DNA from: Haloferula rosea
Lineage (GTDB): Bacteria > Verrucomicrobiota > Verrucomicrobiia > Verrucomicrobiales > Akkermansiaceae
Length of the DNA: 64,000 nt
Assembly (NCBI RefSeq): GCF_016595525.1
Contig: NZ_JAENII010000010.1
Coordinates: 124,001 to 188,000 of the forward strand
Reading direction: 5' to 3'
Positions 1 to 64,000 of the stretch are shown in pieces. Position 1 is the stretch's first letter; the number at the start of each line of letters is the position of its first letter. Below the pieces are notes generated by a model that worked only from the letters and a program-made list of their open reading frames with translations, made no database searches and had not been told where the DNA came from. Position numbers and translations under genes: made by a program.

Positions 1-536
1 CCCCCACCCGGTGCGTCGGAACGCATCGACTCGGAGTAGTCCACGGCATAGATCACGCGGCGCCCTTTGCGGGGAGTACCGAAGAACGAGGATCCCCCTC
101 CACCGTCGCCATCGCCATCACCGGAACCAAAGCCCGCGGTGAAGTCGTCATCCATGCCGAACGGCGTCGTCGGATTCGAAACTTCCGGCATCGGCACCGC
201 GACCGGCGCTTCGACCGCCGCGGCAATCACCCGAGCCATCGAGGAACTCGAGCTACTCGGCTTGGGCCTCACACCGGCAGCCAACTGCGGACGGTCCACC
301 GGGTTGTCCTCGGGCGGCACCGGGGCGTTGTAGCTGACGATGACGTCGACCTCCGTGAAACGGGGCAGAATGGCGATCAACCAGAGGATCCCGGCAATCA
401 GTCCGAGGACGATGAACGAGACCACGAGCGACTGGATCGAATCGACCCGTCGCTGCTTGGCGACCAGTTGTTCCAAGTGGAATGCCGCATCCTGGGGAGG
501 AGCTTCGGTCGTATACAACTGAGGTGGGTGGGCCAT
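1..536 (-). CDS. von Willebrand factor A-like membrane protein, C-terminus outside window
   Basis: The reading frame is open from an ATG at 536 to the window edge (178 codons), so only the N-terminal part is visible. One membrane segment lies near residues 40-60 (SLVVSFIVLGLIAGILWLIA). It is followed by a proline- and serine-rich linker, then a Gly/Asp-rich stretch (GSGDGDGDGGGG). The next stretch reads RRVIYAVDYSESM, which resembles the first strand and MIDAS motif (DxSxS) of a vWA domain. I infer a membrane-anchored protein with an extracytoplasmic metal-binding adhesion-like domain. It lies 72 bases downstream of the lipoprotein gene on the same strand, so the two may be cotranscribed. The vWA call rests on one motif because the rest is missing. 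Confidence 0.75.
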   Translation of the reverse strand, partial: MAHPPQLYTTEAPPQDAAFHLEQLVAKQRRVDSIQSLVVSFIVLGLIAGILWLIAILPRFTEVDVIVSYNAPVPPEDNPVDRPQLAAGVRPKPSSSSSSMARVIAAAVEAPVAVPMPEVSNPTTPFGMDDDFTAGFGSGDGDGDGGGGSSFFGTPRKGRRVIYAVDYSESMRSDAPGG

Positions 537-608
537 GACTGGGTGTTTTCCGTGACTCCACCACACCCGTGCAGGGACCACCAGAAGAACTTCGCCGAAT
601 CGCTGATC

Positions 609-2816
609 TCAACGGGCATCAAAATGCAGCGTCAGGCGGCGGGATCCCCGCTCCACCCGGTCGTGCACCGTGACCGCCTCCACCTCGCTCATCGCTTCGA
701 TCCCCTGCATGATCTTCGGCAGGGCTTCCCGGAATTCCGCCAATTCATCCTCATCGACGATGATGGCCTCACCTTCCTTGTCCACCAGCTTCAGGGCCTC
801 CTCGACATAGGAACGCATCACATCGAGATCCAAACGCATCCATGAGCCCTGACGAACGGTCGCCGCCGGCTTGCCGGCGCTGCCGATCAGATCGATGGCC
901 TGATTGCGGGAAGTGGATGCGACGAACCAATCATCGTTGATCGAGACCGATGGCTTGACGTCGTCCGAGAATGCCAGGGCATCAAAATACCAGGTCACCA
1001 GGTCATCCTTCTCCGATGAGGTCGGCGACAGCATGTTGAGCTCCGCCAGCTCCGCCTCCTGAAGTTTCTTCAGCATCGTGCGGATCGAGCCATAGATCGA
1101 GGCCCACGACTCCTTGAGCTTCGAGCGGTCCACCACCGGGGAAACATAAGACGCCCGGACGAATCGGCCTTCCTCGACGACCTGCACGGGGACACCCGGA
1201 ATCGGAGGAAACGGAGCATTCAAATCAACCACCACCGCGGACTCCTTGCCGAGGCCATCGGACATGGCGGTCATTCCTTCCCAGAGGGTCACCACATCCT
1301 CGCGGAGCATCGAATCGAACAGCCCGAAATACGATTGGAACTCTTCCAATTCCTCGGATTCGATATCCATGGTCGCAAGGTGCTGCGCCGTCGCGTAACC
1401 CGTCTCGATCAGCAACTCGGCCATCTCGCCACTGCGCTCCATGTACGTCTCGTCAGCGACCCAGTTGGCGAACAGAAGCACGTTCTCACCTTCACCCAGC
1501 GCCCCCATCTGGTGCGGCGTCTGGTAGTCCAGCGCTCCCGAACTCGCACCGAAGGTCTCGAACACCAGACCGTCGTCGATCCGGATCACTCCACCGAAGG
1601 AAGATGGCTCAAACAAGTCGAGCAAGGCCGCTTCCCGTTCCCCGACGAGATCAAGCAGCGCCACCAACTCCCGGGTGTCGCCAATGCCTTCCACCCCCTT
1701 CATGCCATCCCGGGCACCCTCGGCCAGGTCTTTCATGCTTGTGGTGACCGCCGCCTTGGTGACCGCCTCGGCACCGTAAAGAAACCCGTGGACCGGCTGG
1801 CCCTTGAATTCATCGATGAAGCCGATTTCGTCGCTCCCGGCCAGTGATTCATCCACCGAAGCAACCAACGGACAGCCCTCTTCGTCACTTCCCACGTAAA
1901 GGAACAGGTAGTCATCCAGCGTCCCAATGGTGACCATCAGGCTTTTCTCGCCGACCGCTTCGATCAGTTCCCCCGTCGCCTCTTCCCCCATCATCTCGGC
2001 CATGTCTTCGCGCTCACCCTCGAGACCTTCAGCAAACATGCTGCCAGGGAACGATACGCCGGAGAACTTCGCACCACCCTTCTCGAATTCGACGGTTTCG
2101 ACTTCCTCGCCGAAGTAGCCAAGGAAGGACCGGAGCTGTTGCTCACCCATGCCACGCGCCTCATCGTCTTCGATCCTGAGGCCAGCCAGCAAGCCGGGTG
2201 CCTTCGCATTCTCGATCCATGGCATGTAGCGACCGATATCCCGCGCCATCTCCTGAACCCATGCGTTCTCATCGGCCGACTCCATCGCCGATTCCAGATC
2301 CCCTTCCGCCGCCCCTTCGGCAAAGGCCTGGGTGAACATCCGGACCTGGTAGTAGGTCATGCGCGAGTTGAACTTGTTGTAAATCTCCAGCTGCTCGGCG
2401 GTACCATCACCGAAGGCCAGGAAGAACTCGTCACCCAGAAAGGCATCCAGCTGCGGCCCACCATCGCCCACTTCCTCTTCCGGATCGACGCCGAGTTCTT
2501 CCTCGGACATCTCCCTGATGAACTTCCACCCTTTCAGCGACCTCAACCCCTCGACCAGGCCACGGCCGTCGTAGATGGCCATCACCGCATCGGTTTCCGG
2601 TGCCAAGCGACCGACGATCCCAAGGATCTCCGCACGCTCATCCGCACTCAGCTTGGCGATTTCCGGCAGCGCCGGCACCACTGGCAGCGCGGGTGCCTCG
2701 ACCGCTTCCTCAGGTGTCGCTTCTGGCGGAGTGGCCGGAGTCTCCTTCTCGCCGCACGAGGCAAAAAGGAACGCGGAAAGGGGCAAGACGGAATACCAGG
2801 ATGGGGCTGATCTCAT
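609..2816 (-). CDS. large acidic lipoprotein of unknown function
   Basis: A 735-residue protein with a short positive start, a hydrophobic core and a lipobox ending in Cys21 (FASC), so it is probably a lipoprotein. A Pro/Ala/Glu-rich linker follows. The mature protein is very acidic and alternates helical segments with a segment near residue 85 (AVMAIYDGRGLVEGLRSLKG). I do not recognise the family; the layout is loosely like DUF3352-type proteins of cyanobacteria and planctomycetes, but that is only an impression. It is divergent from the polyprenyl diphosphate synthase gene and upstream of the vWA-like gene. No catalytic motif is evident. Confidence 0.8.
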   Translation of the reverse strand: MRSAPSWYSVLPLSAFLFASCGEKETPATPPEATPEEAVEAPALPVVPALPEIAKLSADERAEILGIVGRLAPETDAVMAIYDGRGLVEGLRSLKGWKFIREMSEEELGVDPEEEVGDGGPQLDAFLGDEFFLAFGDGTAEQLEIYNKFNSRMTYYQVRMFTQAFAEGAAEGDLESAMESADENAWVQEMARDIGRYMPWIENAKAPGLLAGLRIEDDEARGMGEQQLRSFLGYFGEEVETVEFEKGGAKFSGVSFPGSMFAEGLEGEREDMAEMMGEEATGELIEAVGEKSLMVTIGTLDDYLFLYVGSDEEGCPLVASVDESLAGSDEIGFIDEFKGQPVHGFLYGAEAVTKAAVTTSMKDLAEGARDGMKGVEGIGDTRELVALLDLVGEREAALLDLFEPSSFGGVIRIDDGLVFETFGASSGALDYQTPHQMGALGEGENVLLFANWVADETYMERSGEMAELLIETGYATAQHLATMDIESEELEEFQSYFGLFDSMLREDVVTLWEGMTAMSDGLGKESAVVVDLNAPFPPIPGVPVQVVEEGRFVRASYVSPVVDRSKLKESWASIYGSIRTMLKKLQEAELAELNMLSPTSSEKDDLVTWYFDALAFSDDVKPSVSINDDWFVASTSRNQAIDLIGSAGKPAATVRQGSWMRLDLDVMRSYVEEALKLVDKEGEAIIVDEDELAEFREALPKIMQGIEAMSEVEAVTVHDRVERGSRRLTLHFDAR

Positions 2817-3048
2817 AGGTGATGGATGCTAGGACGCACGGAGAAGCACGAGCAATTCCAATTCCCGCGGATTTTCGGAAGACCCCCCCGGTCTGGCACC
2901 GGCGGCGCTCCGAGAGCGCGATTCCCGCTCGTCGGAGCATACTCGATCGTCCTCGCAAGTCGAAATCACACGACGCACCAATTTCGATGAGAATCAATAT
3001 CAAGTGTTGCGGGTCATCGATGCATGTGGAACCTATGCCTAGAAGCTC
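2817..3048. promoter_or_regulatory. divergent intergenic region
   Basis: A 232-base non-coding gap between the divergent lipoprotein and polyprenyl synthase genes, so promoters for both should lie here. It holds a short perfect inverted repeat, GCGCTC-cga-GAGCGC, at 2905-2919 and an AT-richer stretch near 2985-3003 containing CAATAT. I cannot assign convincing -35 and -10 boxes. Confidence 0.4.
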
Positions 3049-4056
3049 ATGGGCAGCGCCACGACCATTCTCACAGCAAGCGACCGATTCCCTTTCGACC
3101 TCGTGCGACCCCACCTTGAAAAGGTGGAAGCATCCATTCGTGATCAGGTCCGTGCATTCGACCCCGCCGTCGAACCCTACGTCAGCTACGTCTGCAACAC
3201 GTCGGGCAAGCGGATCCGTCCGGCTCTTTCCATCCTGACCGGTGGTGCCCTCGGCACCTTGGGCGAAGATCAGCGCCAGATTGGCGTCGTGTTGGAACTC
3301 ATCCACATGGCCACCCTCGTCCATGATGACATCATCGATGGCGCGGTCACCCGGCGGATGGTCGCCACCGCCAATGCCAAATGGGGCAACGGCCTCTCTG
3401 TCCTTCTCGGCGACGCCCTCTTTTCCCACGCGCTGGCACTCGCCACAGAATTCGATGACATTGCCATCTGCCGCAAGGTCGGCAAGGCATCCCGCGAAGT
3501 GTGCGAAGGTGAAATCGTTCAGACCCAGAGGCGCTTTGACCTGAGCCTCACCAAGCAGGACTACTTCCGCATCATCGAAATGAAGACCGGTGCCCTGTTT
3601 GCCGCAGCCACCGGCATCTCCGCCGCTCTGGCGGGTGCTGATGAGGCCACCGAAGAGAAGCTTTACAACTACGGCCTCCGACTCGGCACCGTTTACCAGA
3701 TCTACGACGACTGTCTCGACCTCGTCGGCACGGAGGAAACGGTGGGCAAGACCCTGCGCACCGACCTCGAAAAGGGAAAGCTCACCCTCCCCATCCTCAA
3801 TCTCCTTGAATCCGCCTCCGAGAGTCAGCGATCGAAGCTGAACAAGCGGATCATCGAACAGCAACCGCTCGACCTCACCGTGCTGGTGGGAATCGCGGAA
3901 TACGAAGGCGCCATCGAGTCCGCCATCGATACCGCCTGCGGCATGCTCGATCAATGCCGCGAGGATCTCTCGGTGCTCGCCGACAACGAATACACCGCGG
4001 CCTTGCACCAGATCACCCGCTTCCTCGAGTCCCTGCTCGAGAAGTGCCGCCGCTGA
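3049..4056 (+). CDS. polyprenyl diphosphate synthase (trans-isoprenyl synthase family)
   Basis: A 335-residue protein of the usual length for long-chain trans-polyprenyl diphosphate synthases, which condense isopentenyl diphosphate onto an allylic primer to make the side chain of quinones. Family motifs are in order: GKRIRPAL near residue 53, the first aspartate-rich motif DDIID (Asp93, Asp94, Asp97) in LVHDDIIDGA, and the second one in YQIYDDCLDL, followed by GKTLRTDLEKGKLTLP. All catalytic aspartates are present. The protein should be cytoplasmic. Chain length (C35, C40 or other) cannot be read from sequence by eye, so no symbol is given. A short palindrome with a T run follows about 80 bases downstream. 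Confidence 0.93.
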   Translation: MGSATTILTASDRFPFDLVRPHLEKVEASIRDQVRAFDPAVEPYVSYVCNTSGKRIRPALSILTGGALGTLGEDQRQIGVVLELIHMATLVHDDIIDGAVTRRMVATANAKWGNGLSVLLGDALFSHALALATEFDDIAICRKVGKASREVCEGEIVQTQRRFDLSLTKQDYFRIIEMKTGALFAAATGISAALAGADEATEEKLYNYGLRLGTVYQIYDDCLDLVGTEETVGKTLRTDLEKGKLTLPILNLLESASESQRSKLNKRIIEQQPLDLTVLVGIAEYEGAIESAIDTACGMLDQCREDLSVLADNEYTAALHQITRFLESLLEKCRR

Positions 4057-4135
4057 TCACCGCCCGAGCCGAAGCCGTTCCACTCCAGAAGGCCCCTAGC
4101 TTTCCGGCTTCGCCACTCCACCTGCCCCGCTGTGG

Positions 4136-4157
4136 ATGGCATGATCATGCCATTTTT
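4136..4157 (+). terminator. intrinsic terminator after polyprenyl synthase
   Basis: ATGGCAT-gatc-ATGCCAT is a perfect 7-bp stem with a 4-base loop, followed directly by a T run (4153-4157). It lies 80 bases beyond the polyprenyl synthase stop codon and before nrdR, which fits a rho-independent terminator. The stem is short and only moderately GC-rich. Confidence 0.55.
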
Positions 4158-4238
4158 GGGCGACTTCGGAGTGCCCGGACTCCACGGGTTCCTGCTCTAA
4201 AAACTTTGCTTCACCGATCCGGACTTTCGCGCCCAAGG

Positions 4239-4288
4239 CACTAAATATGCGCCCATTTTTGCTTTTTGCCTACCTTATATAGAGGTAG
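4239..4288 (+). promoter_or_regulatory. possible pair of NrdR-box-like elements upstream of nrdR
   Basis: Two AT-centred elements precede nrdR. The first (4239-4254, GCACTAAATATGCGCC) matches the left half of the published NrdR-box consensus (acaCwAtATmTwGtgt). The second (4270-4288) is CTACCT-TATATAG-AGGTAG, a perfect 6-bp inverted repeat around an AT core. Their centres are about 32 bases apart, close to the three-turn spacing typical of paired NrdR boxes. Neither is a strong consensus match, so autoregulation is an inference. Confidence 0.3.
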
Positions 4289-4314
4289 TCTCCCGCCCAT
4301 CTTCCGACACGGCG

Positions 4315-4806
4315 ATGCGATGTGTACAATGCGGTTCCTTCAAAGACAAAGTCCTCGATTCGAGGATGTCGAAGGATGGAACCACCATCCGGCGTCGTCG
4401 CGAATGCATCCAATGCACCTACCGATACACCACTTACGAACAGATCGAGCGCACCGAGCTACGGGTGGTGAAACGCGATGGCATGCGCGAGGCGATCAAC
4501 CGCGAGAAACTCCGCAACGGCCTGATCAAGGCTTGCGAGAAGCGCCCGGTCTCCATGGACCGCATCGACCGCGCCGTCGACGAGATCCTGACCGAACTCC
4601 ACAAGGATCACGTGAGCGAAGTGCCCTCGTCAGTCATCGGGGCCAAGGTCATGGACAAACTTCACCAGGTCGACCCGGTCGCCTACGTCCGCTATGTTTC
4701 GGTGTACCGCCAGTTCGAGGACGTCGGCGAGTTCATCCGGGAAATCCAGAGTCTCGAACACCGCGCTGCCCGCGACCCGATGCAGCGACGCCTGTTCAAG
4801 GAGTAG
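4315..4806 (+). CDS. nrdR: transcriptional repressor NrdR
   Basis: A 163-residue NrdR, the nucleotide-sensing repressor of ribonucleotide reductase genes. The N-terminal zinc ribbon has Cys3, Cys6, Cys31 and Cys34, with the arginine-rich stretch IRRRREC typical of the family. An ATP-cone follows from about residue 50 (VVKRDGMREAINREKL ... ACEKRPVS) and ends with the VAYVRYVSVYRQF signature. Length and domain order match characterised NrdR proteins. No ribonucleotide reductase gene is in the window. The next gene, 39 bases downstream, encodes a protein that also resembles an ATP-cone. The start at 4315 is fixed by the first zinc-ribbon cysteine at residue 3. Confidence 0.97.
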   Translation: MRCVQCGSFKDKVLDSRMSKDGTTIRRRRECIQCTYRYTTYEQIERTELRVVKRDGMREAINREKLRNGLIKACEKRPVSMDRIDRAVDEILTELHKDHVSEVPSSVIGAKVMDKLHQVDPVAYVRYVSVYRQFEDVGEFIREIQSLEHRAARDPMQRRLFKE

Positions 4807-4844
4807 CCCCATCTCCCCCCCCCATCCACCTCCCCAACTAACGA

Positions 4845-5405
4845 GTGATCGCACTCATCGGCAATCGCCCCATCATCCAAGTCGGACGCCATCAGGTGCA
4901 CGACTACGATACCCGCTGGCTGGGTGATGCCCTCCAGCGCGCGGCACGGGCCGCCGAACGCGAGGACTTTCCGTTCCTCGATGAGATCCGCCGTGGGGTG
5001 GAGGAGTATCTCGAAACCAAGTGCTCGCTCGAGTTGCTGTCCATCGACGCCCTCTACCAGCGCGTCCGCAAGATGCTCGAAAAGATCGGCTGCCAGCACA
5101 TCGCCGAGAAGCTCGAGCCTCTCGCCCCCCCCGTCACCATCTCTCTCGAACAGGCCGCGCGCGAGGCAGGCAACGGCTTCGAACTTGCGTTCTTCACCCA
5201 CCTGCGGGACGAGATCGCCCACCTGGGTGAGGCTGGCGCCGAGGAAGTCCGCTTCACCGGACTGCTCGAATCCGTTCAGGTTCTGAGTGGTTCCAGCGAC
5301 TGGAATGCCAACTGCGACCGGCTTCTCACCGAAATCCGGGCCTTCCTTCACCGCCACGACCGCGTCCGCCGCCGGCTGCATGTTGAGAGTGATCGCAAGG
5401 ACTAA
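4845..5405 (+). CDS. divergent ATP-cone-like protein downstream of nrdR
   Basis: A 186-residue protein starting with GTG at 4845, in the same direction as nrdR after a C-rich 38-base gap. The first half (residues 8-90) follows the spacing pattern of an ATP-cone: a short strand and turn (IIQVGRHQVHDYDT), helix (LGDALQRAARAAE), helix (EIRRGVEEYL), then IDALYQRVRKMLEKIGCQHIAEKL, which is like the closing helices that precede the YR motif. The KRDG nucleotide-binding signature is absent. The second half is helical and Glu/Arg-rich. I infer a cone-like fold that may have lost ATP binding. Proximity to nrdR suggests, but does not show, a shared role in deoxynucleotide control. No clear Shine-Dalgarno sequence precedes the start. 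Confidence 0.7.
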   Translation: MIALIGNRPIIQVGRHQVHDYDTRWLGDALQRAARAAEREDFPFLDEIRRGVEEYLETKCSLELLSIDALYQRVRKMLEKIGCQHIAEKLEPLAPPVTISLEQAAREAGNGFELAFFTHLRDEIAHLGEAGAEEVRFTGLLESVQVLSGSSDWNANCDRLLTEIRAFLHRHDRVRRRLHVESDRKD

Positions 5406-5437
5406 CAGGAACCCTCGATCGCTTCACTTGACCGCCT

Positions 5438-6538
5438 TCACCCCTGCTTCTCGAAAAACAGGGTGAACTCGTGCCGATTGTAGGTGAGGTGGGTGTTCGC
5501 CAACAACCGCAACCCGCCCGCTCCGGCCTGCCGAATCGCGGATTCATGATGGCCAAGGTATTCCCGATAGCTCCCGATCCCGGCGGCCTTCAGAGTGAAG
5601 ACAGCCAAGCCCCCTCGATTCAGGAAGCGGGAAAGCCTCACGACCTGTCGTAGAGCGAAGCCGGTCTCGCCATTCATGTCACATAGCACGGCATCAAAGT
5701 TTGCTCCCGGACCGGGTGAGTAGTCCGCCACATCGGCCTTGTGGAAGGTCAGCCCTTCCCGCCCATACAAGCGATCATCGAGTGGTGCCCGGTCCACTGC
5801 CGTGACCCGGTAGCGCCGTTCAAGAAGTTCGGATGTCATCCCTCCGGGACAGGCACCAAGCTCCAGCCAGTGACTTCCTTCTGGCGGCACTTCCCGATAG
5901 AGGCGCAAGTAGTGCAGGGCCTCGGCGATTTTGGCGCCCGCCCGACTGATCATGTGGGGTGCGCTCTGGCTGATGAATTTGGTTCCGCCGGGGTAGAAAC
6001 CGTTCGCTGACCGCGGTGAAGCCACACCCGCATACAAGCCCTCCTCACCGAGCAGACAGAAGAGTGACGCGCTCGTGCTCACCTGTTCCTCCACCTTGAC
6101 GAAGCCCTTGGCTCCATCTCCCATCCGCTGGATCACCCGCCCCCGCAAACTCTTGGCCAAGCTCTTGTAGTGGCCATCGCGTGCGCTGGGATCCAACACA
6201 CCGACGAATACGCCCTGAAGAGAGTCGGCCGGGAATTTGTCCGCCAAGGTGCGAGCCGCTTTCTCGATGAAGTCTTCCATCTTCAGCGGCTTGCATGGCC
6301 ACACGTGATCCATCGGGATGCTCCAGCGGACAAACCGAAGACGTTCCGCACCCGCGGAGGGCAGATCACCCCTGACACGAACCAGAAAATACTCGGTCCC
6401 CAACTTGCGAACGAGTTCCGCATTCAGGTCGGCGAGCACGTCCGCGACCTGATCCTTGAAGTGGATCGGGATGCGAAGCAGGTACGTGCGGGTTTCTCGA
6501 GATTTGGATTCCGGGTTCAAGACACGGCGATTTGCCAA
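5438..6538 (-). CDS. RlmM-like FtsJ-family RNA 2'-O-methyltransferase
   Basis: A 366-residue protein with an N-terminal RNA-binding half and a C-terminal Rossmann methyltransferase domain. Motif I is LELGACPGGMTSELL (residues 225-239), nearly the same as in RlmM, the enzyme that 2'-O-methylates C2498 of 23S rRNA. A full K-D-K-E catalytic tetrad of the RrmJ/FtsJ fold can be placed at Lys203, Asp287 (LCDMNG), Lys317 (FTLKAAG) and Glu357. It should act in the cytoplasm on rRNA. It lies 73 bases downstream of the pseudouridine synthase gene on the same strand, making a plausible RNA-modification operon. The exact target nucleotide is inferred from family similarity only. Confidence 0.8.
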   Translation of the reverse strand: MANRRVLNPESKSRETRTYLLRIPIHFKDQVADVLADLNAELVRKLGTEYFLVRVRGDLPSAGAERLRFVRWSIPMDHVWPCKPLKMEDFIEKAARTLADKFPADSLQGVFVGVLDPSARDGHYKSLAKSLRGRVIQRMGDGAKGFVKVEEQVSTSASLFCLLGEEGLYAGVASPRSANGFYPGGTKFISQSAPHMISRAGAKIAEALHYLRLYREVPPEGSHWLELGACPGGMTSELLERRYRVTAVDRAPLDDRLYGREGLTFHKADVADYSPGPGANFDAVLCDMNGETGFALRQVVRLSRFLNRGGLAVFTLKAAGIGSYREYLGHHESAIRQAGAGGLRLLANTHLTYNRHEFTLFFEKQG

Positions 6539-6611
6539 GGTTCGGGGGACCAGGTCGATCCTCGAATGGCTTTTTCACGCGGCCAAATCCACCTCCCAAA
6601 AAGCGGACCCA

Positions 6612-7259
6612 TCAAAAATCGGGCGGAACGGAGAAAGCCAGCCGCTCGCCACTCTTCGGATGCCGAAACGCCAGCTCACAGGCATGCAGCTTGAGTTCGC
6701 CCGATCTCTGACCTGTGCCGTAGAAGGTATCCCCCACGATCGGAATCCCCAGGCCCTTCGGATGAGCCGAATGCACCCTCAGTTGATGGGTCCTCCCGGT
6801 CACCGGCGTGAAGGACACCCGCGTCCGCCCATCTTCGATCCCGAGCTTCTCCCAGTGGGTGATCCCCACCTTGCCGTGCACCTCGTCATAGATCTGGATC
6901 GGCCGGTTTTCGACGTCCAACCGAAAGGGCAACTCGACCGTCCCTGCATCCGCCTCCACGATGCCGTCAAGCAGCGCGATGTAGCGTTTGCTCGTCTGAC
7001 GGTCCTGAAATTGAATCGACAAGTCCCGATGGGACTCGGCATTCAGCGCGAGCACCATCAACCCCGAGGTATCCATATCCAAGCGATGCACCGCCGGTTG
7101 CTCGATGCAATCAGGATACAGGGTACGCACCCGGGTCGCCACACTATCCAGCTTCTCCGGCCCACGTCCTGGCACGGAAAGCATGCCACTCTCCTTGTTC
7201 ACCACGACGACATCCGGGTCGGCATGAATGATCTCAAGAATCGGACCAGCATCTCTCAT
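6612..7259 (-). CDS. RluA-family pseudouridine synthase
   Basis: A 215-residue protein of the RluA family, which isomerises specific uridines in rRNA or tRNA to pseudouridine. The catalytic motif HRLDMDTSG lies near residue 60, with Asp in HRLD as the expected nucleophile. The preceding VVVVNKESGMLSVPG and the later SKRYIALLDG and GRTHQLRVH segments are also family hallmarks. No S4 domain is present. A GTG at 7262 precedes the ATG chosen here by one codon. The short length fits the RluA/TruC branch, but the substrate cannot be told. It sits upstream of the RlmM-like gene. Confidence 0.92.
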   Translation of the reverse strand: MRDAGPILEIIHADPDVVVVNKESGMLSVPGRGPEKLDSVATRVRTLYPDCIEQPAVHRLDMDTSGLMVLALNAESHRDLSIQFQDRQTSKRYIALLDGIVEADAGTVELPFRLDVENRPIQIYDEVHGKVGITHWEKLGIEDGRTRVSFTPVTGRTHQLRVHSAHPKGLGIPIVGDTFYGTGQRSGELKLHACELAFRHPKSGERLAFSVPPDF

Positions 7260-7401
7260 CACATCGGGTTGGCCACTCGCCGCGACGGAAATGCCAGTCG
7301 CGACGGGTTCTGTCGACTCCCATCAGATCCAGCACCACGACTCGATGGGCCGCCTCCCTTGATGATGGACCTCGGACGACTTGGGTTTTACCATCAGACC
7401 C

Positions 7402-8190
7402 ATGCGCTCGATCACACGTCCCACTCTGGTTCTCGCCGCATTCCTCGCCGCCTCCTGTGCCACCTCGCCCGTGTATGACCCCGGGACCGGGCAGGTCCGA
7501 AGCAGCCAGGCCAGCAGTCAACTCAAGGCGCAGGGCGCCCGCGAGTTTGCCAACTACAAATCCAACAAGCAGATCTCCACCAACAGCGCCTACCGGAACC
7601 AGGTCAACCGGGTCGTCAACCGACTGGCCCGGGTGGTTGAAACCGACGGCACATGGGAGGTGGTCGTGTTTGAAGATGAATCCCCGAATGCCTTCGCCCT
7701 GCCGGGCAACAAGATCGGCGTGCATACCGGCATCTTCCAGGTCACCCGGAACGATACCGGCATGGCCACCGTGATCTCCCACGAAATGGCCCACGTCACG
7801 CTCAACCACGCCCAGTCGAAGGTGAACCGCGCAACGGGTGCGGTGCTCGGCGGTGTCGTCCTCGATGCCGTTCTTGCCTCACAAGGCCAATCCGGAGGCA
7901 GTCGGGCCGCAGCCGCAGCCGGCTACGGGGCACTGGCGACCACCGGATTCCTCCTCCCCAATTCCCGCAGCGCCGAAACCGAAGCCGACAAGCTCGGCCT
8001 CATCTACATGGCACGAGCCGGATACGACCCACGCGACGCCGTCGACTTCTGGAAACGCTTCGCCGCCTACAACCAGAAATCAAGCGGCGGTCAGATGCCC
8101 GAATTCCTCCGCACCCACCCACTCGACACCACCCGCATCCGTAGCCTTGAGTCCTATCTCCCCGTGGCCCTCAAGGAATACCAACGGTGA
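7402..8190 (+). CDS. M48-family metalloprotease lipoprotein
   Basis: A 262-residue protein beginning with a lipoprotein signal (MRSITRPTLVLAAFLAASC, Cys19). A TTG seven codons upstream is a poorer start because it would displace the signal peptide. The protease domain has the zinc motif HEMAH (His127, Glu128, His131) and the downstream AETEADKLGLIYMARAGYDP, which supplies the third zinc ligand in the ExxxD arrangement seen in Oma1/LoiP/BepA-type enzymes. It probably degrades or monitors envelope proteins while anchored to a membrane facing the periplasm. No TPR repeats follow. The lipoprotein signal and full motif set make the call firm. Confidence 0.93.
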   Translation: MRSITRPTLVLAAFLAASCATSPVYDPGTGQVRSSQASSQLKAQGAREFANYKSNKQISTNSAYRNQVNRVVNRLARVVETDGTWEVVVFEDESPNAFALPGNKIGVHTGIFQVTRNDTGMATVISHEMAHVTLNHAQSKVNRATGAVLGGVVLDAVLASQGQSGGSRAAAAAGYGALATTGFLLPNSRSAETEADKLGLIYMARAGYDPRDAVDFWKRFAAYNQKSSGGQMPEFLRTHPLDTTRIRSLESYLPVALKEYQR

Positions 8191-8255
8191 GCCTGCTGGG
8201 CTCGACCGGAAAGATCTCCAACTCCGATGGTCTTTCTGCCTAGGGTCTCCCCGTG

Positions 8256-9023
8256 ATGGTCCCATTCTTCCGCTCCCTCGCCCTCGTCACCGCACTGCTC
8301 CTTGCGAGCTGCGCCAATCAGCAACAGGTCCCTGCTTCGCCCGACATCCTTCGGGTCGGAGTCACACCAAACTCGCCTCCGATCATCTTCAAATCGGGCG
8401 GGCAATACCAAGGCTTGGATGCCGACCTCGCGCGTTCCCTCGCCGCCGAGATGGGCAGGACCCCTCAATTCATCGAACGAAAATGGGATCGCCTGCTCCC
8501 CTCACTCCAGGCTGGAGAGATCGACATCGTCATGTCGAACATGACCATCACCCCGGAGCGTCGAAGCTACGCTCAGTTCACATCGCCCTATCTCGAAGTC
8601 GGACAGATGATCCTCGTGCGGGCCGGTGAGATCCTTTTCTATCAAGACCCACGGGTGCTCGCCTTCGTCGACAAACGAATCGGCGTTGAGGAAGGAACGG
8701 TCTCGGACACCTTCGTCCAGCGCTACTGCCCGAAAGCCACACGTGTCGGCCTCAAGGATCCGTCGCAGGCCATCGACGCCCTGGCCAGCGGGAAGATCGA
8801 TGCCTTCGTCCACGACGCCCCGGTCATCTGGCAACTCTCGGGACCTGCCGCCGTGAAGGGAGTCGCCATGGTCCCCACTCCCATCGGAGCCGAATCCCTC
8901 GGTTGGGCCGTCCGTCGTGGTGACACCGCCACTCTGAACAAGGCCAATGCCGCCTTGAAGAAATGGAAACAAAACGGCCAGTTGGCGAAAATGGTCAACC
9001 GCTGGGTTCCCACCCGCCGCTGA
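8256..9023 (+). CDS. extracellular solute-binding lipoprotein, family 3
   Basis: A 255-residue periplasmic-binding-protein fold of the bacterial family 3 type, which usually binds amino acids or small polar solutes. A lipoprotein signal ends in Cys19 (LLLASC). The mature part shows LRVGVTPNSPPIIF, the GLDADLARSLAAEMG segment, SNMTITPERR and YAQFTSPYLEVGQ, all typical of SBP_bac_3. No permease or ATPase gene is adjacent, so it may work with a transporter encoded elsewhere or act as a sensor. A GTG one codon upstream (8253) is an alternative start. It is codirectional with the M48 gene, 65 bases away. Confidence 0.9.
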   Translation: MVPFFRSLALVTALLLASCANQQQVPASPDILRVGVTPNSPPIIFKSGGQYQGLDADLARSLAAEMGRTPQFIERKWDRLLPSLQAGEIDIVMSNMTITPERRSYAQFTSPYLEVGQMILVRAGEILFYQDPRVLAFVDKRIGVEEGTVSDTFVQRYCPKATRVGLKDPSQAIDALASGKIDAFVHDAPVIWQLSGPAAVKGVAMVPTPIGAESLGWAVRRGDTATLNKANAALKKWKQNGQLAKMVNRWVPTRR

Positions 9024-9055
9024 ACCGACGTCCATCCAAGGCGACCAGGCACCCG

Positions 9056-9565
9056 TCACGTCGTATCCACGAACCGGTGCGGCCAGCATGGCCGGTCTTC
9101 GCGGCAGCTTGTTAGATAACCATCCCAGTCAGCCAGCTTGGGCAGATCACGGGTTTCACCCCGCATCTCGATCCGCCGCTTTCGTTCGTCCGGGTCGCAC
9201 CAGACGAAATGGGCGATCACGTTTTGGCCGACCTTCCCCTCAAGGCCGGCCAACCCATCAGGTTCTCCCCCTTCCCGGGTGAAAGGACCTACGATGATCA
9301 CCGGACCCCGTGGAAGGTGCTCCCGTGCCAGTTCGAACAGTGTCTCATAGACCGGCTCACGATAGGCCTCCTTGTATGCCACCGAATCCCTGTCGTCGGG
9401 GTCCCTGCCCGCCAGCAGCAGCCCGGCTCTCACCAATCGCTCGGTCACCTGATCACTGTCGAGCAAACAGGCACCCAAGCGGTCCGCCAGAACGCGAGCA
9501 TACCGCGTCTTCCCGGCCGCCGGTGGACCGCAGACGAGATGGCATTCGTGAACTTCCGATCCCAT
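9056..9565 (-). CDS. P-loop kinase-like ATPase coupled to sugar isomerase-like gene
   Basis: A 169-residue single-domain P-loop protein. The Walker A motif GPPAAGKT lies near residue 13, and PVIIVGPFTREG may form the second strand region. The sequence FVWCDPDERKRRIEMRG resembles the lid and closing region of small-molecule kinases in the zeta-toxin/chloramphenicol-phosphotransferase-like group (AAA_33). It probably phosphorylates a small molecule, but nothing identifies the substrate. The upstream gene stops at 9571-9569, immediately before a GTG at 9568 and the ATG at 9565, so translation is very likely coupled. That makes a sugar or sugar derivative a reasonable guess for the substrate. Confidence 0.8.
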   Translation of the reverse strand: MGSEVHECHLVCGPPAAGKTRYARVLADRLGACLLDSDQVTERLVRAGLLLAGRDPDDRDSVAYKEAYREPVYETLFELAREHLPRGPVIIVGPFTREGGEPDGLAGLEGKVGQNVIAHFVWCDPDERKRRIEMRGETRDLPKLADWDGYLTSCREDRPCWPHRFVDTT

Positions 9566-9568
9566 CAC

Positions 9569-10489
9569 TCAACCCTTGAGGCCATCGCGCCACGCCCTCA
9601 GCACCTTCATGTCCTGACCAATCATCGCCCACGCTTCCGCGGCGGAATCTGCCGGGTAGATCTGATGATTCCCCCACTCCATGTGCAGACTCAGTGGCAT
9701 CGGTTTCAATCCCCGGCTCGTGTGATCGAAAACCTCACGGGTGACGAAACCGGTATCCAATGGAACATTGATCCGCTTGTCGCTTCGCTTCCCTTCCCAA
9801 CGGGCATCCTTGACGTAGAGCGACCGGATGTGCGGCTTGGCGACCGCCGCCGCCTGTTTCCACGCGCTCCCGGTGTCGTTTTTGGTATGCCTCAGATCAT
9901 AGGCAAGCCCCAACGCATCGGGATCAATCCCCTCGAGCATCCCGACAATGTCCCAGACCAAGGCACCCACAAACACCGCTCCCGAGTGAATCTGATAGAG
10001 CCCGTGCACTCCGAGTGACTCGTTGAGGTCGGCGAGCTTCCTCAACCGGTCGCGGAACGCTGCCACCTGCTCGGTGGGTCGCGACTTGTTGTCGTAACGG
10101 TAGTGCCCCATTCGATAGGAGGTGATTCCCTGATCCCTGAGTACCTTCAAGAACTCGGACGTCCGGGGTCCCGCCTCGGTGATATCCGTGGCGGCGATCA
10201 CGGTCTTCAGCCCGGACTTCGCCAGCGACTTGAGCATCCCGGGAACCTCCTTCGCTGCTTGCTCCGGCTTGATGTGGCCATTCTTCCGAATCGTTGCCTC
10301 GATCCCCTGAGCTCCCATCCCCGCCAACCTCTCACCTATCTCATCGTAGCTCAGCGCCTGAACCGGCTTCTCGAAAAACACGATCGGCCAGTCGGAAGAC
10401 AACGACCGCTCTGCTTCCGCACCGCGTGCCGTTCCCGCCAAAGCCCCGGCCGCCACGACCTGTTTGATGAAATCCCTTCGCTCCTGCAT
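9569..10489 (-). CDS. sugar phosphate isomerase/epimerase-like TIM-barrel protein with Tat-type signal
   Basis: A 306-residue protein of the xylose-isomerase-like TIM-barrel superfamily. The N-terminus has a twin-arginine-like signal (RRDFIKQVVAAGALAG), so it is probably exported. Barrel strands are visible as GIEATIRK, LKTVIAATDI, ITSYRMGHYRY, LGLAYDLRHTKNDTGS, IRSLYVKDARW and SLHMEWGNHQ. The charged strand ends fit metal-binding positions of this fold, though I cannot assign each ligand. Such proteins in Verrucomicrobiota and Planctomycetota often accompany Gfo/Idh/MocA and DUF1080 proteins in sugar breakdown; both occur a few kilobases away. It is directly followed by the P-loop kinase-like gene. 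Confidence 0.85.
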   Translation of the reverse strand: MQERRDFIKQVVAAGALAGTARGAEAERSLSSDWPIVFFEKPVQALSYDEIGERLAGMGAQGIEATIRKNGHIKPEQAAKEVPGMLKSLAKSGLKTVIAATDITEAGPRTSEFLKVLRDQGITSYRMGHYRYDNKSRPTEQVAAFRDRLRKLADLNESLGVHGLYQIHSGAVFVGALVWDIVGMLEGIDPDALGLAYDLRHTKNDTGSAWKQAAAVAKPHIRSLYVKDARWEGKRSDKRINVPLDTGFVTREVFDHTSRGLKPMPLSLHMEWGNHQIYPADSAAEAWAMIGQDMKVLRAWRDGLKG

Positions 10490-10615
10490 GGCCTCATCGC
10501 AGCGCTTTTCCGGCAGGGCGTCAACCCGTCCGCACGAACCACACCCCGGATCCAGGTCCCGGAAACTCCGCTGCCATCGCCCCGCCCCGCCCCGCCAAAT
10601 CTTCCTACACCCGGT

Positions 10616-11506
10616 TCAGGAAAGCAGCAGCACTCCCGTTACGATCCCCACCACACAAACCGCCTTCGACCATCCCTGACGCTCCCGGAAAATGATGATC
10701 CCCAACAGGAACGAAACCACCACCGAAGTCCTTCTCACCGGAGAGATCAGCGAGATCAGGGCATCGGGCTGACTGATCGCAATGAAATACAGGATGTCCG
10801 CAGCCAACAAACTGAGCCCGATCACCGGCACCGACCAGTGCCAGCAGAAACTCCGATGACCTGACTTTCTCATCCACCACCAGACCGCGGGCAACAAAAG
10901 GACCGCCATGTCCATGGTAAACCACGCCTGCACGGCAGACGGCGGAATCCCAGCCGACTGAATCAGGAACTTGTCGTAGAGCGCGGACACCGCCCCCAGC
11001 ACCGTCGCTCCAATCATCAGGAACACACCCTTGTCGCGATGGAAGCGAATCCCCTCCCGGCGACCGACCAGAGAGAAGGCGAAGAACGAGGTGAGGATGA
11101 TCGAGATCCCCAACCACTGCCGGGCCGTCGGGGACTCAGCAAACACCAACACCGCCAGAGCAATCGTCCACAAGGGTCCGGTGGCGCGGATGGGGGCGGC
11201 GATCGAAAGCGGTAGCCTCTTGATGCCACAATACCCGCACACCCACGAGGCACCGACCAAGGCAGCCTTCGCCCACAGGAGAAGGTGCTCGCGCGCCGTG
11301 AGCCGGCCGACATCGAAAAACTCGTGAGGCAAACTGTCCGGCGAAACCGCCGACCAGATCGCAAATGGAAGCCACACCAGTGACGAGGCAAATACGCTGC
11401 CAGCCAGAACCGGCACGACGTCATTTTTCTTCAGCGCCAGTTTCTTGAAATAGTCGTAAAGCCCCAGCAACACGGCAGACGCAATCGACAGCAGAAGCCA
11501 AGACAT
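10616..11506 (-). CDS. EamA/DMT-family transporter
   Basis: A 296-residue, strongly hydrophobic protein with about ten membrane segments arranged as two five-helix halves, as in drug/metabolite transporters of the EamA type. The first half starts WLLLSIASAVLLGLYDYFKKLALKK and includes GIKRLPLSIAAPIRATGPLW, a typical conserved loop and helix. The second half begins near residue 155 and ends with GIIIFRERQGWSKAVCVVGIV, the EamA closing signature. It should export or import a small metabolite across the inner membrane; the substrate is unknown. It is divergent from the DUF1080 gene at 11725. Confidence 0.9.
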   Translation of the reverse strand: MSWLLLSIASAVLLGLYDYFKKLALKKNDVVPVLAGSVFASSLVWLPFAIWSAVSPDSLPHEFFDVGRLTAREHLLLWAKAALVGASWVCGYCGIKRLPLSIAAPIRATGPLWTIALAVLVFAESPTARQWLGISIILTSFFAFSLVGRREGIRFHRDKGVFLMIGATVLGAVSALYDKFLIQSAGIPPSAVQAWFTMDMAVLLLPAVWWWMRKSGHRSFCWHWSVPVIGLSLLAADILYFIAISQPDALISLISPVRRTSVVVSFLLGIIIFRERQGWSKAVCVVGIVTGVLLLS

Positions 11507-11724
11507 GGGCGGTGCGTTTAGTCGCCCGCTGGGAAATGAAAAGCCCGTTCTGAACCGTCATGGCCGGGGACACGGCACGAGCAGGCAATCCCTGCCGTCG
11601 CAGCCCACGCAAGGCGGACCACATCGACGATCCCTTCCGACGTTGGTTCCCGCAGGCCCACTCCACTCCCGATCCGACTTGGATTTGCTGAGAAATCCGT
11701 GAGCCCTCACCCGTAGAAGCAGGC

Positions 11725-12438
<714 letters not shown>

Positions 12439-12487
12439 CCCCGTTCTCACTTCTTTCACGAACTCAATCACTGAAACCTAATCCATC

Positions 12488-13816
12488 ATGAAATCCACCC
12501 ACGACCCGAGCCGCAGAACATTTCTCAAGCAGTCCGCCGCCGGGGCAGGACTTCTCATCCTTCCCTCCGGAGTGGTCTCCGGGAAGAACTCTCCCGGCAA
12601 CAAACTCAACATCGCTCTGATCGGAACCGGAGGACGGGCCACAAGGCACTTTGAGGCGGTGAGCGGCGAGAACGTCGTCGCCCTCTGCGATGTCGACGAA
12701 AACCACATGGCGAAGGCCGCGAAGCAATTCGCAGGGGCCAAGCACTACGTCGACTGGCGTAGATGCCTCGAGCAGAAGGACCTCGATGCCATCGTTTGTT
12801 CGACCACCGACCACACCCACGCCCATGTCGCCAACTGGGCGATGGCCCGCGGCATCCATGTGTACTGCGAGAAACCGCTCGCCAACACCGTCGGCGAAGC
12901 CCGTGCGGTGCGCTCCACCTATCTGGGCAACGAAGCGAACCTCGCCACCCAGGTCGGCACCCAGTTGCACGCGAACAACAATTTCGCCAAGGTCCGCGAA
13001 CTCATCCGCGAAGGTGCGATCGGCGAACTCAAGGGCGTCTCGGCCTGGGGCAACCGCCAGCTCCCCAAACCCGGATACTTCCAGGCCAAGGGAACCCCGC
13101 CAAAGCACCTCCACTACGACCTCTGGATCGGACCGAGTGCCTTTCACCCCTACCATCCCGGCTACTTCGAACACGACCGACCCGGTTCCAATTGCCTCAA
13201 CTGGAACATGTTCTGGGATTTCGGCAGCGGACAGGTCGGCGACATGGGATCGCACACCATGGACCTCGTGTGGAACGCCATTGACGCCGCTCCTCCGACA
13301 TCCATTTCGGCCGAAGGTGACCCATTCAATCCGGACGTCACTCCGGTCAAGCTCACCTCCCACTTCGAAATTCCCGCCAATGACTGGCGCAAGGCCATCA
13401 AGCTTTCGTGGTACCAGGGCGGTGCCATGCCCGACGAGCCGGTCAAGAACGCGCTCCGCGGCATCGGCCACGGCGCCCTGTTTGAGGGAACCGATGCCTG
13501 GCTGGTTTCGGACTTCGGCTCCCACGTCATCATTCCCAAGAGCGCCAAGGATGGAGACCGGTTCAGCCGCACCGGCGTGAAGGGTGGCTACAACCACCAG
13601 GCCGAATGGATCACCGCCTGCAAGGGTGAGGGCAAGACTTCCTGCCACTTCGACTACGCCGGACAGATGATCGAAACCATGCTCCTCGGGTTGGTCGCCT
13701 ATCGGACCGGAGAAACCATCAAGTATGACGCTGCTACCGGAAAGATAACCAACAGCGAGAAGGCAAACAGCCTGATCAACCGGAGCTACCGCGAAGGCTG
13801 GTCATTGATGGGCTGA
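12488..13816 (+). CDS. Gfo/Idh/MocA-family oxidoreductase with Tat-type signal
   Basis: A 442-residue NAD(P)-dependent oxidoreductase. The N-terminus SRRTFLKQSAAGAG is a twin-arginine-type signal, so the folded enzyme with bound cofactor is probably exported. The Rossmann domain begins LNIALIGTGGRATRHFEAV, and the catalytic-region motif is VYCEKPLANTV. The C-terminal part has the family's open beta-sheet with WDFGSGQVGDMGSHTMDLVW, which includes the usual His. It follows the DUF1080 gene, and I infer a short sugar-modifying operon. A strong hairpin lies 22 bases after the stop. The substrate is unassigned. Confidence 0.93.
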   Translation: MKSTHDPSRRTFLKQSAAGAGLLILPSGVVSGKNSPGNKLNIALIGTGGRATRHFEAVSGENVVALCDVDENHMAKAAKQFAGAKHYVDWRRCLEQKDLDAIVCSTTDHTHAHVANWAMARGIHVYCEKPLANTVGEARAVRSTYLGNEANLATQVGTQLHANNNFAKVRELIREGAIGELKGVSAWGNRQLPKPGYFQAKGTPPKHLHYDLWIGPSAFHPYHPGYFEHDRPGSNCLNWNMFWDFGSGQVGDMGSHTMDLVWNAIDAAPPTSISAEGDPFNPDVTPVKLTSHFEIPANDWRKAIKLSWYQGGAMPDEPVKNALRGIGHGALFEGTDAWLVSDFGSHVIIPKSAKDGDRFSRTGVKGGYNHQAEWITACKGEGKTSCHFDYAGQMIETMLLGLVAYRTGETIKYDAATGKITNSEKANSLINRSYREGWSLMG

Positions 13817-13837
13817 AGCTGATCACCTGGACCGCAA

Positions 13838-13878
13838 GACGCCGATGAGAGCCTTTGATCTGGCTCCGCATCGGCGTC
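13838..13878 (+). terminator. strong stem-loop after Gfo/Idh/MocA gene
   Basis: GACGCCGATG (13838-13847) and CATCGGCGTC (13869-13878) form a perfect 10-bp stem. Inside, GAGCC/GGCTC adds a 5-bp stem around an 8-base loop. It starts 22 bases after the upstream stop. No T run follows, so it may be a terminator without a U tract or an mRNA-stabilising element. Confidence 0.5.
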
Positions 13879-13961
13879 ACGCTAGACTCCAGGCAGAAAC
13901 AACGTACATCAAGCCATCGGCTGGCTGCAGTCTTCCGGCCACCTACTTCATCTTCCCGACC

Positions 13962-14549
13962 ATGAACATCTCCCACCTCCTTGCCGCCACACTCACCACT
14001 TCCGCTCTGGTATCCTGCACATCCATCGAAGGTGTCACCGAGACCACCGCCGATGTGAGGGAAGGTGTGCCCGGAGGGCATGTCGTCGAGACCACCACCA
14101 TCCAAGCGACCGTGACCGGCATCGATGCCCGCAAGCGGGAGCTGACGCTGGTCAGCCCGAAGGGCAGGAAATCGACGATCAAGGTGGGCTCCGAAGTTTC
14201 CAACTTCGACCAGATCCAGATCGGCGATCAATTGAAGATCACCCTGACCGAGGAAACCGTGCTCCGCATGATCAAGCCGAACGAAAACCTGAAGGAGTTC
14301 AGCGAATTCACCGGTGAGATCCCCGGTCAGGGAAGGAAACCCGGGCTCAAGGCCAGTGGCGATTATCAGGTCATCGCCACGGTCTCGGCGATCGATACGA
14401 AACGCCGCAAGGCCACCCTCGAGTTCTCTGACGGCACGACCCGGAAGGTCAAGGTCCGGCCTGACATCGACCTCACCCAACATCAGGTCGGAGACAAGGT
14501 CCTCATCCGCCTGACCGAAACCGTGGCGGTTCGCATCGAGAAACCCTGA
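13962..14549 (+). CDS. small lipoprotein with two internal beta-rich repeats
   Basis: A 195-residue protein with a lipobox ending at Cys19 (MNISHLLAATLTTSALVSC), which sets the start at 13962; an in-frame ATG at 13845 falls inside the upstream hairpin and is unlikely. The mature part has two related halves. The first reads IQATVTGIDARKRELTLVSPKGRKSTIKV, and the second YQVIATVSAIDTKRRKATLEF. Each then has a short helix and a DQIQIGDQLKITLTE / HQVGDKVLIRLTE strand pair. This looks like a duplicated small beta-barrel, similar in pattern to OB-like folds. I do not recognise a named family; function is unknown. Confidence 0.8.
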   Translation: MNISHLLAATLTTSALVSCTSIEGVTETTADVREGVPGGHVVETTTIQATVTGIDARKRELTLVSPKGRKSTIKVGSEVSNFDQIQIGDQLKITLTEETVLRMIKPNENLKEFSEFTGEIPGQGRKPGLKASGDYQVIATVSAIDTKRRKATLEFSDGTTRKVKVRPDIDLTQHQVGDKVLIRLTETVAVRIEKP

Positions 14550-14739
14550 GACCACCGGTTTCAGATTCCGTGGGAGTGCGCCCCCATCCACGGCTCCCCC
14601 CCCGCCCGCACGGATCACGATCCACCCACCTTTCGTCCCTCTCGGGACCACGTGCGCAAGCACGCGATTCCCCCAACAGGATCTGGGAACAAGGAACCAA
14701 CTCTGCCACCCATGGAGTCATCATGGGGCGGTATCAGGG
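14550..14739. other. convergent intergenic region with two hairpins
   Basis: The 190 bases between the converging lipoprotein and glpD genes hold no gene I can support. CCGTGG/CCACGG at 14568-14593 could serve the plus-strand gene. CCCATG-gagtcat-CATGGG at 14709-14727, 13 bases after the glpD stop, could serve the minus-strand operon. Neither has a clear T run. Confidence 0.4.
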
Positions 14740-16299
14740 TCAATTCACGACGTAGCCCTCCGCGATTTCCTTGAAGGCCTGCACCTGGTCCCTCTGCCAG
14801 GACTCGTCGCGGCCCAGTTCAGCCGCAAGGAGCTCTGCCACCCGGGGAGCCATCTCCATCGAAACCACGGCATTCAGAAGCAAGGCCCGGGTCCGGCGCG
14901 ACAGGCAGTCCTCAACCGTTCTCGCCATCTCATGGCGCGCTGCCCAGACCACCTCCGCACCAATGATCGGCAAGCTCTCGTGAATCGGCTCCGACCACCC
15001 CGGATTCGACTTCGCCAGTTCAAGAATCTCCCGCGCATCGGAGCCATAGACCGCGAGATCCCCCAACTTCTCAGGGTTCGAGTGGTGACCATGAATGTTC
15101 AGCTTCCTGGTGATGCAAGGACCTTCATCCAACGCCGCCACCGTCTCGGCATGATTGACACAGTCCTCTGCCATGTTCCGATAAGTCGTCCACTTGCCAC
15201 CGCAAACCGTCACCAGGCCCGATGGACCGATGTGGATTGTGTGGTCACGCGACAAGGCTGCGGTGTTCCCATCCCCACTGGCCTTTACCAACGGCCGGAT
15301 CCCGGCAAAGGCCGACAACACATCCGCGCGCGTGGGTTCCCGCTCCAGATAGCCCGCAGCCGTTTCGAGAATGAAATCAATCTCCTCCTCCATCGGCCTC
15401 GGCTCGAGGGTGGATTCGTGAATCGGCATGTCAGTCGTGCCTACCACCACGTGGTGATGCCAAGGAATCGCGAACATCACGCGCCCGTCCGAGGTGTGGG
15501 GAACCATGATGGCCGTATCATTCGGCAGAAACGACTTATCCAAGACGAGGTGAACCCCTTGGCTTGGCGAGATCATCTCCTCCGCGCCGGGGTCATCCAT
15601 CCGACGCACACCGTCAGTGAAGGGGCCCGTGGCATTGATCACCGCCTTTGCCTTCACCTGATGCAATTCGCCGCTCTCTTCATCCACGAAATTCAGGCCT
15701 GAGATGAACCCATCCGAATTCTTCTCGAGCGACGTGACCTTTGCATAATTCACGAGCACCGCTCCCTGCTCGGCAGCCGTCTGCGCGAGATTGACAAGGA
15801 ACCGCGCATCGTCGAACTGGCCGTCGTAGTACTGCACCCCTCCGAGCAGTCCTTCGGTCTTCAAGGTGGGAATGTGCTCGAGGGTTTTCTCCTTCGACAT
15901 CAGGACGGAGGGGCCGAACCCGTATTTCCCGGCCAGCATGTCGTAAACCTTCATCCCGATCCCGTAGAACGGCGCTTCCCACCACGTGTAGTTCGGCACG
16001 ATGAACCTCAGGTCGCTGACCAGATGGGGCGCATTGTCCCGCATGATGCCACGCTCCTTGAGCGCTTCCATGACCAGCGAGACATTGCCCTGTTGAAGAT
16101 AGCGGACGCCGCCATGGACCAGCTTCGTGCTCCGACTGCTGGTTCCCTTGCCGAAGTCACTCTGCTCCAGCAACAGGGTCGAGTAGCCCCGGGAAGCAGC
16201 ATCCACCGCCACCCCTATCCCGGTCGCCCCCCCGCCGATGACCACCATGTCCCACGTCTCTTCCCCACGAACCCTCTCCAGCATTGATTCCCTCTTCAT
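14740..16299 (-). CDS. glpD: aerobic glycerol-3-phosphate dehydrogenase
   Basis: A 519-residue FAD-dependent enzyme that oxidises glycerol 3-phosphate to dihydroxyacetone phosphate at the inner face of the cytoplasmic membrane and passes electrons to quinone. The FAD-binding motif is VVIGGGATGIGVAVDAASRG. It is followed by the family signature SSRSTKLVHGGVRYLQQ. Later marks include NATGPFTDGVR, IPWHHHVVVGTTD and CGGKWTTYR. The length matches GlpD. An alternative ATG lies five codons in. The gene starts 27 bases after the glpK stop, so glpK-glpD form an operon for glycerol use. No glpF permease or glpR regulator is in the window. Confidence 0.96.
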   Translation of the reverse strand: MKRESMLERVRGEETWDMVVIGGGATGIGVAVDAASRGYSTLLLEQSDFGKGTSSRSTKLVHGGVRYLQQGNVSLVMEALKERGIMRDNAPHLVSDLRFIVPNYTWWEAPFYGIGMKVYDMLAGKYGFGPSVLMSKEKTLEHIPTLKTEGLLGGVQYYDGQFDDARFLVNLAQTAAEQGAVLVNYAKVTSLEKNSDGFISGLNFVDEESGELHQVKAKAVINATGPFTDGVRRMDDPGAEEMISPSQGVHLVLDKSFLPNDTAIMVPHTSDGRVMFAIPWHHHVVVGTTDMPIHESTLEPRPMEEEIDFILETAAGYLEREPTRADVLSAFAGIRPLVKASGDGNTAALSRDHTIHIGPSGLVTVCGGKWTTYRNMAEDCVNHAETVAALDEGPCITRKLNIHGHHSNPEKLGDLAVYGSDAREILELAKSNPGWSEPIHESLPIIGAEVVWAARHEMARTVEDCLSRRTRALLLNAVVSMEMAPRVAELLAAELGRDESWQRDQVQAFKEIAEGYVVN

Positions 16300-16326
16300 C
16301 GTTCTAATTTCGGTGGTTTGCCTTCA

Positions 16327-17832
16327 TCATTTTCCATCCTTGTCCGTCAGCCAGCCCAGTGATCTTCGAACCGCCTTGTTCCAGTTCGCCCGCTTCTCCG
16401 CCACCTGGTCCGGAGGCATCCGCGGTTCGAAGACCCGATCCACCTTCCAGTTGGCCACGAGTTCGTCCACCGAGCCCCAGAACCCTGTCGCCAACCCAGC
16501 GAGATAGGCTGCCCCCAACGCCGTGGTTTCGACCATCGTCGGCCGCACGATGGGCATCTGGAGCACATCGGACTGGAACTGCAGCAGGATCTCATCACGA
16601 GTCGCACCACCGTCCACCCGCAGCTCGGGAATGGGGGCATCCGCATCAGCCACCATGGCATCCAGCAGATCCGCGCTTTGGAAGGCCATCGATTCCACGG
16701 CAGCGCGGGCAATGTGGGCCGAGGTCGTGCCGCGTGTCAGACCGAATATCGTCCCCCTCGCATACTGGTCCCAATGGGGAGCTCCCAGCCCCGCGAAGGC
16801 CGGCACGAAATACACCCCTCCGGAATCCGCCACCGACCCCGCAAGACCCTGGATATCGGCGGACTTCTCGATCATTTTCAGTCCGTCCCGCAACCACTGG
16901 ACCACCGCCCCACCGACGAACACACTTCCCTCAAGGGCGTAGGTCATCTTCCCGTCGAACTGCCACGCGATCGTGCTGAGCAGGCGGTGGGACGACTTCC
17001 GGGGTTGGTCACCGCTGTTCATCAACATGAAGCAACCCGTCCCATAGGTATTCTTCACGTTACCAGGCTCATGACAGAGTTGCCCGAACAGAGCGGCATT
17101 CTGATCCCCTGCCATCCCGGCGATCGGGACACCGCGGCACGCCAGCCCGGCGGAGACCTCACCGTAGACCTCGCTGGAAGAACGAACTTCGGGAAGCATC
17201 GACGCAGGAACCCTGAACACTTTCATCAAGTCTTCGTCCCAAGCACAGGTCTCGATGTTGTATAACATGGTCCGGGCTGCATTGGAAGCATCCGTCACGT
17301 GGACCGATCCCCCCGTCAGCCTGTAGACCAACCAACAATCGATGGTCCCGAAGGCCAATTCCCCCCGCTCCGCCCGTGCCCGTGCGCCCTCGACGTGATC
17401 GAGGATCCACTCGATCTTGCTGCCTGCGAAATAGGCATCCGGCACAAGCCCCGTCCGACGGGTGATCAACGCTTCTCCCTCGCCGCCCTTCAACCGGTCG
17501 ATGCGTTCGGAGGTCCGCCGGTCCTGCCACACGATGGCACGATGGATCGGCCGCCCGGTCGATCGATCCCAGACCACCGTGGTTTCCCTCTGGTTGGTGA
17601 TGCCAATCGCGGCAATGTCGTCCGCAGAAATTCCGGCATTCGACATCACCTCGTCGGCAACTCCGGACTGGGATGCCCATATTTCCTCCGCATCATGCTC
17701 GACCCAACCCGGCTGTGGAAAAATCTGTTCGAACTCCCGTTGCGCGATACCTCGGATCTCTCCCTCTCGGTTGAAAAGGATTGCTCTGGAACTGGTCGTC
17801 CCTTGGTCGAATGACAGGATGAATCGGCTCAT
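16327..17832 (-). CDS. glpK: glycerol kinase
   Basis: A 501-residue FGGY-family kinase that phosphorylates glycerol to glycerol 3-phosphate. The start at 17832 places the phosphate-binding motif [11 protein letters not shown] near residue 7; an upstream in-frame start would add twelve unrelated residues. Other marks are [17 protein letters not shown], the [15 protein letters not shown] segment, [27 protein letters not shown] and the C-terminal [16 protein letters not shown]. These are characteristic of GlpK rather than xylulose or gluconate kinases. It leads the glpK-glpD operon and is preceded on the same strand by a methyltransferase gene ending at 17888. Confidence 0.97.
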
Positions 17833-17887
17833 GGGTCTGCGGATCTGATGAGATATCAGGCCCTCCACCCATCGTCAAACTCCCCCA

Positions 17888-18712
17888 TCAACAAGGGATA
17901 CCCGACTTTACCAGCAGGAACTTCACCCGCCGGGAATCCCCACTCCCACTCCCGAAGAAAGCTTCCACCGTGCAACCCGGAACCGTCACGGGGTCAAACG
18001 AGGGCGGCACCTTCATCCAGACCCTGTCGATATGGGATGAAGCCGCCAAGAGACGCTCACATGGCGCCAAATCCCCGAGCTCCACCCGTGCCTTGTCATA
18101 CCGCTCACCCCACGGTGGATCGATGAAAAGCAGATCCGCCTTCTGTCCAGGCACCAGTTCAACCGCATCACCGCAGACAAACTCAATGCGGCCCTCGACT
18201 CCGTAGACCTTCGCGTTGTGCCGGGCCATCGCGATCCGCGCCTCATCGAGCTCGATGGCGAGCACCCGGCAACCTGCCCGCGCAAAGCCGATCGCATTCC
18301 CACCGGCACCCGCACAGGCATCGATGACCTTCATCCCACCCGCCCGCTCACCGATCTCCAGTGCCAGCGACTCCGGCGTTAGCGAGAACTTCCCTTCGGC
18401 ATCGAGACGGGTGCCCTTCCGACTGAAGCCAATGCTCCCTTTGCGATAACGGCGCGCCTCCTCCGTCGCCGCCTGCCGGAGTTCCTTGCGGTGAAGAGGT
18501 GGACGGACCTCGAATTCCAGCAGGGAGCCCCCGATGCCGACACCGCGCAGCCGGGCTGACAAGTCAGCCGCAGCCTTGCGGCCGAGCTGACCGGTCAACT
18601 CAAGGCGACCATCGGCCAATTCGATGGATTCCCACGAGCCCGGCCCGAGCAGGCGCTTCCAGTCGAGCCACCCCGGGATCGGCCGGACACGGATCTCAAA
18701 CGGTCGACTCAT
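17888..18712 (-). CDS. Tgs1-like class I SAM-dependent methyltransferase
   Basis: A 274-residue methyltransferase; the ATG at 18712 is preferred over a TTG four codons upstream. The N-terminal half is a basic, probably RNA-binding region ending in RKGSIGFSRKGTRLDAEGKFSLT. The catalytic domain has motif I MKVIDACAGAGGNAIGFA, motif II CRVLAIELDEARIAMARHNAKVYG and the active-site motif FIDPPWGERYD. DPPWG is shared with Tgs1, the eukaryotic cap guanine-N2 methyltransferase, and this type occurs widely in bacteria without a firm substrate. I expect N-methylation of a base in RNA. Its position next to glpK gives no functional hint. Confidence 0.82.
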   Translation of the reverse strand: MSRPFEIRVRPIPGWLDWKRLLGPGSWESIELADGRLELTGQLGRKAAADLSARLRGVGIGGSLLEFEVRPPLHRKELRQAATEEARRYRKGSIGFSRKGTRLDAEGKFSLTPESLALEIGERAGGMKVIDACAGAGGNAIGFARAGCRVLAIELDEARIAMARHNAKVYGVEGRIEFVCGDAVELVPGQKADLLFIDPPWGERYDKARVELGDLAPCERLLAASSHIDRVWMKVPPSFDPVTVPGCTVEAFFGSGSGDSRRVKFLLVKSGIPC

Positions 18713-18789
18713 CCACGTGGACAAAGGTGAAGCCGGCGACCATCAGACATCATTCATGGAAACCCGCTCCGCACTCAGCAGCCCGAAGA

Positions 18790-20160
18790 CTAGGACTTCC
18801 AAAGCTCCTCACCAGCGGCCCACCCATCGCGGACCGGCTCCTTGATGAAGGCATTGAGCTCGGGTCGGTTGGTGATCTTCATGTTCTTCGAATCCCATTC
18901 GATCTTCCCACCGAATCGCTGTGCAATCACGCCAAGCAGAGCCACCTCGGTCATCGGCGCCGCATAGTCGAAGTTTGATCCCGGTTTCGGGCCACCCTTG
19001 ATGGCATCGATCCACTCACCGAAAGGTCCACCCTTCACCCGGTCATACTTCTGCTCCACACCACCGGAATCGCGGAAGGCGATCTCCTTCTTCTTGTCGG
19101 TGTAGCGCGGATTGTTCGAACGGTGGTCGAGGAAGGCATTCGCGTCCTCGCCATACCAGAACGACCCGAGATCCGGGATCTTGCCCCAGCCCCAGTCTTG
19201 TGGGCTCTTGATGGGCGTCCCTCCGTTGAGGCGGCCATCATACCAAAACATCGAGCAGGCCTCCTTCTTGCCGCGAGCCGGGAAATCAAACCTCACCACG
19301 CTGTAGCTTGGAATCATGCCGTCCATGGCAGGACCCCGCTCCACACATTCAATGACCGTCGGAGCGTAGAGATCCAGAATCCATACCGGTCCGTCACCGA
19401 TGTGACAGAACCAGTCTCCGAACTGTCCGGTTCCGAAGTCGTTGAAACCACGCCAAGTCTTCGGATGATAGAGGCGGTTGTAAGGGCGATCCTCCTGTGG
19501 CCCCAACCACAGATCCCAGTTCACTTCGTCAGGCACCTTCTCGCCCTTCATCGGCATCGAGGCAGGTTGCTTGAAATATCCACTGCCCCACTTCGGACCA
19601 TTGATCCCCAGATGCACCTCCTTGATCTGTCCGAAACAATCGGCCTCATACATCTCGCGCATCTTGCGGATCCCGTCGTAGGTGTGCCCCTGGTTCCCCA
19701 TGTTGGTGATCACATCATACTTGTGCATCGCCTTCCTCAGCGTCCTCGCCTGCCAGACATTATGGGTGAGCGGCTTCTGCGTGCAGACGTGAATCTTGCG
19801 TTCCATCGTGGCCAGGGTCGCATGGAAGTGGGTGTGATCCGGCGTATTGATGCACACGCCGTCAATCTTGTCCCCCAGCTTGTCCAGCATCTCGCGGAAG
19901 TCGGTGAACTTCTCGGCTTTCTCGATCTCGGGAAATTTCTTCGCATGCTGTTTGAACATCCGGGAGTCGATGTCGCACAGCGCGATCAGGTTCTCGCCCT
20001 TGCATCCGTCGTAGGCCATGCCGGCGATGTTGCCGGCACCCACCATCGCGATGTTCAGCTTGCTGTTCGCCGAGACACCGGGCTTGCCGATGGAAAAACG
20101 GGGGAGAACGAAACTTCCCGCTCCGACAGCGGCCGTCTTGATGAACTTTCTGCGTTCCAT
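18790..20160 (-). CDS. Gfo/Idh/MocA-family oxidoreductase with Tat-type signal
   Basis: A 456-residue exported oxidoreductase. The N-terminus [14 protein letters not shown] is twin-arginine-like. The Rossmann fold opens with [19 protein letters not shown]. The catalytic region reads [12 protein letters not shown], so the usual EKP becomes QKP while the lysine is kept. The C-terminal domain includes [19 protein letters not shown], the position of the conserved Asp/His. The start at 20160 gives the signal; longer starts add unrelated sequence. This subtype, with TQKP and a Trp-rich C-terminal half, is common in Planctomycetota and Verrucomicrobiota. A perfect inverted repeat lies 17 bases upstream. 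Substrate unknown. Confidence 0.93.
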
Positions 20161-20469
20161 GGTCAAATTGGGTTCGAATGATCGGGATAACGTTGACTCC
20201 GGAAGTAACCCGATCATTGGCCGAAGCAAGAACGGATTCCAAGATGACCCGATGTAGACAAGGAAACCATCAAAGCCGGATTTTCGGGTTCCACTACGGA
20301 TCGGGTCGCACATATCCTTCAACGTTTGTGCAACGTCCCCAGATGCACGATCTGGGGTCATTCCGCCCACGCGTCCAGTGGCGGCCACTCCGCCGACCCA
20401 CTCCAGCTTCCTTGTTCTTGTTAGAACAGAAGGACCCCTCTCCCGAAACACGGTGACCGGAAACGGGAA
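20161..20469. other. intergenic region with two inverted repeats
   Basis: These 309 bases hold no gene I can support. Next to the Gfo/Idh/MocA start, AATGATCGGG (20177-20186) and CCCGATCATT (20209-20218) form a perfect 10-bp inverted repeat with 32 bases between arm centres. It may be an operator or a leader stem. Further on, CCCCAGAT-gcacg-ATCTGGGG (20337-20357) is a compact hairpin that could end transcription of the gene stopping at 20470. Promoter boxes cannot be assigned with confidence. Confidence 0.45.
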
Positions 20470-22596
20470 TCAATCTGAACCACTGGAGACCGGGGAAAGC
20501 GTGAACTTGCGCAGCGTCACTCCCTTGACCTCGCCTTCACGGAAGAACCTCAGCCGGTTCGCTCCGGATTTCAACTCGACCACGACCGGATCAGACGTTT
20601 GCCACATCCCGACCGTAAAGGGCAGTGCGATGACCTGAGGTGAACCCGACTCATTCACCTCCAACTGCAGGGCCTGTTTCCAACTCGGCGTGACCACCTC
20701 CATCCGGAGTTCGTAGCGACCGGCTTCCGGAGCATCGAACTCATATTCGAAGTCCTGATGCCCCCCGGTTCGACTGTAGTGCAGCAGCGCGTTGCCGCCG
20801 GTATCCTTCATCAGGATGATCTTCCCGTTGCTCTTCGTGGGCCTGGTGGTCGCTACGGCAGGAATCGTAATCCGCCCGTCCTCATCGAGGGTGATCTTCC
20901 GGTCCTCACCACTCAGCTCCGCGTTCACGATCTCCACCTTCTCCTTGGTTTCATTCGCCTCCCCGATATCCTCGCCCACCGCTGCCAATGCCTCCGCCTT
21001 CGAGTCAGCAACGATGCCGCGCTGAGCATACAGGGCCACCGCATTCCAGAATTCAGGTTTCCCTGACAGCAGACCAAACACGCGGGGTTCCCCCACGACA
21101 TCACCCATCCATTGGGCGCGCTTCACCTTCATGAAGACATCCCCCGCCGCCCGAGCCTGGGTATTGGCAAGAAAATCCAGATCCTTGTTGTAGCGCGTCT
21201 TGGTCCAGCCGGCTCCCCAACCGCCACCCAGGCAGACAACCCATCCATCCGGCGTCCAGTGGGCCAGCGCGGCATGGCCTCGTTGGGGACGTGCCGTGGT
21301 CGGAATGCCGAAGGCCCGCAGGATGAACCTCCCGAAGAACGCCCGACGCCCACAGATCCCCCCGTTCATCAGGATATTCTGGAAGAACTGGAGCTCGTCC
21401 TTGTCATACTGATTGTCCTGGGAACCGTAGCGGATGTCACTCCTCACCGCAGCCACGTAGCGCCAGCGGTAGTCGGGTGTCGTGATATGATCCGGGCGGT
21501 AATTGCGCAGCATCTCCCTCCCCCACTGCAGGATCTCGTCAGGCTCCTCACCGTTGACCACCATCCGATAGTCCCAAACGGTCAAGTCGACGAAGGCGGG
21601 GTCCAGCTCACCATCGAGCAGCGCCTTCTCGAAATGAAGATATCGCTTCACCGGATCCACCACCGCAGGGGCATCGGTTGCCGCCACCGCATTTCGCTGA
21701 CCCACCGGCACCGCATGTTCGAGGCTGATCGCGAGTGCGAGGCGCTGCAGGGCCCCTTCGCCAGCCATCTCACTCGCCTGCCAGATGTCGCGGTAGATCT
21801 CGAGCGCTCGCCCGTAGCGGCCCTCCCTCGCACCATCCGCGACGAGCATCTGCACCAGCAGGTCGTCCGCAGAAAGCAGCTTCTCAACCAGCGCCTCCTG
21901 CTCCTCGCCCTTCTCGGCAAAGGCAGCCAACCCACGCGGAGTTGCCTCCTTCATCACGACATATCTCGCAAGCGCCCCGTCCAGCGCGTTGCTCGAAAGT
22001 GCCTGATCCAGGCCAAACTCGCTGAGCTTCCTCATCGGCCCATCTTCGGCCACCACCAAGGCAGCCTCCGCCGATTTCAAAGCCAGTTCCACTTCCGCGC
22101 GATTCTTCTCCGCCGCCACCAATGCCGCTTGCCGTTCCTCCAACGCCTGAAGCCCATCCAGTCGGTTCTGCTCCCACTTCGCCAGATCCGCTTCCGCCGC
22201 CTTCTTCTCCTCGTCCGTGGTGGCCGATGCCATCGCCGCCTTGGCGGCAGCAATCCCCTTGTCGGCCCCGCCGATCCACTTGCCCTTGGCGTGGGCGACA
22301 AGCGCTTTGGCTGTCTGGATTTCTCCCACACGTTTCCGCGCATCCTCCAGCGCCGCCTTCGCCGCGACCTCCTGATCGATCGCCGCGAAAAACGCTTCTC
22401 GTTTCGAATCCGAAATGTCGGGCAAGCGGTCCGCCAACTCGGACCGGAGCTCATCCATCCGAGCACCATACTCCGCCGCCAGACTCTCCCCTTTCCCGGA
22501 CAGAGGCAGCGCAGCACCTTCATCCTTCGCAGCCACCATGGATGAACCCACGAACAACACTCCGATGGCACACAGCCCACGTTTCAAGTAATTCAT
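20470..22596 (-). CDS. exported coiled-coil protein with transglutaminase-like and sugar-binding-like domains
   Basis: A 708-residue protein with a signal peptide (MNYLKRGLCAIGVLFVGSSMVAAK); an ATG five codons upstream at 22611 is an alternative start. Residues about 35-210 are Ala/Glu/Lys-rich heptad-like sequence, probably coiled coil. A transglutaminase-like region follows: GGICGRRAFFGRFILRAFGIPTTARPQRGHAALAHW carries a Cys and a His in the expected order, then a WTPDGWVVCLGGGWG stretch. The C-terminal 100 residues (YEFDAPEAGRYELRMEV ... NRLRFFREGEVKGVTLRKFTL) look like a carbohydrate-binding beta-sandwich. I infer an extracytoplasmic protein that binds or modifies glycan or protein. The catalytic Asp was not placed. 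Confidence 0.75.
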   Translation of the reverse strand: MNYLKRGLCAIGVLFVGSSMVAAKDEGAALPLSGKGESLAAEYGARMDELRSELADRLPDISDSKREAFFAAIDQEVAAKAALEDARKRVGEIQTAKALVAHAKGKWIGGADKGIAAAKAAMASATTDEEKKAAEADLAKWEQNRLDGLQALEERQAALVAAEKNRAEVELALKSAEAALVVAEDGPMRKLSEFGLDQALSSNALDGALARYVVMKEATPRGLAAFAEKGEEQEALVEKLLSADDLLVQMLVADGAREGRYGRALEIYRDIWQASEMAGEGALQRLALAISLEHAVPVGQRNAVAATDAPAVVDPVKRYLHFEKALLDGELDPAFVDLTVWDYRMVVNGEEPDEILQWGREMLRNYRPDHITTPDYRWRYVAAVRSDIRYGSQDNQYDKDELQFFQNILMNGGICGRRAFFGRFILRAFGIPTTARPQRGHAALAHWTPDGWVVCLGGGWGAGWTKTRYNKDLDFLANTQARAAGDVFMKVKRAQWMGDVVGEPRVFGLLSGKPEFWNAVALYAQRGIVADSKAEALAAVGEDIGEANETKEKVEIVNAELSGEDRKITLDEDGRITIPAVATTRPTKSNGKIILMKDTGGNALLHYSRTGGHQDFEYEFDAPEAGRYELRMEVVTPSWKQALQLEVNESGSPQVIALPFTVGMWQTSDPVVVELKSGANRLRFFREGEVKGVTLRKFTLSPVSSGSD

Positions 22597-22683
22597 CGCA
22601 TCAGTTGTCATGGGTTTTTCGGCAATCAGGCTCAGAATGCCCTGCTTCACCGCAAGATCATCGCCTAATAACGGCGGGATCAC

Positions 22684-22757
22684 CCGGAAATTTTCAGCGT
22701 TCTGTCGGGAGGCTGCCCCTGAGGGTCCGCCGATCCCGAGCGGACCCGAATTTCCGG
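22684..22757. other. nested inverted-repeat structure in divergent intergenic region
   Basis: The outer arms CCGGAAATT (22684-22692) and AATTTCCGG (22749-22757) are perfectly complementary. Inside, GGGTCCGC (22723-22730) and GCGGACCC (22740-22747) form an 8-bp hairpin with a 9-base loop, one base from the right outer arm. Together they could fold into a two-stem RNA or DNA cruciform. It lies between the divergent transglutaminase-like and esterase genes, 71 bases before the latter. Confidence 0.45.
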
Positions 22758-22828
22758 CCATGAGTGCGAGCGGGGAAAGAACCCTCCGCATGATGGAGTA
22801 GTCTGCTGCTGAAACCTCAAACCCTACG

Positions 22829-23887
22829 ATGAAAACCCCTCCTTCCTGGCATTCTCCGCTTACCCGTCTCGGCGTGATCCTCGCCCTACTCCTCAGCCCA
22901 CCTCTCTCCGCGGCTCCGGCGGACTCAAACTCGCTTCCTGATCCGGACGGCAAACCCGCGGACATGAGCAAACCCGTTAAGGTCTTCATCCTGATGGGGC
23001 AGTCGAACATGCTCGGATTCGGCACGGTCGCCGGGAACAAGGAGGGTACTCTGGAACACGCCACCAAAGCAGGGAAATATCCCTTTCTCATCAATGACGA
23101 CGGTGCCTGGACCACCCGCATGGATGTCCGGAACGTGCGGGTGATGAATTTCAAGGATCACAAGAACGACTGGCTCACCGCGGACAAGACCGGGAGAATC
23201 GGTCCCGAAATCGGTATCGGCTGGCATCTTGGGGAGCACTTCGACGAGCCCGTCCTGGTCCTCAAGTCATGCATTGGAAACCGCAGTCTCGGATGGGACC
23301 TGCTCCCCCCCGGCAGCAAGGCCTACGAACACGACGGCAAGCTGCAACCCGGCTATGGTGAGACCCCGGAAACCGCCGGCAGCGGCGAGAAATACGAAGG
23401 CAAGGAATGGTACGCCGGCAAACAATGGGATACCGACATCGCAAGCGCACGGCAGGTGCTGGAGAACCTCGAAAAATACTATCCCGGAGCGAAGGGATAC
23501 GAAATCGCCGGGTTTGCATTCTGGCAAGGTGACAAAGACCGCTACAATGCCGCCCACGCCGCGACCTACGAAAAGAACCTGGTCCAGTTCATCAAGGCGC
23601 TGCGCAAGGAGTTCAATGCACCGAACGCCAAGTTCGTCTGCGCGACCCTCGGTCAAACCGAGAAGGGAGCAACCGGCAAGGAGGGAGAGATCCTCAATGC
23701 CCAGCTTTCCGTGGATGGCAGCGCGGGCAAGTACCCGGAATTCAAGGGGAACGTCGCCAGCGTCTATGCTCACCCTCTTTCAAAAGGGGGAGCCTCGAAT
23801 GGTCACTATGGCAAGAACGCCGAGACCTACATGAACATCGGCCTCGCCATGGGTGAAGCACTCGTCGGACTCTACGAGGACGAATGA
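22829..23887 (+). CDS. SASA-domain carbohydrate esterase (sialate O-acetylesterase-like)
   Basis: A 352-residue secreted SGNH-type esterase with a signal peptide (LGVILALLLSPPLSAAPA). The nucleophile block is FILMGQSNMLGFG, with Ser in GQSNM. The conserved block AGFAFWQGDKDR follows. The C-terminal SNGHYGKNAETYMNIG may supply the catalytic His. These features match SASA/DUF303 proteins such as CE6-type acetyl xylan esterases and sialate O-acetylesterases, which remove acetyl groups from glycans. It is alone on the plus strand here. Convergent with the oxidoreductase gene that ends at 23955. Confidence 0.9.
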   Translation: MKTPPSWHSPLTRLGVILALLLSPPLSAAPADSNSLPDPDGKPADMSKPVKVFILMGQSNMLGFGTVAGNKEGTLEHATKAGKYPFLINDDGAWTTRMDVRNVRVMNFKDHKNDWLTADKTGRIGPEIGIGWHLGEHFDEPVLVLKSCIGNRSLGWDLLPPGSKAYEHDGKLQPGYGETPETAGSGEKYEGKEWYAGKQWDTDIASARQVLENLEKYYPGAKGYEIAGFAFWQGDKDRYNAAHAATYEKNLVQFIKALRKEFNAPNAKFVCATLGQTEKGATGKEGEILNAQLSVDGSAGKYPEFKGNVASVYAHPLSKGGASNGHYGKNAETYMNIGLAMGEALVGLYEDE

Positions 23888-23954
23888 CCCCCTGGAGATC
23901 CGACTCACCCAAGCGACTCACGGATCGCACGGAGTCAGGCGCCACTCGTTCCGC

Positions 23955-25307
23955 TCAGCCCACCATGTTCTTCACATCCGAGGACATGGTTGGGTAGGCC
24001 CATGGAAATGAGGCCAGATCGTCGGCCTTGATCCCATGCTTGATGGCGAGCGCGAACACATTGATCACCTCGGCCGCATCATGACGCGCGAGATGCGCGC
24101 CGAGAATGCTTCCATCCTCTTCGGAGACCAACACCTTGTAGCCTGCGTGATTCTCACCGATGCGTTTCGACGATGCCCACGAAATGGAGAGGTTCTTGTG
24201 CACCTGAAAGGCCAGACCCTTCTCCCTTGCTTCATCCTCACCGAGTCCTACTGAAGCAAGCGATGGAATGGTGAACGTCGCGCTTGGCACCACCTCCAGC
24301 CGCGGACGAACCAACTCATCACCGAGCAAGCTCTTTGCCACAGCCTTCCCGTGTTCATCCGCCACGGCCGCAAGGTCCATGCCCGATGCGGCGCAATCCC
24401 CGATCGCAAAGACCCGGGGATTCGACACGCTTCGCATGAACTCATCGACCACCACTCCCGATCGATTGGTTTCGACACCACCATCATGGCCATCCAGCAC
24501 ACTTAGATTCGGTGCCCGACCGGCAGCCTCGAACACCGCGTCGGTCTCAAGCACCGCTCCCGTGGAAGTGGTCACCTTCAGAGCCTCTCCCACTTTCTCA
24601 ACCGCACGAACCTCTTCCTCGGTCCGGATCTCAATCCCCAGCTCCTTGGCCGCCTCGAGCAACACCCCCACCATCTCCCCATCGAAGTTCTTCAGGATTC
24701 GATCCGACCGCTGGAGAATCGTGACCTTCGCCCCCGCATGCGCCGCGACAAAGGCAAATTCACAAGAGATGTAGCCCCCGCCGACGAACAGAATCCGCTC
24801 CGGCAAATCCGGTAGATCGAGAAAATCGTCGCTCACCCCAACATGCTCGCTTCCCGGAATGTCGAGTTGGACCGGTGTCCCGCCCGTCGCCAGCACGATC
24901 GTTTCCGCGGTGAGCCGGCGCCCGTCGACTTCGATGGCATCCTCCGCGACCATCCTGGCTTCACCACGAATCGGCGTGGCTCCCGCCTCCCGCCAATCCT
25001 CGACCTCCTCCTCGGATCGCCCCTCAAGAAACTCGCCCTTCAATGCCTGCAGCGCCTTCCAATCCGTCCGCGGCGCCGCCTCGATCCCCTTGCCCACGAG
25101 CTGACGCCCCATTGCCACCGCTTCCGCATTCGCGACGAAATACTTCTTCGGCTGGCAGCCGCGCAGGGCGCATGTCCCTCCAAATGGACGGCTATCGATG
25201 ATGGCCACCTTCTTGCCGGCCTCAAGCAGAGGCGTGGCGCAGTAATAGGCGGACGTGCCGGACCCGATGAGGATCACGTCGAAATGGTTCAGTTCAGGGG
25301 TTTCCAT
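23955..25307 (-). CDS. FAD/NAD-dependent disulfide oxidoreductase relative with altered C-terminal active site
   Basis: A 450-residue flavoprotein of the glutathione/mercuric reductase and dihydrolipoamide dehydrogenase family. Domains in order: FAD-binding (VILIGSGTSA), redox disulfide GGTCALRGCQPKK with Cys46 and Cys51, NAD-binding (ILFVGGGYISCEFAFVAAHAG), the FAD/central segment VFAIGDCAASGMDLAAVADEHGK, and the dimer interface domain. The usual C-terminal HPT...E motif, where His activates the thiol, is YPT here (Tyr438). The start at 25307 gives a clean N-terminus; longer forms add unrelated sequence. The Tyr subgroup exists in many bacteria, but its electron acceptor is uncertain. It is divergent from glycerate kinase. 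Confidence 0.9.
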   Translation of the reverse strand: METPELNHFDVILIGSGTSAYYCATPLLEAGKKVAIIDSRPFGGTCALRGCQPKKYFVANAEAVAMGRQLVGKGIEAAPRTDWKALQALKGEFLEGRSEEEVEDWREAGATPIRGEARMVAEDAIEVDGRRLTAETIVLATGGTPVQLDIPGSEHVGVSDDFLDLPDLPERILFVGGGYISCEFAFVAAHAGAKVTILQRSDRILKNFDGEMVGVLLEAAKELGIEIRTEEEVRAVEKVGEALKVTTSTGAVLETDAVFEAAGRAPNLSVLDGHDGGVETNRSGVVVDEFMRSVSNPRVFAIGDCAASGMDLAAVADEHGKAVAKSLLGDELVRPRLEVVPSATFTIPSLASVGLGEDEAREKGLAFQVHKNLSISWASSKRIGENHAGYKVLVSEEDGSILGAHLARHDAAEVINVFALAIKHGIKADDLASFPWAYPTMSSDVKNMVG

Positions 25308-25477
25308 GGTTTTGATGGGACATGAGACATGAAAGAACACGCTCTTCCAGTTCATTCGCCCGAACCCTCCAACGGATGTCGTCTCCTGCAACCCTTGATC
25401 GACCCGCTTCCGTGAAAACCGAAAACGGTGGCTTTTCTCGGGCGGCATGTCTGCTACGGAGAAGGACGTAGAAACGA
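25308..25477. promoter_or_regulatory. divergent region with Shine-Dalgarno-like sequence in a small hairpin
   Basis: The 170 bases separate the divergent oxidoreductase and glycerate kinase genes. Just before the kinase ATG, CTACG (25454-25458) and CGTAG (25467-25471) are complementary, and the purine-rich GAGAAGGA between them looks like the ribosome binding site. The stem is only 5 bp, so any control of translation is speculative. Confidence 0.35.
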
Positions 25478-26593
25478 ATGACGCGCCGCATCCTCATCGC
25501 CCCCGACAAGTTCAAGGGCTCTCTCACCGCCATCGAAGCCGCCAACTCGATTGCAGAGGGGGTGCGCCGGATCGACCCACTGGCCGAATTCGATCTGTGC
25601 CCGATTGCAGATGGAGGCGAGGGATTCATGGAAGCCGTGGCCAAGGCCATGAAGGCCGACTGGGTCCACTGCGAAGCGGTCGATGCTCTGGGACGTCCCA
25701 TCAACAGCCGCTACGTGCTTGCCGGTTCCTCTGGCGAAAGGATTGCCGTGCTGGAGATGGCGGAAACCGCAGGTCTTTGGCGATTGCACCCGTCCGAGTA
25801 CAATCCGTTGAAGGCCACCACACGCGGCGTCGGCATGCAGATGGCCCACGCCATCCTTCAGCACTCGGTGGACCGGATCATCCTCGGTCTCGGAGGCAGC
25901 GCCACCAATGACGCCGGCTGCGGCATGGCATCGGCACTTGGCGTGAGGTTCCTCGACCATGCCGACCGCGAACTCGGTCCCATTCCTTCGGATCTTCAGA
26001 ACCTTGCCAACATCGATGCGGACTCCATCATCGGACTCCCCGCCATCACGGCGGCCTGCGATGTCGACAACCCGCTACTCGGCCCTCGTGGGGCCACCTC
26101 GGTTTTCTCAGCCCAAAAGGGTGCCGACCCGCCGATGAAGCAAAACTTGGAACGAAGCATCACTCGCCTGGTAGAGGCAGGAGGCGCGTCCGACATCGCA
26201 GCATGCCCCGGCGCCGGTGCCGCAGGTGGGCTCGGCTTCGGGCTGATGTTCTTCGCCGGGGCACGACTTGTGTCCGGCTTCGACCTCCTCGCCGACCTTC
26301 TCCATCTCGACTCACGCATCCAGGCAGCGGACCATGTCATCACCGGAGAGGGATCGATCGACCACCAGAGCCTCTCGGGCAAAGGTCCGGTCGGCCTCGC
26401 TCGGATGGCACGCAAGCGCCACAAACCCGTCACCGCATTCTGCGGCATCGCCGATCAGGCGGCGCGCGACAGCGGTGAGTTCGACGGACTGCACGCCCTC
26501 ACTTCGAGCGGACTCCCCCTCAAACAGTTGATAGAACAAGCCGCGCCCCTGCTTATCGACCTCGTTGCCAACTCAGATACCCTCGAACCATGA
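25478..26593 (+). CDS. glycerate kinase (GlxK/GarK type)
   Basis: A 371-residue class II-type glycerate 2-kinase, which phosphorylates glycerate with ATP to give 2-phosphoglycerate. The start ILIAPDKFKGSLTAIEAA is the family hallmark, followed by CPIADGGEGFMEAV. Later motifs are ALGRPINSRYVL, IILGLGGSATNDAGCGMASALG, AACDVDNPLLGPRGATSVFSAQKGA and HVITGEGSIDHQSLSGKGPVG. It should be cytoplasmic and feed glycerate into lower glycolysis. Its stop overlaps the cupin start (ATGA at 26590-26593), so the two are coupled. An AraC regulator on the other strand follows the cupin. Confidence 0.95.
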   Translation: MTRRILIAPDKFKGSLTAIEAANSIAEGVRRIDPLAEFDLCPIADGGEGFMEAVAKAMKADWVHCEAVDALGRPINSRYVLAGSSGERIAVLEMAETAGLWRLHPSEYNPLKATTRGVGMQMAHAILQHSVDRIILGLGGSATNDAGCGMASALGVRFLDHADRELGPIPSDLQNLANIDADSIIGLPAITAACDVDNPLLGPRGATSVFSAQKGADPPMKQNLERSITRLVEAGGASDIAACPGAGAAGGLGFGLMFFAGARLVSGFDLLADLLHLDSRIQAADHVITGEGSIDHQSLSGKGPVGLARMARKRHKPVTAFCGIADQAARDSGEFDGLHALTSSGLPLKQLIEQAAPLLIDLVANSDTLEP

Positions 26594-27000
26594 AAAAGTC
26601 CCCGTTCATCACCGAAGCCGATGCCATCAAGGAAGACTTCGAAGGCCGCACCAATTACTGGATGTGCCGTCCTGAGATCACCAATGCCAAGGACCTCCAA
26701 GTTTGCCGCGCCGTCCTCCCACCTGGAAAAGGACATGATTTCCACCGCCATCCAGAGAACGAAGAAGCAATCTACGTCCTCGAAGGAGAGATCGAACAAT
26801 GGGTTGGAGAGCAATCCCAACGGATCAAGAAGGGCGAATGCGCCCACATCCCCGCGGATGTCGTTCATGCGTCTTTCAACCGGAGCGATCAGGATGCGGT
26901 CATCCTTGCCATCCTTTCGCCGGGATCCCAGAAGGGGCCATTGGCCGTCGACATGTTCGAGGAGGAGCCTTGGGCATCGATCCGACAGTCCAAGGCCTGA
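26590..27000 (+). CDS. cupin-domain protein coupled to glycerate kinase
   Basis: A 136-residue single-cupin protein. The first cupin motif is GHDFHRHPENEEAIYVLEGEIEQWVG, with two His and a Glu positioned for metal binding. The second is GECAHIPADVVHASFN with the expected His. It starts within the glycerate kinase stop (ATGA), so expression is translationally coupled. Small cupins of this type act as isomerases, epimerases or metabolite sensors; the context suggests a role in sugar-acid or glycerate metabolism, but that is inference. It converges with the AraC gene, which stops 5 bases away. Confidence 0.9.
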   Translation: MKKSPFITEADAIKEDFEGRTNYWMCRPEITNAKDLQVCRAVLPPGKGHDFHRHPENEEAIYVLEGEIEQWVGEQSQRIKKGECAHIPADVVHASFNRSDQDAVILAILSPGSQKGPLAVDMFEEEPWASIRQSKA

Positions 27001-27005
27001 CTCGC

Positions 27006-27887
27006 TCAATCCCGAAATGCAGACGGTCGACACCCGATCCACTTGAGGAAGGTGTTCGAGAAACTCGTCACACTCTCAAAGCCGACCTGACGGGCCACCG
27101 CCTCGATCTTGTCATTCGAGGTCGAGAGGATCTCGCGCGCACGCTGGAGCCGCAGATGGGTCAGGTGCTGCATCGGGCTACGCCCCAACTCCTTGTGGCA
27201 CATCCGACGCAGATGCTCTCCACTGACAAAGGCGATCCTGGCGAGGCCATCGAGCGTCCAATCCGCGGCAAGGTCGACTTCGACCTTCCGCCACACCCGC
27301 CAAAGACGTTCATCGGTGGTGTGCGGCTGTGCAAAGCGGAGCACGTATTGATGAATCAATTCCGCCCAATGATGGAGCGCCGGCAGGCTGGACTCACCCA
27401 GGCATTCCGCCCGCAATCCCTCAACGGCGGCCTTCAAGGGAAGACCATTGAAGCAGCCGGAGACCGGTGACACCGCGGTCACGATCGGTCGGGTGTCGCG
27501 CGACTCCGCATAGCGGACCCACACAAACGACCACGACTTTCCGGGCAGGCACTTGAAGGCATTCGTCACGAACGGGGGCAGCAAACAAGCCTGCCCCGCG
27601 CCGATCCGCTTCCATCGGCCATCGGCGAGCACCACTCCCTCCCCCTCGATGCACGCCAGCATGTAGGTCCCGCTCTGATGACCTCGGACAATCTCGGTGG
27701 ACGGACGGGCCAGCATCAAGCCACAGTGCGCGATCCCATGTTGAGCCAGGAGCGGGCACTCGGGCTCCCCCCTCATCCACTCGGTCACCTCATACTCACC
27801 GCAAAGCACCGCCGCCAATCTGCTCCCGGGCCCGAGAGTCTCACGGTCCACTTTCGACTCAGATTCCGGTAAATCCCTCCCTGCCAT
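27006..27887 (-). CDS. AraC-family transcriptional regulator
   Basis: A 293-residue regulator. The start at 27887 is chosen because residues before it in the longer frame look unrelated. The N-terminal part (residues 40-150) is a cupin-like sensor half with GTYMLACIEGEGVVLADGRWKRIGAGQACLLPPFV. The C-terminal 100 residues hold the two helix-turn-helix motifs: LDGLARIAFVSGEHLRRMCHKELG and IEAVARQVGFESVTSFSNTFLKWIGCRPSAFR. It is divergent from the TIM-barrel/Tm-1-like operon starting at 28025 and probably controls it. Its sensor likely binds a sugar or related metabolite. It also faces the glycerate kinase-cupin pair tail to tail. Confidence 0.93.
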   Translation of the reverse strand: MAGRDLPESESKVDRETLGPGSRLAAVLCGEYEVTEWMRGEPECPLLAQHGIAHCGLMLARPSTEIVRGHQSGTYMLACIEGEGVVLADGRWKRIGAGQACLLPPFVTNAFKCLPGKSWSFVWVRYAESRDTRPIVTAVSPVSGCFNGLPLKAAVEGLRAECLGESSLPALHHWAELIHQYVLRFAQPHTTDERLWRVWRKVEVDLAADWTLDGLARIAFVSGEHLRRMCHKELGRSPMQHLTHLRLQRAREILSTSNDKIEAVARQVGFESVTSFSNTFLKWIGCRPSAFRD

Positions 27888-28024
27888 GCAGGCTCTACCA
27901 TACCCTCCCAGTCCCACCCGTCGAGCCACACCTCACCCAACCATGTGGATTTTCGATAAGTTCTCGTGGGAGCGATTCGTCTTCCTCCCTCGACCGCTGG
28001 AGCTCCCGACCCTATTCCTCAGGG
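27888..28024. promoter_or_regulatory. divergent promoter region between AraC gene and Tm-1-like operon
   Basis: The 137 bases should hold the promoter of the three-gene operon and that of the AraC gene. A relatively AT-rich stretch occurs at 27950-27965 (TTTTCGATAAGTTC). I see no clear direct repeats that would mark AraC half-sites, so the role is assigned from gene arrangement only. Confidence 0.4.
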
Positions 28025-28888
28025 ATGCCGAATCCATGGACCGGGAGAGGAAATCCCTACACACGCACCGAAGTCATCGAACGATTCAACGACACCCTGT
28101 CGAAGGGTGAGGCGATCATCGTCGCCGGAGCTGGCTCCGGAATCAGCGCCAAATTCATCGAAAAAGGCGGTGCCGACATGATCATCATCTACAACTCCGG
28201 ACGCTTCCGGATGATGGGTCACGGCTCCACCGCCGGCTTGATGGCGTATGGCGACGCCAATGCCATCGCCATGGAAATCGGTGAATACGAAGTGCTTCCC
28301 GTGGTCGACGAAATCCCGGTCATCTGTGGCGTCCATGCCACGGACCCACGCCGCCGCATGTGGCACTGGCTCGGCAAGGTGAAGGAGATGGGGTTTTCCG
28401 GAATCAACAACTTCCCCACCCACAGCATCGTCGACGGACACTTCCGCGGCGTGCTTGAGGAAACCGGAATGAGCGTCGAGAAGGAATTCGAAGCCGTCGG
28501 GCTTGCCCACAAGATGGACATGTTCTCCATCGTCTACGTCGGGTCGCCCGAGGAAGCTGCCAAGATGGCCGAGCAAGGGGCGGATGCCATCATCGCCCAC
28601 GTCGGCACCACCGTCGGCGGCTCCATCGGCGTGCGCGATGCCGTCGTTTCATGGGAAGACACCATCGCCCAAACCCAGGCCATCATCGATGCCGCCAAAG
28701 CCGTGCGCGACGACATCTTCTATCTCTGCCACGGCGGGCCCATCAACACCCCGGAGGATGCCGACCGCGTGATCCAGGCGACCGACTGCGTCGGGTTCGT
28801 CGGAGCATCCAGCCTCGAGCGGATGGCGGTCGAGGAGTCCCTCACGAACCTGACACGCCAGTTCAAGTCCATCACCATCAACCGCTGA
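28025..28888 (+). CDS. PEP hydrolase-like TIM-barrel protein (C-terminal half of Tm-1-type proteins)
   Basis: A 287-residue TIM-barrel of the Pfam family named PEP hydrolase-like or TIM-barrel signal transduction protein. Marks include GEAIIVAGAGSGISAKFIEKGGADMIIIYNSGR, LPVVDEIPVICGVHATDP, GFSGINNFPT, MDMFSIVYVGSPEEAAKMAEQGADAIIAHVG and the glycine-rich LCHGGPINTPEDADRVI. In plant and fungal Tm-1 proteins this domain is fused to a UPF0261 domain; here the UPF0261 protein is the next gene, 12 bases downstream. The biochemical role is unknown: the barrel resembles PEP mutase/isocitrate lyase folds, which act on C-C or C-P bonds next to carboxylates. Cytoplasmic. Confidence 0.9.
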   Translation: MPNPWTGRGNPYTRTEVIERFNDTLSKGEAIIVAGAGSGISAKFIEKGGADMIIIYNSGRFRMMGHGSTAGLMAYGDANAIAMEIGEYEVLPVVDEIPVICGVHATDPRRRMWHWLGKVKEMGFSGINNFPTHSIVDGHFRGVLEETGMSVEKEFEAVGLAHKMDMFSIVYVGSPEEAAKMAEQGADAIIAHVGTTVGGSIGVRDAVVSWEDTIAQTQAIIDAAKAVRDDIFYLCHGGPINTPEDADRVIQATDCVGFVGASSLERMAVEESLTNLTRQFKSITINR

Positions 28889-28900
28889 TCCACAGTCACC

Positions 28901-30118
28901 ATGGCCACCATCGCTGTCCTCGGAACTCTCGACACCAAAGGCGAAGAACACCAGTTCGTCGCCGAACTGATCCGCGCTCGCGGGCACGACGTGGTCCTCA
29001 TCGATGTCGGGACGGGTGCGCCCCCGACCCACAAACCCGACTTCACCCGTCACGATGTGGCGACAGCGGGAGGGAAGGATCTCGACGCCCTGATGGCGAA
29101 ACAGGACCGCGGAAGCTGTGTGGTCGCCATGAGCGAAGCCGCCCCGATCTTCCTCGCCTCACTGGCGGAACAAGGCCGCATCGACGGCGTCGTCTCGCTC
29201 GGCGGCGGCGGCGGCACCGCCATTGGCACGGCCGCCATGCGTGGGCTTCCCATCGGCTTTCCCAAGCTCATGGTTTCCACACTGGCAGCAGGCAACACCG
29301 CCCCCTACCTCGGCACCAAGGACATCGTCATGATGCCAAGCATCGCCGATGTCGCCGGCCTCAATCGCCTTTCGCGCACCATCTTCTCACGCGCTGCAGG
29401 AGCCATCTGCGGCATGGTCGAGGCCGAACTCGACGACAACGCCACCAAACCCCTGATCGTTGCAAGCATGTTCGGCAACACCACCACCTGCGTGACCGAA
29501 GCCAAGCGCCTCCTCGAAGAACAGGGCTACGAAGTCCTCGTCTTCGCCGCGACCGGCGCCGGTGGCAGGGCGATGGAGTCGCTGATTGAAAGCGGCATGG
29601 TTTCCGGCGTGCTCGACCTCACCACCACCGAACTCGCCGACGAACTCGCCGGCGGCGTCCTCACCGCCGGCCCCGATCGCCTTGAGGCAGCTGCCAAGGC
29701 CGGCATTCCGACAGTCATCGGTCCCGGCTGTCTCGACATGGTCAATTTCGGGGAAATGGACAGCGTCCCTTCGAAGTACGATGGGCGTCGTTTCTACATC
29801 CACAATCCACAGGTCACCCTGATGAGGACCACACCCGGGGAATGCGCCGAACTCGGCAAGATCCTTGCTGACAAGGTGAACCGCTACTCGGCCCCCGCCG
29901 CCGTGATGATTCCCACCAAGGCGATCAGCGTGATCAGCGCTGAAGGACAGCCTTTCCACGACCCGGAGGCCGACGACGCCCTGTTCTCAGCCATCCGCGA
30001 GCAATCAAATGTCGAGATCACCGAACTCGATCACCAGATCAACGACCCGGAATTCGCCCGCGCATGTGCCGACAAGCTACTCAAACTCATTCAAAGCTCA
30101 TCCACCGCCAACCCATGA
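28901..30118 (+). CDS. Tm-1-like ATP-binding protein (UPF0261)
   Basis: A 405-residue UPF0261 protein. The start ATIAVLGTLDTKGEEHQFVAELIRARGHDVVLIDVG is the family signature. The glycine-rich VSLGGGGGTAIGTAAM, KLMVSTLAAGNTAPYLGTKDI and ITTCVTEAKRLLEEQGYEV-like segments follow (here TTTCVTEAKRLLEEQGYEV). The tomato homologue Tm-1 blocks tobamovirus replication, and its N-terminal half binds ATP; the ancestral metabolic role is not known. It is 12 bases after the TIM-barrel gene and overlaps the next start (ATGA at 30115-30118). The layout implies that the TIM-barrel and this protein work together as a two-subunit version of the eukaryotic fusion. Confidence 0.93.
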   Translation: MATIAVLGTLDTKGEEHQFVAELIRARGHDVVLIDVGTGAPPTHKPDFTRHDVATAGGKDLDALMAKQDRGSCVVAMSEAAPIFLASLAEQGRIDGVVSLGGGGGTAIGTAAMRGLPIGFPKLMVSTLAAGNTAPYLGTKDIVMMPSIADVAGLNRLSRTIFSRAAGAICGMVEAELDDNATKPLIVASMFGNTTTCVTEAKRLLEEQGYEVLVFAATGAGGRAMESLIESGMVSGVLDLTTTELADELAGGVLTAGPDRLEAAAKAGIPTVIGPGCLDMVNFGEMDSVPSKYDGRRFYIHNPQVTLMRTTPGECAELGKILADKVNRYSAPAAVMIPTKAISVISAEGQPFHDPEADDALFSAIREQSNVEITELDHQINDPEFARACADKLLKLIQSSSTANP

Positions 30119-33100
30119 TTCGCCACGCCCTTCTTCTCGCCATCCTTTGTGCACTGCAGTGCAACCTCAGCGTGGCGGAGGACGCGCTGCGGGTCTTCAT
30201 CCGCTCCGGCCCCAAAACCCACGGACCCGGAGCTCACGACCATCCAGCCTTCCTCAAGGACTGGACCGCCCTCCTCAACGAACGCGGAGCACGGGCGACC
30301 GGAGGTGACCGGTTTCCCACGGCGGACCAACTGGCGGAAACCGATGTGCTGATCCTTCATGCCAAGGAAGCGGGCAACATCGAGGGAGAGGACCGCAGGA
30401 ATCTTGAAACCTTCCTCAACCGTGGTGGCGGCGTCGTCGCGATCCACGGCGGCACCGTCTCCCGCGACCCCGACTGGTTCAAGTCGGTCATCGGCGGCTC
30501 GTGGCGCTTTGGCCAAACCAAGTGGCTCGAAGGGCCCATGTCGCTCTACTTCACCGACCGCGAAAACCCGATCACCCGCGCTGTGTCGAACTTCGATCTC
30601 GACGATGAGATCTACTACGACCTGGATCTCCTCCCCGAGATCCAGGTCCTCGCCGCCGCCTACACGCCGAAACCCAAGGAGGGTCCGGCCGAAGAAGGGC
30701 AGCCGGTCAACATCTACGACATCCAACCGCAGATATGGACCTACGAAACCAACGATCGCCGCGCCTTCGCCTGCATCCCGGGGCATCGATACAAGAACTT
30801 TTCCCACACCTCCCTTCAGACACTCCTGCTGCGCGGCATCGCCTGGGCGGGGAAGATGGAGGATCCAAACGCCCTTCTCTCCAACAAGGAGGCCCTTGAT
30901 GACGCCCTGCGCTACCCGGTGGGCGGACCGACGCGACCCGAGGAAGCCGCGGACAAGATCGAACTTCATCCGGAGTTCGACCTTTCCCTTGTCGCCGCCG
31001 AACCGCTGATCAACAAGGCCATGAACCTCGACTGGGATGGTCAGGGACGCATGTGGGTTGTCGAGAGTCCGGAATACCCCAACGGCCTTCGCAAGGCGAA
31101 TACCGAGATCTGGAAGGACTCCGGATCCGTGGAACCCGGTGAATATGATCGAGATCCACTCGACCGCATCAGCATCCTGACCGACACCGATGGCGACGGA
31201 CGGATGGACAGGAAGCATGTCTTTGCCGACAAGCTCGAGCTCGCAACCGGCTTCGTTTTTCACAACAACGGCGTCATCGTTTCTGCCGCCCCGGACATCT
31301 GGTTCCTCGAGGACACCGATGGCGACGAAGTGGCCGACAAGCGCACAAGACTCTACACTGGCCTCGGCACGCGCGACACCCATGCGGTGATCAATAATCT
31401 CCGTTGGGGACTCGACGGCTGGATCTACGCGACCCACGGCTACTCCGCCGGGAAGGTCAAGCCGCTCGGCGCCCCCGAGCTTCCCGAAGTCGGAATCGGA
31501 TCGGGAGTGCTTCGCTTCAAGCCCGACGGGACGCGCATCGAGATGTATTCCAGCAAGGGTGGCAATACGTGGGGCCTCGACATGACGGCCGACGGCCGCT
31601 GCTTCTGGACCCAACCTACCAGTGGCACCGTACTTTTCCACACCGTCCTGCCCGAGTACGTTCTGGAGAAGGGGAAGATCCCCGGCACCAACAGCTTCCA
31701 CGGGATGATCGTTCGTCAACCCACCTTCCCCCTTCTGACCTGGGAACAGGCCGCCTACCGCCAGATCGATCTCGTCGGCTCCTACACCGCCGCCGCCGGC
31801 TGCGCGATCTATCAGGGCGGAGCATGGCCGGAGAAGTGGAACGACAGCTACTTCACCGGCGAACCCACCATCAACCTCGTCAGCCAGTATTTCCTCCGGC
31901 CCAATGGAGTCACCTACACTGCCGACAAGGAGCAAGGGAGAGAGAAGACCGAGTTCATCCGCAGCAGCGATCTTTGGTTCCGGCCGATTGAGACACGCGT
32001 CGGCCCCGATGGTGCCCTCTACGTGATCGATTTCTACAACCAGGCCGTCATTCACAATGACACCCGTGGCCCCCGTCACGGTCCGGCCAATGCCGCCATC
32101 CGGCCCGACCGGGACCACTACTTCGGCCGCATCTGGAGGGTGCAGCACAAGCAGGCCAAAACCGTGACGCTTCCCGCCCTCGACAAGGAGGACACCGACG
32201 GCCTCACCAAGGCGCTCGACCATCCGAATGCCCACACCCGCATGAGCGCGCACCGCCTGCTTCGTGAAGCGGGCAAGCCGGTGGCTGCGGCGGCCGGTTC
32301 CTCCCCCCTCGAAGCCTACCGAGAGTTCAGCGAAACAACCGATGCCGCCCGTCGCGATGCCCTGCTCAATGCATTCGCCGGAGCCGAGGACGACTGGACT
32401 CGTTCCGCGCTGATTGCGGCCGCTTCCTCCGCCCCCACCGAGTACATTCTCGCCGCACTGAACTCGCCATCACCGGATCCACTCGCTCCGTTGGTCGAGA
32501 ATCTCCTGCCGTCTGCGCTGAAGGCCGATCCATCCTCCACGGCGACGAATCTGGTCGTCGCCTCCGCTTCCGCCCCGCAGGCGTCAACCGCACTCAAGGT
32601 CATCATCCTGCAGGCGCTCTCCACCAACAAGAAGGTGCAGCCACCCCTGACGAAGCCACTGACGGATTCACTCGGCGCCTTGCTCGGCGACGCCCAGACC
32701 GCGTCCACCGCACTGCCCCTGATCGCACGATGGGATCGAAATGGCAGCATGAAGGAAACCGTGGACGGACAGGTCGACAAGCTGGCGAAAAAGCTGACCG
32801 ACACGACCGCGGATGCCAAACAGCGCCTCGACGCCGCCCGGGCTTTGATTGCCGTCGGAGAGGAAACGGCGATCGCGGCCACAATGGTGACCCTGCAAGA
32901 CCCCAACACCCCTGAATCCATCCGACTCGGCATTCTTTCCAAGCTCGGGGAAACCGCCCACGCCACCCGCCTTGCACCAATCTTCAGCCAACTCGATCCG
33001 GCACTACAGAATGCCGCCTTCGACGCCATCGTCGCCCACCCCGCCGCCGCCCTTGCCCTGTTGCAGGCCGTTGAAGGAGGCAAGGTCGAACCGGCTGACA

Positions 33101-34986
33101 TCGGTCCGGGCAACATCGCACGCCTCCGCAACCATCCCGACCGGATGGTATCGGACAAGGCCGAGTCGATGGTGGAGAAACTGGTCCCGGGCATGAAGAA
33201 GACCCGGGAACTGATCGCTCAGTTCCTGCCGGAGGTGCGCAAACCGGGTGATATCGCCAACGGCAAGTTGATGTTCGCGGCCGCGTGCGCGATCTGCCAC
33301 AAATACGATGACCTTGGTACTTCCGACGTCGGCCCGACCCTCAACGGCATGGGTTCCCACGGACCGGAGGAACTCTTGACCCACATCATCGACCCGAACC
33401 GCGAGGTCGATCCCAGCTACTGGCAGTGGAACATCACCACAAAGGACGGTCGCTCGCTTGCCGGCGTGATCACTTCCGAGAACGCCACCTCGTTGACCCT
33501 TCGGAGCCAGGCCGGGGACACCGAGCTCAAGAAGGATGACATCGCCCAGCGGGAAAACACGCAGCGCTCCCTCATGCCGGAGGGACTCGGTGGTCTCGGC
33601 CCGGAGGTCCTCCGCGACATCCTTGCCTACATGACATCCACGGATGCCGGTCGCTACCGGGTCATCGACCTTCGTGAAGCCTACACGGCCGATGCCCGTC
33701 GCGGGCTCTTCGCCGACGTGAAAGCCACGCGCGACAGTGTGTTCTTCCGGAAGTTCGGCCACGTCGATCTCGAAGGGGTCCCCTTCTTTCTCATGGATCC
33801 CGCCAAGAGCCCGAACGGCCGGAGCCTCGTCGTCCTGAAGGGAGGTCAGCCCGGAAACGTCGCCCGGACTTACCCGAAAAAGGTGGAGATCCCCACCGAC
33901 ATCGAAGCTTCTCGACTCTACCTCGTCAGCGGGGTCGCCGGTTGGGGTTTCCCGGCCATCGGCGATGAAAGGGTGGCCCTCAAGGTCACCCTCACCCACC
34001 AGGATGGCACGACCGAAAGCACGGAGTTCCTCAATAAGGTCCACTTCGGCGACTACAACCGCGTCATCAATGTGCCTGGCTCGAAGTTGCTCAAGGGGTG
34101 GGTCAAGGCAGGGCAGATCCGCATGCTCACCGTCGACATCAAGAAGCCGGGAACCATTCGTCAGATCACCCTTGAGAGCGCGGACAACAGGATCTCCCCC
34201 GTCATCGCAGCCATCACCGCCGACCTTTCAAACGAACCCGCGGAAATTTCCACAGCAGCAGCCGCCCACGGTACAACTCGACGCGACCTTGCCAATCTGC
34301 CCCCCAACAGCACTGCTGCCACCGGCCAGAGATTTGTCGAGCCCCGGAAAGCCGATTCCCTTCGGGTTCTGCTCGTCGGTGCCGGGCAGGCCCACCATTT
34401 CCCTCGGGACTTCATCGCCACTGATCGCGGGACGCTCTCCCGGATCAAGCACGCCGATGTCATCGGCACCATGAACCTCGACGAAGCCCTCGCCGCCATG
34501 CCGCTCGCCGACGTGCTTGTTTTCAGCGGAAATCACGACCAGTGGGGCAGCGAGCGCTTCCAACGGGCATTGCACGACTTCGCCGACAGCGGCAAAGGGA
34601 TGGTCATGCTTCATGCCGCCACCTGGTCGCACCCTTGGAAGGGATACAACGAGCGCTTCGTTTCGGGGCGTACGACCGAACATGGCAAGGGCGAGTTTGA
34701 CGTGACAATCAAGAGACCCCGTCATCCGATCGCCTCAAAGGTGAAGCCGAAGTTCACGATCTGGGACGAGAACTATCGCTTCCGATTCAAGGACGGATCC
34801 AAGCATCAACTCCTCGCCGTGAATGAGCCCGACAAGACCAAGGGCCCCATTCCCAGCGTGTGGATCGTCAACGACCCGAAGACCCGTATCGTGTGCATCA
34901 CCCTCGGCCACGACCAGCGCGCCCATTCCCATCCGGACTTCAAGCAACTGCTGATCAACTCGGTGAAATGGGTGGGCGGATCCTGA
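30115..34986 (+). CDS. exported ThuA - PVC dehydrogenase propeller - HEAT - cytochrome c - ThuA fusion protein
   Basis: A 1623-residue secreted multidomain protein; the start at 30115 gives a signal peptide (IRHALLLAILCALQCNLSVA) and overlaps the previous stop. In order: ThuA-like domain (about 24-255), beta-propeller of the PVC membrane-bound dehydrogenase type (about 289-680; FDLSLVAAEPLINKAMNLDWDGQGR, FVFHNNGVIV), Ala-rich HEAT-like helices (about 690-1040), and a cytochrome c with Cys1058-Ala-Ile-Cys-His1062 and a probable axial Met1154. A beta-rich domain (about 1180-1390) and a second ThuA-like domain (about 1415-1620) close it. The propeller may be a sugar or alcohol dehydrogenase passing electrons to the heme. 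ThuA-type proteins are linked to 3-keto-trehalose metabolism. Two ThuA domains in one chain are unusual. Confidence 0.92.
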   Translation: MIRHALLLAILCALQCNLSVAEDALRVFIRSGPKTHGPGAHDHPAFLKDWTALLNERGARATGGDRFPTADQLAETDVLILHAKEAGNIEGEDRRNLETFLNRGGGVVAIHGGTVSRDPDWFKSVIGGSWRFGQTKWLEGPMSLYFTDRENPITRAVSNFDLDDEIYYDLDLLPEIQVLAAAYTPKPKEGPAEEGQPVNIYDIQPQIWTYETNDRRAFACIPGHRYKNFSHTSLQTLLLRGIAWAGKMEDPNALLSNKEALDDALRYPVGGPTRPEEAADKIELHPEFDLSLVAAEPLINKAMNLDWDGQGRMWVVESPEYPNGLRKANTEIWKDSGSVEPGEYDRDPLDRISILTDTDGDGRMDRKHVFADKLELATGFVFHNNGVIVSAAPDIWFLEDTDGDEVADKRTRLYTGLGTRDTHAVINNLRWGLDGWIYATHGYSAGKVKPLGAPELPEVGIGSGVLRFKPDGTRIEMYSSKGGNTWGLDMTADGRCFWTQPTSGTVLFHTVLPEYVLEKGKIPGTNSFHGMIVRQPTFPLLTWEQAAYRQIDLVGSYTAAAGCAIYQGGAWPEKWNDSYFTGEPTINLVSQYFLRPNGVTYTADKEQGREKTEFIRSSDLWFRPIETRVGPDGALYVIDFYNQAVIHNDTRGPRHGPANAAIRPDRDHYFGRIWRVQHKQAKTVTLPALDKEDTDGLTKALDHPNAHTRMSAHRLLREAGKPVAAAAGSSPLEAYREFSETTDAARRDALLNAFAGAEDDWTRSALIAAASSAPTEYILAALNSPSPDPLAPLVENLLPSALKADPSSTATNLVVASASAPQASTALKVIILQALSTNKKVQPPLTKPLTDSLGALLGDAQTASTALPLIARWDRNGSMKETVDGQVDKLAKKLTDTTADAKQRLDAARALIAVGEETAIAATMVTLQDPNTPESIRLGILSKLGETAHATRLAPIFSQLDPALQNAAFDAIVAHPAAALALLQAVEGGKVEPADIGPGNIARLRNHPDRMVSDKAESMVEKLVPGMKKTRELIAQFLPEVRKPGDIANGKLMFAAACAICHKYDDLGTSDVGPTLNGMGSHGPEELLTHIIDPNREVDPSYWQWNITTKDGRSLAGVITSENATSLTLRSQAGDTELKKDDIAQRENTQRSLMPEGLGGLGPEVLRDILAYMTSTDAGRYRVIDLREAYTADARRGLFADVKATRDSVFFRKFGHVDLEGVPFFLMDPAKSPNGRSLVVLKGGQPGNVARTYPKKVEIPTDIEASRLYLVSGVAGWGFPAIGDERVALKVTLTHQDGTTESTEFLNKVHFGDYNRVINVPGSKLLKGWVKAGQIRMLTVDIKKPGTIRQITLESADNRISPVIAAITADLSNEPAEISTAAAAHGTTRRDLANLPPNSTAATGQRFVEPRKADSLRVLLVGAGQAHHFPRDFIATDRGTLSRIKHADVIGTMNLDEALAAMPLADVLVFSGNHDQWGSERFQRALHDFADSGKGMVMLHAATWSHPWKGYNERFVSGRTTEHGKGEFDVTIKRPRHPIASKVKPKFTIWDENYRFRFKDGSKHQLLAVNEPDKTKGPIPSVWIVNDPKTRIVCITLGHDQRAHSHPDFKQLLINSVKWVGGS

Positions 34987-35041
34987 TCGTCACCCTAAGA
35001 CAGTTCGCCAGAACCGGGGTTGCCGCAGATCCACGAACCGA

Positions 35042-35080
35042 GCTCCCCGCATCTGAACTCCTGTGGCCCCTCCGGGGAGC
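35042..35080 (+). terminator. stem-loop after the giant fusion gene
   Basis: GCTCCCCG (35042-35049) and CGGGGAGC (35073-35080) are perfect complements with a 23-base loop, 56 bases after the stop at 34986 and 22 bases before the converging gene's stop. It may end transcription from either side. No T run is present. Confidence 0.45.
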
Positions 35081-35101
35081 GGAGCCGCCGCCTGCGCGGT
35101 A

Positions 35102-35725
35102 TCAACCTTCCAACGACTCAGCGAAATCGCAGAGAAACTCGACCATCTCCTCGAACTGCAGTCTCGTCGCCTCATCACCGATCAATCCCAGCTTTGCATA
35201 GGCGATCGTCCCATCCCCGACATACAGCGAAGCCTTCGAACGCTTGAACCGATCGGCGAGCCAAGTGCGCCGTTCCTCCGTCAAAACTCCATTCAAAACC
35301 TCCCCATGGCTGGTCCGCACGTCCACCGCCCGGTCAAACCCCTCGTCTCCGGACTTCCAACGGCTGAGCCCCCCACTATCCCGCTGACGTAAACCGCCGA
35401 GCAAACCCGTAGGGGCCATCTGCACCTTCAAGCGTCGGTCCCTGAGTTCCAGTTTCAGGAGGCTCTCAATCTGCCGAGAACCCTTGAGGCCCTTGCCCGG
35501 TGCCGAGAACGAAATCTCCCGTCCCCGATAAGCCCCATACACGGTCGGTTCGGGCCGCACAAACCCGCCCATCGTTGCAGGCAACTGGCTGAACTCGAGA
35601 TCAAACCGTTCCGCGAGGATTCGATGTTGGTTCGTAATCCTCGCCGACGAAAACCTGAGGATGATCCAGAAGATTCCCATGCAGGCAGCCAGTGGGAGAA
35701 GAAGCAGTAGGAGTTCGGGGCCCAT
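35102..35725 (-). CDS. membrane-anchored protein of unknown function
   Basis: A 207-residue protein; the ATG at 35725 places a membrane segment (ELLLLLLPLAACMGIFWIILRF) at the N-terminus, while longer starts add unrelated residues. A basic stretch and helix follow (ITNQHRILAERFDLEF), then beta-rich sequence with VYGAYRGREISFSAPG and LKLELRDRRLKVQM. The pattern of a membrane anchor plus a compact cytoplasmic or periplasmic domain recalls DUF3137-type proteins, but I do not recognise it firmly. It is 114 bases downstream of the BNR-4 gene on the same strand. Confidence 0.65.
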   Translation of the reverse strand: MGPELLLLLLPLAACMGIFWIILRFSSARITNQHRILAERFDLEFSQLPATMGGFVRPEPTVYGAYRGREISFSAPGKGLKGSRQIESLLKLELRDRRLKVQMAPTGLLGGLRQRDSGGLSRWKSGDEGFDRAVDVRTSHGEVLNGVLTEERRTWLADRFKRSKASLYVGDGTIAYAKLGLIGDEATRLQFEEMVEFLCDFAESLEG

Positions 35726-35839
35726 GCCCGAAACAATCGACTCATCGTCAAAGGGGCGAGCCCATTCTTTCCACCACATTCCGATTCGTTGAGGGCCAGC
35801 AGCGACTGACCTCATCGACTTGGGCAACCGGATGGCAAT

Positions 35840-37222
35840 TCATTCCACCAAGCGATACAGCCGCAACATCGAGGGCTCAGGATACGGGGGCTTGCGGCGC
35901 TTGTCCTGATGCGCTCCGAGCGACTCCCACTGCAGGACGTAGCGCACTCCTTGCGCATCCGAGCCAGCCTGATCCGTGGCGCGGCGGATCTGCATTCCTG
36001 GGAAGTCGCTTTCCACTTCACCAAGCTGGGAAGGCAACGCCTTCGTGACTTCGAAAGGTCCTTCCAAAGGTCGGAGGCTTTCCTCGTCAAAGAACAAGCG
36101 TCCACTGCCGAGGACGCGGTGCTGATAGGATAGAGTCAGGACTCCGGGTTCCGCCTCCATCGCTTCGCTGGCCCGAATCCCGATGAAATTCATCGAGCCA
36201 TTGCCACTGAACTCGATCGGATCATTCCACTCGGTCAGCTGTTGGATCTTCCAGCCCTTCCCTTCAGGACGGGCCACATACATCTGCATGTTCCCCTCGG
36301 CGTCTGATTTGTGGTAGGTGACCAACGGACGCTTCTTCTTGTCAAAGAACAGCTTGGCGCCGCCATTGATGATGCCACCTCCAACCGGGATGGGATCGAT
36401 CAAGAGGAAGTCATCTTCAAAGGTGATGGGCAACTCGACCTTCCGCCCGCCGCTTGACTCCCAGGCGATGAGGTCGCGGCTACGGGCATGGGAAAGATGG
36501 TGATTGGTCGCACAGTCGGGAGTCATCCGCCACACCCAGACCATGTGGAACCAGCCATCGGGCCCACGAACCGGGCCGAGCGGATACGCGTTCCGCTGCC
36601 CTTCCCCGTCAAGCAGCGGAGTGTCGAGCAAGCGGGCCCAACTCTTCGTTTCAGGATCGAACCTGTTGAACAACCGGGCACCCCGCCCGGAGCCACCGTC
36701 GCGGTAGTTGAACACCAATTTCCCCTCATGGTCGTTCATGAATCTGGGATACGTCACACGTTCCTCCCGCTCACCCGTCATGGCCCCGGGTTTCAGGCTC
36801 GAGATGTCGCCGGGCCTTGAGGTCACGAAATACACCAGCGGATCCGCGTGCATGTTCCCCGCCACATGAAGGTTTCCAAGGCGATCGATGGCCATGGTGA
36901 TGTAGTTGTGGGAGTCCCATCCTACCTTCGAGGGAAGCGTTTGGTAATGCCACTCGCTTGAATCCAGTGACCGCATCGCCACCGTCATCCTGCGTTGATC
37001 GTCGTAGTAAGCCACATACTGCGAATTCGAACCTTCATCAGTCACCAAGGAGAACCCGACCCGGAAATCAGAAACAACCCGACCGATCTCCAAGGTCTCC
37101 ACCACCTTGAACCGTGCGGCATGAACCATGGCACCACCAAGCGTCAGGACGAGCGCCCCAAGCCGCACGAAATTGGTCCAGCGACCGCAGGAGAAGGTGG
37201 AGTGGAGACGATCAGATGCCAT
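35840..37222 (-). CDS. secreted BNR-4 repeat propeller protein
   Basis: A 460-residue protein. The ATG at 37222 has a strong Shine-Dalgarno sequence (GGAGGT) nine bases upstream and gives a signal peptide ending near MVHAA; a second ATG at 37258 also has a GGGAG and remains possible. The mature part is a beta-propeller of the BNR_4 type, with the typical DSHNYITMAIDRLGNLHVAGNMHADPLVYFVTS and LVFNYRDGGSGRGARLFNRFD segments. Some members of this fold are polysaccharide lyases (ulvan lyases among them), so a role in glycan cleavage is possible; I cannot confirm catalytic residues. Divergent from a DUF1080 gene. Confidence 0.88.
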   Translation of the reverse strand: MASDRLHSTFSCGRWTNFVRLGALVLTLGGAMVHAARFKVVETLEIGRVVSDFRVGFSLVTDEGSNSQYVAYYDDQRRMTVAMRSLDSSEWHYQTLPSKVGWDSHNYITMAIDRLGNLHVAGNMHADPLVYFVTSRPGDISSLKPGAMTGEREERVTYPRFMNDHEGKLVFNYRDGGSGRGARLFNRFDPETKSWARLLDTPLLDGEGQRNAYPLGPVRGPDGWFHMVWVWRMTPDCATNHHLSHARSRDLIAWESSGGRKVELPITFEDDFLLIDPIPVGGGIINGGAKLFFDKKKRPLVTYHKSDAEGNMQMYVARPEGKGWKIQQLTEWNDPIEFSGNGSMNFIGIRASEAMEAEPGVLTLSYQHRVLGSGRLFFDEESLRPLEGPFEVTKALPSQLGEVESDFPGMQIRRATDQAGSDAQGVRYVLQWESLGAHQDKRRKPPYPEPSMLRLYRLVE

Positions 37223-37495
37223 GCCACTACTACCTCCGCGGACGACGCCCTGTTTCATTGGGTTTGCTCCCGGCCCAACCCATCACGGAGGGAATTGGAA
37301 AGCTCACTCGCTTGCCCCCGATTCCCCCCCGGCCATAGGCAGCTCCCTCCGGATACGCCCCAGACAATACGCGCTCCTGACGTGGGATTGCGACATGCTT
37401 GAAATATCAGACACCACCAACAACGTTTCTGGACAACTGCGTGGACGGTTTTCCGCTCGCTCCATCGCCAACCAGCAATTCGAATCCTTCCCACC
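37223..37495. promoter_or_regulatory. divergent intergenic region
   Basis: The 273 bases between the divergent BNR-4 and DUF1080 genes carry the BNR-4 gene's Shine-Dalgarno sequence (GGAGGT on the minus strand near 37232-37237). I see no convincing promoter boxes or repeats elsewhere. Confidence 0.4.
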
Positions 37496-38071
37496 ATGAA
37501 AACCCTTATCAGTCTCATTCTCACCATGGGCATACTCCACGCCGCCCCGGAAGCCATCTTCAACGGCAAGGATCTGACCGGTTGGAAGGTGGAGGGTGCG
37601 GAATACTGGACGGCCAAGGATGGCGTGCTGATCGGGCAAAGTGACGCAAAAAAGAAGCACTCGAACCTCTGGACCGAGAAACAATTCACCGACTTCACGC
37701 TCAAGGCAGAATTTCGTTATGAGGGCCGCATGGATTCCGGCGTCTTCGTCCGGGCATTCAACGACCAGATCCAGCTCGGCATCTCGTCCTCCCTGCAACG
37801 AGACATGACCTGCTCTCCCTACATCGCCTCCCTCGGCAAATACCCGGTGGAAGCCAAGGGCGTCGACAAACTCCTCAAGGAGGGTGATTGGAATCGTTTG
37901 AGCATCACCGCCAAGGGGCCGCGCTACGTCGTCTCTCTCAACGGCAAGCAGGTTCTCGACTACACTTCGGGCACCGCCAAGGAAAAGGGCCCGATCGGAC
38001 TCCAGGTCCATCAGGGGTTCGACATGAGAATCGAGTTCCGCAACATCACCGTGGAAGCCATCGGTGACTGA
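37496..38071 (+). CDS. DUF1080 (3-keto-disaccharide hydrolase domain) secreted protein
   Basis: A 191-residue secreted protein with a short signal (KTLISLILTMGILHAAP) and one DUF1080 domain. It opens with AIFNGKDLTGWKVEGAEYWTAKDGVLIG and continues with FTLKAEFRYEGRMDSGVFVR. The closing strands read GPIGLQVHQGFDMRIEFRNITVEAI. It is the shortest of the three DUF1080 proteins in the window. Divergent from the BNR-4 gene, and tail to tail with the LURP-one-like gene, three bases apart. Likely periplasmic and acting on keto-glycosides by family knowledge; substrate unknown. Confidence 0.9.
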   Translation: MKTLISLILTMGILHAAPEAIFNGKDLTGWKVEGAEYWTAKDGVLIGQSDAKKKHSNLWTEKQFTDFTLKAEFRYEGRMDSGVFVRAFNDQIQLGISSSLQRDMTCSPYIASLGKYPVEAKGVDKLLKEGDWNRLSITAKGPRYVVSLNGKQVLDYTSGTAKEKGPIGLQVHQGFDMRIEFRNITVEAIGD

Positions 38072-38074
38072 TGA

Positions 38075-38554
38075 TCACGAGTCATCTTCCAACACCTGAT
38101 CAATCAAGATGCAGGCCGCGAGAATGGACACCACATCCTCGCCGTCCCGGATTCGCACGCCATATCGATCCGACATGGTGAAGAACTCCTTGCTCACCGT
38201 CGCGACCGGCTCGCCACCACGGAGGAAATCGTAATCATGCACCCAGAACCTGCCTTGGATCGAATAGTCATTCGGCCCAGGGACATCGAGAGTGAACTCC
38301 TTCTTGAACCACCTGAACTCCTTCACCACCGTGGCAAAGAGGCCGCCATCACGGTGGATCTCATAGCACGGTTTCAGGGATAGCATCTTCTGGGAAATGA
38401 ATGCCAACTCCCGACCTGATGGGTCCTGCAGCGAGAGCTTGTCGCCCCACGAGAACGCCGCTCCTTGGACCAGAAAGGCGATTTCTCCGGACTCGTCGAG
38501 GATGTGAAACTCATCACCCAGCGACCAAAATTTCTCTCGGATCTGATAGATCAT
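38075..38554 (-). CDS. LURP-one-related/scramblase-like protein
   Basis: A 159-residue protein; the ATG at 38554 starts the recognisable fold MIYQIREKFWSLGDEFHILDESGEIAFLVQG. The pattern of regular short beta strands (KLSLQDPSGRELAFISQKMLSL, CYEIHRDGGLFATVVKEF, YSIQGRFWVHDYDFLRGGEPVATVSKEFF) is that of the LURP-one/Tubby-like and scramblase C-terminal fold, as in bacterial YxjI. There is no signal peptide. Function in bacteria is unknown. It lies directly upstream-adjacent on the minus strand to nothing codirectional except the membrane protein gene that stops at 38652. Confidence 0.85.
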   Translation of the reverse strand: MIYQIREKFWSLGDEFHILDESGEIAFLVQGAAFSWGDKLSLQDPSGRELAFISQKMLSLKPCYEIHRDGGLFATVVKEFRWFKKEFTLDVPGPNDYSIQGRFWVHDYDFLRGGEPVATVSKEFFTMSDRYGVRIRDGEDVVSILAACILIDQVLEDDS

Positions 38555-38651
38555 GCCCAAGGCTGCCCGGTCAGCGACTCCTCGGCAGCTACAATTGTCC
38601 GGGTCTGTTTGGAACGCAGGCGAGTACGCCCTGCTTCGCGCCGTCACCCTT

Positions 38652-39122
38652 TCAGGCCTTCGACTTTCCGCGTCCGAGAAAATCGGTCAACCTGAGGACC
38701 AGCATTTCAGCAAACAGAATGACCACGATCACGATGATCAGAGGAACCACGCCGTGCATCTTCCCCTCGAAGTGAACCTTATCACCGAACGCGAAGCCGA
38801 GGGCCCAGAGGATGACGAACTTCGATCCGAACAACACGAGCCAGAGGGCGAAAATCTTGAGCGCCTTGGCCCCCCGGTGAGTGCGAGCTGAGAAGAACCC
38901 CGCGACCTTGTGCTCAGCAGCCACGGTCAGCTTGAGCAGAAGTTGGAGCAGCAGAGCGGCTCCGATCGAGATGGTGAATGAAGGGATGGTCACCTTCCCC
39001 CAGTGTTCCTCGAACAGGTTCAGGACGACGATATCCGTCAGCACGAGTGCAAAATAGCGGACGAAAAAAAGCTGACGGGCGTTGAAGCTGCCGCCTCCTG
39101 ATGTGCGTTGGTCTTCAGACAT
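38652..39122 (-). CDS. small four-helix membrane protein of unknown function
   Basis: A 156-residue protein with about four membrane segments (FFVRYFALVLTDIVVLNLF, FTISIGAALLLQLLLKL, ALKIFALWLVLFGSKFVILWALGFAF, VVPLIIVIVVILFAEMLVL). The tail is basic (RKSKA-like GRGKSKA). No family is recognised. It precedes the LURP-one-like gene on the same strand with a 97-base gap, so cotranscription is possible. Confidence 0.75.
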   Translation of the reverse strand: MSEDQRTSGGGSFNARQLFFVRYFALVLTDIVVLNLFEEHWGKVTIPSFTISIGAALLLQLLLKLTVAAEHKVAGFFSARTHRGAKALKIFALWLVLFGSKFVILWALGFAFGDKVHFEGKMHGVVPLIIVIVVILFAEMLVLRLTDFLGRGKSKA

Positions 39123-39228
39123 GATTCGTTCCTGTTATTACTGCCCAAAGCCCGGTTCGGGACAGCCAAATCACCGGCATATCCCAAGCTATGGCCGTCG
39201 CATCGCTGTTCGCGCACGAGTCCCCTCG

Positions 39229-40518
39229 TTACTTGCCAACCGTCGGATTACCCAGTCCTTTGGCGATATCCTCAATCAACGGGACCCCCTCGTATCCTTC
39301 GGCAAGTTTCTCGGCCGCCTTCTCGATCTTCGAGCTGGTGTGCTTGAACTGCGAACCGCCCCCCTCTCCCTCACCCACATAATACTTGTCCGAAAACTCA
39401 TCGAGAGCCGCAATCCCTTCGGTGTAGCGGACGTTGTTCGGCTCCTTGCTCAGTTCCCCCAGCAGGCCGGAGACGATTGCGGCATTCGGCCCTTCGATCT
39501 CATACTCGTCCTTTAGAAAGTGACACCAGTAGTGGGCGCGATAGGGATGGGCATCCTGGAGCGTCGTGATCCACTCGATCATGGACGCCTCGTAGTCGAG
39601 CCTCTCCGCATCGAGATCCGAATCCTTCCGCTGATCCCCGAGGTAGCGTCCATTCAGCCACGTGATGCCTTCGTCACCCATCCAATCCGGCCCGTTGGAG
39701 TGCCCTCCGGGATGAAACCGATGAAAACCCCGGTCCCCGAACTCCGCCACCGCATGGGCCGTCAGATACCGGTTGTAGTCGGTATTACCACCAATGCCGT
39801 AGCAATACTGCTTCTTCTCATACTTCTTGTCGGGTGAGTAGCCGATGATGGGCATGTTGCCTGCCGATTTGATTCGCAGTGCGTTGTAGAAGGACATTGC
39901 TCCACCTCCGGAATTCCCGGTGAAGTAAACCCGCTCCTCGTCGATCGGAAGATTCCCGAGCAGATGTTCCACGCAGCGCTTCGAGTGTTCATGATTCACC
40001 TCCGGATGGTCAGGACCGTTTCTCGATTGGACGGAAGACGCGATCACCCAGCCATTGAACTCAGCACCCTCGGCGTACGCCTTCACCGAGTTGCCGCTGC
40101 CCCCGCCGGCACCGGTGTGGAACATCAGCGGAGCCAGGCGTCCTTCCCTCAGGGTCTTGGGCACATAGACGAACAGGGTCGAGCCCTCACCCGCATCGAT
40201 CGGACCGGAAACCTCGCCCTGCGGATAGGTCACCCCCCCCTCCACCATGGCCACACCACTTGCTGTCGGCTGCCCGGGTTCCGGAGCCTTGATCGCAAAA
40301 TGATCCTTCAGGAAAGCCCGATCCTGATCGGCAAACTTGTCGACCGCCACCTTGAACTCCCTCCCATCATCCGCTTTCAGGAACACCTGCCCTCCTTCGA
40401 CCTTGAGGGCCGCCGCCTTGATCGTTGTCCCCGCCGTTGAACGCCATTCCCTTACTTCGGTGGGTTCTCCGAAAAGAGGAACATACAGCAACGCAAGGAA
40501 GAATGGGATTGGCTTCAT
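39229..40518 (-). CDS. secreted alpha/beta hydrolase with N-terminal SHD1-like domain
   Basis: A 429-residue protein starting at 40518 with a signal peptide (MKPIPFFLALLYVPLFG). Residues about 20-75 (REWRSTAGTTIKAAALKVEGGQVFLKADDGREFKVAVDKFADQDRAFLKDH) form an SLA1-homology-1-like domain, common in secreted PVC proteins. An alpha/beta hydrolase domain follows, with FVYVPKTLREGRLAPLMFHTGAGG and the nucleophile elbow GNSGGGAMSF. A conserved FHPGGHS near residue 260 may carry the catalytic His. The C-terminal 120 residues are helical. The protein probably acts as an extracellular esterase. Divergent from the beta-helix gene. Confidence 0.85.
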   Translation of the reverse strand: MKPIPFFLALLYVPLFGEPTEVREWRSTAGTTIKAAALKVEGGQVFLKADDGREFKVAVDKFADQDRAFLKDHFAIKAPEPGQPTASGVAMVEGGVTYPQGEVSGPIDAGEGSTLFVYVPKTLREGRLAPLMFHTGAGGGSGNSVKAYAEGAEFNGWVIASSVQSRNGPDHPEVNHEHSKRCVEHLLGNLPIDEERVYFTGNSGGGAMSFYNALRIKSAGNMPIIGYSPDKKYEKKQYCYGIGGNTDYNRYLTAHAVAEFGDRGFHRFHPGGHSNGPDWMGDEGITWLNGRYLGDQRKDSDLDAERLDYEASMIEWITTLQDAHPYRAHYWCHFLKDEYEIEGPNAAIVSGLLGELSKEPNNVRYTEGIAALDEFSDKYYVGEGEGGGSQFKHTSSKIEKAAEKLAEGYEGVPLIEDIAKGLGNPTVGK

Positions 40519-40779
40519 GAAAATCGAGGGTCCGTCTGAATCACAACCTGTCCACCCCCACCCACCATGACAAGGCATTTGCCGATCCACGACCCGGGGA
40601 TGCAGGGACTTCGACAAACATCGCGCGATTCTCCTGCCCAGAGGTGAACAGGGTGACCCGAGTTCGCCGATTGCCAGATTGATCGATGCCGAGTTGGCAG
40701 GACAATGATCGAGACCTGCATGTTTCACCTCCGCAGTCGATCCATCGGAGAGATCCAGCAGCCACCCTTTCCCCAACTC
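40519..40779. promoter_or_regulatory. divergent intergenic region
   Basis: This 261-base gap separates the divergent hydrolase and beta-helix genes. I see no clear promoter boxes, repeats or small gene in it. Confidence 0.35.
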
Positions 40780-42348
40780 ATGAAAGCCTTAACCCGTCCT
40801 CTGCATCGGATTCGCCCACGGAAAGACCGAGCGACTTCCGCCCCAGTCCTCCGCATGGCGAAAGCAGCCTGCATGGCGCTCGGAATGCTGGCTGGATGGC
40901 ATTCGGCACAGGCACAGGATGACGCCTTCGATCCCGGGCTGCAGCACACGGAAAACCCGCCCATGGTGATCAACACCCGGCAACCGCCGCCTGTGCCCGT
41001 TCCCACGGATGACTTCGAAGTCCGCAGAGGCTACCGGGTCATTTCGACCCTCGACGAATTCCGCGAAGTGACGAAGAAGAGCAATCAGAAGATCCGGATG
41101 AAACCCGGGATCTACCGCGCCACGAAGGCGGACCCACCGGTCACCTTCCCCCTCGAGACTTCACGCCTTTCAAAGTCCAGGGACGTCAAACCGAGCTATC
41201 AGGAACATATTTTTGCCGTCAATGGCTCCAACAACTACTTCGACCTTCGGGGCGTTGTCATTGAGACACCGGTGTCCGTCCAGAGCAAGTTGACCGGCCG
41301 GGTGCACGTGTCCGACTCCTGGCACATCAACGGGTCCGGCAATGTCTTCATCGGAGGCTACTTCCGGAACGTGCTGGACATGCCTTACCCGACCTATCAG
41401 GTGACAGGCAACGAATTCGAGATCCGTGGAGACCGAAACCGGTTCTTCGACTGCATCTTCGTCATCAAGGGCTCGGTGCCTTACGGATACACCGACTTCT
41501 ATGGGAAAGGCGCCGGGAGCTTTGGCCGTCTCAACAAGCACTGTTTCATGTCCATTGACCGAGCCAATGGCACCGAACTGATCCGCTGCCAGGTCTATCA
41601 ACAGTCCTTCGGTCACTGCGTACACTTCCATACGGTCGACGGTGCCTTGATTCAGGATTGCCTGTTCACCGGAACCCTCCGCCCGACGGACGACATATTC
41701 AACGAAGTCGTGGGACGAGCGGTTGAACACGACTTCCACATGCTCTACCGGAAGAAACAGCCGATCCCGCGTGGCGAGGTCATCCCCCTCACCGAAGACG
41801 GCATTCGATCCTATGAAGACGTGAAGAACATCAGGGTCGTGAACACCACCGTGGAACGCATGCGGGGAGCGATCCAACTGCTCTGCACCGGGGACGTCAC
41901 GCTCGAGAATGTCACCGTGCTCGAGAGCGGTGATTTCTCCTTCGATGTCTCCTCGACGCCCGGAAGCCGGATCATCATGAAGGACTGCAAGGGAGACGTC
42001 GCCTACAACCCACTCTTCAACCTGACCCGTGGCGACCTGCCCAAAGGTGCGACCTACGAGGTCACACTGCTCAGCCCCCCCGAGGGATCCAAACCCACTC
42101 CACGCTCCAGCCTCGGAAAGATCTGCGGCCACAAGTGCACCTTCATCATCAAGGATGGAACCACCCGTCCGCTCGCGGAAGGCACCAACTACCTGAACTG
42201 CGGAGGAGACAAGGAATTGACGGATTCCACCATCGACAACCAGTCAACGGCCAAGCTCATCCTTCACAAGAACGTTCGGAATTGCACGATCCGCTCGAAG
42301 GGCCCCGTCGAGGACAACGGATCGGGAAACCGGGTGATTCAGCGTTAG
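40780..42348 (+). CDS. secreted right-handed beta-helix protein
   Basis: About 522 residues. The start is uncertain: the ATG at 40780 gives a long positive leader, while an ATG at 40855 gives a tidy signal peptide (MAKAACMALGMLAGWHSAQAQ). After a linker, residues from about 100 on show FRGVISTLDEF-like and KIRMKPGIYRA segments, then short regular strands with Asn and Cys ladders (FEIRGDRNRFFDCIFVI, GTELIRCQVYQQSFGHCVHFH, LIQDCLFTGTL, IRVVNTTVERMRGAIQLLCTGDVTLENVTVL). That is a parallel beta-helix of the pectate-lyase-like class. A role in polysaccharide breakdown is likely but no catalytic residues are assigned. Followed by an mscS-type gene. Confidence 0.85.
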   Translation: MKALTRPLHRIRPRKDRATSAPVLRMAKAACMALGMLAGWHSAQAQDDAFDPGLQHTENPPMVINTRQPPPVPVPTDDFEVRRGYRVISTLDEFREVTKKSNQKIRMKPGIYRATKADPPVTFPLETSRLSKSRDVKPSYQEHIFAVNGSNNYFDLRGVVIETPVSVQSKLTGRVHVSDSWHINGSGNVFIGGYFRNVLDMPYPTYQVTGNEFEIRGDRNRFFDCIFVIKGSVPYGYTDFYGKGAGSFGRLNKHCFMSIDRANGTELIRCQVYQQSFGHCVHFHTVDGALIQDCLFTGTLRPTDDIFNEVVGRAVEHDFHMLYRKKQPIPRGEVIPLTEDGIRSYEDVKNIRVVNTTVERMRGAIQLLCTGDVTLENVTVLESGDFSFDVSSTPGSRIIMKDCKGDVAYNPLFNLTRGDLPKGATYEVTLLSPPEGSKPTPRSSLGKICGHKCTFIIKDGTTRPLAEGTNYLNCGGDKELTDSTIDNQSTAKLILHKNVRNCTIRSKGPVEDNGSGNRVIQR

Positions 42349-42400
42349 TCTTCCGGCCACTTCCACGCGCGCGGATCGTAGACCCGGTTCATCCCTCCGC

Positions 42401-44014
42401 TTGACGACCCGGCCCCGGAAACAGCATAGAACGCGGGTGATCCGTCCGTTCATCCTCGCCCTGCTGGTCCTCGGTATTCTCAGCCCCATTGGTGGGGCGC
42501 AGGACATCCCTGCCGATTCAGTCATCGAACCCGCAGAACTCAAGGTCTGGCAACGCCCGGTCGCCACCTTCCGAGCACCGATCGCCACACTCAGCCCGAC
42601 GATCCGGCGCGATACCGCGCTGAGGAGGATCAGGGAACTCCCCGAATCCGCACTCTATGATGAGATCCGCACCTTGCCCACCCAGCTTGAGAGCCTCAAG
42701 GGGGTCTCCTTCTTCTCCGGTGACCGCCTGCTCTTCACACTGATCGAGGCCGATCTCGATCCCGCAGAAGGCGAAACGCTCGAGGAAGTGAAGAAGGCCG
42801 TGGTCCGCAACCTCGACGAAGTCCGGACCGCCCGCCTCGCGCAGAGAAGCTGGGCCATCAACCTCAAGGGTGCGGGCATTTCCGTGGTCGCCACCCTCCT
42901 CCTCGCCGCCCTGCTTTTCGGACTGCAGAAACTGAGCCGCCTCACACGGCGCCGGTTCATCCGCAGCACCGCCAAACTGTCTCAGCTGAAACAACGCGAC
43001 CTCGATCTACGGCCTGCTTTCCTCCAGCTCTCACGCCGATTGACCGCGGTATTCTTCACCCTCGTGGCACTGGGCGCTTGCTGCGTCTGGATCACGGTGA
43101 TTCTCAGCCAGTTCCCCTACACCGCACCATGGTCCCATGTCATCGGCGAACAGGTGGGCAAGCTTGCAGGGGATCTTCTTGGTGGCCTCTTGGCTTCCAT
43201 TCCCAACCTCCTGATTGTCGTCCTGATCTTCATGCTCACCCGGGGAACCGCGCGCATCACCGAGCAGATTCTCCGCAGCTTCGAGACCGATACCGATGAC
43301 AAGCAGTTGTTCGGCAAGGACACTGCCAAGGCAACACGGCGGATCGCCTCGGTCCTCATCTGGATCTTCGGGTTGGTGATCGCCTACCCCTACATCCCGG
43401 GATCCGACTCGGATGCATTCAAGGGAGTCGGCGTCTTGTTGGGACTGATGGTCTCCCTCGGTTCGACCGGTCTGGTCAATCAACTGGTCAGTGGGTTCGT
43501 TGTGCTCTATTCCGGTGCGGTTCGAACCGGCGAATACGCCCGGGTCGGCGATGTGGAGGGCGTCATCACCGACATCGGCCTGCTGTCGACCAAGGTTCTG
43601 ACCCCGAAAAACGAGTTCGTCACCGTGCCCAATGCCGTGCTCATCTCCAAGGACACGCTCAACTACTCGCGCCTCACCGATGCCTTCCGCACAGAACTCT
43701 CCACGACGGTCACCATCGGCTACGATACCCCCTGGCGACAGGTCCACGAACTCCTGCTGCTCGCCGCTGACCGCACCCCCGGCATCCGCGAAAAGCCGGA
43801 ACCCAAGGTGATTCAGACCGAGCTTTCGGATTTCTACGCCGCCTACGAACTGCGTTTCGTGCCCGCCGACGTGACCACCAAGGGGGCCGTTCTGTCAAAA
43901 CTTCACCAATCCATTCAGGATGCCTTTGCGGAAGCGGGTGTGCAGATCATGTCTCCGAACTTCGTCGCGCAGCCGGAAGCACTCGTCCTTCCGCCGAAAG
44001 ACGAGCAAGACTGA
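42401..44014 (+). CDS. MscS-family mechanosensitive channel with exported N-terminal domain
   Basis: A 537-residue protein; the start is TTG at 42401, but GTG at 42437 (VIRPFILALLVLGILSPIGGAQ) may be the true start of a signal peptide. An N-terminal periplasmic region of about 140 residues precedes several membrane helices. The MscS core lies near residues 350-450: the pore helix GVLLGLMVSLGSTGLVNQLVSGFVVLYSGAVRTGEYARVGDVEGVITDIGLLSTKVLTPKNEFVTVPN carries the glycine-rich TM3 and the beta domain. It should release ions under osmotic downshock. It follows the beta-helix gene in the same direction; no clear functional link. Confidence 0.92.
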   Translation: MTTRPRKQHRTRVIRPFILALLVLGILSPIGGAQDIPADSVIEPAELKVWQRPVATFRAPIATLSPTIRRDTALRRIRELPESALYDEIRTLPTQLESLKGVSFFSGDRLLFTLIEADLDPAEGETLEEVKKAVVRNLDEVRTARLAQRSWAINLKGAGISVVATLLLAALLFGLQKLSRLTRRRFIRSTAKLSQLKQRDLDLRPAFLQLSRRLTAVFFTLVALGACCVWITVILSQFPYTAPWSHVIGEQVGKLAGDLLGGLLASIPNLLIVVLIFMLTRGTARITEQILRSFETDTDDKQLFGKDTAKATRRIASVLIWIFGLVIAYPYIPGSDSDAFKGVGVLLGLMVSLGSTGLVNQLVSGFVVLYSGAVRTGEYARVGDVEGVITDIGLLSTKVLTPKNEFVTVPNAVLISKDTLNYSRLTDAFRTELSTTVTIGYDTPWRQVHELLLLAADRTPGIREKPEPKVIQTELSDFYAAYELRFVPADVTTKGAVLSKLHQSIQDAFAEAGVQIMSPNFVAQPEALVLPPKDEQD

Positions 44015-44069
44015 GCGTCGCCCCGGTCGACCCCGCGCATCGAATGAGAGCCCTGCACCTTCGCCGGCC

Positions 44070-44855
44070 TCACTCCAGCGGTTGAAGCTCGATCTTGCGA
44101 AACCACACCGGCTGACCTTCGGCCTGAAGCGCGATGTGCCCGAACTCCAACTTCAGGGGAGCCCCCGCCTTGAGCAGGGACTCCGCTGACTCGACACCAT
44201 GCTCAGGGTCGAGTTGGGGTTTTTGATATCGAAGCACCTCCTTGCCGTTCACGCGGTGGATCACCTCATCATGACCACGGACTTCAATCTCCACCGAGAC
44301 CCACTCGTCGGCTGGAAAAGTCGGTGCCGTCGACTGCACGATGTGCTGGGTCACCAGCTTTCCGTCGATCTCAAGGTTCGTCCCCGGCGTGCAGACATTG
44401 CCGGTGGCACGCTTCCCCTTGCCCTCGTCCGCAAGGAACTGGAACTCCAGGCTGACCGGGAATGACTGGTTCAGACCCATGCTCAGGGGTGACTGCGAGT
44501 GGATCATGAAACCGCTGTTCAGATTCACGTAGTGAGGTGCGTCCGACATCATCGTGCCGGCAAAACGGTATTCCATCCGGAGCCGGTAGCGGGAGTAGGC
44601 AAGGTTGCTGTACAAGTGGCCATACTGCCCGTCGAACTTGTCGTAGTCCTCGTACGAGACCTTCAGGATTCCATCCTCCACGCGGAAGGTATCGAAGGGA
44701 TTCGCTCCCACCGGGTGCTTGGCAAACTTCGGCGTCCAACCACTCAAGTCCTTGCCGTTGAAGAGTTCGATCCACGGCTTCTCCTGAGCAAACGCTGCAC
44801 AGGACCAGACAGCAACCACGAGCGCGATGAATCGAGGGGCGAAACAAAATTTCAT
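44070..44855 (-). CDS. DUF1080 secreted protein
   Basis: A 261-residue protein with a signal peptide ending near SCAAFAQ; the ATG at 44855 is chosen because residues before it are unrelated. The DUF1080 domain opens WIELFNGKDLSGWTPKF and includes YSNLAYSRYRLRMEYRF, a loop with HYVNLNSGFMIHSQ, and LKLEFGHIALQAEGQPVWFRKIELQPL at the end. It is the third DUF1080 protein of the window. Six-base inverted-repeat arms GGAGTT/AACTCC lie directly before its start (44860-44876). It converges with the mscS gene. Confidence 0.9.
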   Translation of the reverse strand: MKFCFAPRFIALVVAVWSCAAFAQEKPWIELFNGKDLSGWTPKFAKHPVGANPFDTFRVEDGILKVSYEDYDKFDGQYGHLYSNLAYSRYRLRMEYRFAGTMMSDAPHYVNLNSGFMIHSQSPLSMGLNQSFPVSLEFQFLADEGKGKRATGNVCTPGTNLEIDGKLVTQHIVQSTAPTFPADEWVSVEIEVRGHDEVIHRVNGKEVLRYQKPQLDPEHGVESAESLLKAGAPLKLEFGHIALQAEGQPVWFRKIELQPLE

Positions 44856-44859
44856 GGAG

Positions 44860-44876
44860 GGAGTTCTAGAAACTCC
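44860..44876 (-). promoter_or_regulatory. inverted repeat at the DUF1080 start
   Basis: GGAGTT-ctaga-AACTCC lies 5 to 21 bases upstream of the ATG at 44855 (minus strand). It overlaps where a ribosome binding site would sit, so a small leader hairpin or operator is possible. The arms are only 6 bp. Confidence 0.3.
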
Positions 44877-44937
44877 CCCCTCGAACTCCAAGCCCCGTCT
44901 GACCACACCTCCGAATTGGCCCTTCCTGTAGGTGCGC

Positions 44938-44976
44938 AAAAAAAGGGCCGGCCGCGGAAGGACTCCGCGACCGGCC
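44938..44976 (-). terminator. strong intrinsic terminator of the beta-strand-repeat gene
   Basis: On the minus strand, 16 bases after the stop at 44993, a 13-bp stem with one mismatch (GGCCGG/CCGGCC plus CGCGGA/TCCGCG, loop AGGAC) is followed by seven T residues (the A run at 44938-44944). This is a textbook rho-independent terminator and isolates the large gene from the DUF1080 gene downstream. Confidence 0.9.
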
Positions 44977-44992
44977 AATTGAACGGATTCGA

Positions 44993-47900
44993 TCAGTTCA
45001 CAAGCTCCAATCTTGCGAAGATCTTCTCGGCAGTTCCGGGGCTCACCGTCCCCTCGATGGTGACCACTTCATAGTCGGGGCCATCCGCCACTACGGAAAT
45101 CGGAGCCAGAGTGACCGTCACGCCCCCTTCCGGATCCCCACTTGGCGTCCACGTGGCTAGATCAGCGGACCATTCGTAATTCTCCGTCAGACCCGTGCGG
45201 TCCACCGGGCGACGATGCACGAAGGTGAAGGTATCGGGTCCGGTCTTGGTGATGCCGACGATGGGACTTCCAAGTCCTTCTGCCGTCAGCGGATCGCTGT
45301 CGAAGAAATACCATTCGAAGCCATTGCTTACGCCATCACCGTCATCATCGTCGCCAAAACCACCCACCAGGGCCGGGTAGTTGTTCGCCACCCACTGGTC
45401 GTATGCATTGGTCGCGATCGAGGTGAGCGTTACGGTCTCACCGTCATCGTAGTCGAGCTCGAAGCTGTTCCCACCGACAGTGACCACGTCACCATCCGCA
45501 AGACCGGCAAAACCTCCGATCAGGCCCCATCCCGTGTAGTCGATGATGGTCAACTTCGTGCCGGGACTGATCGACTGTGGGCTCATGGCAACATCGCTCA
45601 GCACCAGCGTGACATCCGTATTGAGCGTCACATCGCCAGACGTGACCACCAGCTTGTCGGCACTGGGCACCGAGCTGTCGATCTCGACCTCGAAGAACGA
45701 GTTGTCCTTGAAGACGGCATCCGCCGTAGTCAGCGTGCCGACGCTGGTTCCCGGAGCGAGGGTGCCACCGCCATTCACGTCGACGCCGCCTCCGATGATT
45801 CCCGTGCCACCGAGAGTTGCTCCGCTGGTCACGGTGACCAACCCGTTCGCGAGCGTTTGATCCCCATTCACCAGCAGGGTCGAAGTATTCTCGACATTCG
45901 TGGGGCCGGTGTAGGTGTTGTCGTTGGAGAGGATCACCGCCCCTTGGTCCCGGATGCTCAGTCCACCAGAACCGGAAATCAGTCCGGCCACCTCTCCCTC
46001 GACCGCTGCAGGACCATCGGGAAGACGGATCACATACTGGCCGCTTCCGGGGAGAACCAATCCATTCAGGAAGATCGCCGTGTGGGTCGCCGAAGTGGAA
46101 CCCAGCAACAGCGCAGTGGCGGATGACGGAAGGAAACTCCCGACACCGAACTCGAAGTCGGCACCGGCGCCGCCGAGATCGATGGTGCGATCCGCGCCGA
46201 CCGCGGCGAAACCGCCACCTCCCGTCCACTGAATCTCACCAGGCCCCGTGCCGACCGACCGCGTGAAATCAGAGGCACCACCATCGAGGTTGCCAGCCAG
46301 TTGAAGCACGGCCGTGCCGTTCAGATTGACGTTCGCTGCCAGAGGGAGGTTGTCGGCACTGGACACTTCCACCGGCGCTCCCGAGATCTCCAGGGTCCCG
46401 GCAAAGGGGTTGAGGCCTGTCAACTGAACCAGCCCCGTGCCGAAGGTGTTGGAACCGGTCACCAGCAACTCACCCGTGCCATCAATCGGAAGGGCGATCT
46501 CTGAAACAAAGCCAGCGGTGAAAAACCCACCTCCCGCGGGTGCCACGGTCATTCCCCGGTTGGCATCATCGAGCGTCAGGTCCGCCGTTGCCTGAAGCGT
46601 TCCGCCATCAAGGACCAGATGATCTGCAGCAAACACCCCCGGGGCCGGACCCAACCGGTCTTCCGCATCGATGCTCAACTCACCCCCTCTGACAAGAGTC
46701 GGTCCCGTGAAGCTATTGGTGCCGAGAAGTTCGATCCCGTCAGTACCGAGCTTTTGGATACCGAAGACTCCGGAAAGGTCCGAAGTGAGATCGAAATCCG
46801 GTCCTCCCTGCGCCCTGAAGCTCAGGATCGACCCGGCATTGAAGGTGGCGTTCGCGAGCAGTGTATCGATGTCTCCCGTCATCCACTCGTTCCCTCCACC
46901 CACCGAAATCCCGAAGGTCCCGCCGCTGTTCACGACGATGGATTGGCTCGCCGGGTCAATATCCGAGGGGTACCTGAAACGAAGTTCTCCTGCATTCACC
47001 GTGGCGCTACCTGAGTAACTGGTGAACCCGTTCTTCTCAATCGATTGGGTTCCACCGCCATTTTTCACCAGGTTCACGACCCCTCCGCCATCTTCCAAGA
47101 TGTTCGCCGTGTAGGCAAAATTCTCACCGCTCGCGACATCCAGCGTCAGGGTGGAAGGGTTGGCAGACAAATTGTTGATCTGACGCGTCGAGCCTGTGGT
47201 GTTCGGCAAGCCCGCGATGGTCTGATCAAAACCGTTGAGATTGAACTCCGCAACCCCGGCGCCGCCAATCTGCATCTCCGCCGCCGCGGGCAGCTGGTTG
47301 TCCGCGGTCAGGTCGACTCTTCCCTGGAAGATCCGGGTATCGCCCGTGTACGATAGCGTCGTCCCGATCGTGAGGACGTCGGCACTCGCTCCATTGACCT
47401 GCAAGCTGTGGGCGCCGATCAGATCATCCGCCAGCGTGATCGATCCCGCCGTCAGTTCGAGTCCGAGGTAGGCAGTCGGATCCACGAAGTCCACCGTCGT
47501 GGACACCGCCGGAAGGTCGGAGGAAGCGAAGGTCGATCCGTCAAAAGGAACCGAGAAGACCTCGCCGGGTTGCACGGTCACCAACCCAAGATCAGGCAGG
47601 GCGGTTGGACTCCCCAGGATCAGATTCCCGTTGAGGATATCAATCGGTCCCGTGAAGGTATTGGTGCCGGACAAGGTCAGATTCAATCCTCCATCGATCT
47701 GCACGGCACCACTGCCGCTGATCACACCATCGTAGGTGAGGTTGCCACTCCGATCGAAAAGCACCACTCCGTCATTCGTGATGTCCTTGTTGAGCCCTCC
47801 GATCACGCCCTGATTCCCCGCACCGTCCCCGACACTCAGAATTCCCAGCGCTCCGACCGTGTAGGAGGCTGCATCGATCGAGTCGTCAAGGGTCATGATC

Positions 47901-49822
47901 CCCCCGTTGATCGTCACGTTCCCCACCTCGATCGCATTGCTTGTCGTCCGGAAAGCCAGCAGGCCCCCGTTCACCGTGACATCAGCGGAGCGGATGAAGG
48001 AACCACCAACCTGCAGGTCGCCATCATTGACTTCGATCGTGCCGTTGATCCGCACATTGCCGATCGACTGGGTGCCGAGTCCATCCTTCACGAGATTGAA
48101 ATTACCGCGATCCTGCCCTTCGTTGACTCCAAAGGCGGAGCCAAAGTTGTAGCTCTCCCCGTCCGCGACATCGATCGTGAGTGTCCCCGCCGGACCACCC
48201 GCCCCAGGAGCTGCCCCGGTATCAAAGTTGACCACCTGCCGGGTGTTGTTGGCGGTATTGACCAGGCCACCGATCGTCTGGCTTTTCCCGTTCAGGTAGA
48301 GTTTCGACACACTGCCTCCCGTTGCGCCGATGGTGACGACCGTATCCGACGGAAGCGCTTCGTCGATTCCGAGAACCAGCCTTCCTTTGCGAATCTCCGT
48401 TCCCCCCGTGTAGTCGTGGGTATCAGCTCCCAGCGTCAAGGTATTCGCAAACCCATCGGCACGCCCCAGGATGAACGGCCCCGTCCCGGTAATGGTTCCA
48501 TCGTAGGTCTTCGGACTGTTCGAGGCCACGATGCCACCGCCGTTGTCGAGCGTGATGCCCCGATTGCTGTCCAAGCTGGGCGTGTTGTTTGGAAACAGCA
48601 GCGCCCCGTTGCGCAGGGTCAGACTATCAGCGACGGGCGTTAGAGGAGCAGTACCAAGCGCACTTTCCGCCGAGAAGTTGAGAGTCAGACCATCCACCGT
48701 CGTCGTACCTTCATACGTATTGGCCGCATTCATCGTCGCACTGCCCGTGCCGCTGAAGCTTACGCCCCCGGTGCCAGCGACCACGCTGTCGATCACGAGA
48801 GCGGAGGATGATCCCGCGACGAAACTTGCGTTGCCCGGCCCGACCGTGATTCCCCGGTTGGCGGCAATGGTCGTGGCCGCATTGATCCGAAGTTCCCCAC
48901 CATCGATCGTCAACTGATCGGCCACCGGGGCACCGGGCACCTCCCCTAGGGCAGCATCCCCATTGATGGTCATGTTCCCATTCAGAACGACTTTTCCCTT
49001 GAAGGTATTGCTCGCGGTGAAGAGGGCTGAGCCCAAGCCTCCCGAAACGATCGTCATGCCACCGTCGCCGGAAACCACTCCGTTGTAGGTCACGAGTCGC
49101 TCGTTCCAGAGGCGATTGAACGTCACGTTCCCGGAGTCGAGCACCCATCCATTCGCGAAGGTCTGGTTCGCATTTCGTTCGCAGCGAAACACGGATCCAT
49201 CCGCCATACTCACCGTGCTGAACTGTCCAACCGTATTCGACGGACCGCGAAGAGTGATGGGACCGTCGATGATCAGGTTGGCATTCGCCACCGACCAATC
49301 CGCGCCGTTCGGATTCACCCCGGTATTGAAAATGCCCGTGCCTGTTACGATCAGGTTGTCGAGCGGATCCATCGACAGCGACGTGTCGTTGGTTTGATCA
49401 TTGGTGAATGTCAGGGTGTTGTCGTTGAGAGCCCAGGTCGCCCCTCCCGGTGCGATGGTCACCCCCTCATTATCCGTCTGGGCAGTGACTACCACCGGAG
49501 AGCCCAGGCCCGCATCGAAGGTGAGATCACCGACCGTAATGCCTGCGCCAGAGGCGAGCGTCACGGTGCCCCCGGCATCTGAGAAAACCCCTTCGCTGCC
49601 TCCCGAATTATCCCAAACAACATTTGCCGCCCCGTTCCACCACAGCGAGGTCGAGGTATCCCATACCCCCGTCCCTCCAAACGGACTCCCCCCTTGATCG
49701 GGGTCCCAGGTGAGCTGGGCATGGGCAACAAGTGTGGTCGCAGCCGTGGCGATGAGTGACAACCGGGTGACACGGGGGAACACCAACATGCCCTCCTTTT
49801 TGATGGGTTTTTGGGGTTTCAT
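44993..49822 (-). CDS. giant secreted autotransporter-associated beta-strand-repeat protein
   Basis: A 1609-residue protein with a signal peptide (RLSLIATAATTLVAHAQ) and many repeats of the PATR type, such as GTNTFTGPIDI, ANTYEGTTTV, NTFKGKVVLNG and NTYTGPTNVENTSTLLVNG. These form a long right-handed beta-helix and usually recur every 60-120 residues. No transporter beta-barrel and no PEP-CTERM motif are visible. The C-terminus instead has an Asp-rich GDDDDGDGVSNGFEWYFFDSDP segment, like calcium-binding or thrombospondin-type-3 motifs, then a beta-domain. I infer a large cell-surface or secreted protein. It ends in a strong terminator, so it is probably monocistronic. Function unknown; adhesion or matrix is a guess. 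Confidence 0.9.
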   Translation of the reverse strand: MKPQKPIKKEGMLVFPRVTRLSLIATAATTLVAHAQLTWDPDQGGSPFGGTGVWDTSTSLWWNGAANVVWDNSGGSEGVFSDAGGTVTLASGAGITVGDLTFDAGLGSPVVVTAQTDNEGVTIAPGGATWALNDNTLTFTNDQTNDTSLSMDPLDNLIVTGTGIFNTGVNPNGADWSVANANLIIDGPITLRGPSNTVGQFSTVSMADGSVFRCERNANQTFANGWVLDSGNVTFNRLWNERLVTYNGVVSGDGGMTIVSGGLGSALFTASNTFKGKVVLNGNMTINGDAALGEVPGAPVADQLTIDGGELRINAATTIAANRGITVGPGNASFVAGSSSALVIDSVVAGTGGVSFSGTGSATMNAANTYEGTTTVDGLTLNFSAESALGTAPLTPVADSLTLRNGALLFPNNTPSLDSNRGITLDNGGGIVASNSPKTYDGTITGTGPFILGRADGFANTLTLGADTHDYTGGTEIRKGRLVLGIDEALPSDTVVTIGATGGSVSKLYLNGKSQTIGGLVNTANNTRQVVNFDTGAAPGAGGPAGTLTIDVADGESYNFGSAFGVNEGQDRGNFNLVKDGLGTQSIGNVRINGTIEVNDGDLQVGGSFIRSADVTVNGGLLAFRTTSNAIEVGNVTINGGIMTLDDSIDAASYTVGALGILSVGDGAGNQGVIGGLNKDITNDGVVLFDRSGNLTYDGVISGSGAVQIDGGLNLTLSGTNTFTGPIDILNGNLILGSPTALPDLGLVTVQPGEVFSVPFDGSTFASSDLPAVSTTVDFVDPTAYLGLELTAGSITLADDLIGAHSLQVNGASADVLTIGTTLSYTGDTRIFQGRVDLTADNQLPAAAEMQIGGAGVAEFNLNGFDQTIAGLPNTTGSTRQINNLSANPSTLTLDVASGENFAYTANILEDGGGVVNLVKNGGGTQSIEKNGFTSYSGSATVNAGELRFRYPSDIDPASQSIVVNSGGTFGISVGGGNEWMTGDIDTLLANATFNAGSILSFRAQGGPDFDLTSDLSGVFGIQKLGTDGIELLGTNSFTGPTLVRGGELSIDAEDRLGPAPGVFAADHLVLDGGTLQATADLTLDDANRGMTVAPAGGGFFTAGFVSEIALPIDGTGELLVTGSNTFGTGLVQLTGLNPFAGTLEISGAPVEVSSADNLPLAANVNLNGTAVLQLAGNLDGGASDFTRSVGTGPGEIQWTGGGGFAAVGADRTIDLGGAGADFEFGVGSFLPSSATALLLGSTSATHTAIFLNGLVLPGSGQYVIRLPDGPAAVEGEVAGLISGSGGLSIRDQGAVILSNDNTYTGPTNVENTSTLLVNGDQTLANGLVTVTSGATLGGTGIIGGGVDVNGGGTLAPGTSVGTLTTADAVFKDNSFFEVEIDSSVPSADKLVVTSGDVTLNTDVTLVLSDVAMSPQSISPGTKLTIIDYTGWGLIGGFAGLADGDVVTVGGNSFELDYDDGETVTLTSIATNAYDQWVANNYPALVGGFGDDDDGDGVSNGFEWYFFDSDPLTAEGLGSPIVGITKTGPDTFTFVHRRPVDRTGLTENYEWSADLATWTPSGDPEGGVTVTLAPISVVADGPDYEVVTIEGTVSPGTAEKIFARLELVN

Positions 49823-50051
49823 GAGGGAAAAACACTAAGCCATCAGATCGGATCTCCAATCATTTTCTGTATTCACCCCGTAAATCCCACCCCCCATGGC
49901 TAGCCCGTGAGGGTCTCGAATATCGGGAGGTCCGTACGCCACCAGATCACGCCGCCAAGGAAACTTGCAACGCGTGACCTGCCGGCCCGAAGCCCCGCCA
50001 CTCTTCGACGGCCGCTGCCTTGAAGCCACGTCCCCCGGTTCCGTGGTCGCT
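49823..50051. other. intergenic region upstream of the giant repeat gene
   Basis: The 229 bases between the potassium-channel gene's stop and the giant gene's start contain no supported gene. Near 49840-49870 the sequence is AT-rich and holds AGATC-g-GATCT, a short palindrome. A promoter for the giant gene should lie here, but boxes are not clear. Confidence 0.35.
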
Positions 50052-51755
50052 TCAGCTGTCTTGGCAGGGAAATGCAGCGCGAAAGTTCTTTTCCGCCTCG
50101 AGAGAGCCAATCAACACCAAAGCGCCATCTTCGGGGAGGAGGATGTCCGGGTCAGGATTGACCACCCGTTCGCCATCCCGCTCAACCGCGATGATCGAGC
50201 ATCCGGTCCGCGAACGCACCGCGGTCTCCATCAGCGTCTTGCCAGCCAGCGCGCGGGGTGCGTTCACCTTGAAGATGTTGATTCCCTCCGCGAGCAGCAC
50301 CGTGTCGCTGCCCCGGATGTGGTTGAAGATCGTGTTCGCTCCCATCGAAGCATAGGAAAGAGTGAGATCCGCCCCGGCGCGGTGCAGTCGGGACGCCTTG
50401 GATTCGTGAGTGCAGCGACTGATGATCTGCAGTCCGTTGCGCAGTCGGCGATAGAAGATCGTGAGGAACACGTTCGTCTCGTCGTCGTGGGTGGTGACGA
50501 TGACCGAGGCGGCCTCTTGCAGACCTGCTTCCACCAGCACCTCGAAGTCCGCCGCATCTCCAATGATTGCATTCTCGATGTGCCGGACACGTTCGGGAAG
50601 TTTCTCGATGATGGTCCATGGGATGCCAGCTTCGGTAAGGGCTCGAGACGTGGCTCGTCCCACACGCCCCCCTCCCACGATCACCACCTTGAGCCGCTCG
50701 TCCTCTGCCACGTGCTTTCCATAGACCTCGTTGTAGCGGTCGAAATGCTCCTGTGAGCCAGCCAGCACGAGCACCGTGTGCTCACCAATCCTAGTGTCGG
50801 GCTCGACCGGCTCGAATCGTCCCCGGGTCCAGATGCCGACCACGGTCACTCCTGTCGTTCCCCTCAGTCCGCTCTCGGCAATCGTCTTCCCGACCAAAGG
50901 CGTCTTTGCAGGGCTCGCCTCGGCGATGATAAGCCCCTTGAGTTCTCCGATGACGTGAGCTTCTGCATCGTTGCCGATGACGCGTCTGGCAAGCGCCTGA
51001 CCCATGATCTCCTCAAGCCTCAGAATATGTGTCACCCCCGCCAGTTCGAGGGCATCACGGATCTGCTCGGCCGTCGCGGAAGCGATGATGGGAACGCGCT
51101 CGGTCAACTCCCGCACCGTGAAGGTCACATTCGTATTGGTGACATCATCGAGCGTTGTCACCACCATCGCGGCCTTCTCAACGCCTACCCGGGTGTAGGT
51201 TTTCGGATCACTCGGGTCCCCGCACACCACCGGGATGTTCTTGTCCCGCATATCCAGCGCCTTCTCCACCGAGGGGACCAGAACCACATAACCGATGTCG
51301 TTCTCCTCGAGCATGCGGATGAGCATCGAAGTCACCGGTCCATAGTTGGTGAAGATGACATGTCCCGAGGTTCCTTCAGGAAGTTCGATCGGAGCCTTGG
51401 CACTCTCCTGAGCCTTCATCCACGGCGCGTAGAAGAATTCGATGAAGGTGAACGGAAGAATCACCAGCAGGAAGATCACCCCGGACACCATCACCAGGAT
51501 GGAGAAAATCCGGCCTGCGTCGGATTCGAAGGTGATGTCACCGAATCCGAGCGTCGACATCACCGTGAGCGTCCAGTAGAAGCCGGTCACCCAGCTGTGA
51601 TGCTGACCTTCCCGCTCCATGAGCATGTGGAAGGTGATGCTGTATGCCGTGATCAGCAGGACCAGCACCAGCACCAGCTTCATAAGGGCAAGCAGGTTGG
51701 TGCGACTCGTGCGGTTCTGCATGAGCGTGCTGACGACGGAGACGATCGTTTTCAT
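50052..51755 (-). CDS. potassium channel with two RCK/TrkA-N domains
   Basis: A 567-residue inner-membrane protein. Two helices flank a pore loop with the selectivity filter TLGFGD (Thr68-Asp73), a variant of TVGYGD. A first RCK (TrkA-N plus TrkA-C) module follows from about residue 130 (SGHVIFTNYGPVTSMLIRMLEENDIGYVVL). A second begins near residue 345 (LKVVIVGGGRVGRATSRALTEAGIPWTIIEK) with the GxGxxG nucleotide motif. Two RCK domains in one chain match MthK-like channels with a tandem gating ring. It probably conducts K+ and is gated by ligands such as nucleotides or Ca2+. No obvious operon partner. Confidence 0.93.
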   Translation of the reverse strand: MKTIVSVVSTLMQNRTSRTNLLALMKLVLVLVLLITAYSITFHMLMEREGQHHSWVTGFYWTLTVMSTLGFGDITFESDAGRIFSILVMVSGVIFLLVILPFTFIEFFYAPWMKAQESAKAPIELPEGTSGHVIFTNYGPVTSMLIRMLEENDIGYVVLVPSVEKALDMRDKNIPVVCGDPSDPKTYTRVGVEKAAMVVTTLDDVTNTNVTFTVRELTERVPIIASATAEQIRDALELAGVTHILRLEEIMGQALARRVIGNDAEAHVIGELKGLIIAEASPAKTPLVGKTIAESGLRGTTGVTVVGIWTRGRFEPVEPDTRIGEHTVLVLAGSQEHFDRYNEVYGKHVAEDERLKVVIVGGGRVGRATSRALTEAGIPWTIIEKLPERVRHIENAIIGDAADFEVLVEAGLQEAASVIVTTHDDETNVFLTIFYRRLRNGLQIISRCTHESKASRLHRAGADLTLSYASMGANTIFNHIRGSDTVLLAEGINIFKVNAPRALAGKTLMETAVRSRTGCSIIAVERDGERVVNPDPDILLPEDGALVLIGSLEAEKNFRAAFPCQDS

Positions 51756-51880
51756 CGGTGGACTATCGGTTCACGGTAGAAAGAATGGGCAACAATGAAA
51801 CCCCGGAATGCAGGACCTGATGCCCGGACGCATGAATGCTCCATGCCCAGGACATCGGCTTGCATGAAGAACCATGCGGC

Positions 51881-53122
51881 CTACCGGGATTCGGATGAGC
51901 GAACCTTGCCGTCGATCACCACTCCAGAACAACGGGTCACCGTCTCGAGCGGGTCGCCGGAGAACATCGCCAGGTCCGCATGCTTGCCGGGCTCGAGACT
52001 GCCGATCATCCCGTCAAGACCGAGGATTTCCGCGGCACGTATCGTGCAAGCAGCCAAGGCGTTCCGCGGTGAGAGCCCATGTGCCGCCGCCGCTCCCGCC
52101 TCAAACAGGACCACCCGCGTCTTGGGAACATACGGCTCATAGCCGGACTGGAAGGCGAACGGGATGCCGGCTTCAGCCAGCTTGGCCGCCAATCCAAAAG
52201 TCATGTTTCTCCGGTCACCGAATGGTCGCGCCATCGTGGGATGAACCAGCACCGGACAACCCGCCGCCTTGATCTCATCGAGCAAGAGGTAGGCCTCAGA
52301 GGCCCCCACGAGAACCAACTCAAACGCAAACTCCTTCTGAAGCCTCAGCGCCCCGGTGATGTCCTGATGCCGATGAGCTTCAATCATGAGTGGTGATTCC
52401 TTCCGGAGAACGGCCGCCAGAGTGTCGAGTTTCAGGTCGGCCGCCGGCTCCTTGCCCTCCTTTGCATTCTCCAACTTGCGAATCCGCTCGCGCGCCTTGA
52501 CCAGTTCGGACCGCAACACCGCCACAGACTTGGCCCGAGTGCCCGGCGCGCCCGCCACCTGCCCTCCTCCATCGGATTTTCCCAGCGTGACGGCCACCAT
52601 CGCCATCGGTCTCAGCATGTCCTCCTCTGAAACAATCGACTCCACGTCGGTCTTCACCACCATGGTCTGTCCGGCTACCAGCACGCCGGGCGCGTGTCCC
52701 GTATGAACCGTGGTGACGCCCAGGCCACGCAACCACTCGACCAGCGGATCCCGCCCGTTGTAGGCATCGAAGGCCCGTAACTCGGGCTGCACCGGGCCGG
52801 AATGATCTGACTGCTCCTGATCGTGACGCGGAAGATTCAGCAACCCTGACAGGCCCACGGTGCTGCGGGCATCGATGATGCCCGGCGTCACGACCTTGGC
52901 CTCCACGACCTCGGCCCCCGCCGGAATGTCCACGCTCCCCTGCTTGCCGACCGCCACAATCGTGCCGTCCGCCCCGCAAACCACGACCCCCTTCCGGATT
53001 GGCTCCTGCCCATCGACCATCGTGTGCACCAGGTCGCCCCTGACGACAAGCTGCGCATGAGCGGACGACAGGACGCACAGGGCTGTTAGAATCAGTGATC
53101 GCATCATCAGAATCGAGTTCAT
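51881..53122 (-). CDS. amidohydrolase-like protein lacking most metal ligands (probable pseudoenzyme)
   Basis: A 413-residue secreted member of the amidohydrolase superfamily, paralogous to the upstream gene product. It starts within that gene's stop (ATGA at 53122-53119) and has a signal peptide (RSLILTALCVLSSAHAQ). At the first metal site, where the partner has THSH, it has DARSTV. The partner's HHVSEAW is GASEAY here, and the final HTDDPIND is QSGYEPYV. Only HRHQD remains of the conserved His positions. I infer loss of catalysis and a structural or regulatory role beside the active partner. The C-terminal LGLDGMIGSLEPGKHADLAMFSGDPL is well kept, so the fold is intact. Confidence 0.85.
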   Translation of the reverse strand: MNSILMMRSLILTALCVLSSAHAQLVVRGDLVHTMVDGQEPIRKGVVVCGADGTIVAVGKQGSVDIPAGAEVVEAKVVTPGIIDARSTVGLSGLLNLPRHDQEQSDHSGPVQPELRAFDAYNGRDPLVEWLRGLGVTTVHTGHAPGVLVAGQTMVVKTDVESIVSEEDMLRPMAMVAVTLGKSDGGGQVAGAPGTRAKSVAVLRSELVKARERIRKLENAKEGKEPAADLKLDTLAAVLRKESPLMIEAHRHQDITGALRLQKEFAFELVLVGASEAYLLLDEIKAAGCPVLVHPTMARPFGDRRNMTFGLAAKLAEAGIPFAFQSGYEPYVPKTRVVLFEAGAAAAHGLSPRNALAACTIRAAEILGLDGMIGSLEPGKHADLAMFSGDPLETVTRCSGVVIDGKVRSSESR

Positions 53123-54402
53123 CTTGAAAAACAGCACCCGGTTGCAGCTCGGGCCTCCCCGGCGCCCAAGCCCCCTTCGGCCCAGAGTTGGTCTTCCGGA
53201 TCCGCCAGATCGAAGACCTGGTTTCCCTCGACCCACGTCTCCAGAACACGGGTGTAGATCGACAGAGGATCACCCGACAGGATCGCGAAGTCGGCCGCCT
53301 TGCCCACCTCCAGCGAACCCGTCTCGTCCCCGAGGTCAAGCATGCGCGCTCCCTCGAGCGTCAGCGCCGCCAGCGCCGCTTCGCGCGACATTCCCGCCCT
53401 GACCGCCAGAGCCGCACTTCTCAGAAACCAACGTGAGTCGTTGATCGGATCATCGGTGTGGATCGCAGTGGGCACCCCCCGACGCTCGAGCTCAGCCCCG
53501 TTCTTCCATGCGATGTCCCGGGCCTCCGGCTTGCCCCCCGGTGAGTCCAGCAGGATCAAGGAGCAGGCGACTCCCGACTCGGCGATCTCATCCGCCACCT
53601 TCCAAGCTTCCGAAACGTGGTGAAGGACCACCTTGAAACCGAACTCATCCTTCAACCGCAGGACGGTCAGGATGTCGTCATGGCGGTGTGTGTGGTGATG
53701 CACCACCCGCCGTCCATCCAGCACCTCAACCATCGCTTCGAGGGCCAGATTCCTTTCGAAATCCTCACCTCCCTTCTCCTTCTTTGACTGATAGGCCTGT
53801 GCCTTGAGGAACTGCTCACGCACCAGGGCGACCGCCTTGCCTCGGGTCCCCGGAAACGGTCCCTTGTCACGGATCGAATTCGTGCCGTTGGCCATCTTGA
53901 TCCCGCCGGCCATGCCACCGTCGGGACACCGGACCGCCAAATCTTCCACCCGGTTCCCGTCCCTGAGTTTGAGATAGATCGTCTGTCCGGAAAGCAGGTG
54001 ACCGGAACCCGGCATGATGTTGACCAGCGTCAGCCCTCCCGCACGCGCCTTCTCGAAGGACGAGTGCCGGACATCGATTGAGTCAAGCGCCCGGACCTCC
54101 GGTTGGATCGGCCCCGAGGAATCCCCCCCGGACACTTCGCCGATGTGGGAATGCGTGCAGATCAGCCCCGGCATGATCACCTTCCCTGAAACGTCGATGA
54201 CCTCCGCAGCCGCGGGCACCTCCAAGTCCTCGCGTGCTCCGATGCCTTCGATCCGGCCGTCCCGGATCAGCAGGACTCCGTCTTCAATGGTTGGAGAGGC
54301 AATGGGCAACAGTTTGGCGCCCACGAAGGCGCGGAGATCCGCGCAATCCGCAGTCGCGGCCGTCACAAGGAGTGTCAGCCCATGGAGAAAGAGGCGATTC
54401 AT
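53119..54402 (-). CDS. secreted amidohydrolase (imidazolonepropionase-like)
   Basis: A 427-residue amidohydrolase-superfamily enzyme; the ATG at 54402 gives a signal peptide (LFLHGLTLLVTAATADCA). The first metal motif is GLICTHSHIG (HxH), and likely later ligands are in VVHHHTHRHDD, LHHVSEAWK and AIHTDDPIND, so a binuclear or mononuclear metal centre is expected. The end has the typical LGDETGSLEVGKAADFAILSGDPL. It probably hydrolyses an amide or cyclic imide outside the cytoplasm, as for many envelope amidohydrolases of unknown substrate. It is translationally coupled to the degenerate paralogue downstream. Confidence 0.9.
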   Translation of the reverse strand: MNRLFLHGLTLLVTAATADCADLRAFVGAKLLPIASPTIEDGVLLIRDGRIEGIGAREDLEVPAAAEVIDVSGKVIMPGLICTHSHIGEVSGGDSSGPIQPEVRALDSIDVRHSSFEKARAGGLTLVNIMPGSGHLLSGQTIYLKLRDGNRVEDLAVRCPDGGMAGGIKMANGTNSIRDKGPFPGTRGKAVALVREQFLKAQAYQSKKEKGGEDFERNLALEAMVEVLDGRRVVHHHTHRHDDILTVLRLKDEFGFKVVLHHVSEAWKVADEIAESGVACSLILLDSPGGKPEARDIAWKNGAELERRGVPTAIHTDDPINDSRWFLRSAALAVRAGMSREAALAALTLEGARMLDLGDETGSLEVGKAADFAILSGDPLSIYTRVLETWVEGNQVFDLADPEDQLWAEGGLGAGEARAATGCCFSR

Positions 54403-54666
54403 CGCCGAGAGCCATAGCAGACCCACCCCACCCGCCTAGCGTAAAGCCCACGGAATCAATCGCCGGACCATTCCTTTCCGGGTCGGGCTTCCCGCGGTCT
54501 GGGAAACGTCGGACCTGCGGAAAACCGAGCGGGTCCCACCGCATCCTGCTCCTTCTCCATGGAGTGAGCGGATCAGTGGAATGTGGCGACCCAAATCCCA
54601 CCTCCACTCGAACGCCATCTCGCGAAAGCATGGGCCACCTCCCCGAGTATCAGAGCTATCCATACG
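54403..54666. promoter_or_regulatory. divergent intergenic region
   Basis: The 264 bases between the divergent amidohydrolase pair and the beta-helix gene must contain both promoters. I see no clear boxes, repeats or small gene. Confidence 0.35.
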
Positions 54667-56220
54667 ATGGAATTACTTCGCTTCCAGCCCCCGCTGCTCG
54701 TTCTCGCCCTTCTGAGCGTGATTTCCATCGGTGCCGCCGAGCCCGTGTCTCCCCGGACCTCCATGATCGTGACCTACGAGGAATTTGGTGCCAAAGGAGA
54801 TGGCCGGACCGATGACTTCGAAGCACTCGCCAAGGCCCATTCCCATGCCAATGAACAAGGCTCGTCGGTAAGAGCGCGCGACGGAGCCACCTACTACATC
54901 GGCGGGGCAAAACGGACGATCCAGATTCAAACCGACACGGACTTCGGCGAAGCCCGGTTCCTGATCGATGATACGAAACTCGAGAACCACAGTGCCCCCG
55001 TCTTTCGTGTCTGCACACGGTTGAAACCAACCAGTCTCACATCGCTCGAATCCCTCTCCAAAGGCCAGTCCGCCATTGCCCAGGAACTCCCGGGGCCCGG
55101 TCTCGTGCACGTGACAGATACCGGCACCCGCCGATTCATCCGACGTGGAAAGAACCGGAACAATGGCAGTCCGCAAAACGAGGTGTTCCTTGTCGACAAG
55201 GCTGGCAAGGTGGATCCGCGGACCCCCATCATCTGGGACTACCCGAACGTGACCCACGCAGAGTTCCTGCCCATCGACGACGACCGCTTGACCCTCCGCG
55301 GAGGAACCTTCACGACCATCGCCAGCACAAGGAAGACCACCTCCTACTACGATCGGGGTATCTTGATCGAACGTTCGAATGTCTTGATCGATGGCCTGAC
55401 CCACCTCGTGAAGGGCGAGGGCGAGACCGGACCACCCTATTCGGGCTTCATCCGGATCTCCCGATGCTCAGATGTGGTCCTTAAGGAGGTCGTTTTGACA
55501 GCAAGGAAGTTTTACTCCAAGGCCAGCGCCGCAGGAGGCCGGGTGAGCATGGGCACCTACGACATCAACATCAATCGCTCAGCCAACGTGGCCTTGATCA
55601 ACTGCACCCAGAGCAACGACATCATGGATCGCAGCCGCTGGGGCATCATGGGATCGAACTTCTGCAAGAACCTGATCCTGGAGGGATGCAGTCTCTCACG
55701 ATTCGACGCCCATCAGGGAGTCACCCATGGAGCCATCCGCAACTCCACCATCGGTTACATGGGCATCAAGTTGACCGGAGGAGGCACGTTCGAGGTGGAG
55801 AACTCCACGGTGAACAGCCGGCACTTCATCAGCCTGCGTCCGGACTACGGCAGCACCTGGGATGGGGATCTCGTGATCAGGAACTGCAGCTTCAATCCTC
55901 CTCCGGGAAAATACACCCCCACCGTCCTCGATGGTCAGAATGATGGACAACACGATTTCGGTTATCCCTGTCACCTCCCTCGCGAGATCCTGATCGACGG
56001 ACTGGACATCCGGGATTCCGACCAGGCAACGCATGGCAGATCCCCGGCCATCTTCGCGAACTTCAATGCCAAACTGACCCATGAGGGCCATGATGCCCCC
56101 CACGCTCCAACCATCACCCGCGAAGTGAAGTATCGCGGGGTGTCCACTGCCAGTGGGAAACCGCTGCGCGTCAGCGACAATCCCTTCATGTTCCGGAACG
56201 TCCGGATCACGGCGGAGTAG
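54667..56220 (+). CDS. secreted pectate-lyase-like beta-helix protein
   Basis: A 517-residue protein; the ATG at 54667 provides a signal peptide (LLVLALLSVISIGAAEP). The mature N-terminus YEEFGAKGDGRTDDFEALAKAH is the conserved start of Pectate_lyase_3-type glycoside-active beta-helices. Strand ladders follow: YDININRSANVALINCTQSNDIM, KNLILEGCSLSRFDAHQGV, NSTIGYMGIKLTGGGTFEVENSTVNS and GDLVIRNCSF. No catalytic residue can be named by eye. I expect an extracellular polysaccharide-active or phage-tailspike-like fold. It follows the amidohydrolase pair divergently, with no evident operon. Confidence 0.88.
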   Translation: MELLRFQPPLLVLALLSVISIGAAEPVSPRTSMIVTYEEFGAKGDGRTDDFEALAKAHSHANEQGSSVRARDGATYYIGGAKRTIQIQTDTDFGEARFLIDDTKLENHSAPVFRVCTRLKPTSLTSLESLSKGQSAIAQELPGPGLVHVTDTGTRRFIRRGKNRNNGSPQNEVFLVDKAGKVDPRTPIIWDYPNVTHAEFLPIDDDRLTLRGGTFTTIASTRKTTSYYDRGILIERSNVLIDGLTHLVKGEGETGPPYSGFIRISRCSDVVLKEVVLTARKFYSKASAAGGRVSMGTYDININRSANVALINCTQSNDIMDRSRWGIMGSNFCKNLILEGCSLSRFDAHQGVTHGAIRNSTIGYMGIKLTGGGTFEVENSTVNSRHFISLRPDYGSTWDGDLVIRNCSFNPPPGKYTPTVLDGQNDGQHDFGYPCHLPREILIDGLDIRDSDQATHGRSPAIFANFNAKLTHEGHDAPHAPTITREVKYRGVSTASGKPLRVSDNPFMFRNVRITAE

Positions 56221-56292
56221 GCATCACGCCCACGGAACCACCGCATCACCCACCACCGAATCCGCGCCACATGGCGAATGACAGCCGAGCCA

Positions 56293-57180
56293 TCAACCAA
56301 CATCGGCAAAGCCATTCACCAGGTCGTCCACCAGGAGATTCGGAAAGCGCCGACTCGGCGTGATGGCGAAGAATCGTTCGCGGATGTCATCGAAACGGTG
56401 ATGGATTTTCAAGGAACCCCGTTCCAGTTCCCCGGTCACCACCACGGGAGGGACAAGGGCCAGACCCGCACCCTCCCTCGCCAATAGCCGCAACATCGCC
56501 ATGTCGTCCACCTCAGCGGCGATCACCGGGCGAATCCCAGCCCTCTCCATCACCAGGTCGAAGGCCCCTCTAACCGCGCTATCCGCAGTGGGAAGCAAAA
56601 GCGGTTCGCGGCCCAGATCCCCGGGAAAGCGAAAGACTTTCCGACCTCGCCACTTGCGACCAACCAGCGCCACCACCTGTTCTTCCAACAAATGGCTGTG
56701 CCACGGCTTTTCAGCATCCTTTCTCACCGCCTGATTCGACAGCACGACGTCGAGGGTGTGTGCCCTCAGCTGACGAAGCAGATCAGCCTGACTCCCCGAG
56801 CGGAGCACCAACTCGACGTCGTCACGCCCAATGAACGGCTGCAAGGCCTTCAACTGGAAGTTCCTCGACAAGGTCGCGACCGAACCCACCCGCAAAATGC
56901 GCCGTCGGCTTGAGGGCTGATGACTCAAGGTCGCCAGCATCTCATCACCCGCACGAAAAATGGACTCCGCGTAGTCCAGGGCAATCCGACCGGCCTCCGT
57001 CAGGACCAGTGACTTCTTTTCACGAAGAAAGAGGGCCTGGCCGAGACTCTCTTCCAGTTGGCGCAACTGGACGCTGATCGAGGATTGCGAAACACCGAGA
57101 CGATTCGCGGCGCCAGTCAGAGTCCCGTCGTTCGCAATCGCCCGGAAATACCTCAAATGGTGGAAATTCAGAAATGCCAT
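56293..57180 (-). CDS. LysR-family transcriptional regulator
   Basis: A 295-residue LysR-type regulator starting at 57180. The helix-turn-helix is at residues 4-60: NFHHLRYFRAIANDGTLTGAANRLGVSQSSISVQLRQLEESLGQALFLREKKSLVLTEAG. The C-terminal effector domain has two periplasmic-binding-like lobes. The opening HHLRYFRAIANDGTLTGAA resembles NhaR and CbbR/CmpR-type regulators. It is divergent from the sbtA-like gene by 116 bases, the classic layout for a LysR regulator and its target. It probably senses a metabolite linked to inorganic carbon or sodium status; that is inference. Confidence 0.93.
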   Translation of the reverse strand: MAFLNFHHLRYFRAIANDGTLTGAANRLGVSQSSISVQLRQLEESLGQALFLREKKSLVLTEAGRIALDYAESIFRAGDEMLATLSHQPSSRRRILRVGSVATLSRNFQLKALQPFIGRDDVELVLRSGSQADLLRQLRAHTLDVVLSNQAVRKDAEKPWHSHLLEEQVVALVGRKWRGRKVFRFPGDLGREPLLLPTADSAVRGAFDLVMERAGIRPVIAAEVDDMAMLRLLAREGAGLALVPPVVVTGELERGSLKIHHRFDDIRERFFAITPSRRFPNLLVDDLVNGFADVG

Positions 57181-57296
57181 CGTTCGCTTTTTCAGAACAA
57201 TATTCCCCAAAAGACATAATGGAAAGAACAACCGCGACTGTGATGGTCTATGTGTCGCAGCGGAGATGGCTGCGTCATCCACAATCGCACCACATC
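57181..57296. promoter_or_regulatory. shared LysR/SbtA divergent promoter region
   Basis: The 116 bases between the divergent LysR and sbtA-like genes should hold the LysR binding site. AATATT lies at 57201-57206 in an AT-rich stretch (TTCAGAACAATATTCC). I cannot assign a definite T-N11-A box. Confidence 0.45.
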
Positions 57297-58259
57297 ATGG
57301 AAGCACTCACCACCGTCCTCAATCCAGGCGTCCTCTTCTTCATCCTCGGTTTCGTGGCAGTCCTGCTGAAGTCGAACCTCTCCATCCCCGAGCCGGTAGT
57401 CCGTTTCCTCAGCCTCTATCTGATGCTGTCGATCGGCTTCAAGGGCGGCATCAGCCTCTACCACTCGACCCTGTCCGGTGACGGCATCGTCATCATCGGC
57501 ATCATCATTGGAATGAGTGCCCTCGTGCCATTCTACTCCTACTTGCTACTGAAACGACCTCTGGGAGTGGCCGACGCAGCCGCCATTGGTGCGACCTACG
57601 GTTCCAACAGTACCCTGACCTACATCACGGCCGCAGGCTTCCTGACATCCATCGGTCAAACCTACGAAGGCTACATGACCGTTGCCCTGGTCGTGATGGA
57701 GACTCCAGCAATCATCATTTCCGTGATCATGGCCCAATGCGCCATGAAGACGAAAGCAACCAAGTCCACTTCGATGGTGATCCGCGAATCCCTCACGGAC
57801 GGAACCCTGATCGTCCTCGTCGGAAGCATGGGCATCGGCTATGTGCTGACCGCCCTGGGAACTGAAGCTTCACCACTGGCGGCATTCATCGAGGGCGACA
57901 TGTTCACCGGCATGCTGGTGTTCTTCCTGCTCTACATGGGAACCGTTGTGGGCCGGAAGGTTCGTGAGCTCGATCACTTCCCGCCACTACTCCTCGCTTT
58001 CGCGATCGCAGCACCGGTAGTCAACGGCCTGATCGCCATCGGACTTTGCATGATCTTCGGATTCGAGCACGGTGATGCGCTGTTGCTCACCATACTCTGT
58101 GCATCGGCCTCCTACATCGTGGCACCGGCCATCCTCAAGGACACCCTCCCGGAGGCCAACCCGGCGAAGTTTCTGACCATGAGCATGGGAATCACGTTCC
58201 CCCTGAACATCGTGATCGGAATCCCGGTCTACTGGTGGATGATCGAGCGTTTGGTGTAG
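57297..58259 (+). CDS. SbtA-type sodium-dependent bicarbonate transporter family permease
   Basis: A 320-residue membrane protein starting at ATG 57297, chosen because it precedes the first helix directly. It has about ten membrane helices in two inverted halves. Family marks are FKGGISL in helix 2, the GATYGSNSTLTYITA segment and the matching LCASASYIVAPA of the second half, as in SbtA (DUF897). SbtA takes up HCO3- with Na+ in cyanobacteria; homologues in heterotrophs may supply carboxylases or regulate pH. No sbtB (PII-like) gene is adjacent, and no RuBisCO is in the window. Divergent LysR gene is the probable regulator. Confidence 0.92.
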   Translation: MEALTTVLNPGVLFFILGFVAVLLKSNLSIPEPVVRFLSLYLMLSIGFKGGISLYHSTLSGDGIVIIGIIIGMSALVPFYSYLLLKRPLGVADAAAIGATYGSNSTLTYITAAGFLTSIGQTYEGYMTVALVVMETPAIIISVIMAQCAMKTKATKSTSMVIRESLTDGTLIVLVGSMGIGYVLTALGTEASPLAAFIEGDMFTGMLVFFLLYMGTVVGRKVRELDHFPPLLLAFAIAAPVVNGLIAIGLCMIFGFEHGDALLLTILCASASYIVAPAILKDTLPEANPAKFLTMSMGITFPLNIVIGIPVYWWMIERLV

Positions 58260-58290
58260 CCCCAGATGGAGATGCCTAGGCAATCAAGCA

Positions 58291-58480
58291 TCAACGAGAG
58301 TCTTCTTTCAACGGATAGGCCACCTTGATGGTTGCATCCTCGAAGGGATTCACAGTCCAGGCACCGGCGATCCCATCCGACCGACCGGTTGCTGGTCGGG
58401 CTCCCAGCCGCCTCGACTCCGAAGGTCACCGAGGTCCAGCCCCAGCCATCCAGCGCATCAACCTCCGACGAGTTGATCAT
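58291..58480 (-). pseudogene. possible frameshifted C-terminal remnant
   Basis: Just beyond the glycosidase-like stop (58458), the minus strand stays codon-like in two successive frames. Overlapping the gene's end, one frame reads SEVDALDGWGWTSVTFGVEA from an ATG at 58480, with high GC at third positions. Another then reads GAWTVNPFEDATIKVAYPL up to a TGA at 58293-58291. Joined by a frameshift, they would give a sensible C-terminal extension. This may be a decayed domain, a sequencing indel or chance in a GC-rich genome. I do not recognise the sequence. Confidence 0.3.
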
Positions 58481-60044
58481 CGACCTGCTCAGGGTCCCGC
58501 AGGCGATGGATCTTCAGATCATCCACGTTGAGCGATGCCGTATCCAGATAGACTCCTGCCAACCCCGCTCGGTAGGTCTGATCCGCGAGCGAAAGGACGA
58601 TTCGCCCGTTGATCGAAAGTTCGAGATACGAACCATACGCAAGCAAGGAAACCGTGGCCTCGCTCCTTCCTGCCGTGTACCAGAACCCGCTCTGCAGGGT
58701 ATCGAACTGCATCACATGTTCTCCCGTCTGATTCGGAGCGGTTCCCCAGGTACGAAGCTGGGCCACCCCCTTCAGTAGGTCCAGCGACAGGTAGTAGCCG
58801 TCGTGGCTATCGGGGTCGACCCGCAGGACGAGGCCACACTTCCCCTTCCCCTGCATCCTGATTGTCCCGGTAAGCCAGAAGCTCTTCAACTCCTGCTGGA
58901 AGACGAAAACCTGGAATCCATCCGGGCTCGAAACCTCCCAGCGCTCGTCCAAAGCCCGGCAGTGACCCTCTGGACCGCCATCCTTCAATGCATCGACACA
59001 CCTCGTATCGATCGCTTCCTCGGTCCAGTTCTGAAACTCCTCGAAGGTCTTCAGATAGAGCAGACCATCATCATCCCGACTCAGTCGCTTGGGTGGCGGC
59101 ATGATGTTGTCCGCCGTCCGGTCCTGCCGATTCATCGCGAAGAACCCCCAGAGGAGCCATCCCTTGTCATCGCGGCACAGCCGACCCGCGTAGTTGCCCT
59201 GCGGCATCAACACGTTGTCGTGATAGCTACGCCACGGACCGGAGATCTGATCGGCGTGCCAATACCGGATCTTCGCATCCTCCCGGATGCTCCCGATCAT
59301 GTAGAACCGACCACCCAGCTCGAACACTCCCGGTACCTCCACATCATCATACAACTGCGGATGATGAAGGGCGGGATACGACTTGAACTGGTTCGGTGAA
59401 ACCTCCTTCGCCAGGCCCACACATCCGCGGCGAACCACGGGCCCGTCCTTCACCCGGGCCGCCATGATCAGCCACCCCTGCCCATCCAGCGTGCCGAAGA
59501 ACGGATCGCGGAAGCTCACCCACCGGCGTCCCTCCTCGAGTGAGGACTCGTAGTGTTCCGCAGAAGGTTCGATCGGAAAACAACTGGATTCATCGTAAAG
59601 GGAGTGAATCGAATCAGCGCGTTGAGGCTCACAGGCTTTCCTCGCCTCCTTGATCAAATCCGGATCGTTGATTCCCCGTTCATCCTGCCACCAAACCGGT
59701 GCCTTCTCCCAGGTGTAGAGATCATCACTGGTGGCGAGCCCGAGACGCTGGATGTTTCCCCGTTCCTTACGCGACAGCCCGGTGTAGAACATCCGCCACT
59801 TGCCGGCCCCGGCCGGATCCGGCGAGACATGCATCGTCCAGAGCATCAAGTCGTCCCAACTGCCCGGGGGCCCGATGAACAGCGCGTTCTTCACCCGTCT
59901 CCAGTGAATCCCGTCGGTGCTTACCGCGTGGGCAATGAAATCATGGTTGGGCAAAACGAGATGAAACAGGTGATAGACCCCCTCATGGTAGAGGACATCC
60001 ACATCTCCGATGGCCTTCCGGCTTCCATCCGTCTCGGTGAACAC
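58458..60044 (-). CDS. clan-J (GH32/GH43-like) glycosidase-like protein
   Basis: A 528-residue protein starting with GTG at 60044; a stop codon lies a few codons upstream, so no signal peptide is possible and it is probably cytoplasmic. The five-bladed propeller begins GDVDVLYHEGVYHLFHL, where the Asp is the likely nucleophile. The middle motif WVSFRDPFFG matches RDP of the GH32 family, and DDVEVPGVFELGGRFY supplies a candidate acid/base Glu. The C-terminal 150 residues form a beta-sandwich (GLVLRVDPDSHDGYYLSLDL). This fits invertase/levanase-type or related glycosidases; the substrate, probably an oligosaccharide, is not clear. Divergent from a small secreted protein gene. Confidence 0.87.
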   Translation of the reverse strand: MFTETDGSRKAIGDVDVLYHEGVYHLFHLVLPNHDFIAHAVSTDGIHWRRVKNALFIGPPGSWDDLMLWTMHVSPDPAGAGKWRMFYTGLSRKERGNIQRLGLATSDDLYTWEKAPVWWQDERGINDPDLIKEARKACEPQRADSIHSLYDESSCFPIEPSAEHYESSLEEGRRWVSFRDPFFGTLDGQGWLIMAARVKDGPVVRRGCVGLAKEVSPNQFKSYPALHHPQLYDDVEVPGVFELGGRFYMIGSIREDAKIRYWHADQISGPWRSYHDNVLMPQGNYAGRLCRDDKGWLLWGFFAMNRQDRTADNIMPPPKRLSRDDDGLLYLKTFEEFQNWTEEAIDTRCVDALKDGGPEGHCRALDERWEVSSPDGFQVFVFQQELKSFWLTGTIRMQGKGKCGLVLRVDPDSHDGYYLSLDLLKGVAQLRTWGTAPNQTGEHVMQFDTLQSGFWYTAGRSEATVSLLAYGSYLELSINGRIVLSLADQTYRAGLAGVYLDTASLNVDDLKIHRLRDPEQVDDQLVGG

Positions 60045-60205
60045 TCCACGAATTCATCGCAGACCCGGACAAAGTGCAACCTCCATTCAAACTGTCGGGA
60101 ATCCGCCCATCCCCGAAGTTACCCGCAATGGCCCGGCATGGAAGACCATGCACCCGATCCAGGATTCCGACTGACAATGGGGTCCCGGACTGCTAGCCAA
60201 CCCGG

Positions 60206-60628
60206 ATGATACTCCGAGTCATCCTCCTCCTTTCCTTGGCCTCACTTGTCCTTCATTCACACTCCGCGGAAACCCCGAAGCCGGGCTCCCCGGATCGAAA
60301 GGCCATTCTCGATGCCCTGCGCGTCCCTGTGCAGAAGGAAATCGGATTCCCCGTCATCTTCCGGGTCAGCCACCTCAAGGTGAAAGACAACTGGGCCTTC
60401 CTCAAAGGGCAACCGCGCACCAAGGACGACAAACCGATCGACTACTCGAAAACGCCGCTCGACGAGGAGGCCCGGACCGCGGATGAGCTCCTCGTCGCCG
60501 TCCTCAAGAAGACCGACGGACGCTGGCGTGTCGTCGAGCACGCCATCTTCACAACCGATGTCTGGTGGCATGGCATTCACGAGCGTCTGGGAGCACCTGC
60601 CGAAATCTTCGACTACAGCGATTCCTAG
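60206..60628 (+). CDS. small secreted protein of unknown function
   Basis: A 140-residue protein with a signal peptide (MILRVILLLSLASLVLHSHSA). The mature part contains RKAILDALRVPVQKEIGFPVIFRVSHLKVKDNWAFLKGQP and later LLVAVLKKTDGRWRVVEHAIFTTDVWW. The pattern, a helix followed by strands and a WRVVEHA strand, resembles NTF2-like/SnoaL-type cone folds with lost catalysis. No named family. The gene is divergent from the glycosidase-like gene. Confidence 0.75.
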   Translation: MILRVILLLSLASLVLHSHSAETPKPGSPDRKAILDALRVPVQKEIGFPVIFRVSHLKVKDNWAFLKGQPRTKDDKPIDYSKTPLDEEARTADELLVAVLKKTDGRWRVVEHAIFTTDVWWHGIHERLGAPAEIFDYSDS

Positions 60629-60715
60629 GACTCACCAAACGGCACTGCCTCCCCCATCGAAAACTACCGACAGGGAGGATGGGCGCCTCGGTTGCCGTCA
60701 AACTACCTCGACGGA

Positions 60716-61915
60716 TCAACCGCGTCGAATGGTCGACCCCTTGAAAAATACCGAGATCCGGTAAACCCGCTTCTCGCGTGTCTCGATCTTCCCGGTCTCA
60801 AGCTCGAAGCGCTCGGGAATCTCCTGTCGGTGGATATCCACATTCGCCCGGAATCCGCGTTCGGAAAAGATGTCGATCAGGATCGCCAGAGCGACCGGCT
60901 TCGCAAAGAGCGTGTCCTCCGTGTTGATCGAGACCCGGCCACTGACCGCATAGCGGGCAATGATCGGCATCATCTTGTTCTGAATGAAGTCGACCACCCG
61001 CTTCATGATCTCCGGGTTTTCGACCTGATAGCCATCGAGGCGCTTCACCAACTCCTGTCGGGCTCGCTTGATGAGATCCTCAGCCAGAGGAATCGTCCGC
61101 AGTGAATCATAGGTCCGCGGATCGAGCTCCAGTGAACTCTGATAGTCGAGCTCGCCAATGATGTTCTTCTGAACGACTTCGATCGGCGCCTGCGCGTTGA
61201 TGAAGTGGTAGTGGAAAATCTGCTTCAGCGAGACGAGCGCATCGTAGGTCATCTCCTTGAAGACCCGGTAGCGGTTCCGGGCAAGGGCGGGATCAAAGTC
61301 GGTCTTCCTCTCCTCCCACAGTTCGCCGATGCCGGACTCCTTGACCTCCGCATTGTGGGCCAGCGTCTCACGGCCACGCTTCAATTGCCGCTCGATGCTC
61401 TCCGCCTCGTCGACGAACAGCACCATGATGTGGAAGGTCGGCTGACGGAAGCGATGCGCCATCGGCGTTTTGGAGAACTCGCGCCGCAGGGAGATCATCT
61501 GATCATAAAACATCTTCAGGCACTCCACCTGCACCTTCGTCCGCGGGAAACCGTCGAGCACCGTACCATCCCGGATGTTGGACTGGAGCAGACGCAGCAG
61601 AAGCAACCGCAACACCTCCTCGTCACCAACCATTCCTCCCTCTTCCTTGATCTTGCGCGCCTCCGGAGAATTCAGCAGATCACTGATGACGATCGGCTCC
61701 GCCGAAATACCCCGCACCTTGCGGATGAAGTCGGTGTTCGTCCCCTTGCCCGATCCCGGCGCACCACCCAAGAGAATCAACTCTTTGGGAAACTGCAGGT
61801 TTTCTCGACCGAATTCGTTCTCCAGGCCTTTCCACACCCGGTTGAAAATCAGCTGGGCGTCCTTGATCTCAAGATCCTGGGGTGGGCCCGACGCAGTCTG
61901 TTCTTCAGAAGTCAT
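60716..61915 (-). CDS. adenylate kinase-like protein with long C-terminal extension
   Basis: A 399-residue protein; the ATG at 61915 is chosen because longer starts run into low-complexity sequence. The P-loop is LGGAPGSGKGT near residue 52, and VLDGFPRTKVQVE carries the DGFPRT motif of adenylate kinases. The core then includes FVDEAESIERQLKRGRETL in place of the usual VxxR lid. About 170 residues follow the kinase core, ending TREKRVYRISVFFKGSTIRRG. The exact substrate is unclear: it may be a nucleoside-monophosphate kinase with a partner-binding tail. It sits 197 bases after the mscS gene on the same strand. Confidence 0.85.
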   Translation of the reverse strand: MTSEEQTASGPPQDLEIKDAQLIFNRVWKGLENEFGRENLQFPKELILLGGAPGSGKGTNTDFIRKVRGISAEPIVISDLLNSPEARKIKEEGGMVGDEEVLRLLLLRLLQSNIRDGTVLDGFPRTKVQVECLKMFYDQMISLRREFSKTPMAHRFRQPTFHIMVLFVDEAESIERQLKRGRETLAHNAEVKESGIGELWEERKTDFDPALARNRYRVFKEMTYDALVSLKQIFHYHFINAQAPIEVVQKNIIGELDYQSSLELDPRTYDSLRTIPLAEDLIKRARQELVKRLDGYQVENPEIMKRVVDFIQNKMMPIIARYAVSGRVSINTEDTLFAKPVALAILIDIFSERGFRANVDIHRQEIPERFELETGKIETREKRVYRISVFFKGSTIRRG

Positions 61916-62066
61916 CTGGCGGAACCCCACACCAACCGAAGCAGATCGTCCAGCCCAGCCCACAGCTTTCTGCACCACACGAATCGGGGCTCCGGACGTA
62001 CCCGCCCTCCACCGCCCCCGTGACCCACTGCACCTCGCTTCATCGGCCGCCCCCCACTTCACCCCC

Positions 62067-62093
62067 CCCGGCCGAGGTGAGAGAGAGGCCGGG
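62067..62093 (-). terminator. hairpin downstream of the MscS gene
   Basis: CCCGGCC (62067-62073) and GGCCGGG (62087-62093) are perfect complements around a 13-base purine-rich loop, 20 bases after the mscS stop on the minus strand. No T run is present. Confidence 0.4.
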
Positions 62094-62112
62094 AAACCGG
62101 TAAGCCGCTGGA

Positions 62113-63045
62113 TCACCCTCCGCTCGAGCCGGACGGGGCCTGCTCGAGATGACCTGCATTCTCGATCTTGAGTGGTTCGGGAAATGTCAGCGTCCGGTAA
62201 GGGAACGGGATTTCGATACCCGCATCATCCAGGGCACGCTTCACAGCCGTCACAATCTCGCTGCGTGCCTCCCTCTGCCCCATCGGCGAGGAGTCGGCCC
62301 AACAAAGAATATCGATGTCGATCGAGCTCGCACCGAAGGCAGCAACCAGCACCTTCCGATCGCGTTCCTTGTCGACCAGCGCACAGCTTTCGACCGCCTT
62401 ACGGATCACTCCCAGCGATTCCTCGACGTCTTCGCCATAGGCCACCCCCGTCGTCACTTCGATACGGCGGAGATCACGACTGGTCAGCACGTTGACAGGG
62501 TTTCCGATGAGGAAGGCATTCGGCACCACAATGAGTTCCCCGTTCGTCTGGCGGATGGTGGTGAGACGCAGGTGCGTATCCACCACCTTCCCCTTCACCT
62601 CTCCACACTCGATGAAGTCACCCGGTTCGAAGGGAAACTTCCACAGCAACAAAATCCCGGCAAAGAAGTTCTGGAAGATGTCCTTGAACGCGAGGCCGAT
62701 GGCCACCGACGCCAACCCCGCCGCACCCAGCGCCTTCGATGGCGTCAGACCTGGGAACAGAATCATCGCGGCGATCATCGTCCCGATCAACCACACAGCC
62801 ACCTTTCCAAGGGTGACAAGCAGCTCTTCCAGCGACTTCCTCATGTTCCCCCGGTTCGTGAGTTTGCAGAAGAATTTCTGATAGATGAATGCGACGAGCC
62901 AAGTGACTGCGAGAATCGCGGCTCCGGCAGCAAGATTGGGAAGATGCGCGATGGCATCCTTCAGGATACCGCTCAGGGAGTTCGTCAGGATCGTGCTTGG
63001 ACTCTTCTCCAACACCTGGGCTTCTGCGAGTAACGGAAAATCCAT
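62113..63045 (-). CDS. MscS-family mechanosensitive channel
   Basis: A 310-residue small-conductance channel. The ATG at 63045 is chosen because it precedes the first likely helix region. Helices are visible at about residues 25-60 and 70-100. The pore-lining TM3 and beta domain are GAAGLASVAIGLAFKDIFQNFFAGILLLWKFPFEPGDFIECGEVKGKVVDTHLRLTTIRQTNGELIVVPN, the classic glycine- and alanine-rich TM3 followed by the DFIE/GEV segment. It should release ions on osmotic downshock. It is smaller than the MscS protein at 42.4 kb and lacks the periplasmic domain. Same strand as the kinase-like gene downstream. Confidence 0.95.
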   Translation of the reverse strand: MDFPLLAEAQVLEKSPSTILTNSLSGILKDAIAHLPNLAAGAAILAVTWLVAFIYQKFFCKLTNRGNMRKSLEELLVTLGKVAVWLIGTMIAAMILFPGLTPSKALGAAGLASVAIGLAFKDIFQNFFAGILLLWKFPFEPGDFIECGEVKGKVVDTHLRLTTIRQTNGELIVVPNAFLIGNPVNVLTSRDLRRIEVTTGVAYGEDVEESLGVIRKAVESCALVDKERDRKVLVAAFGASSIDIDILCWADSSPMGQREARSEIVTAVKRALDDAGIEIPFPYRTLTFPEPLKIENAGHLEQAPSGSSGG

Positions 63046-63322
63046 ACCGACCTTCCTCGCTCGAGGCGTACCAACCGAAAAAACCGGGGTTTCCACAATG
63101 GAAACCGCAGGAGCCGGGCGGCATCATGCAGCATCCCCACCTTCAAGATTGCAAAATGAATGGTCCTGAAACGGTCGACGCGTGTCTTCCGGGAGACATC
63201 TCAAGAGCTGTTGGGCCTTCGGTCGGAGACCAAGCGCATGGGGTCGGCCGCCCTGAACGAAACAACCCCTGGGGAACCCCCAGAGGTCGTTTGAAAGCAT
63301 TGCCCCCCTGATCCCGCCCGAT
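63046..63322. other. intergenic region with terminator hairpin
   Basis: The 277 bases between two minus-strand genes contain no supported gene. The lower part should hold the mscS promoter, and the upper part holds the terminator of the PEP-CTERM-type gene at 63260-63292. Confidence 0.4.
63260..63292 (-). terminator. hairpin after the PEP-CTERM-type gene
   Basis: A long stem starts 30 bases after the stop: AAAC/GTTT, ACC/GGT and CTGGGG/CCCCAG pair around an AAC loop with two mismatches (15 positions, 13 paired). On the minus strand it is followed by TTCGTT, a weak T-rich tail. It likely ends transcription of the beta-strand-repeat gene. Confidence 0.6.
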
Positions 63323-64000
63323 TCAGTCGCGACGGCGACGAAGCAAGGCGAGAACCCCAAGGCCCCCGAGAAGGGTGATCGCTGGTTCAGGAACCACAGC
63401 GACCAAGCCGATGTCATTGCCATCCCCTGCGACGTAGCTGATCTCCCAGTCAAATCCCCCGAAGGAATCCACGACGGCCCCTTCAGCCAGACCAGCAAAG
63501 GTTCCGGTGATCGCGTCCACGCCATCGTTCAGTAGAATGAGAATCAGATCATTCTCAGCGTAGGTGCCAGCAGAGAAGGCGGTCACAAGGCTGCCACCGG
63601 AGAGGTCCACCGCACCGTTGACGATGAGTTGGTCGTGCTCCGAACCTGCAGTCAGCCCCAGAACCTCAACATTGAGCGTGCCGGCCAGCGTGTAATCTCC
63701 GCCGATCGTCATCGTTCCAGGGCTGTTCCCGGGATTATGATTCGCACCCGCTGCGACCGTGAGCGCACCCACCGCACCGCTGCCGCCAAGCGTAGAACCC
63801 GACTCAACCGTGGTCAGACTGCTGGTCAGCGAGCCGTTCACGATCAGCGTGGCACCACCCGTCACCATGGTGGCTCCGGTGTAGGTATTCGCCCCCGAGA
63901 GAGTCTGTGTTGTGCCCCCGGCGAACTCAACGTTGCCTGCGCCGCTGATCACACCCGCGTAACTGCCGGATCCAAGCGAACCGGTCACACGCAAGCTGGA
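63323..64000 (-). CDS. PEP-CTERM-type autotransporter-associated beta-strand-repeat protein, N-terminus outside window
   Basis: The frame is open at the window edge, so only the C-terminal 225 residues are visible. PATR-type repeats occur (GNVEFAGGTTQTLSGANTYTGATMVTGGATLIV), followed by GALTVAAGANHNPGNSPGTMTIGG. The C-terminus VPEPAITLLGGLGVLALLRRRRD is a PEP-CTERM-type sorting tail: VPEP motif, membrane segment, then a basic cluster. I infer a protein sorted to the envelope through an exosortase-type system, whose enzyme is not in this window. It differs from the giant repeat protein at 45-50 kb, which lacks this tail. Confidence 0.9.
   Translation of the reverse strand, partial: SSLRVTGSLGSGSYAGVISGAGNVEFAGGTTQTLSGANTYTGATMVTGGATLIVNGSLTSSLTTVESGSTLGGSGAVGALTVAAGANHNPGNSPGTMTIGGDYTLAGTLNVEVLGLTAGSEHDQLIVNGAVDLSGGSLVTAFSAGTYAENDLILILLNDGVDAITGTFAGLAEGAVVDSFGGFDWEISYVAGDGNDIGLVAVVPEPAITLLGGLGVLALLRRRRD

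Follow-up and report, generated by a model that had tools for sequence, protein, structure and literature searches.

In Haloferula rosea, the two halves of Tm-1, a plant virus-resistance protein, are encoded by separate genes, adjacent to one that encodes a large exported heme protein; these genes tend to co-occur in relatives, which points to a breakdown pathway. The locus lies in a 64,000-nucleotide stretch of contig NZ_JAENII010000010.1, referred to below as the window. We read it, with a probability of roughly 0.4, as one variant of a catabolic module found, in varying gene order, in Verrucomicrobiota, in which a glycoside or sugar would be oxidized by an exported heme-linked protein, a kinase and a lyase would act inside the cell and glycerate would provide the exit. 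The gene module across relatives is well supported; what was observed directly is the order of the genes, the domains they encode and their tendency to co-occur and cluster, and the substrate and reactions are inferred. The genes are as follows.

25478..26593, + strand: glycerate kinase (PF02595, TIGR00045)
26590..27000, + strand: small cupin (PF07883), overlapping the glycerate kinase gene by 4 bases (spacing -4)
27006..27929, - strand: AraC-family regulator (PF12833), divergent from TBST
28025..28888, + strand: TBST, a PEP_hydrolase-like TIM barrel (PF09370, 346 bits)
28901..30118, + strand: UPF0261 protein, homologue of the Tm-1 N-terminal half (PF06792 and PF23189)
30115..34986, + strand: large exported ThuA - DUF7133/TIGR02604 - cytochrome c (CAICH) - ThuA protein, 1623 aa

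All the genes named in the first-pass annotation are present, in the order and with the overlaps that it gave. TBST and the UPF0261 gene are separated by 12 bases, and the latter overlaps the large gene by 4 bases, the ATGA being readable directly in the DNA. The divergent regulator that it proposed is likewise there, its gene 95 bases from TBST and tail to tail with the cupin gene, 5 bases away.

The TBST protein matches PF09370 over its full length (positions 1-267 of 267). Its predicted model (pLDDT 84.4) superimposes on PDB 2P10 (Z 35.6, 46% identity), with 268 residues aligned at 1.8 A. This entry, Mll9387 of Mesorhizobium, belongs to the same family, and its title gives just ‘putative phosphonopyruvate hydrolase’. 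The next fold matches are of the PEP mutase/methylisocitrate lyase type, with Z 17-19 for the PEP mutase/isocitrate lyase superfamily, although indole-glycerol phosphate synthases and other barrels reach 17-18.5 too. The model suggests a TIM barrel resembling PEP mutase-type lyases, with conserved phosphate-site loops.

The UPF0261 protein contains both domains of its family, PF06792 (216.5 bits) and PF23189 (302.8 bits; cut-off 27 for each), and is closer to Tm-1 (3wry, 290 bits) than to PDB 9MPY (233 bits, residues 6-389). The latter is Saro_1862 of Novosphingobium aromaticivorans, a member of the same family whose entry title gives bound acetovanillone. The accessible part of PMC13101465 describes MarK, from the same species, as a single-component kinase that opens acetovanillone catabolism; MarK is presumably Saro_1862. 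Because of this structure and the acetovanillone kinase reported in that species, the window protein is probably an ATP-dependent kinase. Outside its own family its fold matches are UDP-GlcNAc 2-epimerases (Z about 12, across a single domain), a likeness that was not taken as a function. HpeHI and AcvAB were considered as UPF0261 kinases and rejected: according to PMC12167813, in which the terms ‘UPF0261’ and ‘Tm-1’ do not occur, HpeHI has ATP-grasp and swivel domains.

Plant Tm-1 is a single chain with UPF0261 at its N-terminus, whereas the window has two genes with TBST first, sharing a bacterial operon with the gene for an exported heme protein; a virus-related function is not expected of them. 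According to the available text of PMC5028733, which terms the N-terminal UPF0261 domain of Tm-1 uncharacterized, the TBST family forms the C-terminal half, and single proteins with both domains are found mainly in charophytes and land plants, the genes being generally separate in bacteria, archaea and fungi. The first-pass statement that the two domains are one protein in plants and fungi is therefore right for plants but not for fungi.

The large protein carries ThuA (PF06283) at both ends and matches DUF7133 (457 bits). It exceeds the cut-offs of TIGR02604 (272.1 versus 122.2 bits) and TIGR02603 (107.8 versus 68.15 bits) and has a single CxxCH motif, CAICH, at residue 1058, and so qualifies as a PVC-type heme-binding protein. 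Judged by eye, its N-terminus is signal-peptide-like. The architecture first assigned to it, ThuA-propeller-HEAT-cytochrome c-ThuA, is borne out in its terminal ThuA domains and its CxxCH motif but not in its HEAT segment: no HEAT family was found in it at E 0.001 in a Pfam scan, HEAT_2 being matched in related proteins only. Near full-length matches exist in three other families, at 55% (G051), 59% (G035) and 62% (G053) identity. The verrucomicrobial protein Lac161_ORF7 also combines TIGR02604 and cytochrome c domains, with HEAT; in the accessible part of PMC5342196 it is reported as a lactose-hydrolysing enzyme on the basis of a glucose assay, and ThuA, TBST and UPF0261 are not mentioned for it there. 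Planctomycete-specific cytochrome c gene families, which may not be the TIGR02604/TIGR02603 families, have functions described as wholly unknown in the available part of PMC5615132. A literature search of one library found no publication treating PVC-heme and ThuA domains together.

Across 57 related genomes, which are not independent of one another, UPF0261 and TBST are either both present (37) or both absent (20) and never occur singly. The cupin and the ThuA-PVC protein both have matches in 23 genomes, each is matched alone in one and neither in 32; for each of them 23 of its 24 genomes fall within the UPF0261/TBST set. E-value limits of 1e-40, 1e-12 and 1e-100 were our own choice. A TBST fragment of 46 positions in one genome (G022) was excluded; each genome contributed one or two locations matching the large protein, additional fragments of those genes being left out, and misses are possible as at most nine candidates per genome were scored. 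In a tree-based test of independent pairs, a mean of 3.0 pairs spoke for and 0.1 against association, which is not significant (median p 0.25). Among genomes with both genes, and with counts lowered by broken contigs, TBST lies within 8 kb of UPF0261 in 24/37, of AraC in 18/28, of the cupin in 10/23 and of ThuA-PVC in 7/23; the cupin and ThuA-PVC lie within 8 kb of each other in 12/23. As to tightness of linkage, the non-significant pair test, the 13/37 genomes that have no UPF0261 within 8 kb of TBST and the fact that ThuA-PVC is matched this close to UPF0261 in only 3/23 genomes all count against it.

Neighbourhoods were compared between 57 UPF0261 loci with a linked TBST and 32 without. Six duplicate loci were dropped and 24 outside Verrucomicrobiota and Planctomycetota excluded, one Hydrogenedentota locus (L138) being kept; a Luteolibacter locus (L101) was counted as unlinked because its TBST is on the opposite strand. 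Neighbours were tagged with purpose-built profiles, some tags being checked against Pfam. A PVC-heme gene is found no more than 6 kb from UPF0261 in 33/57 linked versus 3/32 unlinked loci, and an AraC gene within 3.5 kb in 30/57 versus 4/32. Restricted to loci with enough flank, the PVC comparison is 21/39 versus 2/18 (p 0.0031) and that for Dabb 11/39 versus 1/18 (p 0.08). ThuA alone is borderline (16/57 versus 3/32, p 0.058), and sulfatase genes show no enrichment (14/57 versus 8/32). For cupins, a poor combined profile (16 domain hits from 37 input sequences) gave 6/57 versus 2/32 (p 0.71), after which they were searched singly. The first-pass annotation would have regarded the linkage as incidental if ThuA-heme or AraC neighbours were rare; PVC-heme and AraC neighbours are frequent, and with the nested presence across genomes this argues that the linkage is not incidental.

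Related cupins occur near TBST or UPF0261 in Verrucomicrobiota, one planctomycete, alphaproteobacteria and haloarchaea, and the arrangements vary: AraC / TBST-ThuAPVC-cupin-MFS (G053), TBST-cupin-MFS (G035), TBST-cupin-ThuAPVC / AraC (G037) and cupin-TBST-PVC~cytochrome c (G044). The Luteolibacter locus has GlyK-cupin-TBST-ThuA-ThuA~PVC on one strand with UPF0261 adjoining, for which reason the convergent glycerate kinase-cupin pair of the window probably belongs to the module. Two genus-mates (G013 and G014), with ThuA-GlyK-cupin adjoining ThuA~PVC, further strengthen this earlier suggestion. Glycerate kinase matches were found in 38/57 genomes and adjoin a cupin in 3. The combination of galactarate dehydratase equivalog and glycerate kinase that marks the Gar pathway is not seen here: no GD_AH match was found among the subset of window ORFs scanned, and the GD_AH proteins of two relatives score 365 and 394 bits against an equivalog cut-off of 731. 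In a second type of TBST-UPF0261 operon (L066), an LsrF-type thiolase (428.9 bits; NCBIfam cut-off 297) is encoded immediately 3' of UPF0261, a pointer to phospho-chemistry; its protein cluster is also represented in another locus (L067).

A chemical parallel is with LacABC plus DUF1080 systems acting on 3-ketoglycosides, in which oxidation is extracytoplasmic, as proposed for the window. A DUF1080 protein has been proposed as a 3'-ketolactose hydrolase (PMC9007349, in the part available). DUF1080 (‘3-keto-disaccharide hydrolase’, PF06439) lies within 6 kb of UPF0261 in 24/57 linked loci, and an Opitutae locus (L081) has both a GMC oxidoreductase and Gluconate_2-dh3. The window operon differs in having ThuA and PVC-heme modules: a Pfam scan of the six proteins encoded between 25478 and 34986 found no GMC, Gluconate_2-dh3 or DUF1080, so the operon lacks the defining trio, the nearest DUF1080 found being at 37496-38071, past two opposite-strand genes.

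The module would comprise an AraC-type switch, the exported ThuA/PVC-heme oxidoreductase, the cupin, a UPF0261 kinase and a TBST lyase or hydrolase, with glycerate kinase in some genomes. The exported protein would bind and oxidize a glycoside or sugar, passing electrons out via its c-type heme, and its ThuA domains may handle the keto product. A small product would then be imported, perhaps by an MFS transporter of the kind encoded directly after the cupin in two relatives (G053 and G035). Inside, by precedent within its family, UPF0261 would phosphorylate this product with ATP, the PEP mutase-like TBST barrel would cleave or hydrolyse its phosphorylated form, and glycerate kinase would convert a resulting three-carbon acid to 2-phosphoglycerate.

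The acetovanillone bound in 9MPY and the kinase MarK invite another route, in which the exported protein deglycosylates a phenolic glycoside of plant origin, UPF0261 phosphorylates the phenol, TBST acts on the phospho-aromatic and glycerate kinase serves the sugar side. Among 12 plasmid records examined of 343 with UPF0261, two UPF0261 genes do lie in 15 kb stretches with homoprotocatechuate genes (hpaR and hpaE in one, hpaD in the other), but neither has a TBST neighbour. The window protein is nearer to Tm-1 than to 9MPY, and inspection of TBST-linked loci by eye, a weak test made without profiles, noticed no ring-cleavage or phenol carboxylase genes; we consider this route unlikely. TBST might instead be a sensor that modulates either UPF0261 or transcription on binding a metabolite of the pathway, leaving UPF0261 as sole catalyst of the pair. 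Of the 24 loci outside Verrucomicrobiota and Planctomycetota, 11 indeed have TBST in one frame with a DNA-binding domain of the AraC type (checked with Pfam in L120), and in L117 and L154 it is fused to sigma-54 activator domains. In those 11 loci, however, a second, free TBST follows UPF0261, and therefore the sensor and the free protein are distinct; the free form has 74 invariant residues across 40 sequences and a fold common to lyases and mutases, making a purely sensory role improbable.

That common PVC-heme and ThuA genes lie by chance beside an unrelated conserved pair is suggested by the abundance of TIGR02604 stretches (25 in the window genome, 19-39 in each of ten relatives) and by the phylogeny-aware pair test. 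Against this stand the excess of PVC-heme genes at linked loci, the near one-to-one occurrence of cupin and ThuA-PVC nested within the UPF0261/TBST set and the recurrence of the genes together in differing orders, and we regard chance as very improbable.

On the catabolic-module reading, Tm-1-type domains gain a testable pathway in a module of five to six genes, among them those for a regulator, an exported oxidase and possibly an exit enzyme. It is conceivable, if on balance doubtful, that the ancestral job of Tm-1 was that of a kinase-lyase pair acting on oxidized sugar fragments, which Verrucomicrobiota couple to an exported ThuA/PVC-heme oxidase, alongside a cupin and glycerate kinase, in an undescribed pathway from extracellular glycoside to 2-phosphoglycerate, and that plants kept as a fused pair and reused against virus. 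If the module reading is true, it would provide a physiological role for one subgroup of PVC-type heme proteins.

A conserved gene module that includes UPF0261 and the TIM-barrel protein TBST exists in the relatives of Haloferula rosea within the Verrucomicrobiota. The window's own proteins were matched against 57 whole genomes (cupin at E <=1e-12, the large exported ThuA–PVC-heme protein at E <=1e-100). UPF0261 and TBST occur together in 37 genomes and are both absent from 20, leaving out a 46-position TBST fragment in genome G022. Cupin and large-protein matches were each found in 24/57 genomes, 23 of them common to both, and UPF0261/TBST are present in 23 of the 24 genomes of either set; the exception, G038, is an assembly 83% complete. 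TBST lies within 8 kb of UPF0261 in 24/37 genomes having both, of AraC in 18/28, of the cupin in 10/23 and of the large protein in 7/23. The large protein is as close to the cupin in 12/23 and to AraC in 13/23, and to UPF0261 in only 3/23. By simple arithmetic (16 kb out of some 5 Mb), two genes would come this close by chance with a probability below 1% in any one genome. Clustering so far above chance, together with shared presence across the 57 genomes, argues that the module is real. UPF0261 is found near TBST more often than near the other module genes, and TBST, AraC and the cupin look like the hub.

In the window itself (genome assembly 4.68 Mb, 97.5% complete), all genes of the operon region proved real and lie where the first-pass annotation had placed them, and the only UPF0261 and TBST matches in the whole genome are those of the window. 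The third operon gene, for the large protein, starts within the UPF0261 stop codon (ATGA overlap). From the N- to the C-terminus its product has a signal-peptide-like start, ThuA, DUF7133/TIGR02604, TIGR02603 with one CxxCH heme site, and a second ThuA; no DUF1080 was found within it. A second system elsewhere in the genome (locus L178, 3673-10631) has an AraC paralogue, 51% identical to that of the window, divergent from Dabb and a fused ThuA–DUF1080–PVC–cytochrome c gene. Other genes around the operon are:

14740-17832 (-), FGGY kinase and an adjoining gene resembling glycerol-3-phosphate oxidase, with a probable role in glycerol catabolism
22829-23887 (+), SASA-type esterase, possibly carbohydrate-related
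35840-37258 (-), BNR_4 gene, possibly carbohydrate-related
37496-38071 (+), free-standing DUF1080 gene (PF06439, 3-keto-disaccharide hydrolase), 3' of the operon
44070-44855 (-), a further free-standing DUF1080 gene, 3' of the operon

UPF0261 loci were sampled from the 57 related genomes (38 wider regions among them) and from a genome collection (80 loci), and their neighbours tagged with profiles built from window and neighbour proteins. Removal of six duplicates left 113 loci, window included. The comparison set is the 89 from Verrucomicrobiota, Planctomycetota and one Hydrogenedentota, loci of related genomes being counted as Verrucomicrobiota; in 57 TBST is next door on the same strand (linked) and in 32 it is not. 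The linkage of the pair to PVC-heme and AraC genes, which the first-pass annotation had drawn from the window, is conserved rather than rare: a PVC-heme gene lies <=6 kb from UPF0261 in 33/57 linked versus 3/32 unlinked loci and AraC within 3.5 kb in 30/57 versus 4/32, although related loci are not independent. DUF1080 (24/57 versus 3/32, 6 kb), Dabb (19/57 versus 2/32) and ThuA (16/57 versus 3/32, p 0.058) follow; the cupin profile is alike in the two groups of the 89 loci. On the tree of these loci the combined TBST and PVC label needs 17 changes, 10 of them forced by well-supported branches, and an independent-pair test showed a trend in the expected direction that was not significant. The UPF0261 proteins of loci L082, titled Akkermansia muciniphila, and L081, titled Opitutae, are nearly identical on the tree, so such MAG names look unreliable.

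Gene order varies among related genomes (G) and loci (L):

G053: AraC divergent from TBST, then large protein, cupin, MFS transporter
G035: TBST, cupin, MFS gene related to that of G053, on a single strand
G037: TBST, cupin and large protein share a strand, with AraC on the opposite one
G044: cupin, TBST, fused PVC–cytochrome c
L101 (Luteolibacter pohnpeiensis): glycerate kinase, cupin, TBST, ThuA and fused ThuA–PVC, all co-directional, with UPF0261 some 160 bases away and divergent

Identities of L101 to the window are 58% (glycerate kinase), 69% (cupin), 83% (TBST), 52% (ThuA), 29% (ThuA–PVC), 65% (UPF0261) and 59% (AraC). The glycerate kinase (61-65%) and cupin (74-76%) of G013 and G014 lie 3' of a ThuA gene that shares 49% identity with the first ThuA domain of the window, and a ThuA–PVC gene is divergent. 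The window's glycerate kinase–cupin pair sits on the far side of AraC, and it probably belongs to the system because the pair is joined to module genes in L101, G013 and G014. Glycerate kinase is common in general (38/57 genomes at E 1e-70) and stands beside this cupin in only three. Galactarate/altronate dehydratase-like genes adjoin the ThuA-PVC gene in two genus-mates (L055, 9047-10570; L164, 1330-2856); their products fall far short of the equivalog cut-off for galactarate dehydratase.

That the pair is split and co-evolves had already been described: of 504 bacterial genomes with TBST, 491 carry UPF0261 too (PMC5028733). The first-pass statement that the two are fused in fungi was wrong. 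Two haloarchaea have the order TBST-cupin-UPF0261, and Rhizobium johnstonii has UPF0261-TBST-cupin close to genes for sugar ABC transport, all with cupins matched by that of the window. Among 12 annotated plasmid records examined out of 343 matching, TBST is annotated adjoining UPF0261 or one gene off in eight, and a profile finds it in a ninth (L157). In plasmid loci L156 and L160 UPF0261 has no TBST beside it and is lined up with genes for a HAD hydrolase, two aspartate aminotransferase-family proteins and a phosphotransferase. Of the 24 loci that fall outside the main set, 11 encode, next to UPF0261 and a free TBST, a TBST in one frame with an AraC DNA-binding domain (L120, L121, L125-L129, L133, L139, L140, L142; Pfam-checked in L120), and in L117 and L154 TBST is fused to sigma-54 activator domains (Pfam-checked). 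From these domain arrangements, TBST probably also acts as a ligand sensor in some regulators.

The UPF0261 model (pLDDT 93.8) matches the plant virus-resistance protein Tm-1 at Z 47 over 383 residues (1.6 A). It also matches 9MPY, a Novosphingobium aromaticivorans UPF0261 protein titled with bound acetovanillone, which we infer to be the acetovanillone kinase MarK; by analogy, the family would be kinases. The best match of the TBST model (pLDDT 84.4) is 2P10, followed by a barrel whose title names a conserved phosphate-binding site; PEP mutase/methylisocitrate lyase-type barrels come next, other barrels scoring nearly as high. Invariant residues include HGGP (236-239) and G260-A-S-S263, at the ends of strands 232-237 and 257-260, the last two of the model, which is where barrels of this kind usually have their phosphate site. 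In a second TBST-UPF0261 operon type an LsrF-type thiolase, above the curated cut-off, directly follows UPF0261 (L066, 6280-11028; same protein cluster in L067). An SDR gene is near in both loci and an RPE-family gene in L067, and this gene set fits a phosphorylated keto intermediate. L066 also has a PAS-AraC regulator upstream. This operon type resembles the end of AI-2 processing.

Our literature search found no paper that connects PVC-heme, ThuA, cupin and glycerate kinase genes with UPF0261 and TBST. The module is well supported; the pathway is offered as a hypothesis, with a moderately supported mechanism. DUF1080 carries its hydrolase label in Pfam, and one such protein is proposed as the 3'-ketolactose hydrolase working with LacABC (PMC9007349). 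GMC oxidoreductase and Gluconate_2-dh3 genes adjoin a fused DUF1080–PVC gene in L081, and a verrucomicrobial TIGR02604-HEAT-cytochrome protein is reported to hydrolyse lactose with a Km of 1.8 mM in a glucose-release assay (PMC5342196). Given these three lines of evidence, the likeliest first step would be the oxidation or cleavage of a glycoside outside the cell.
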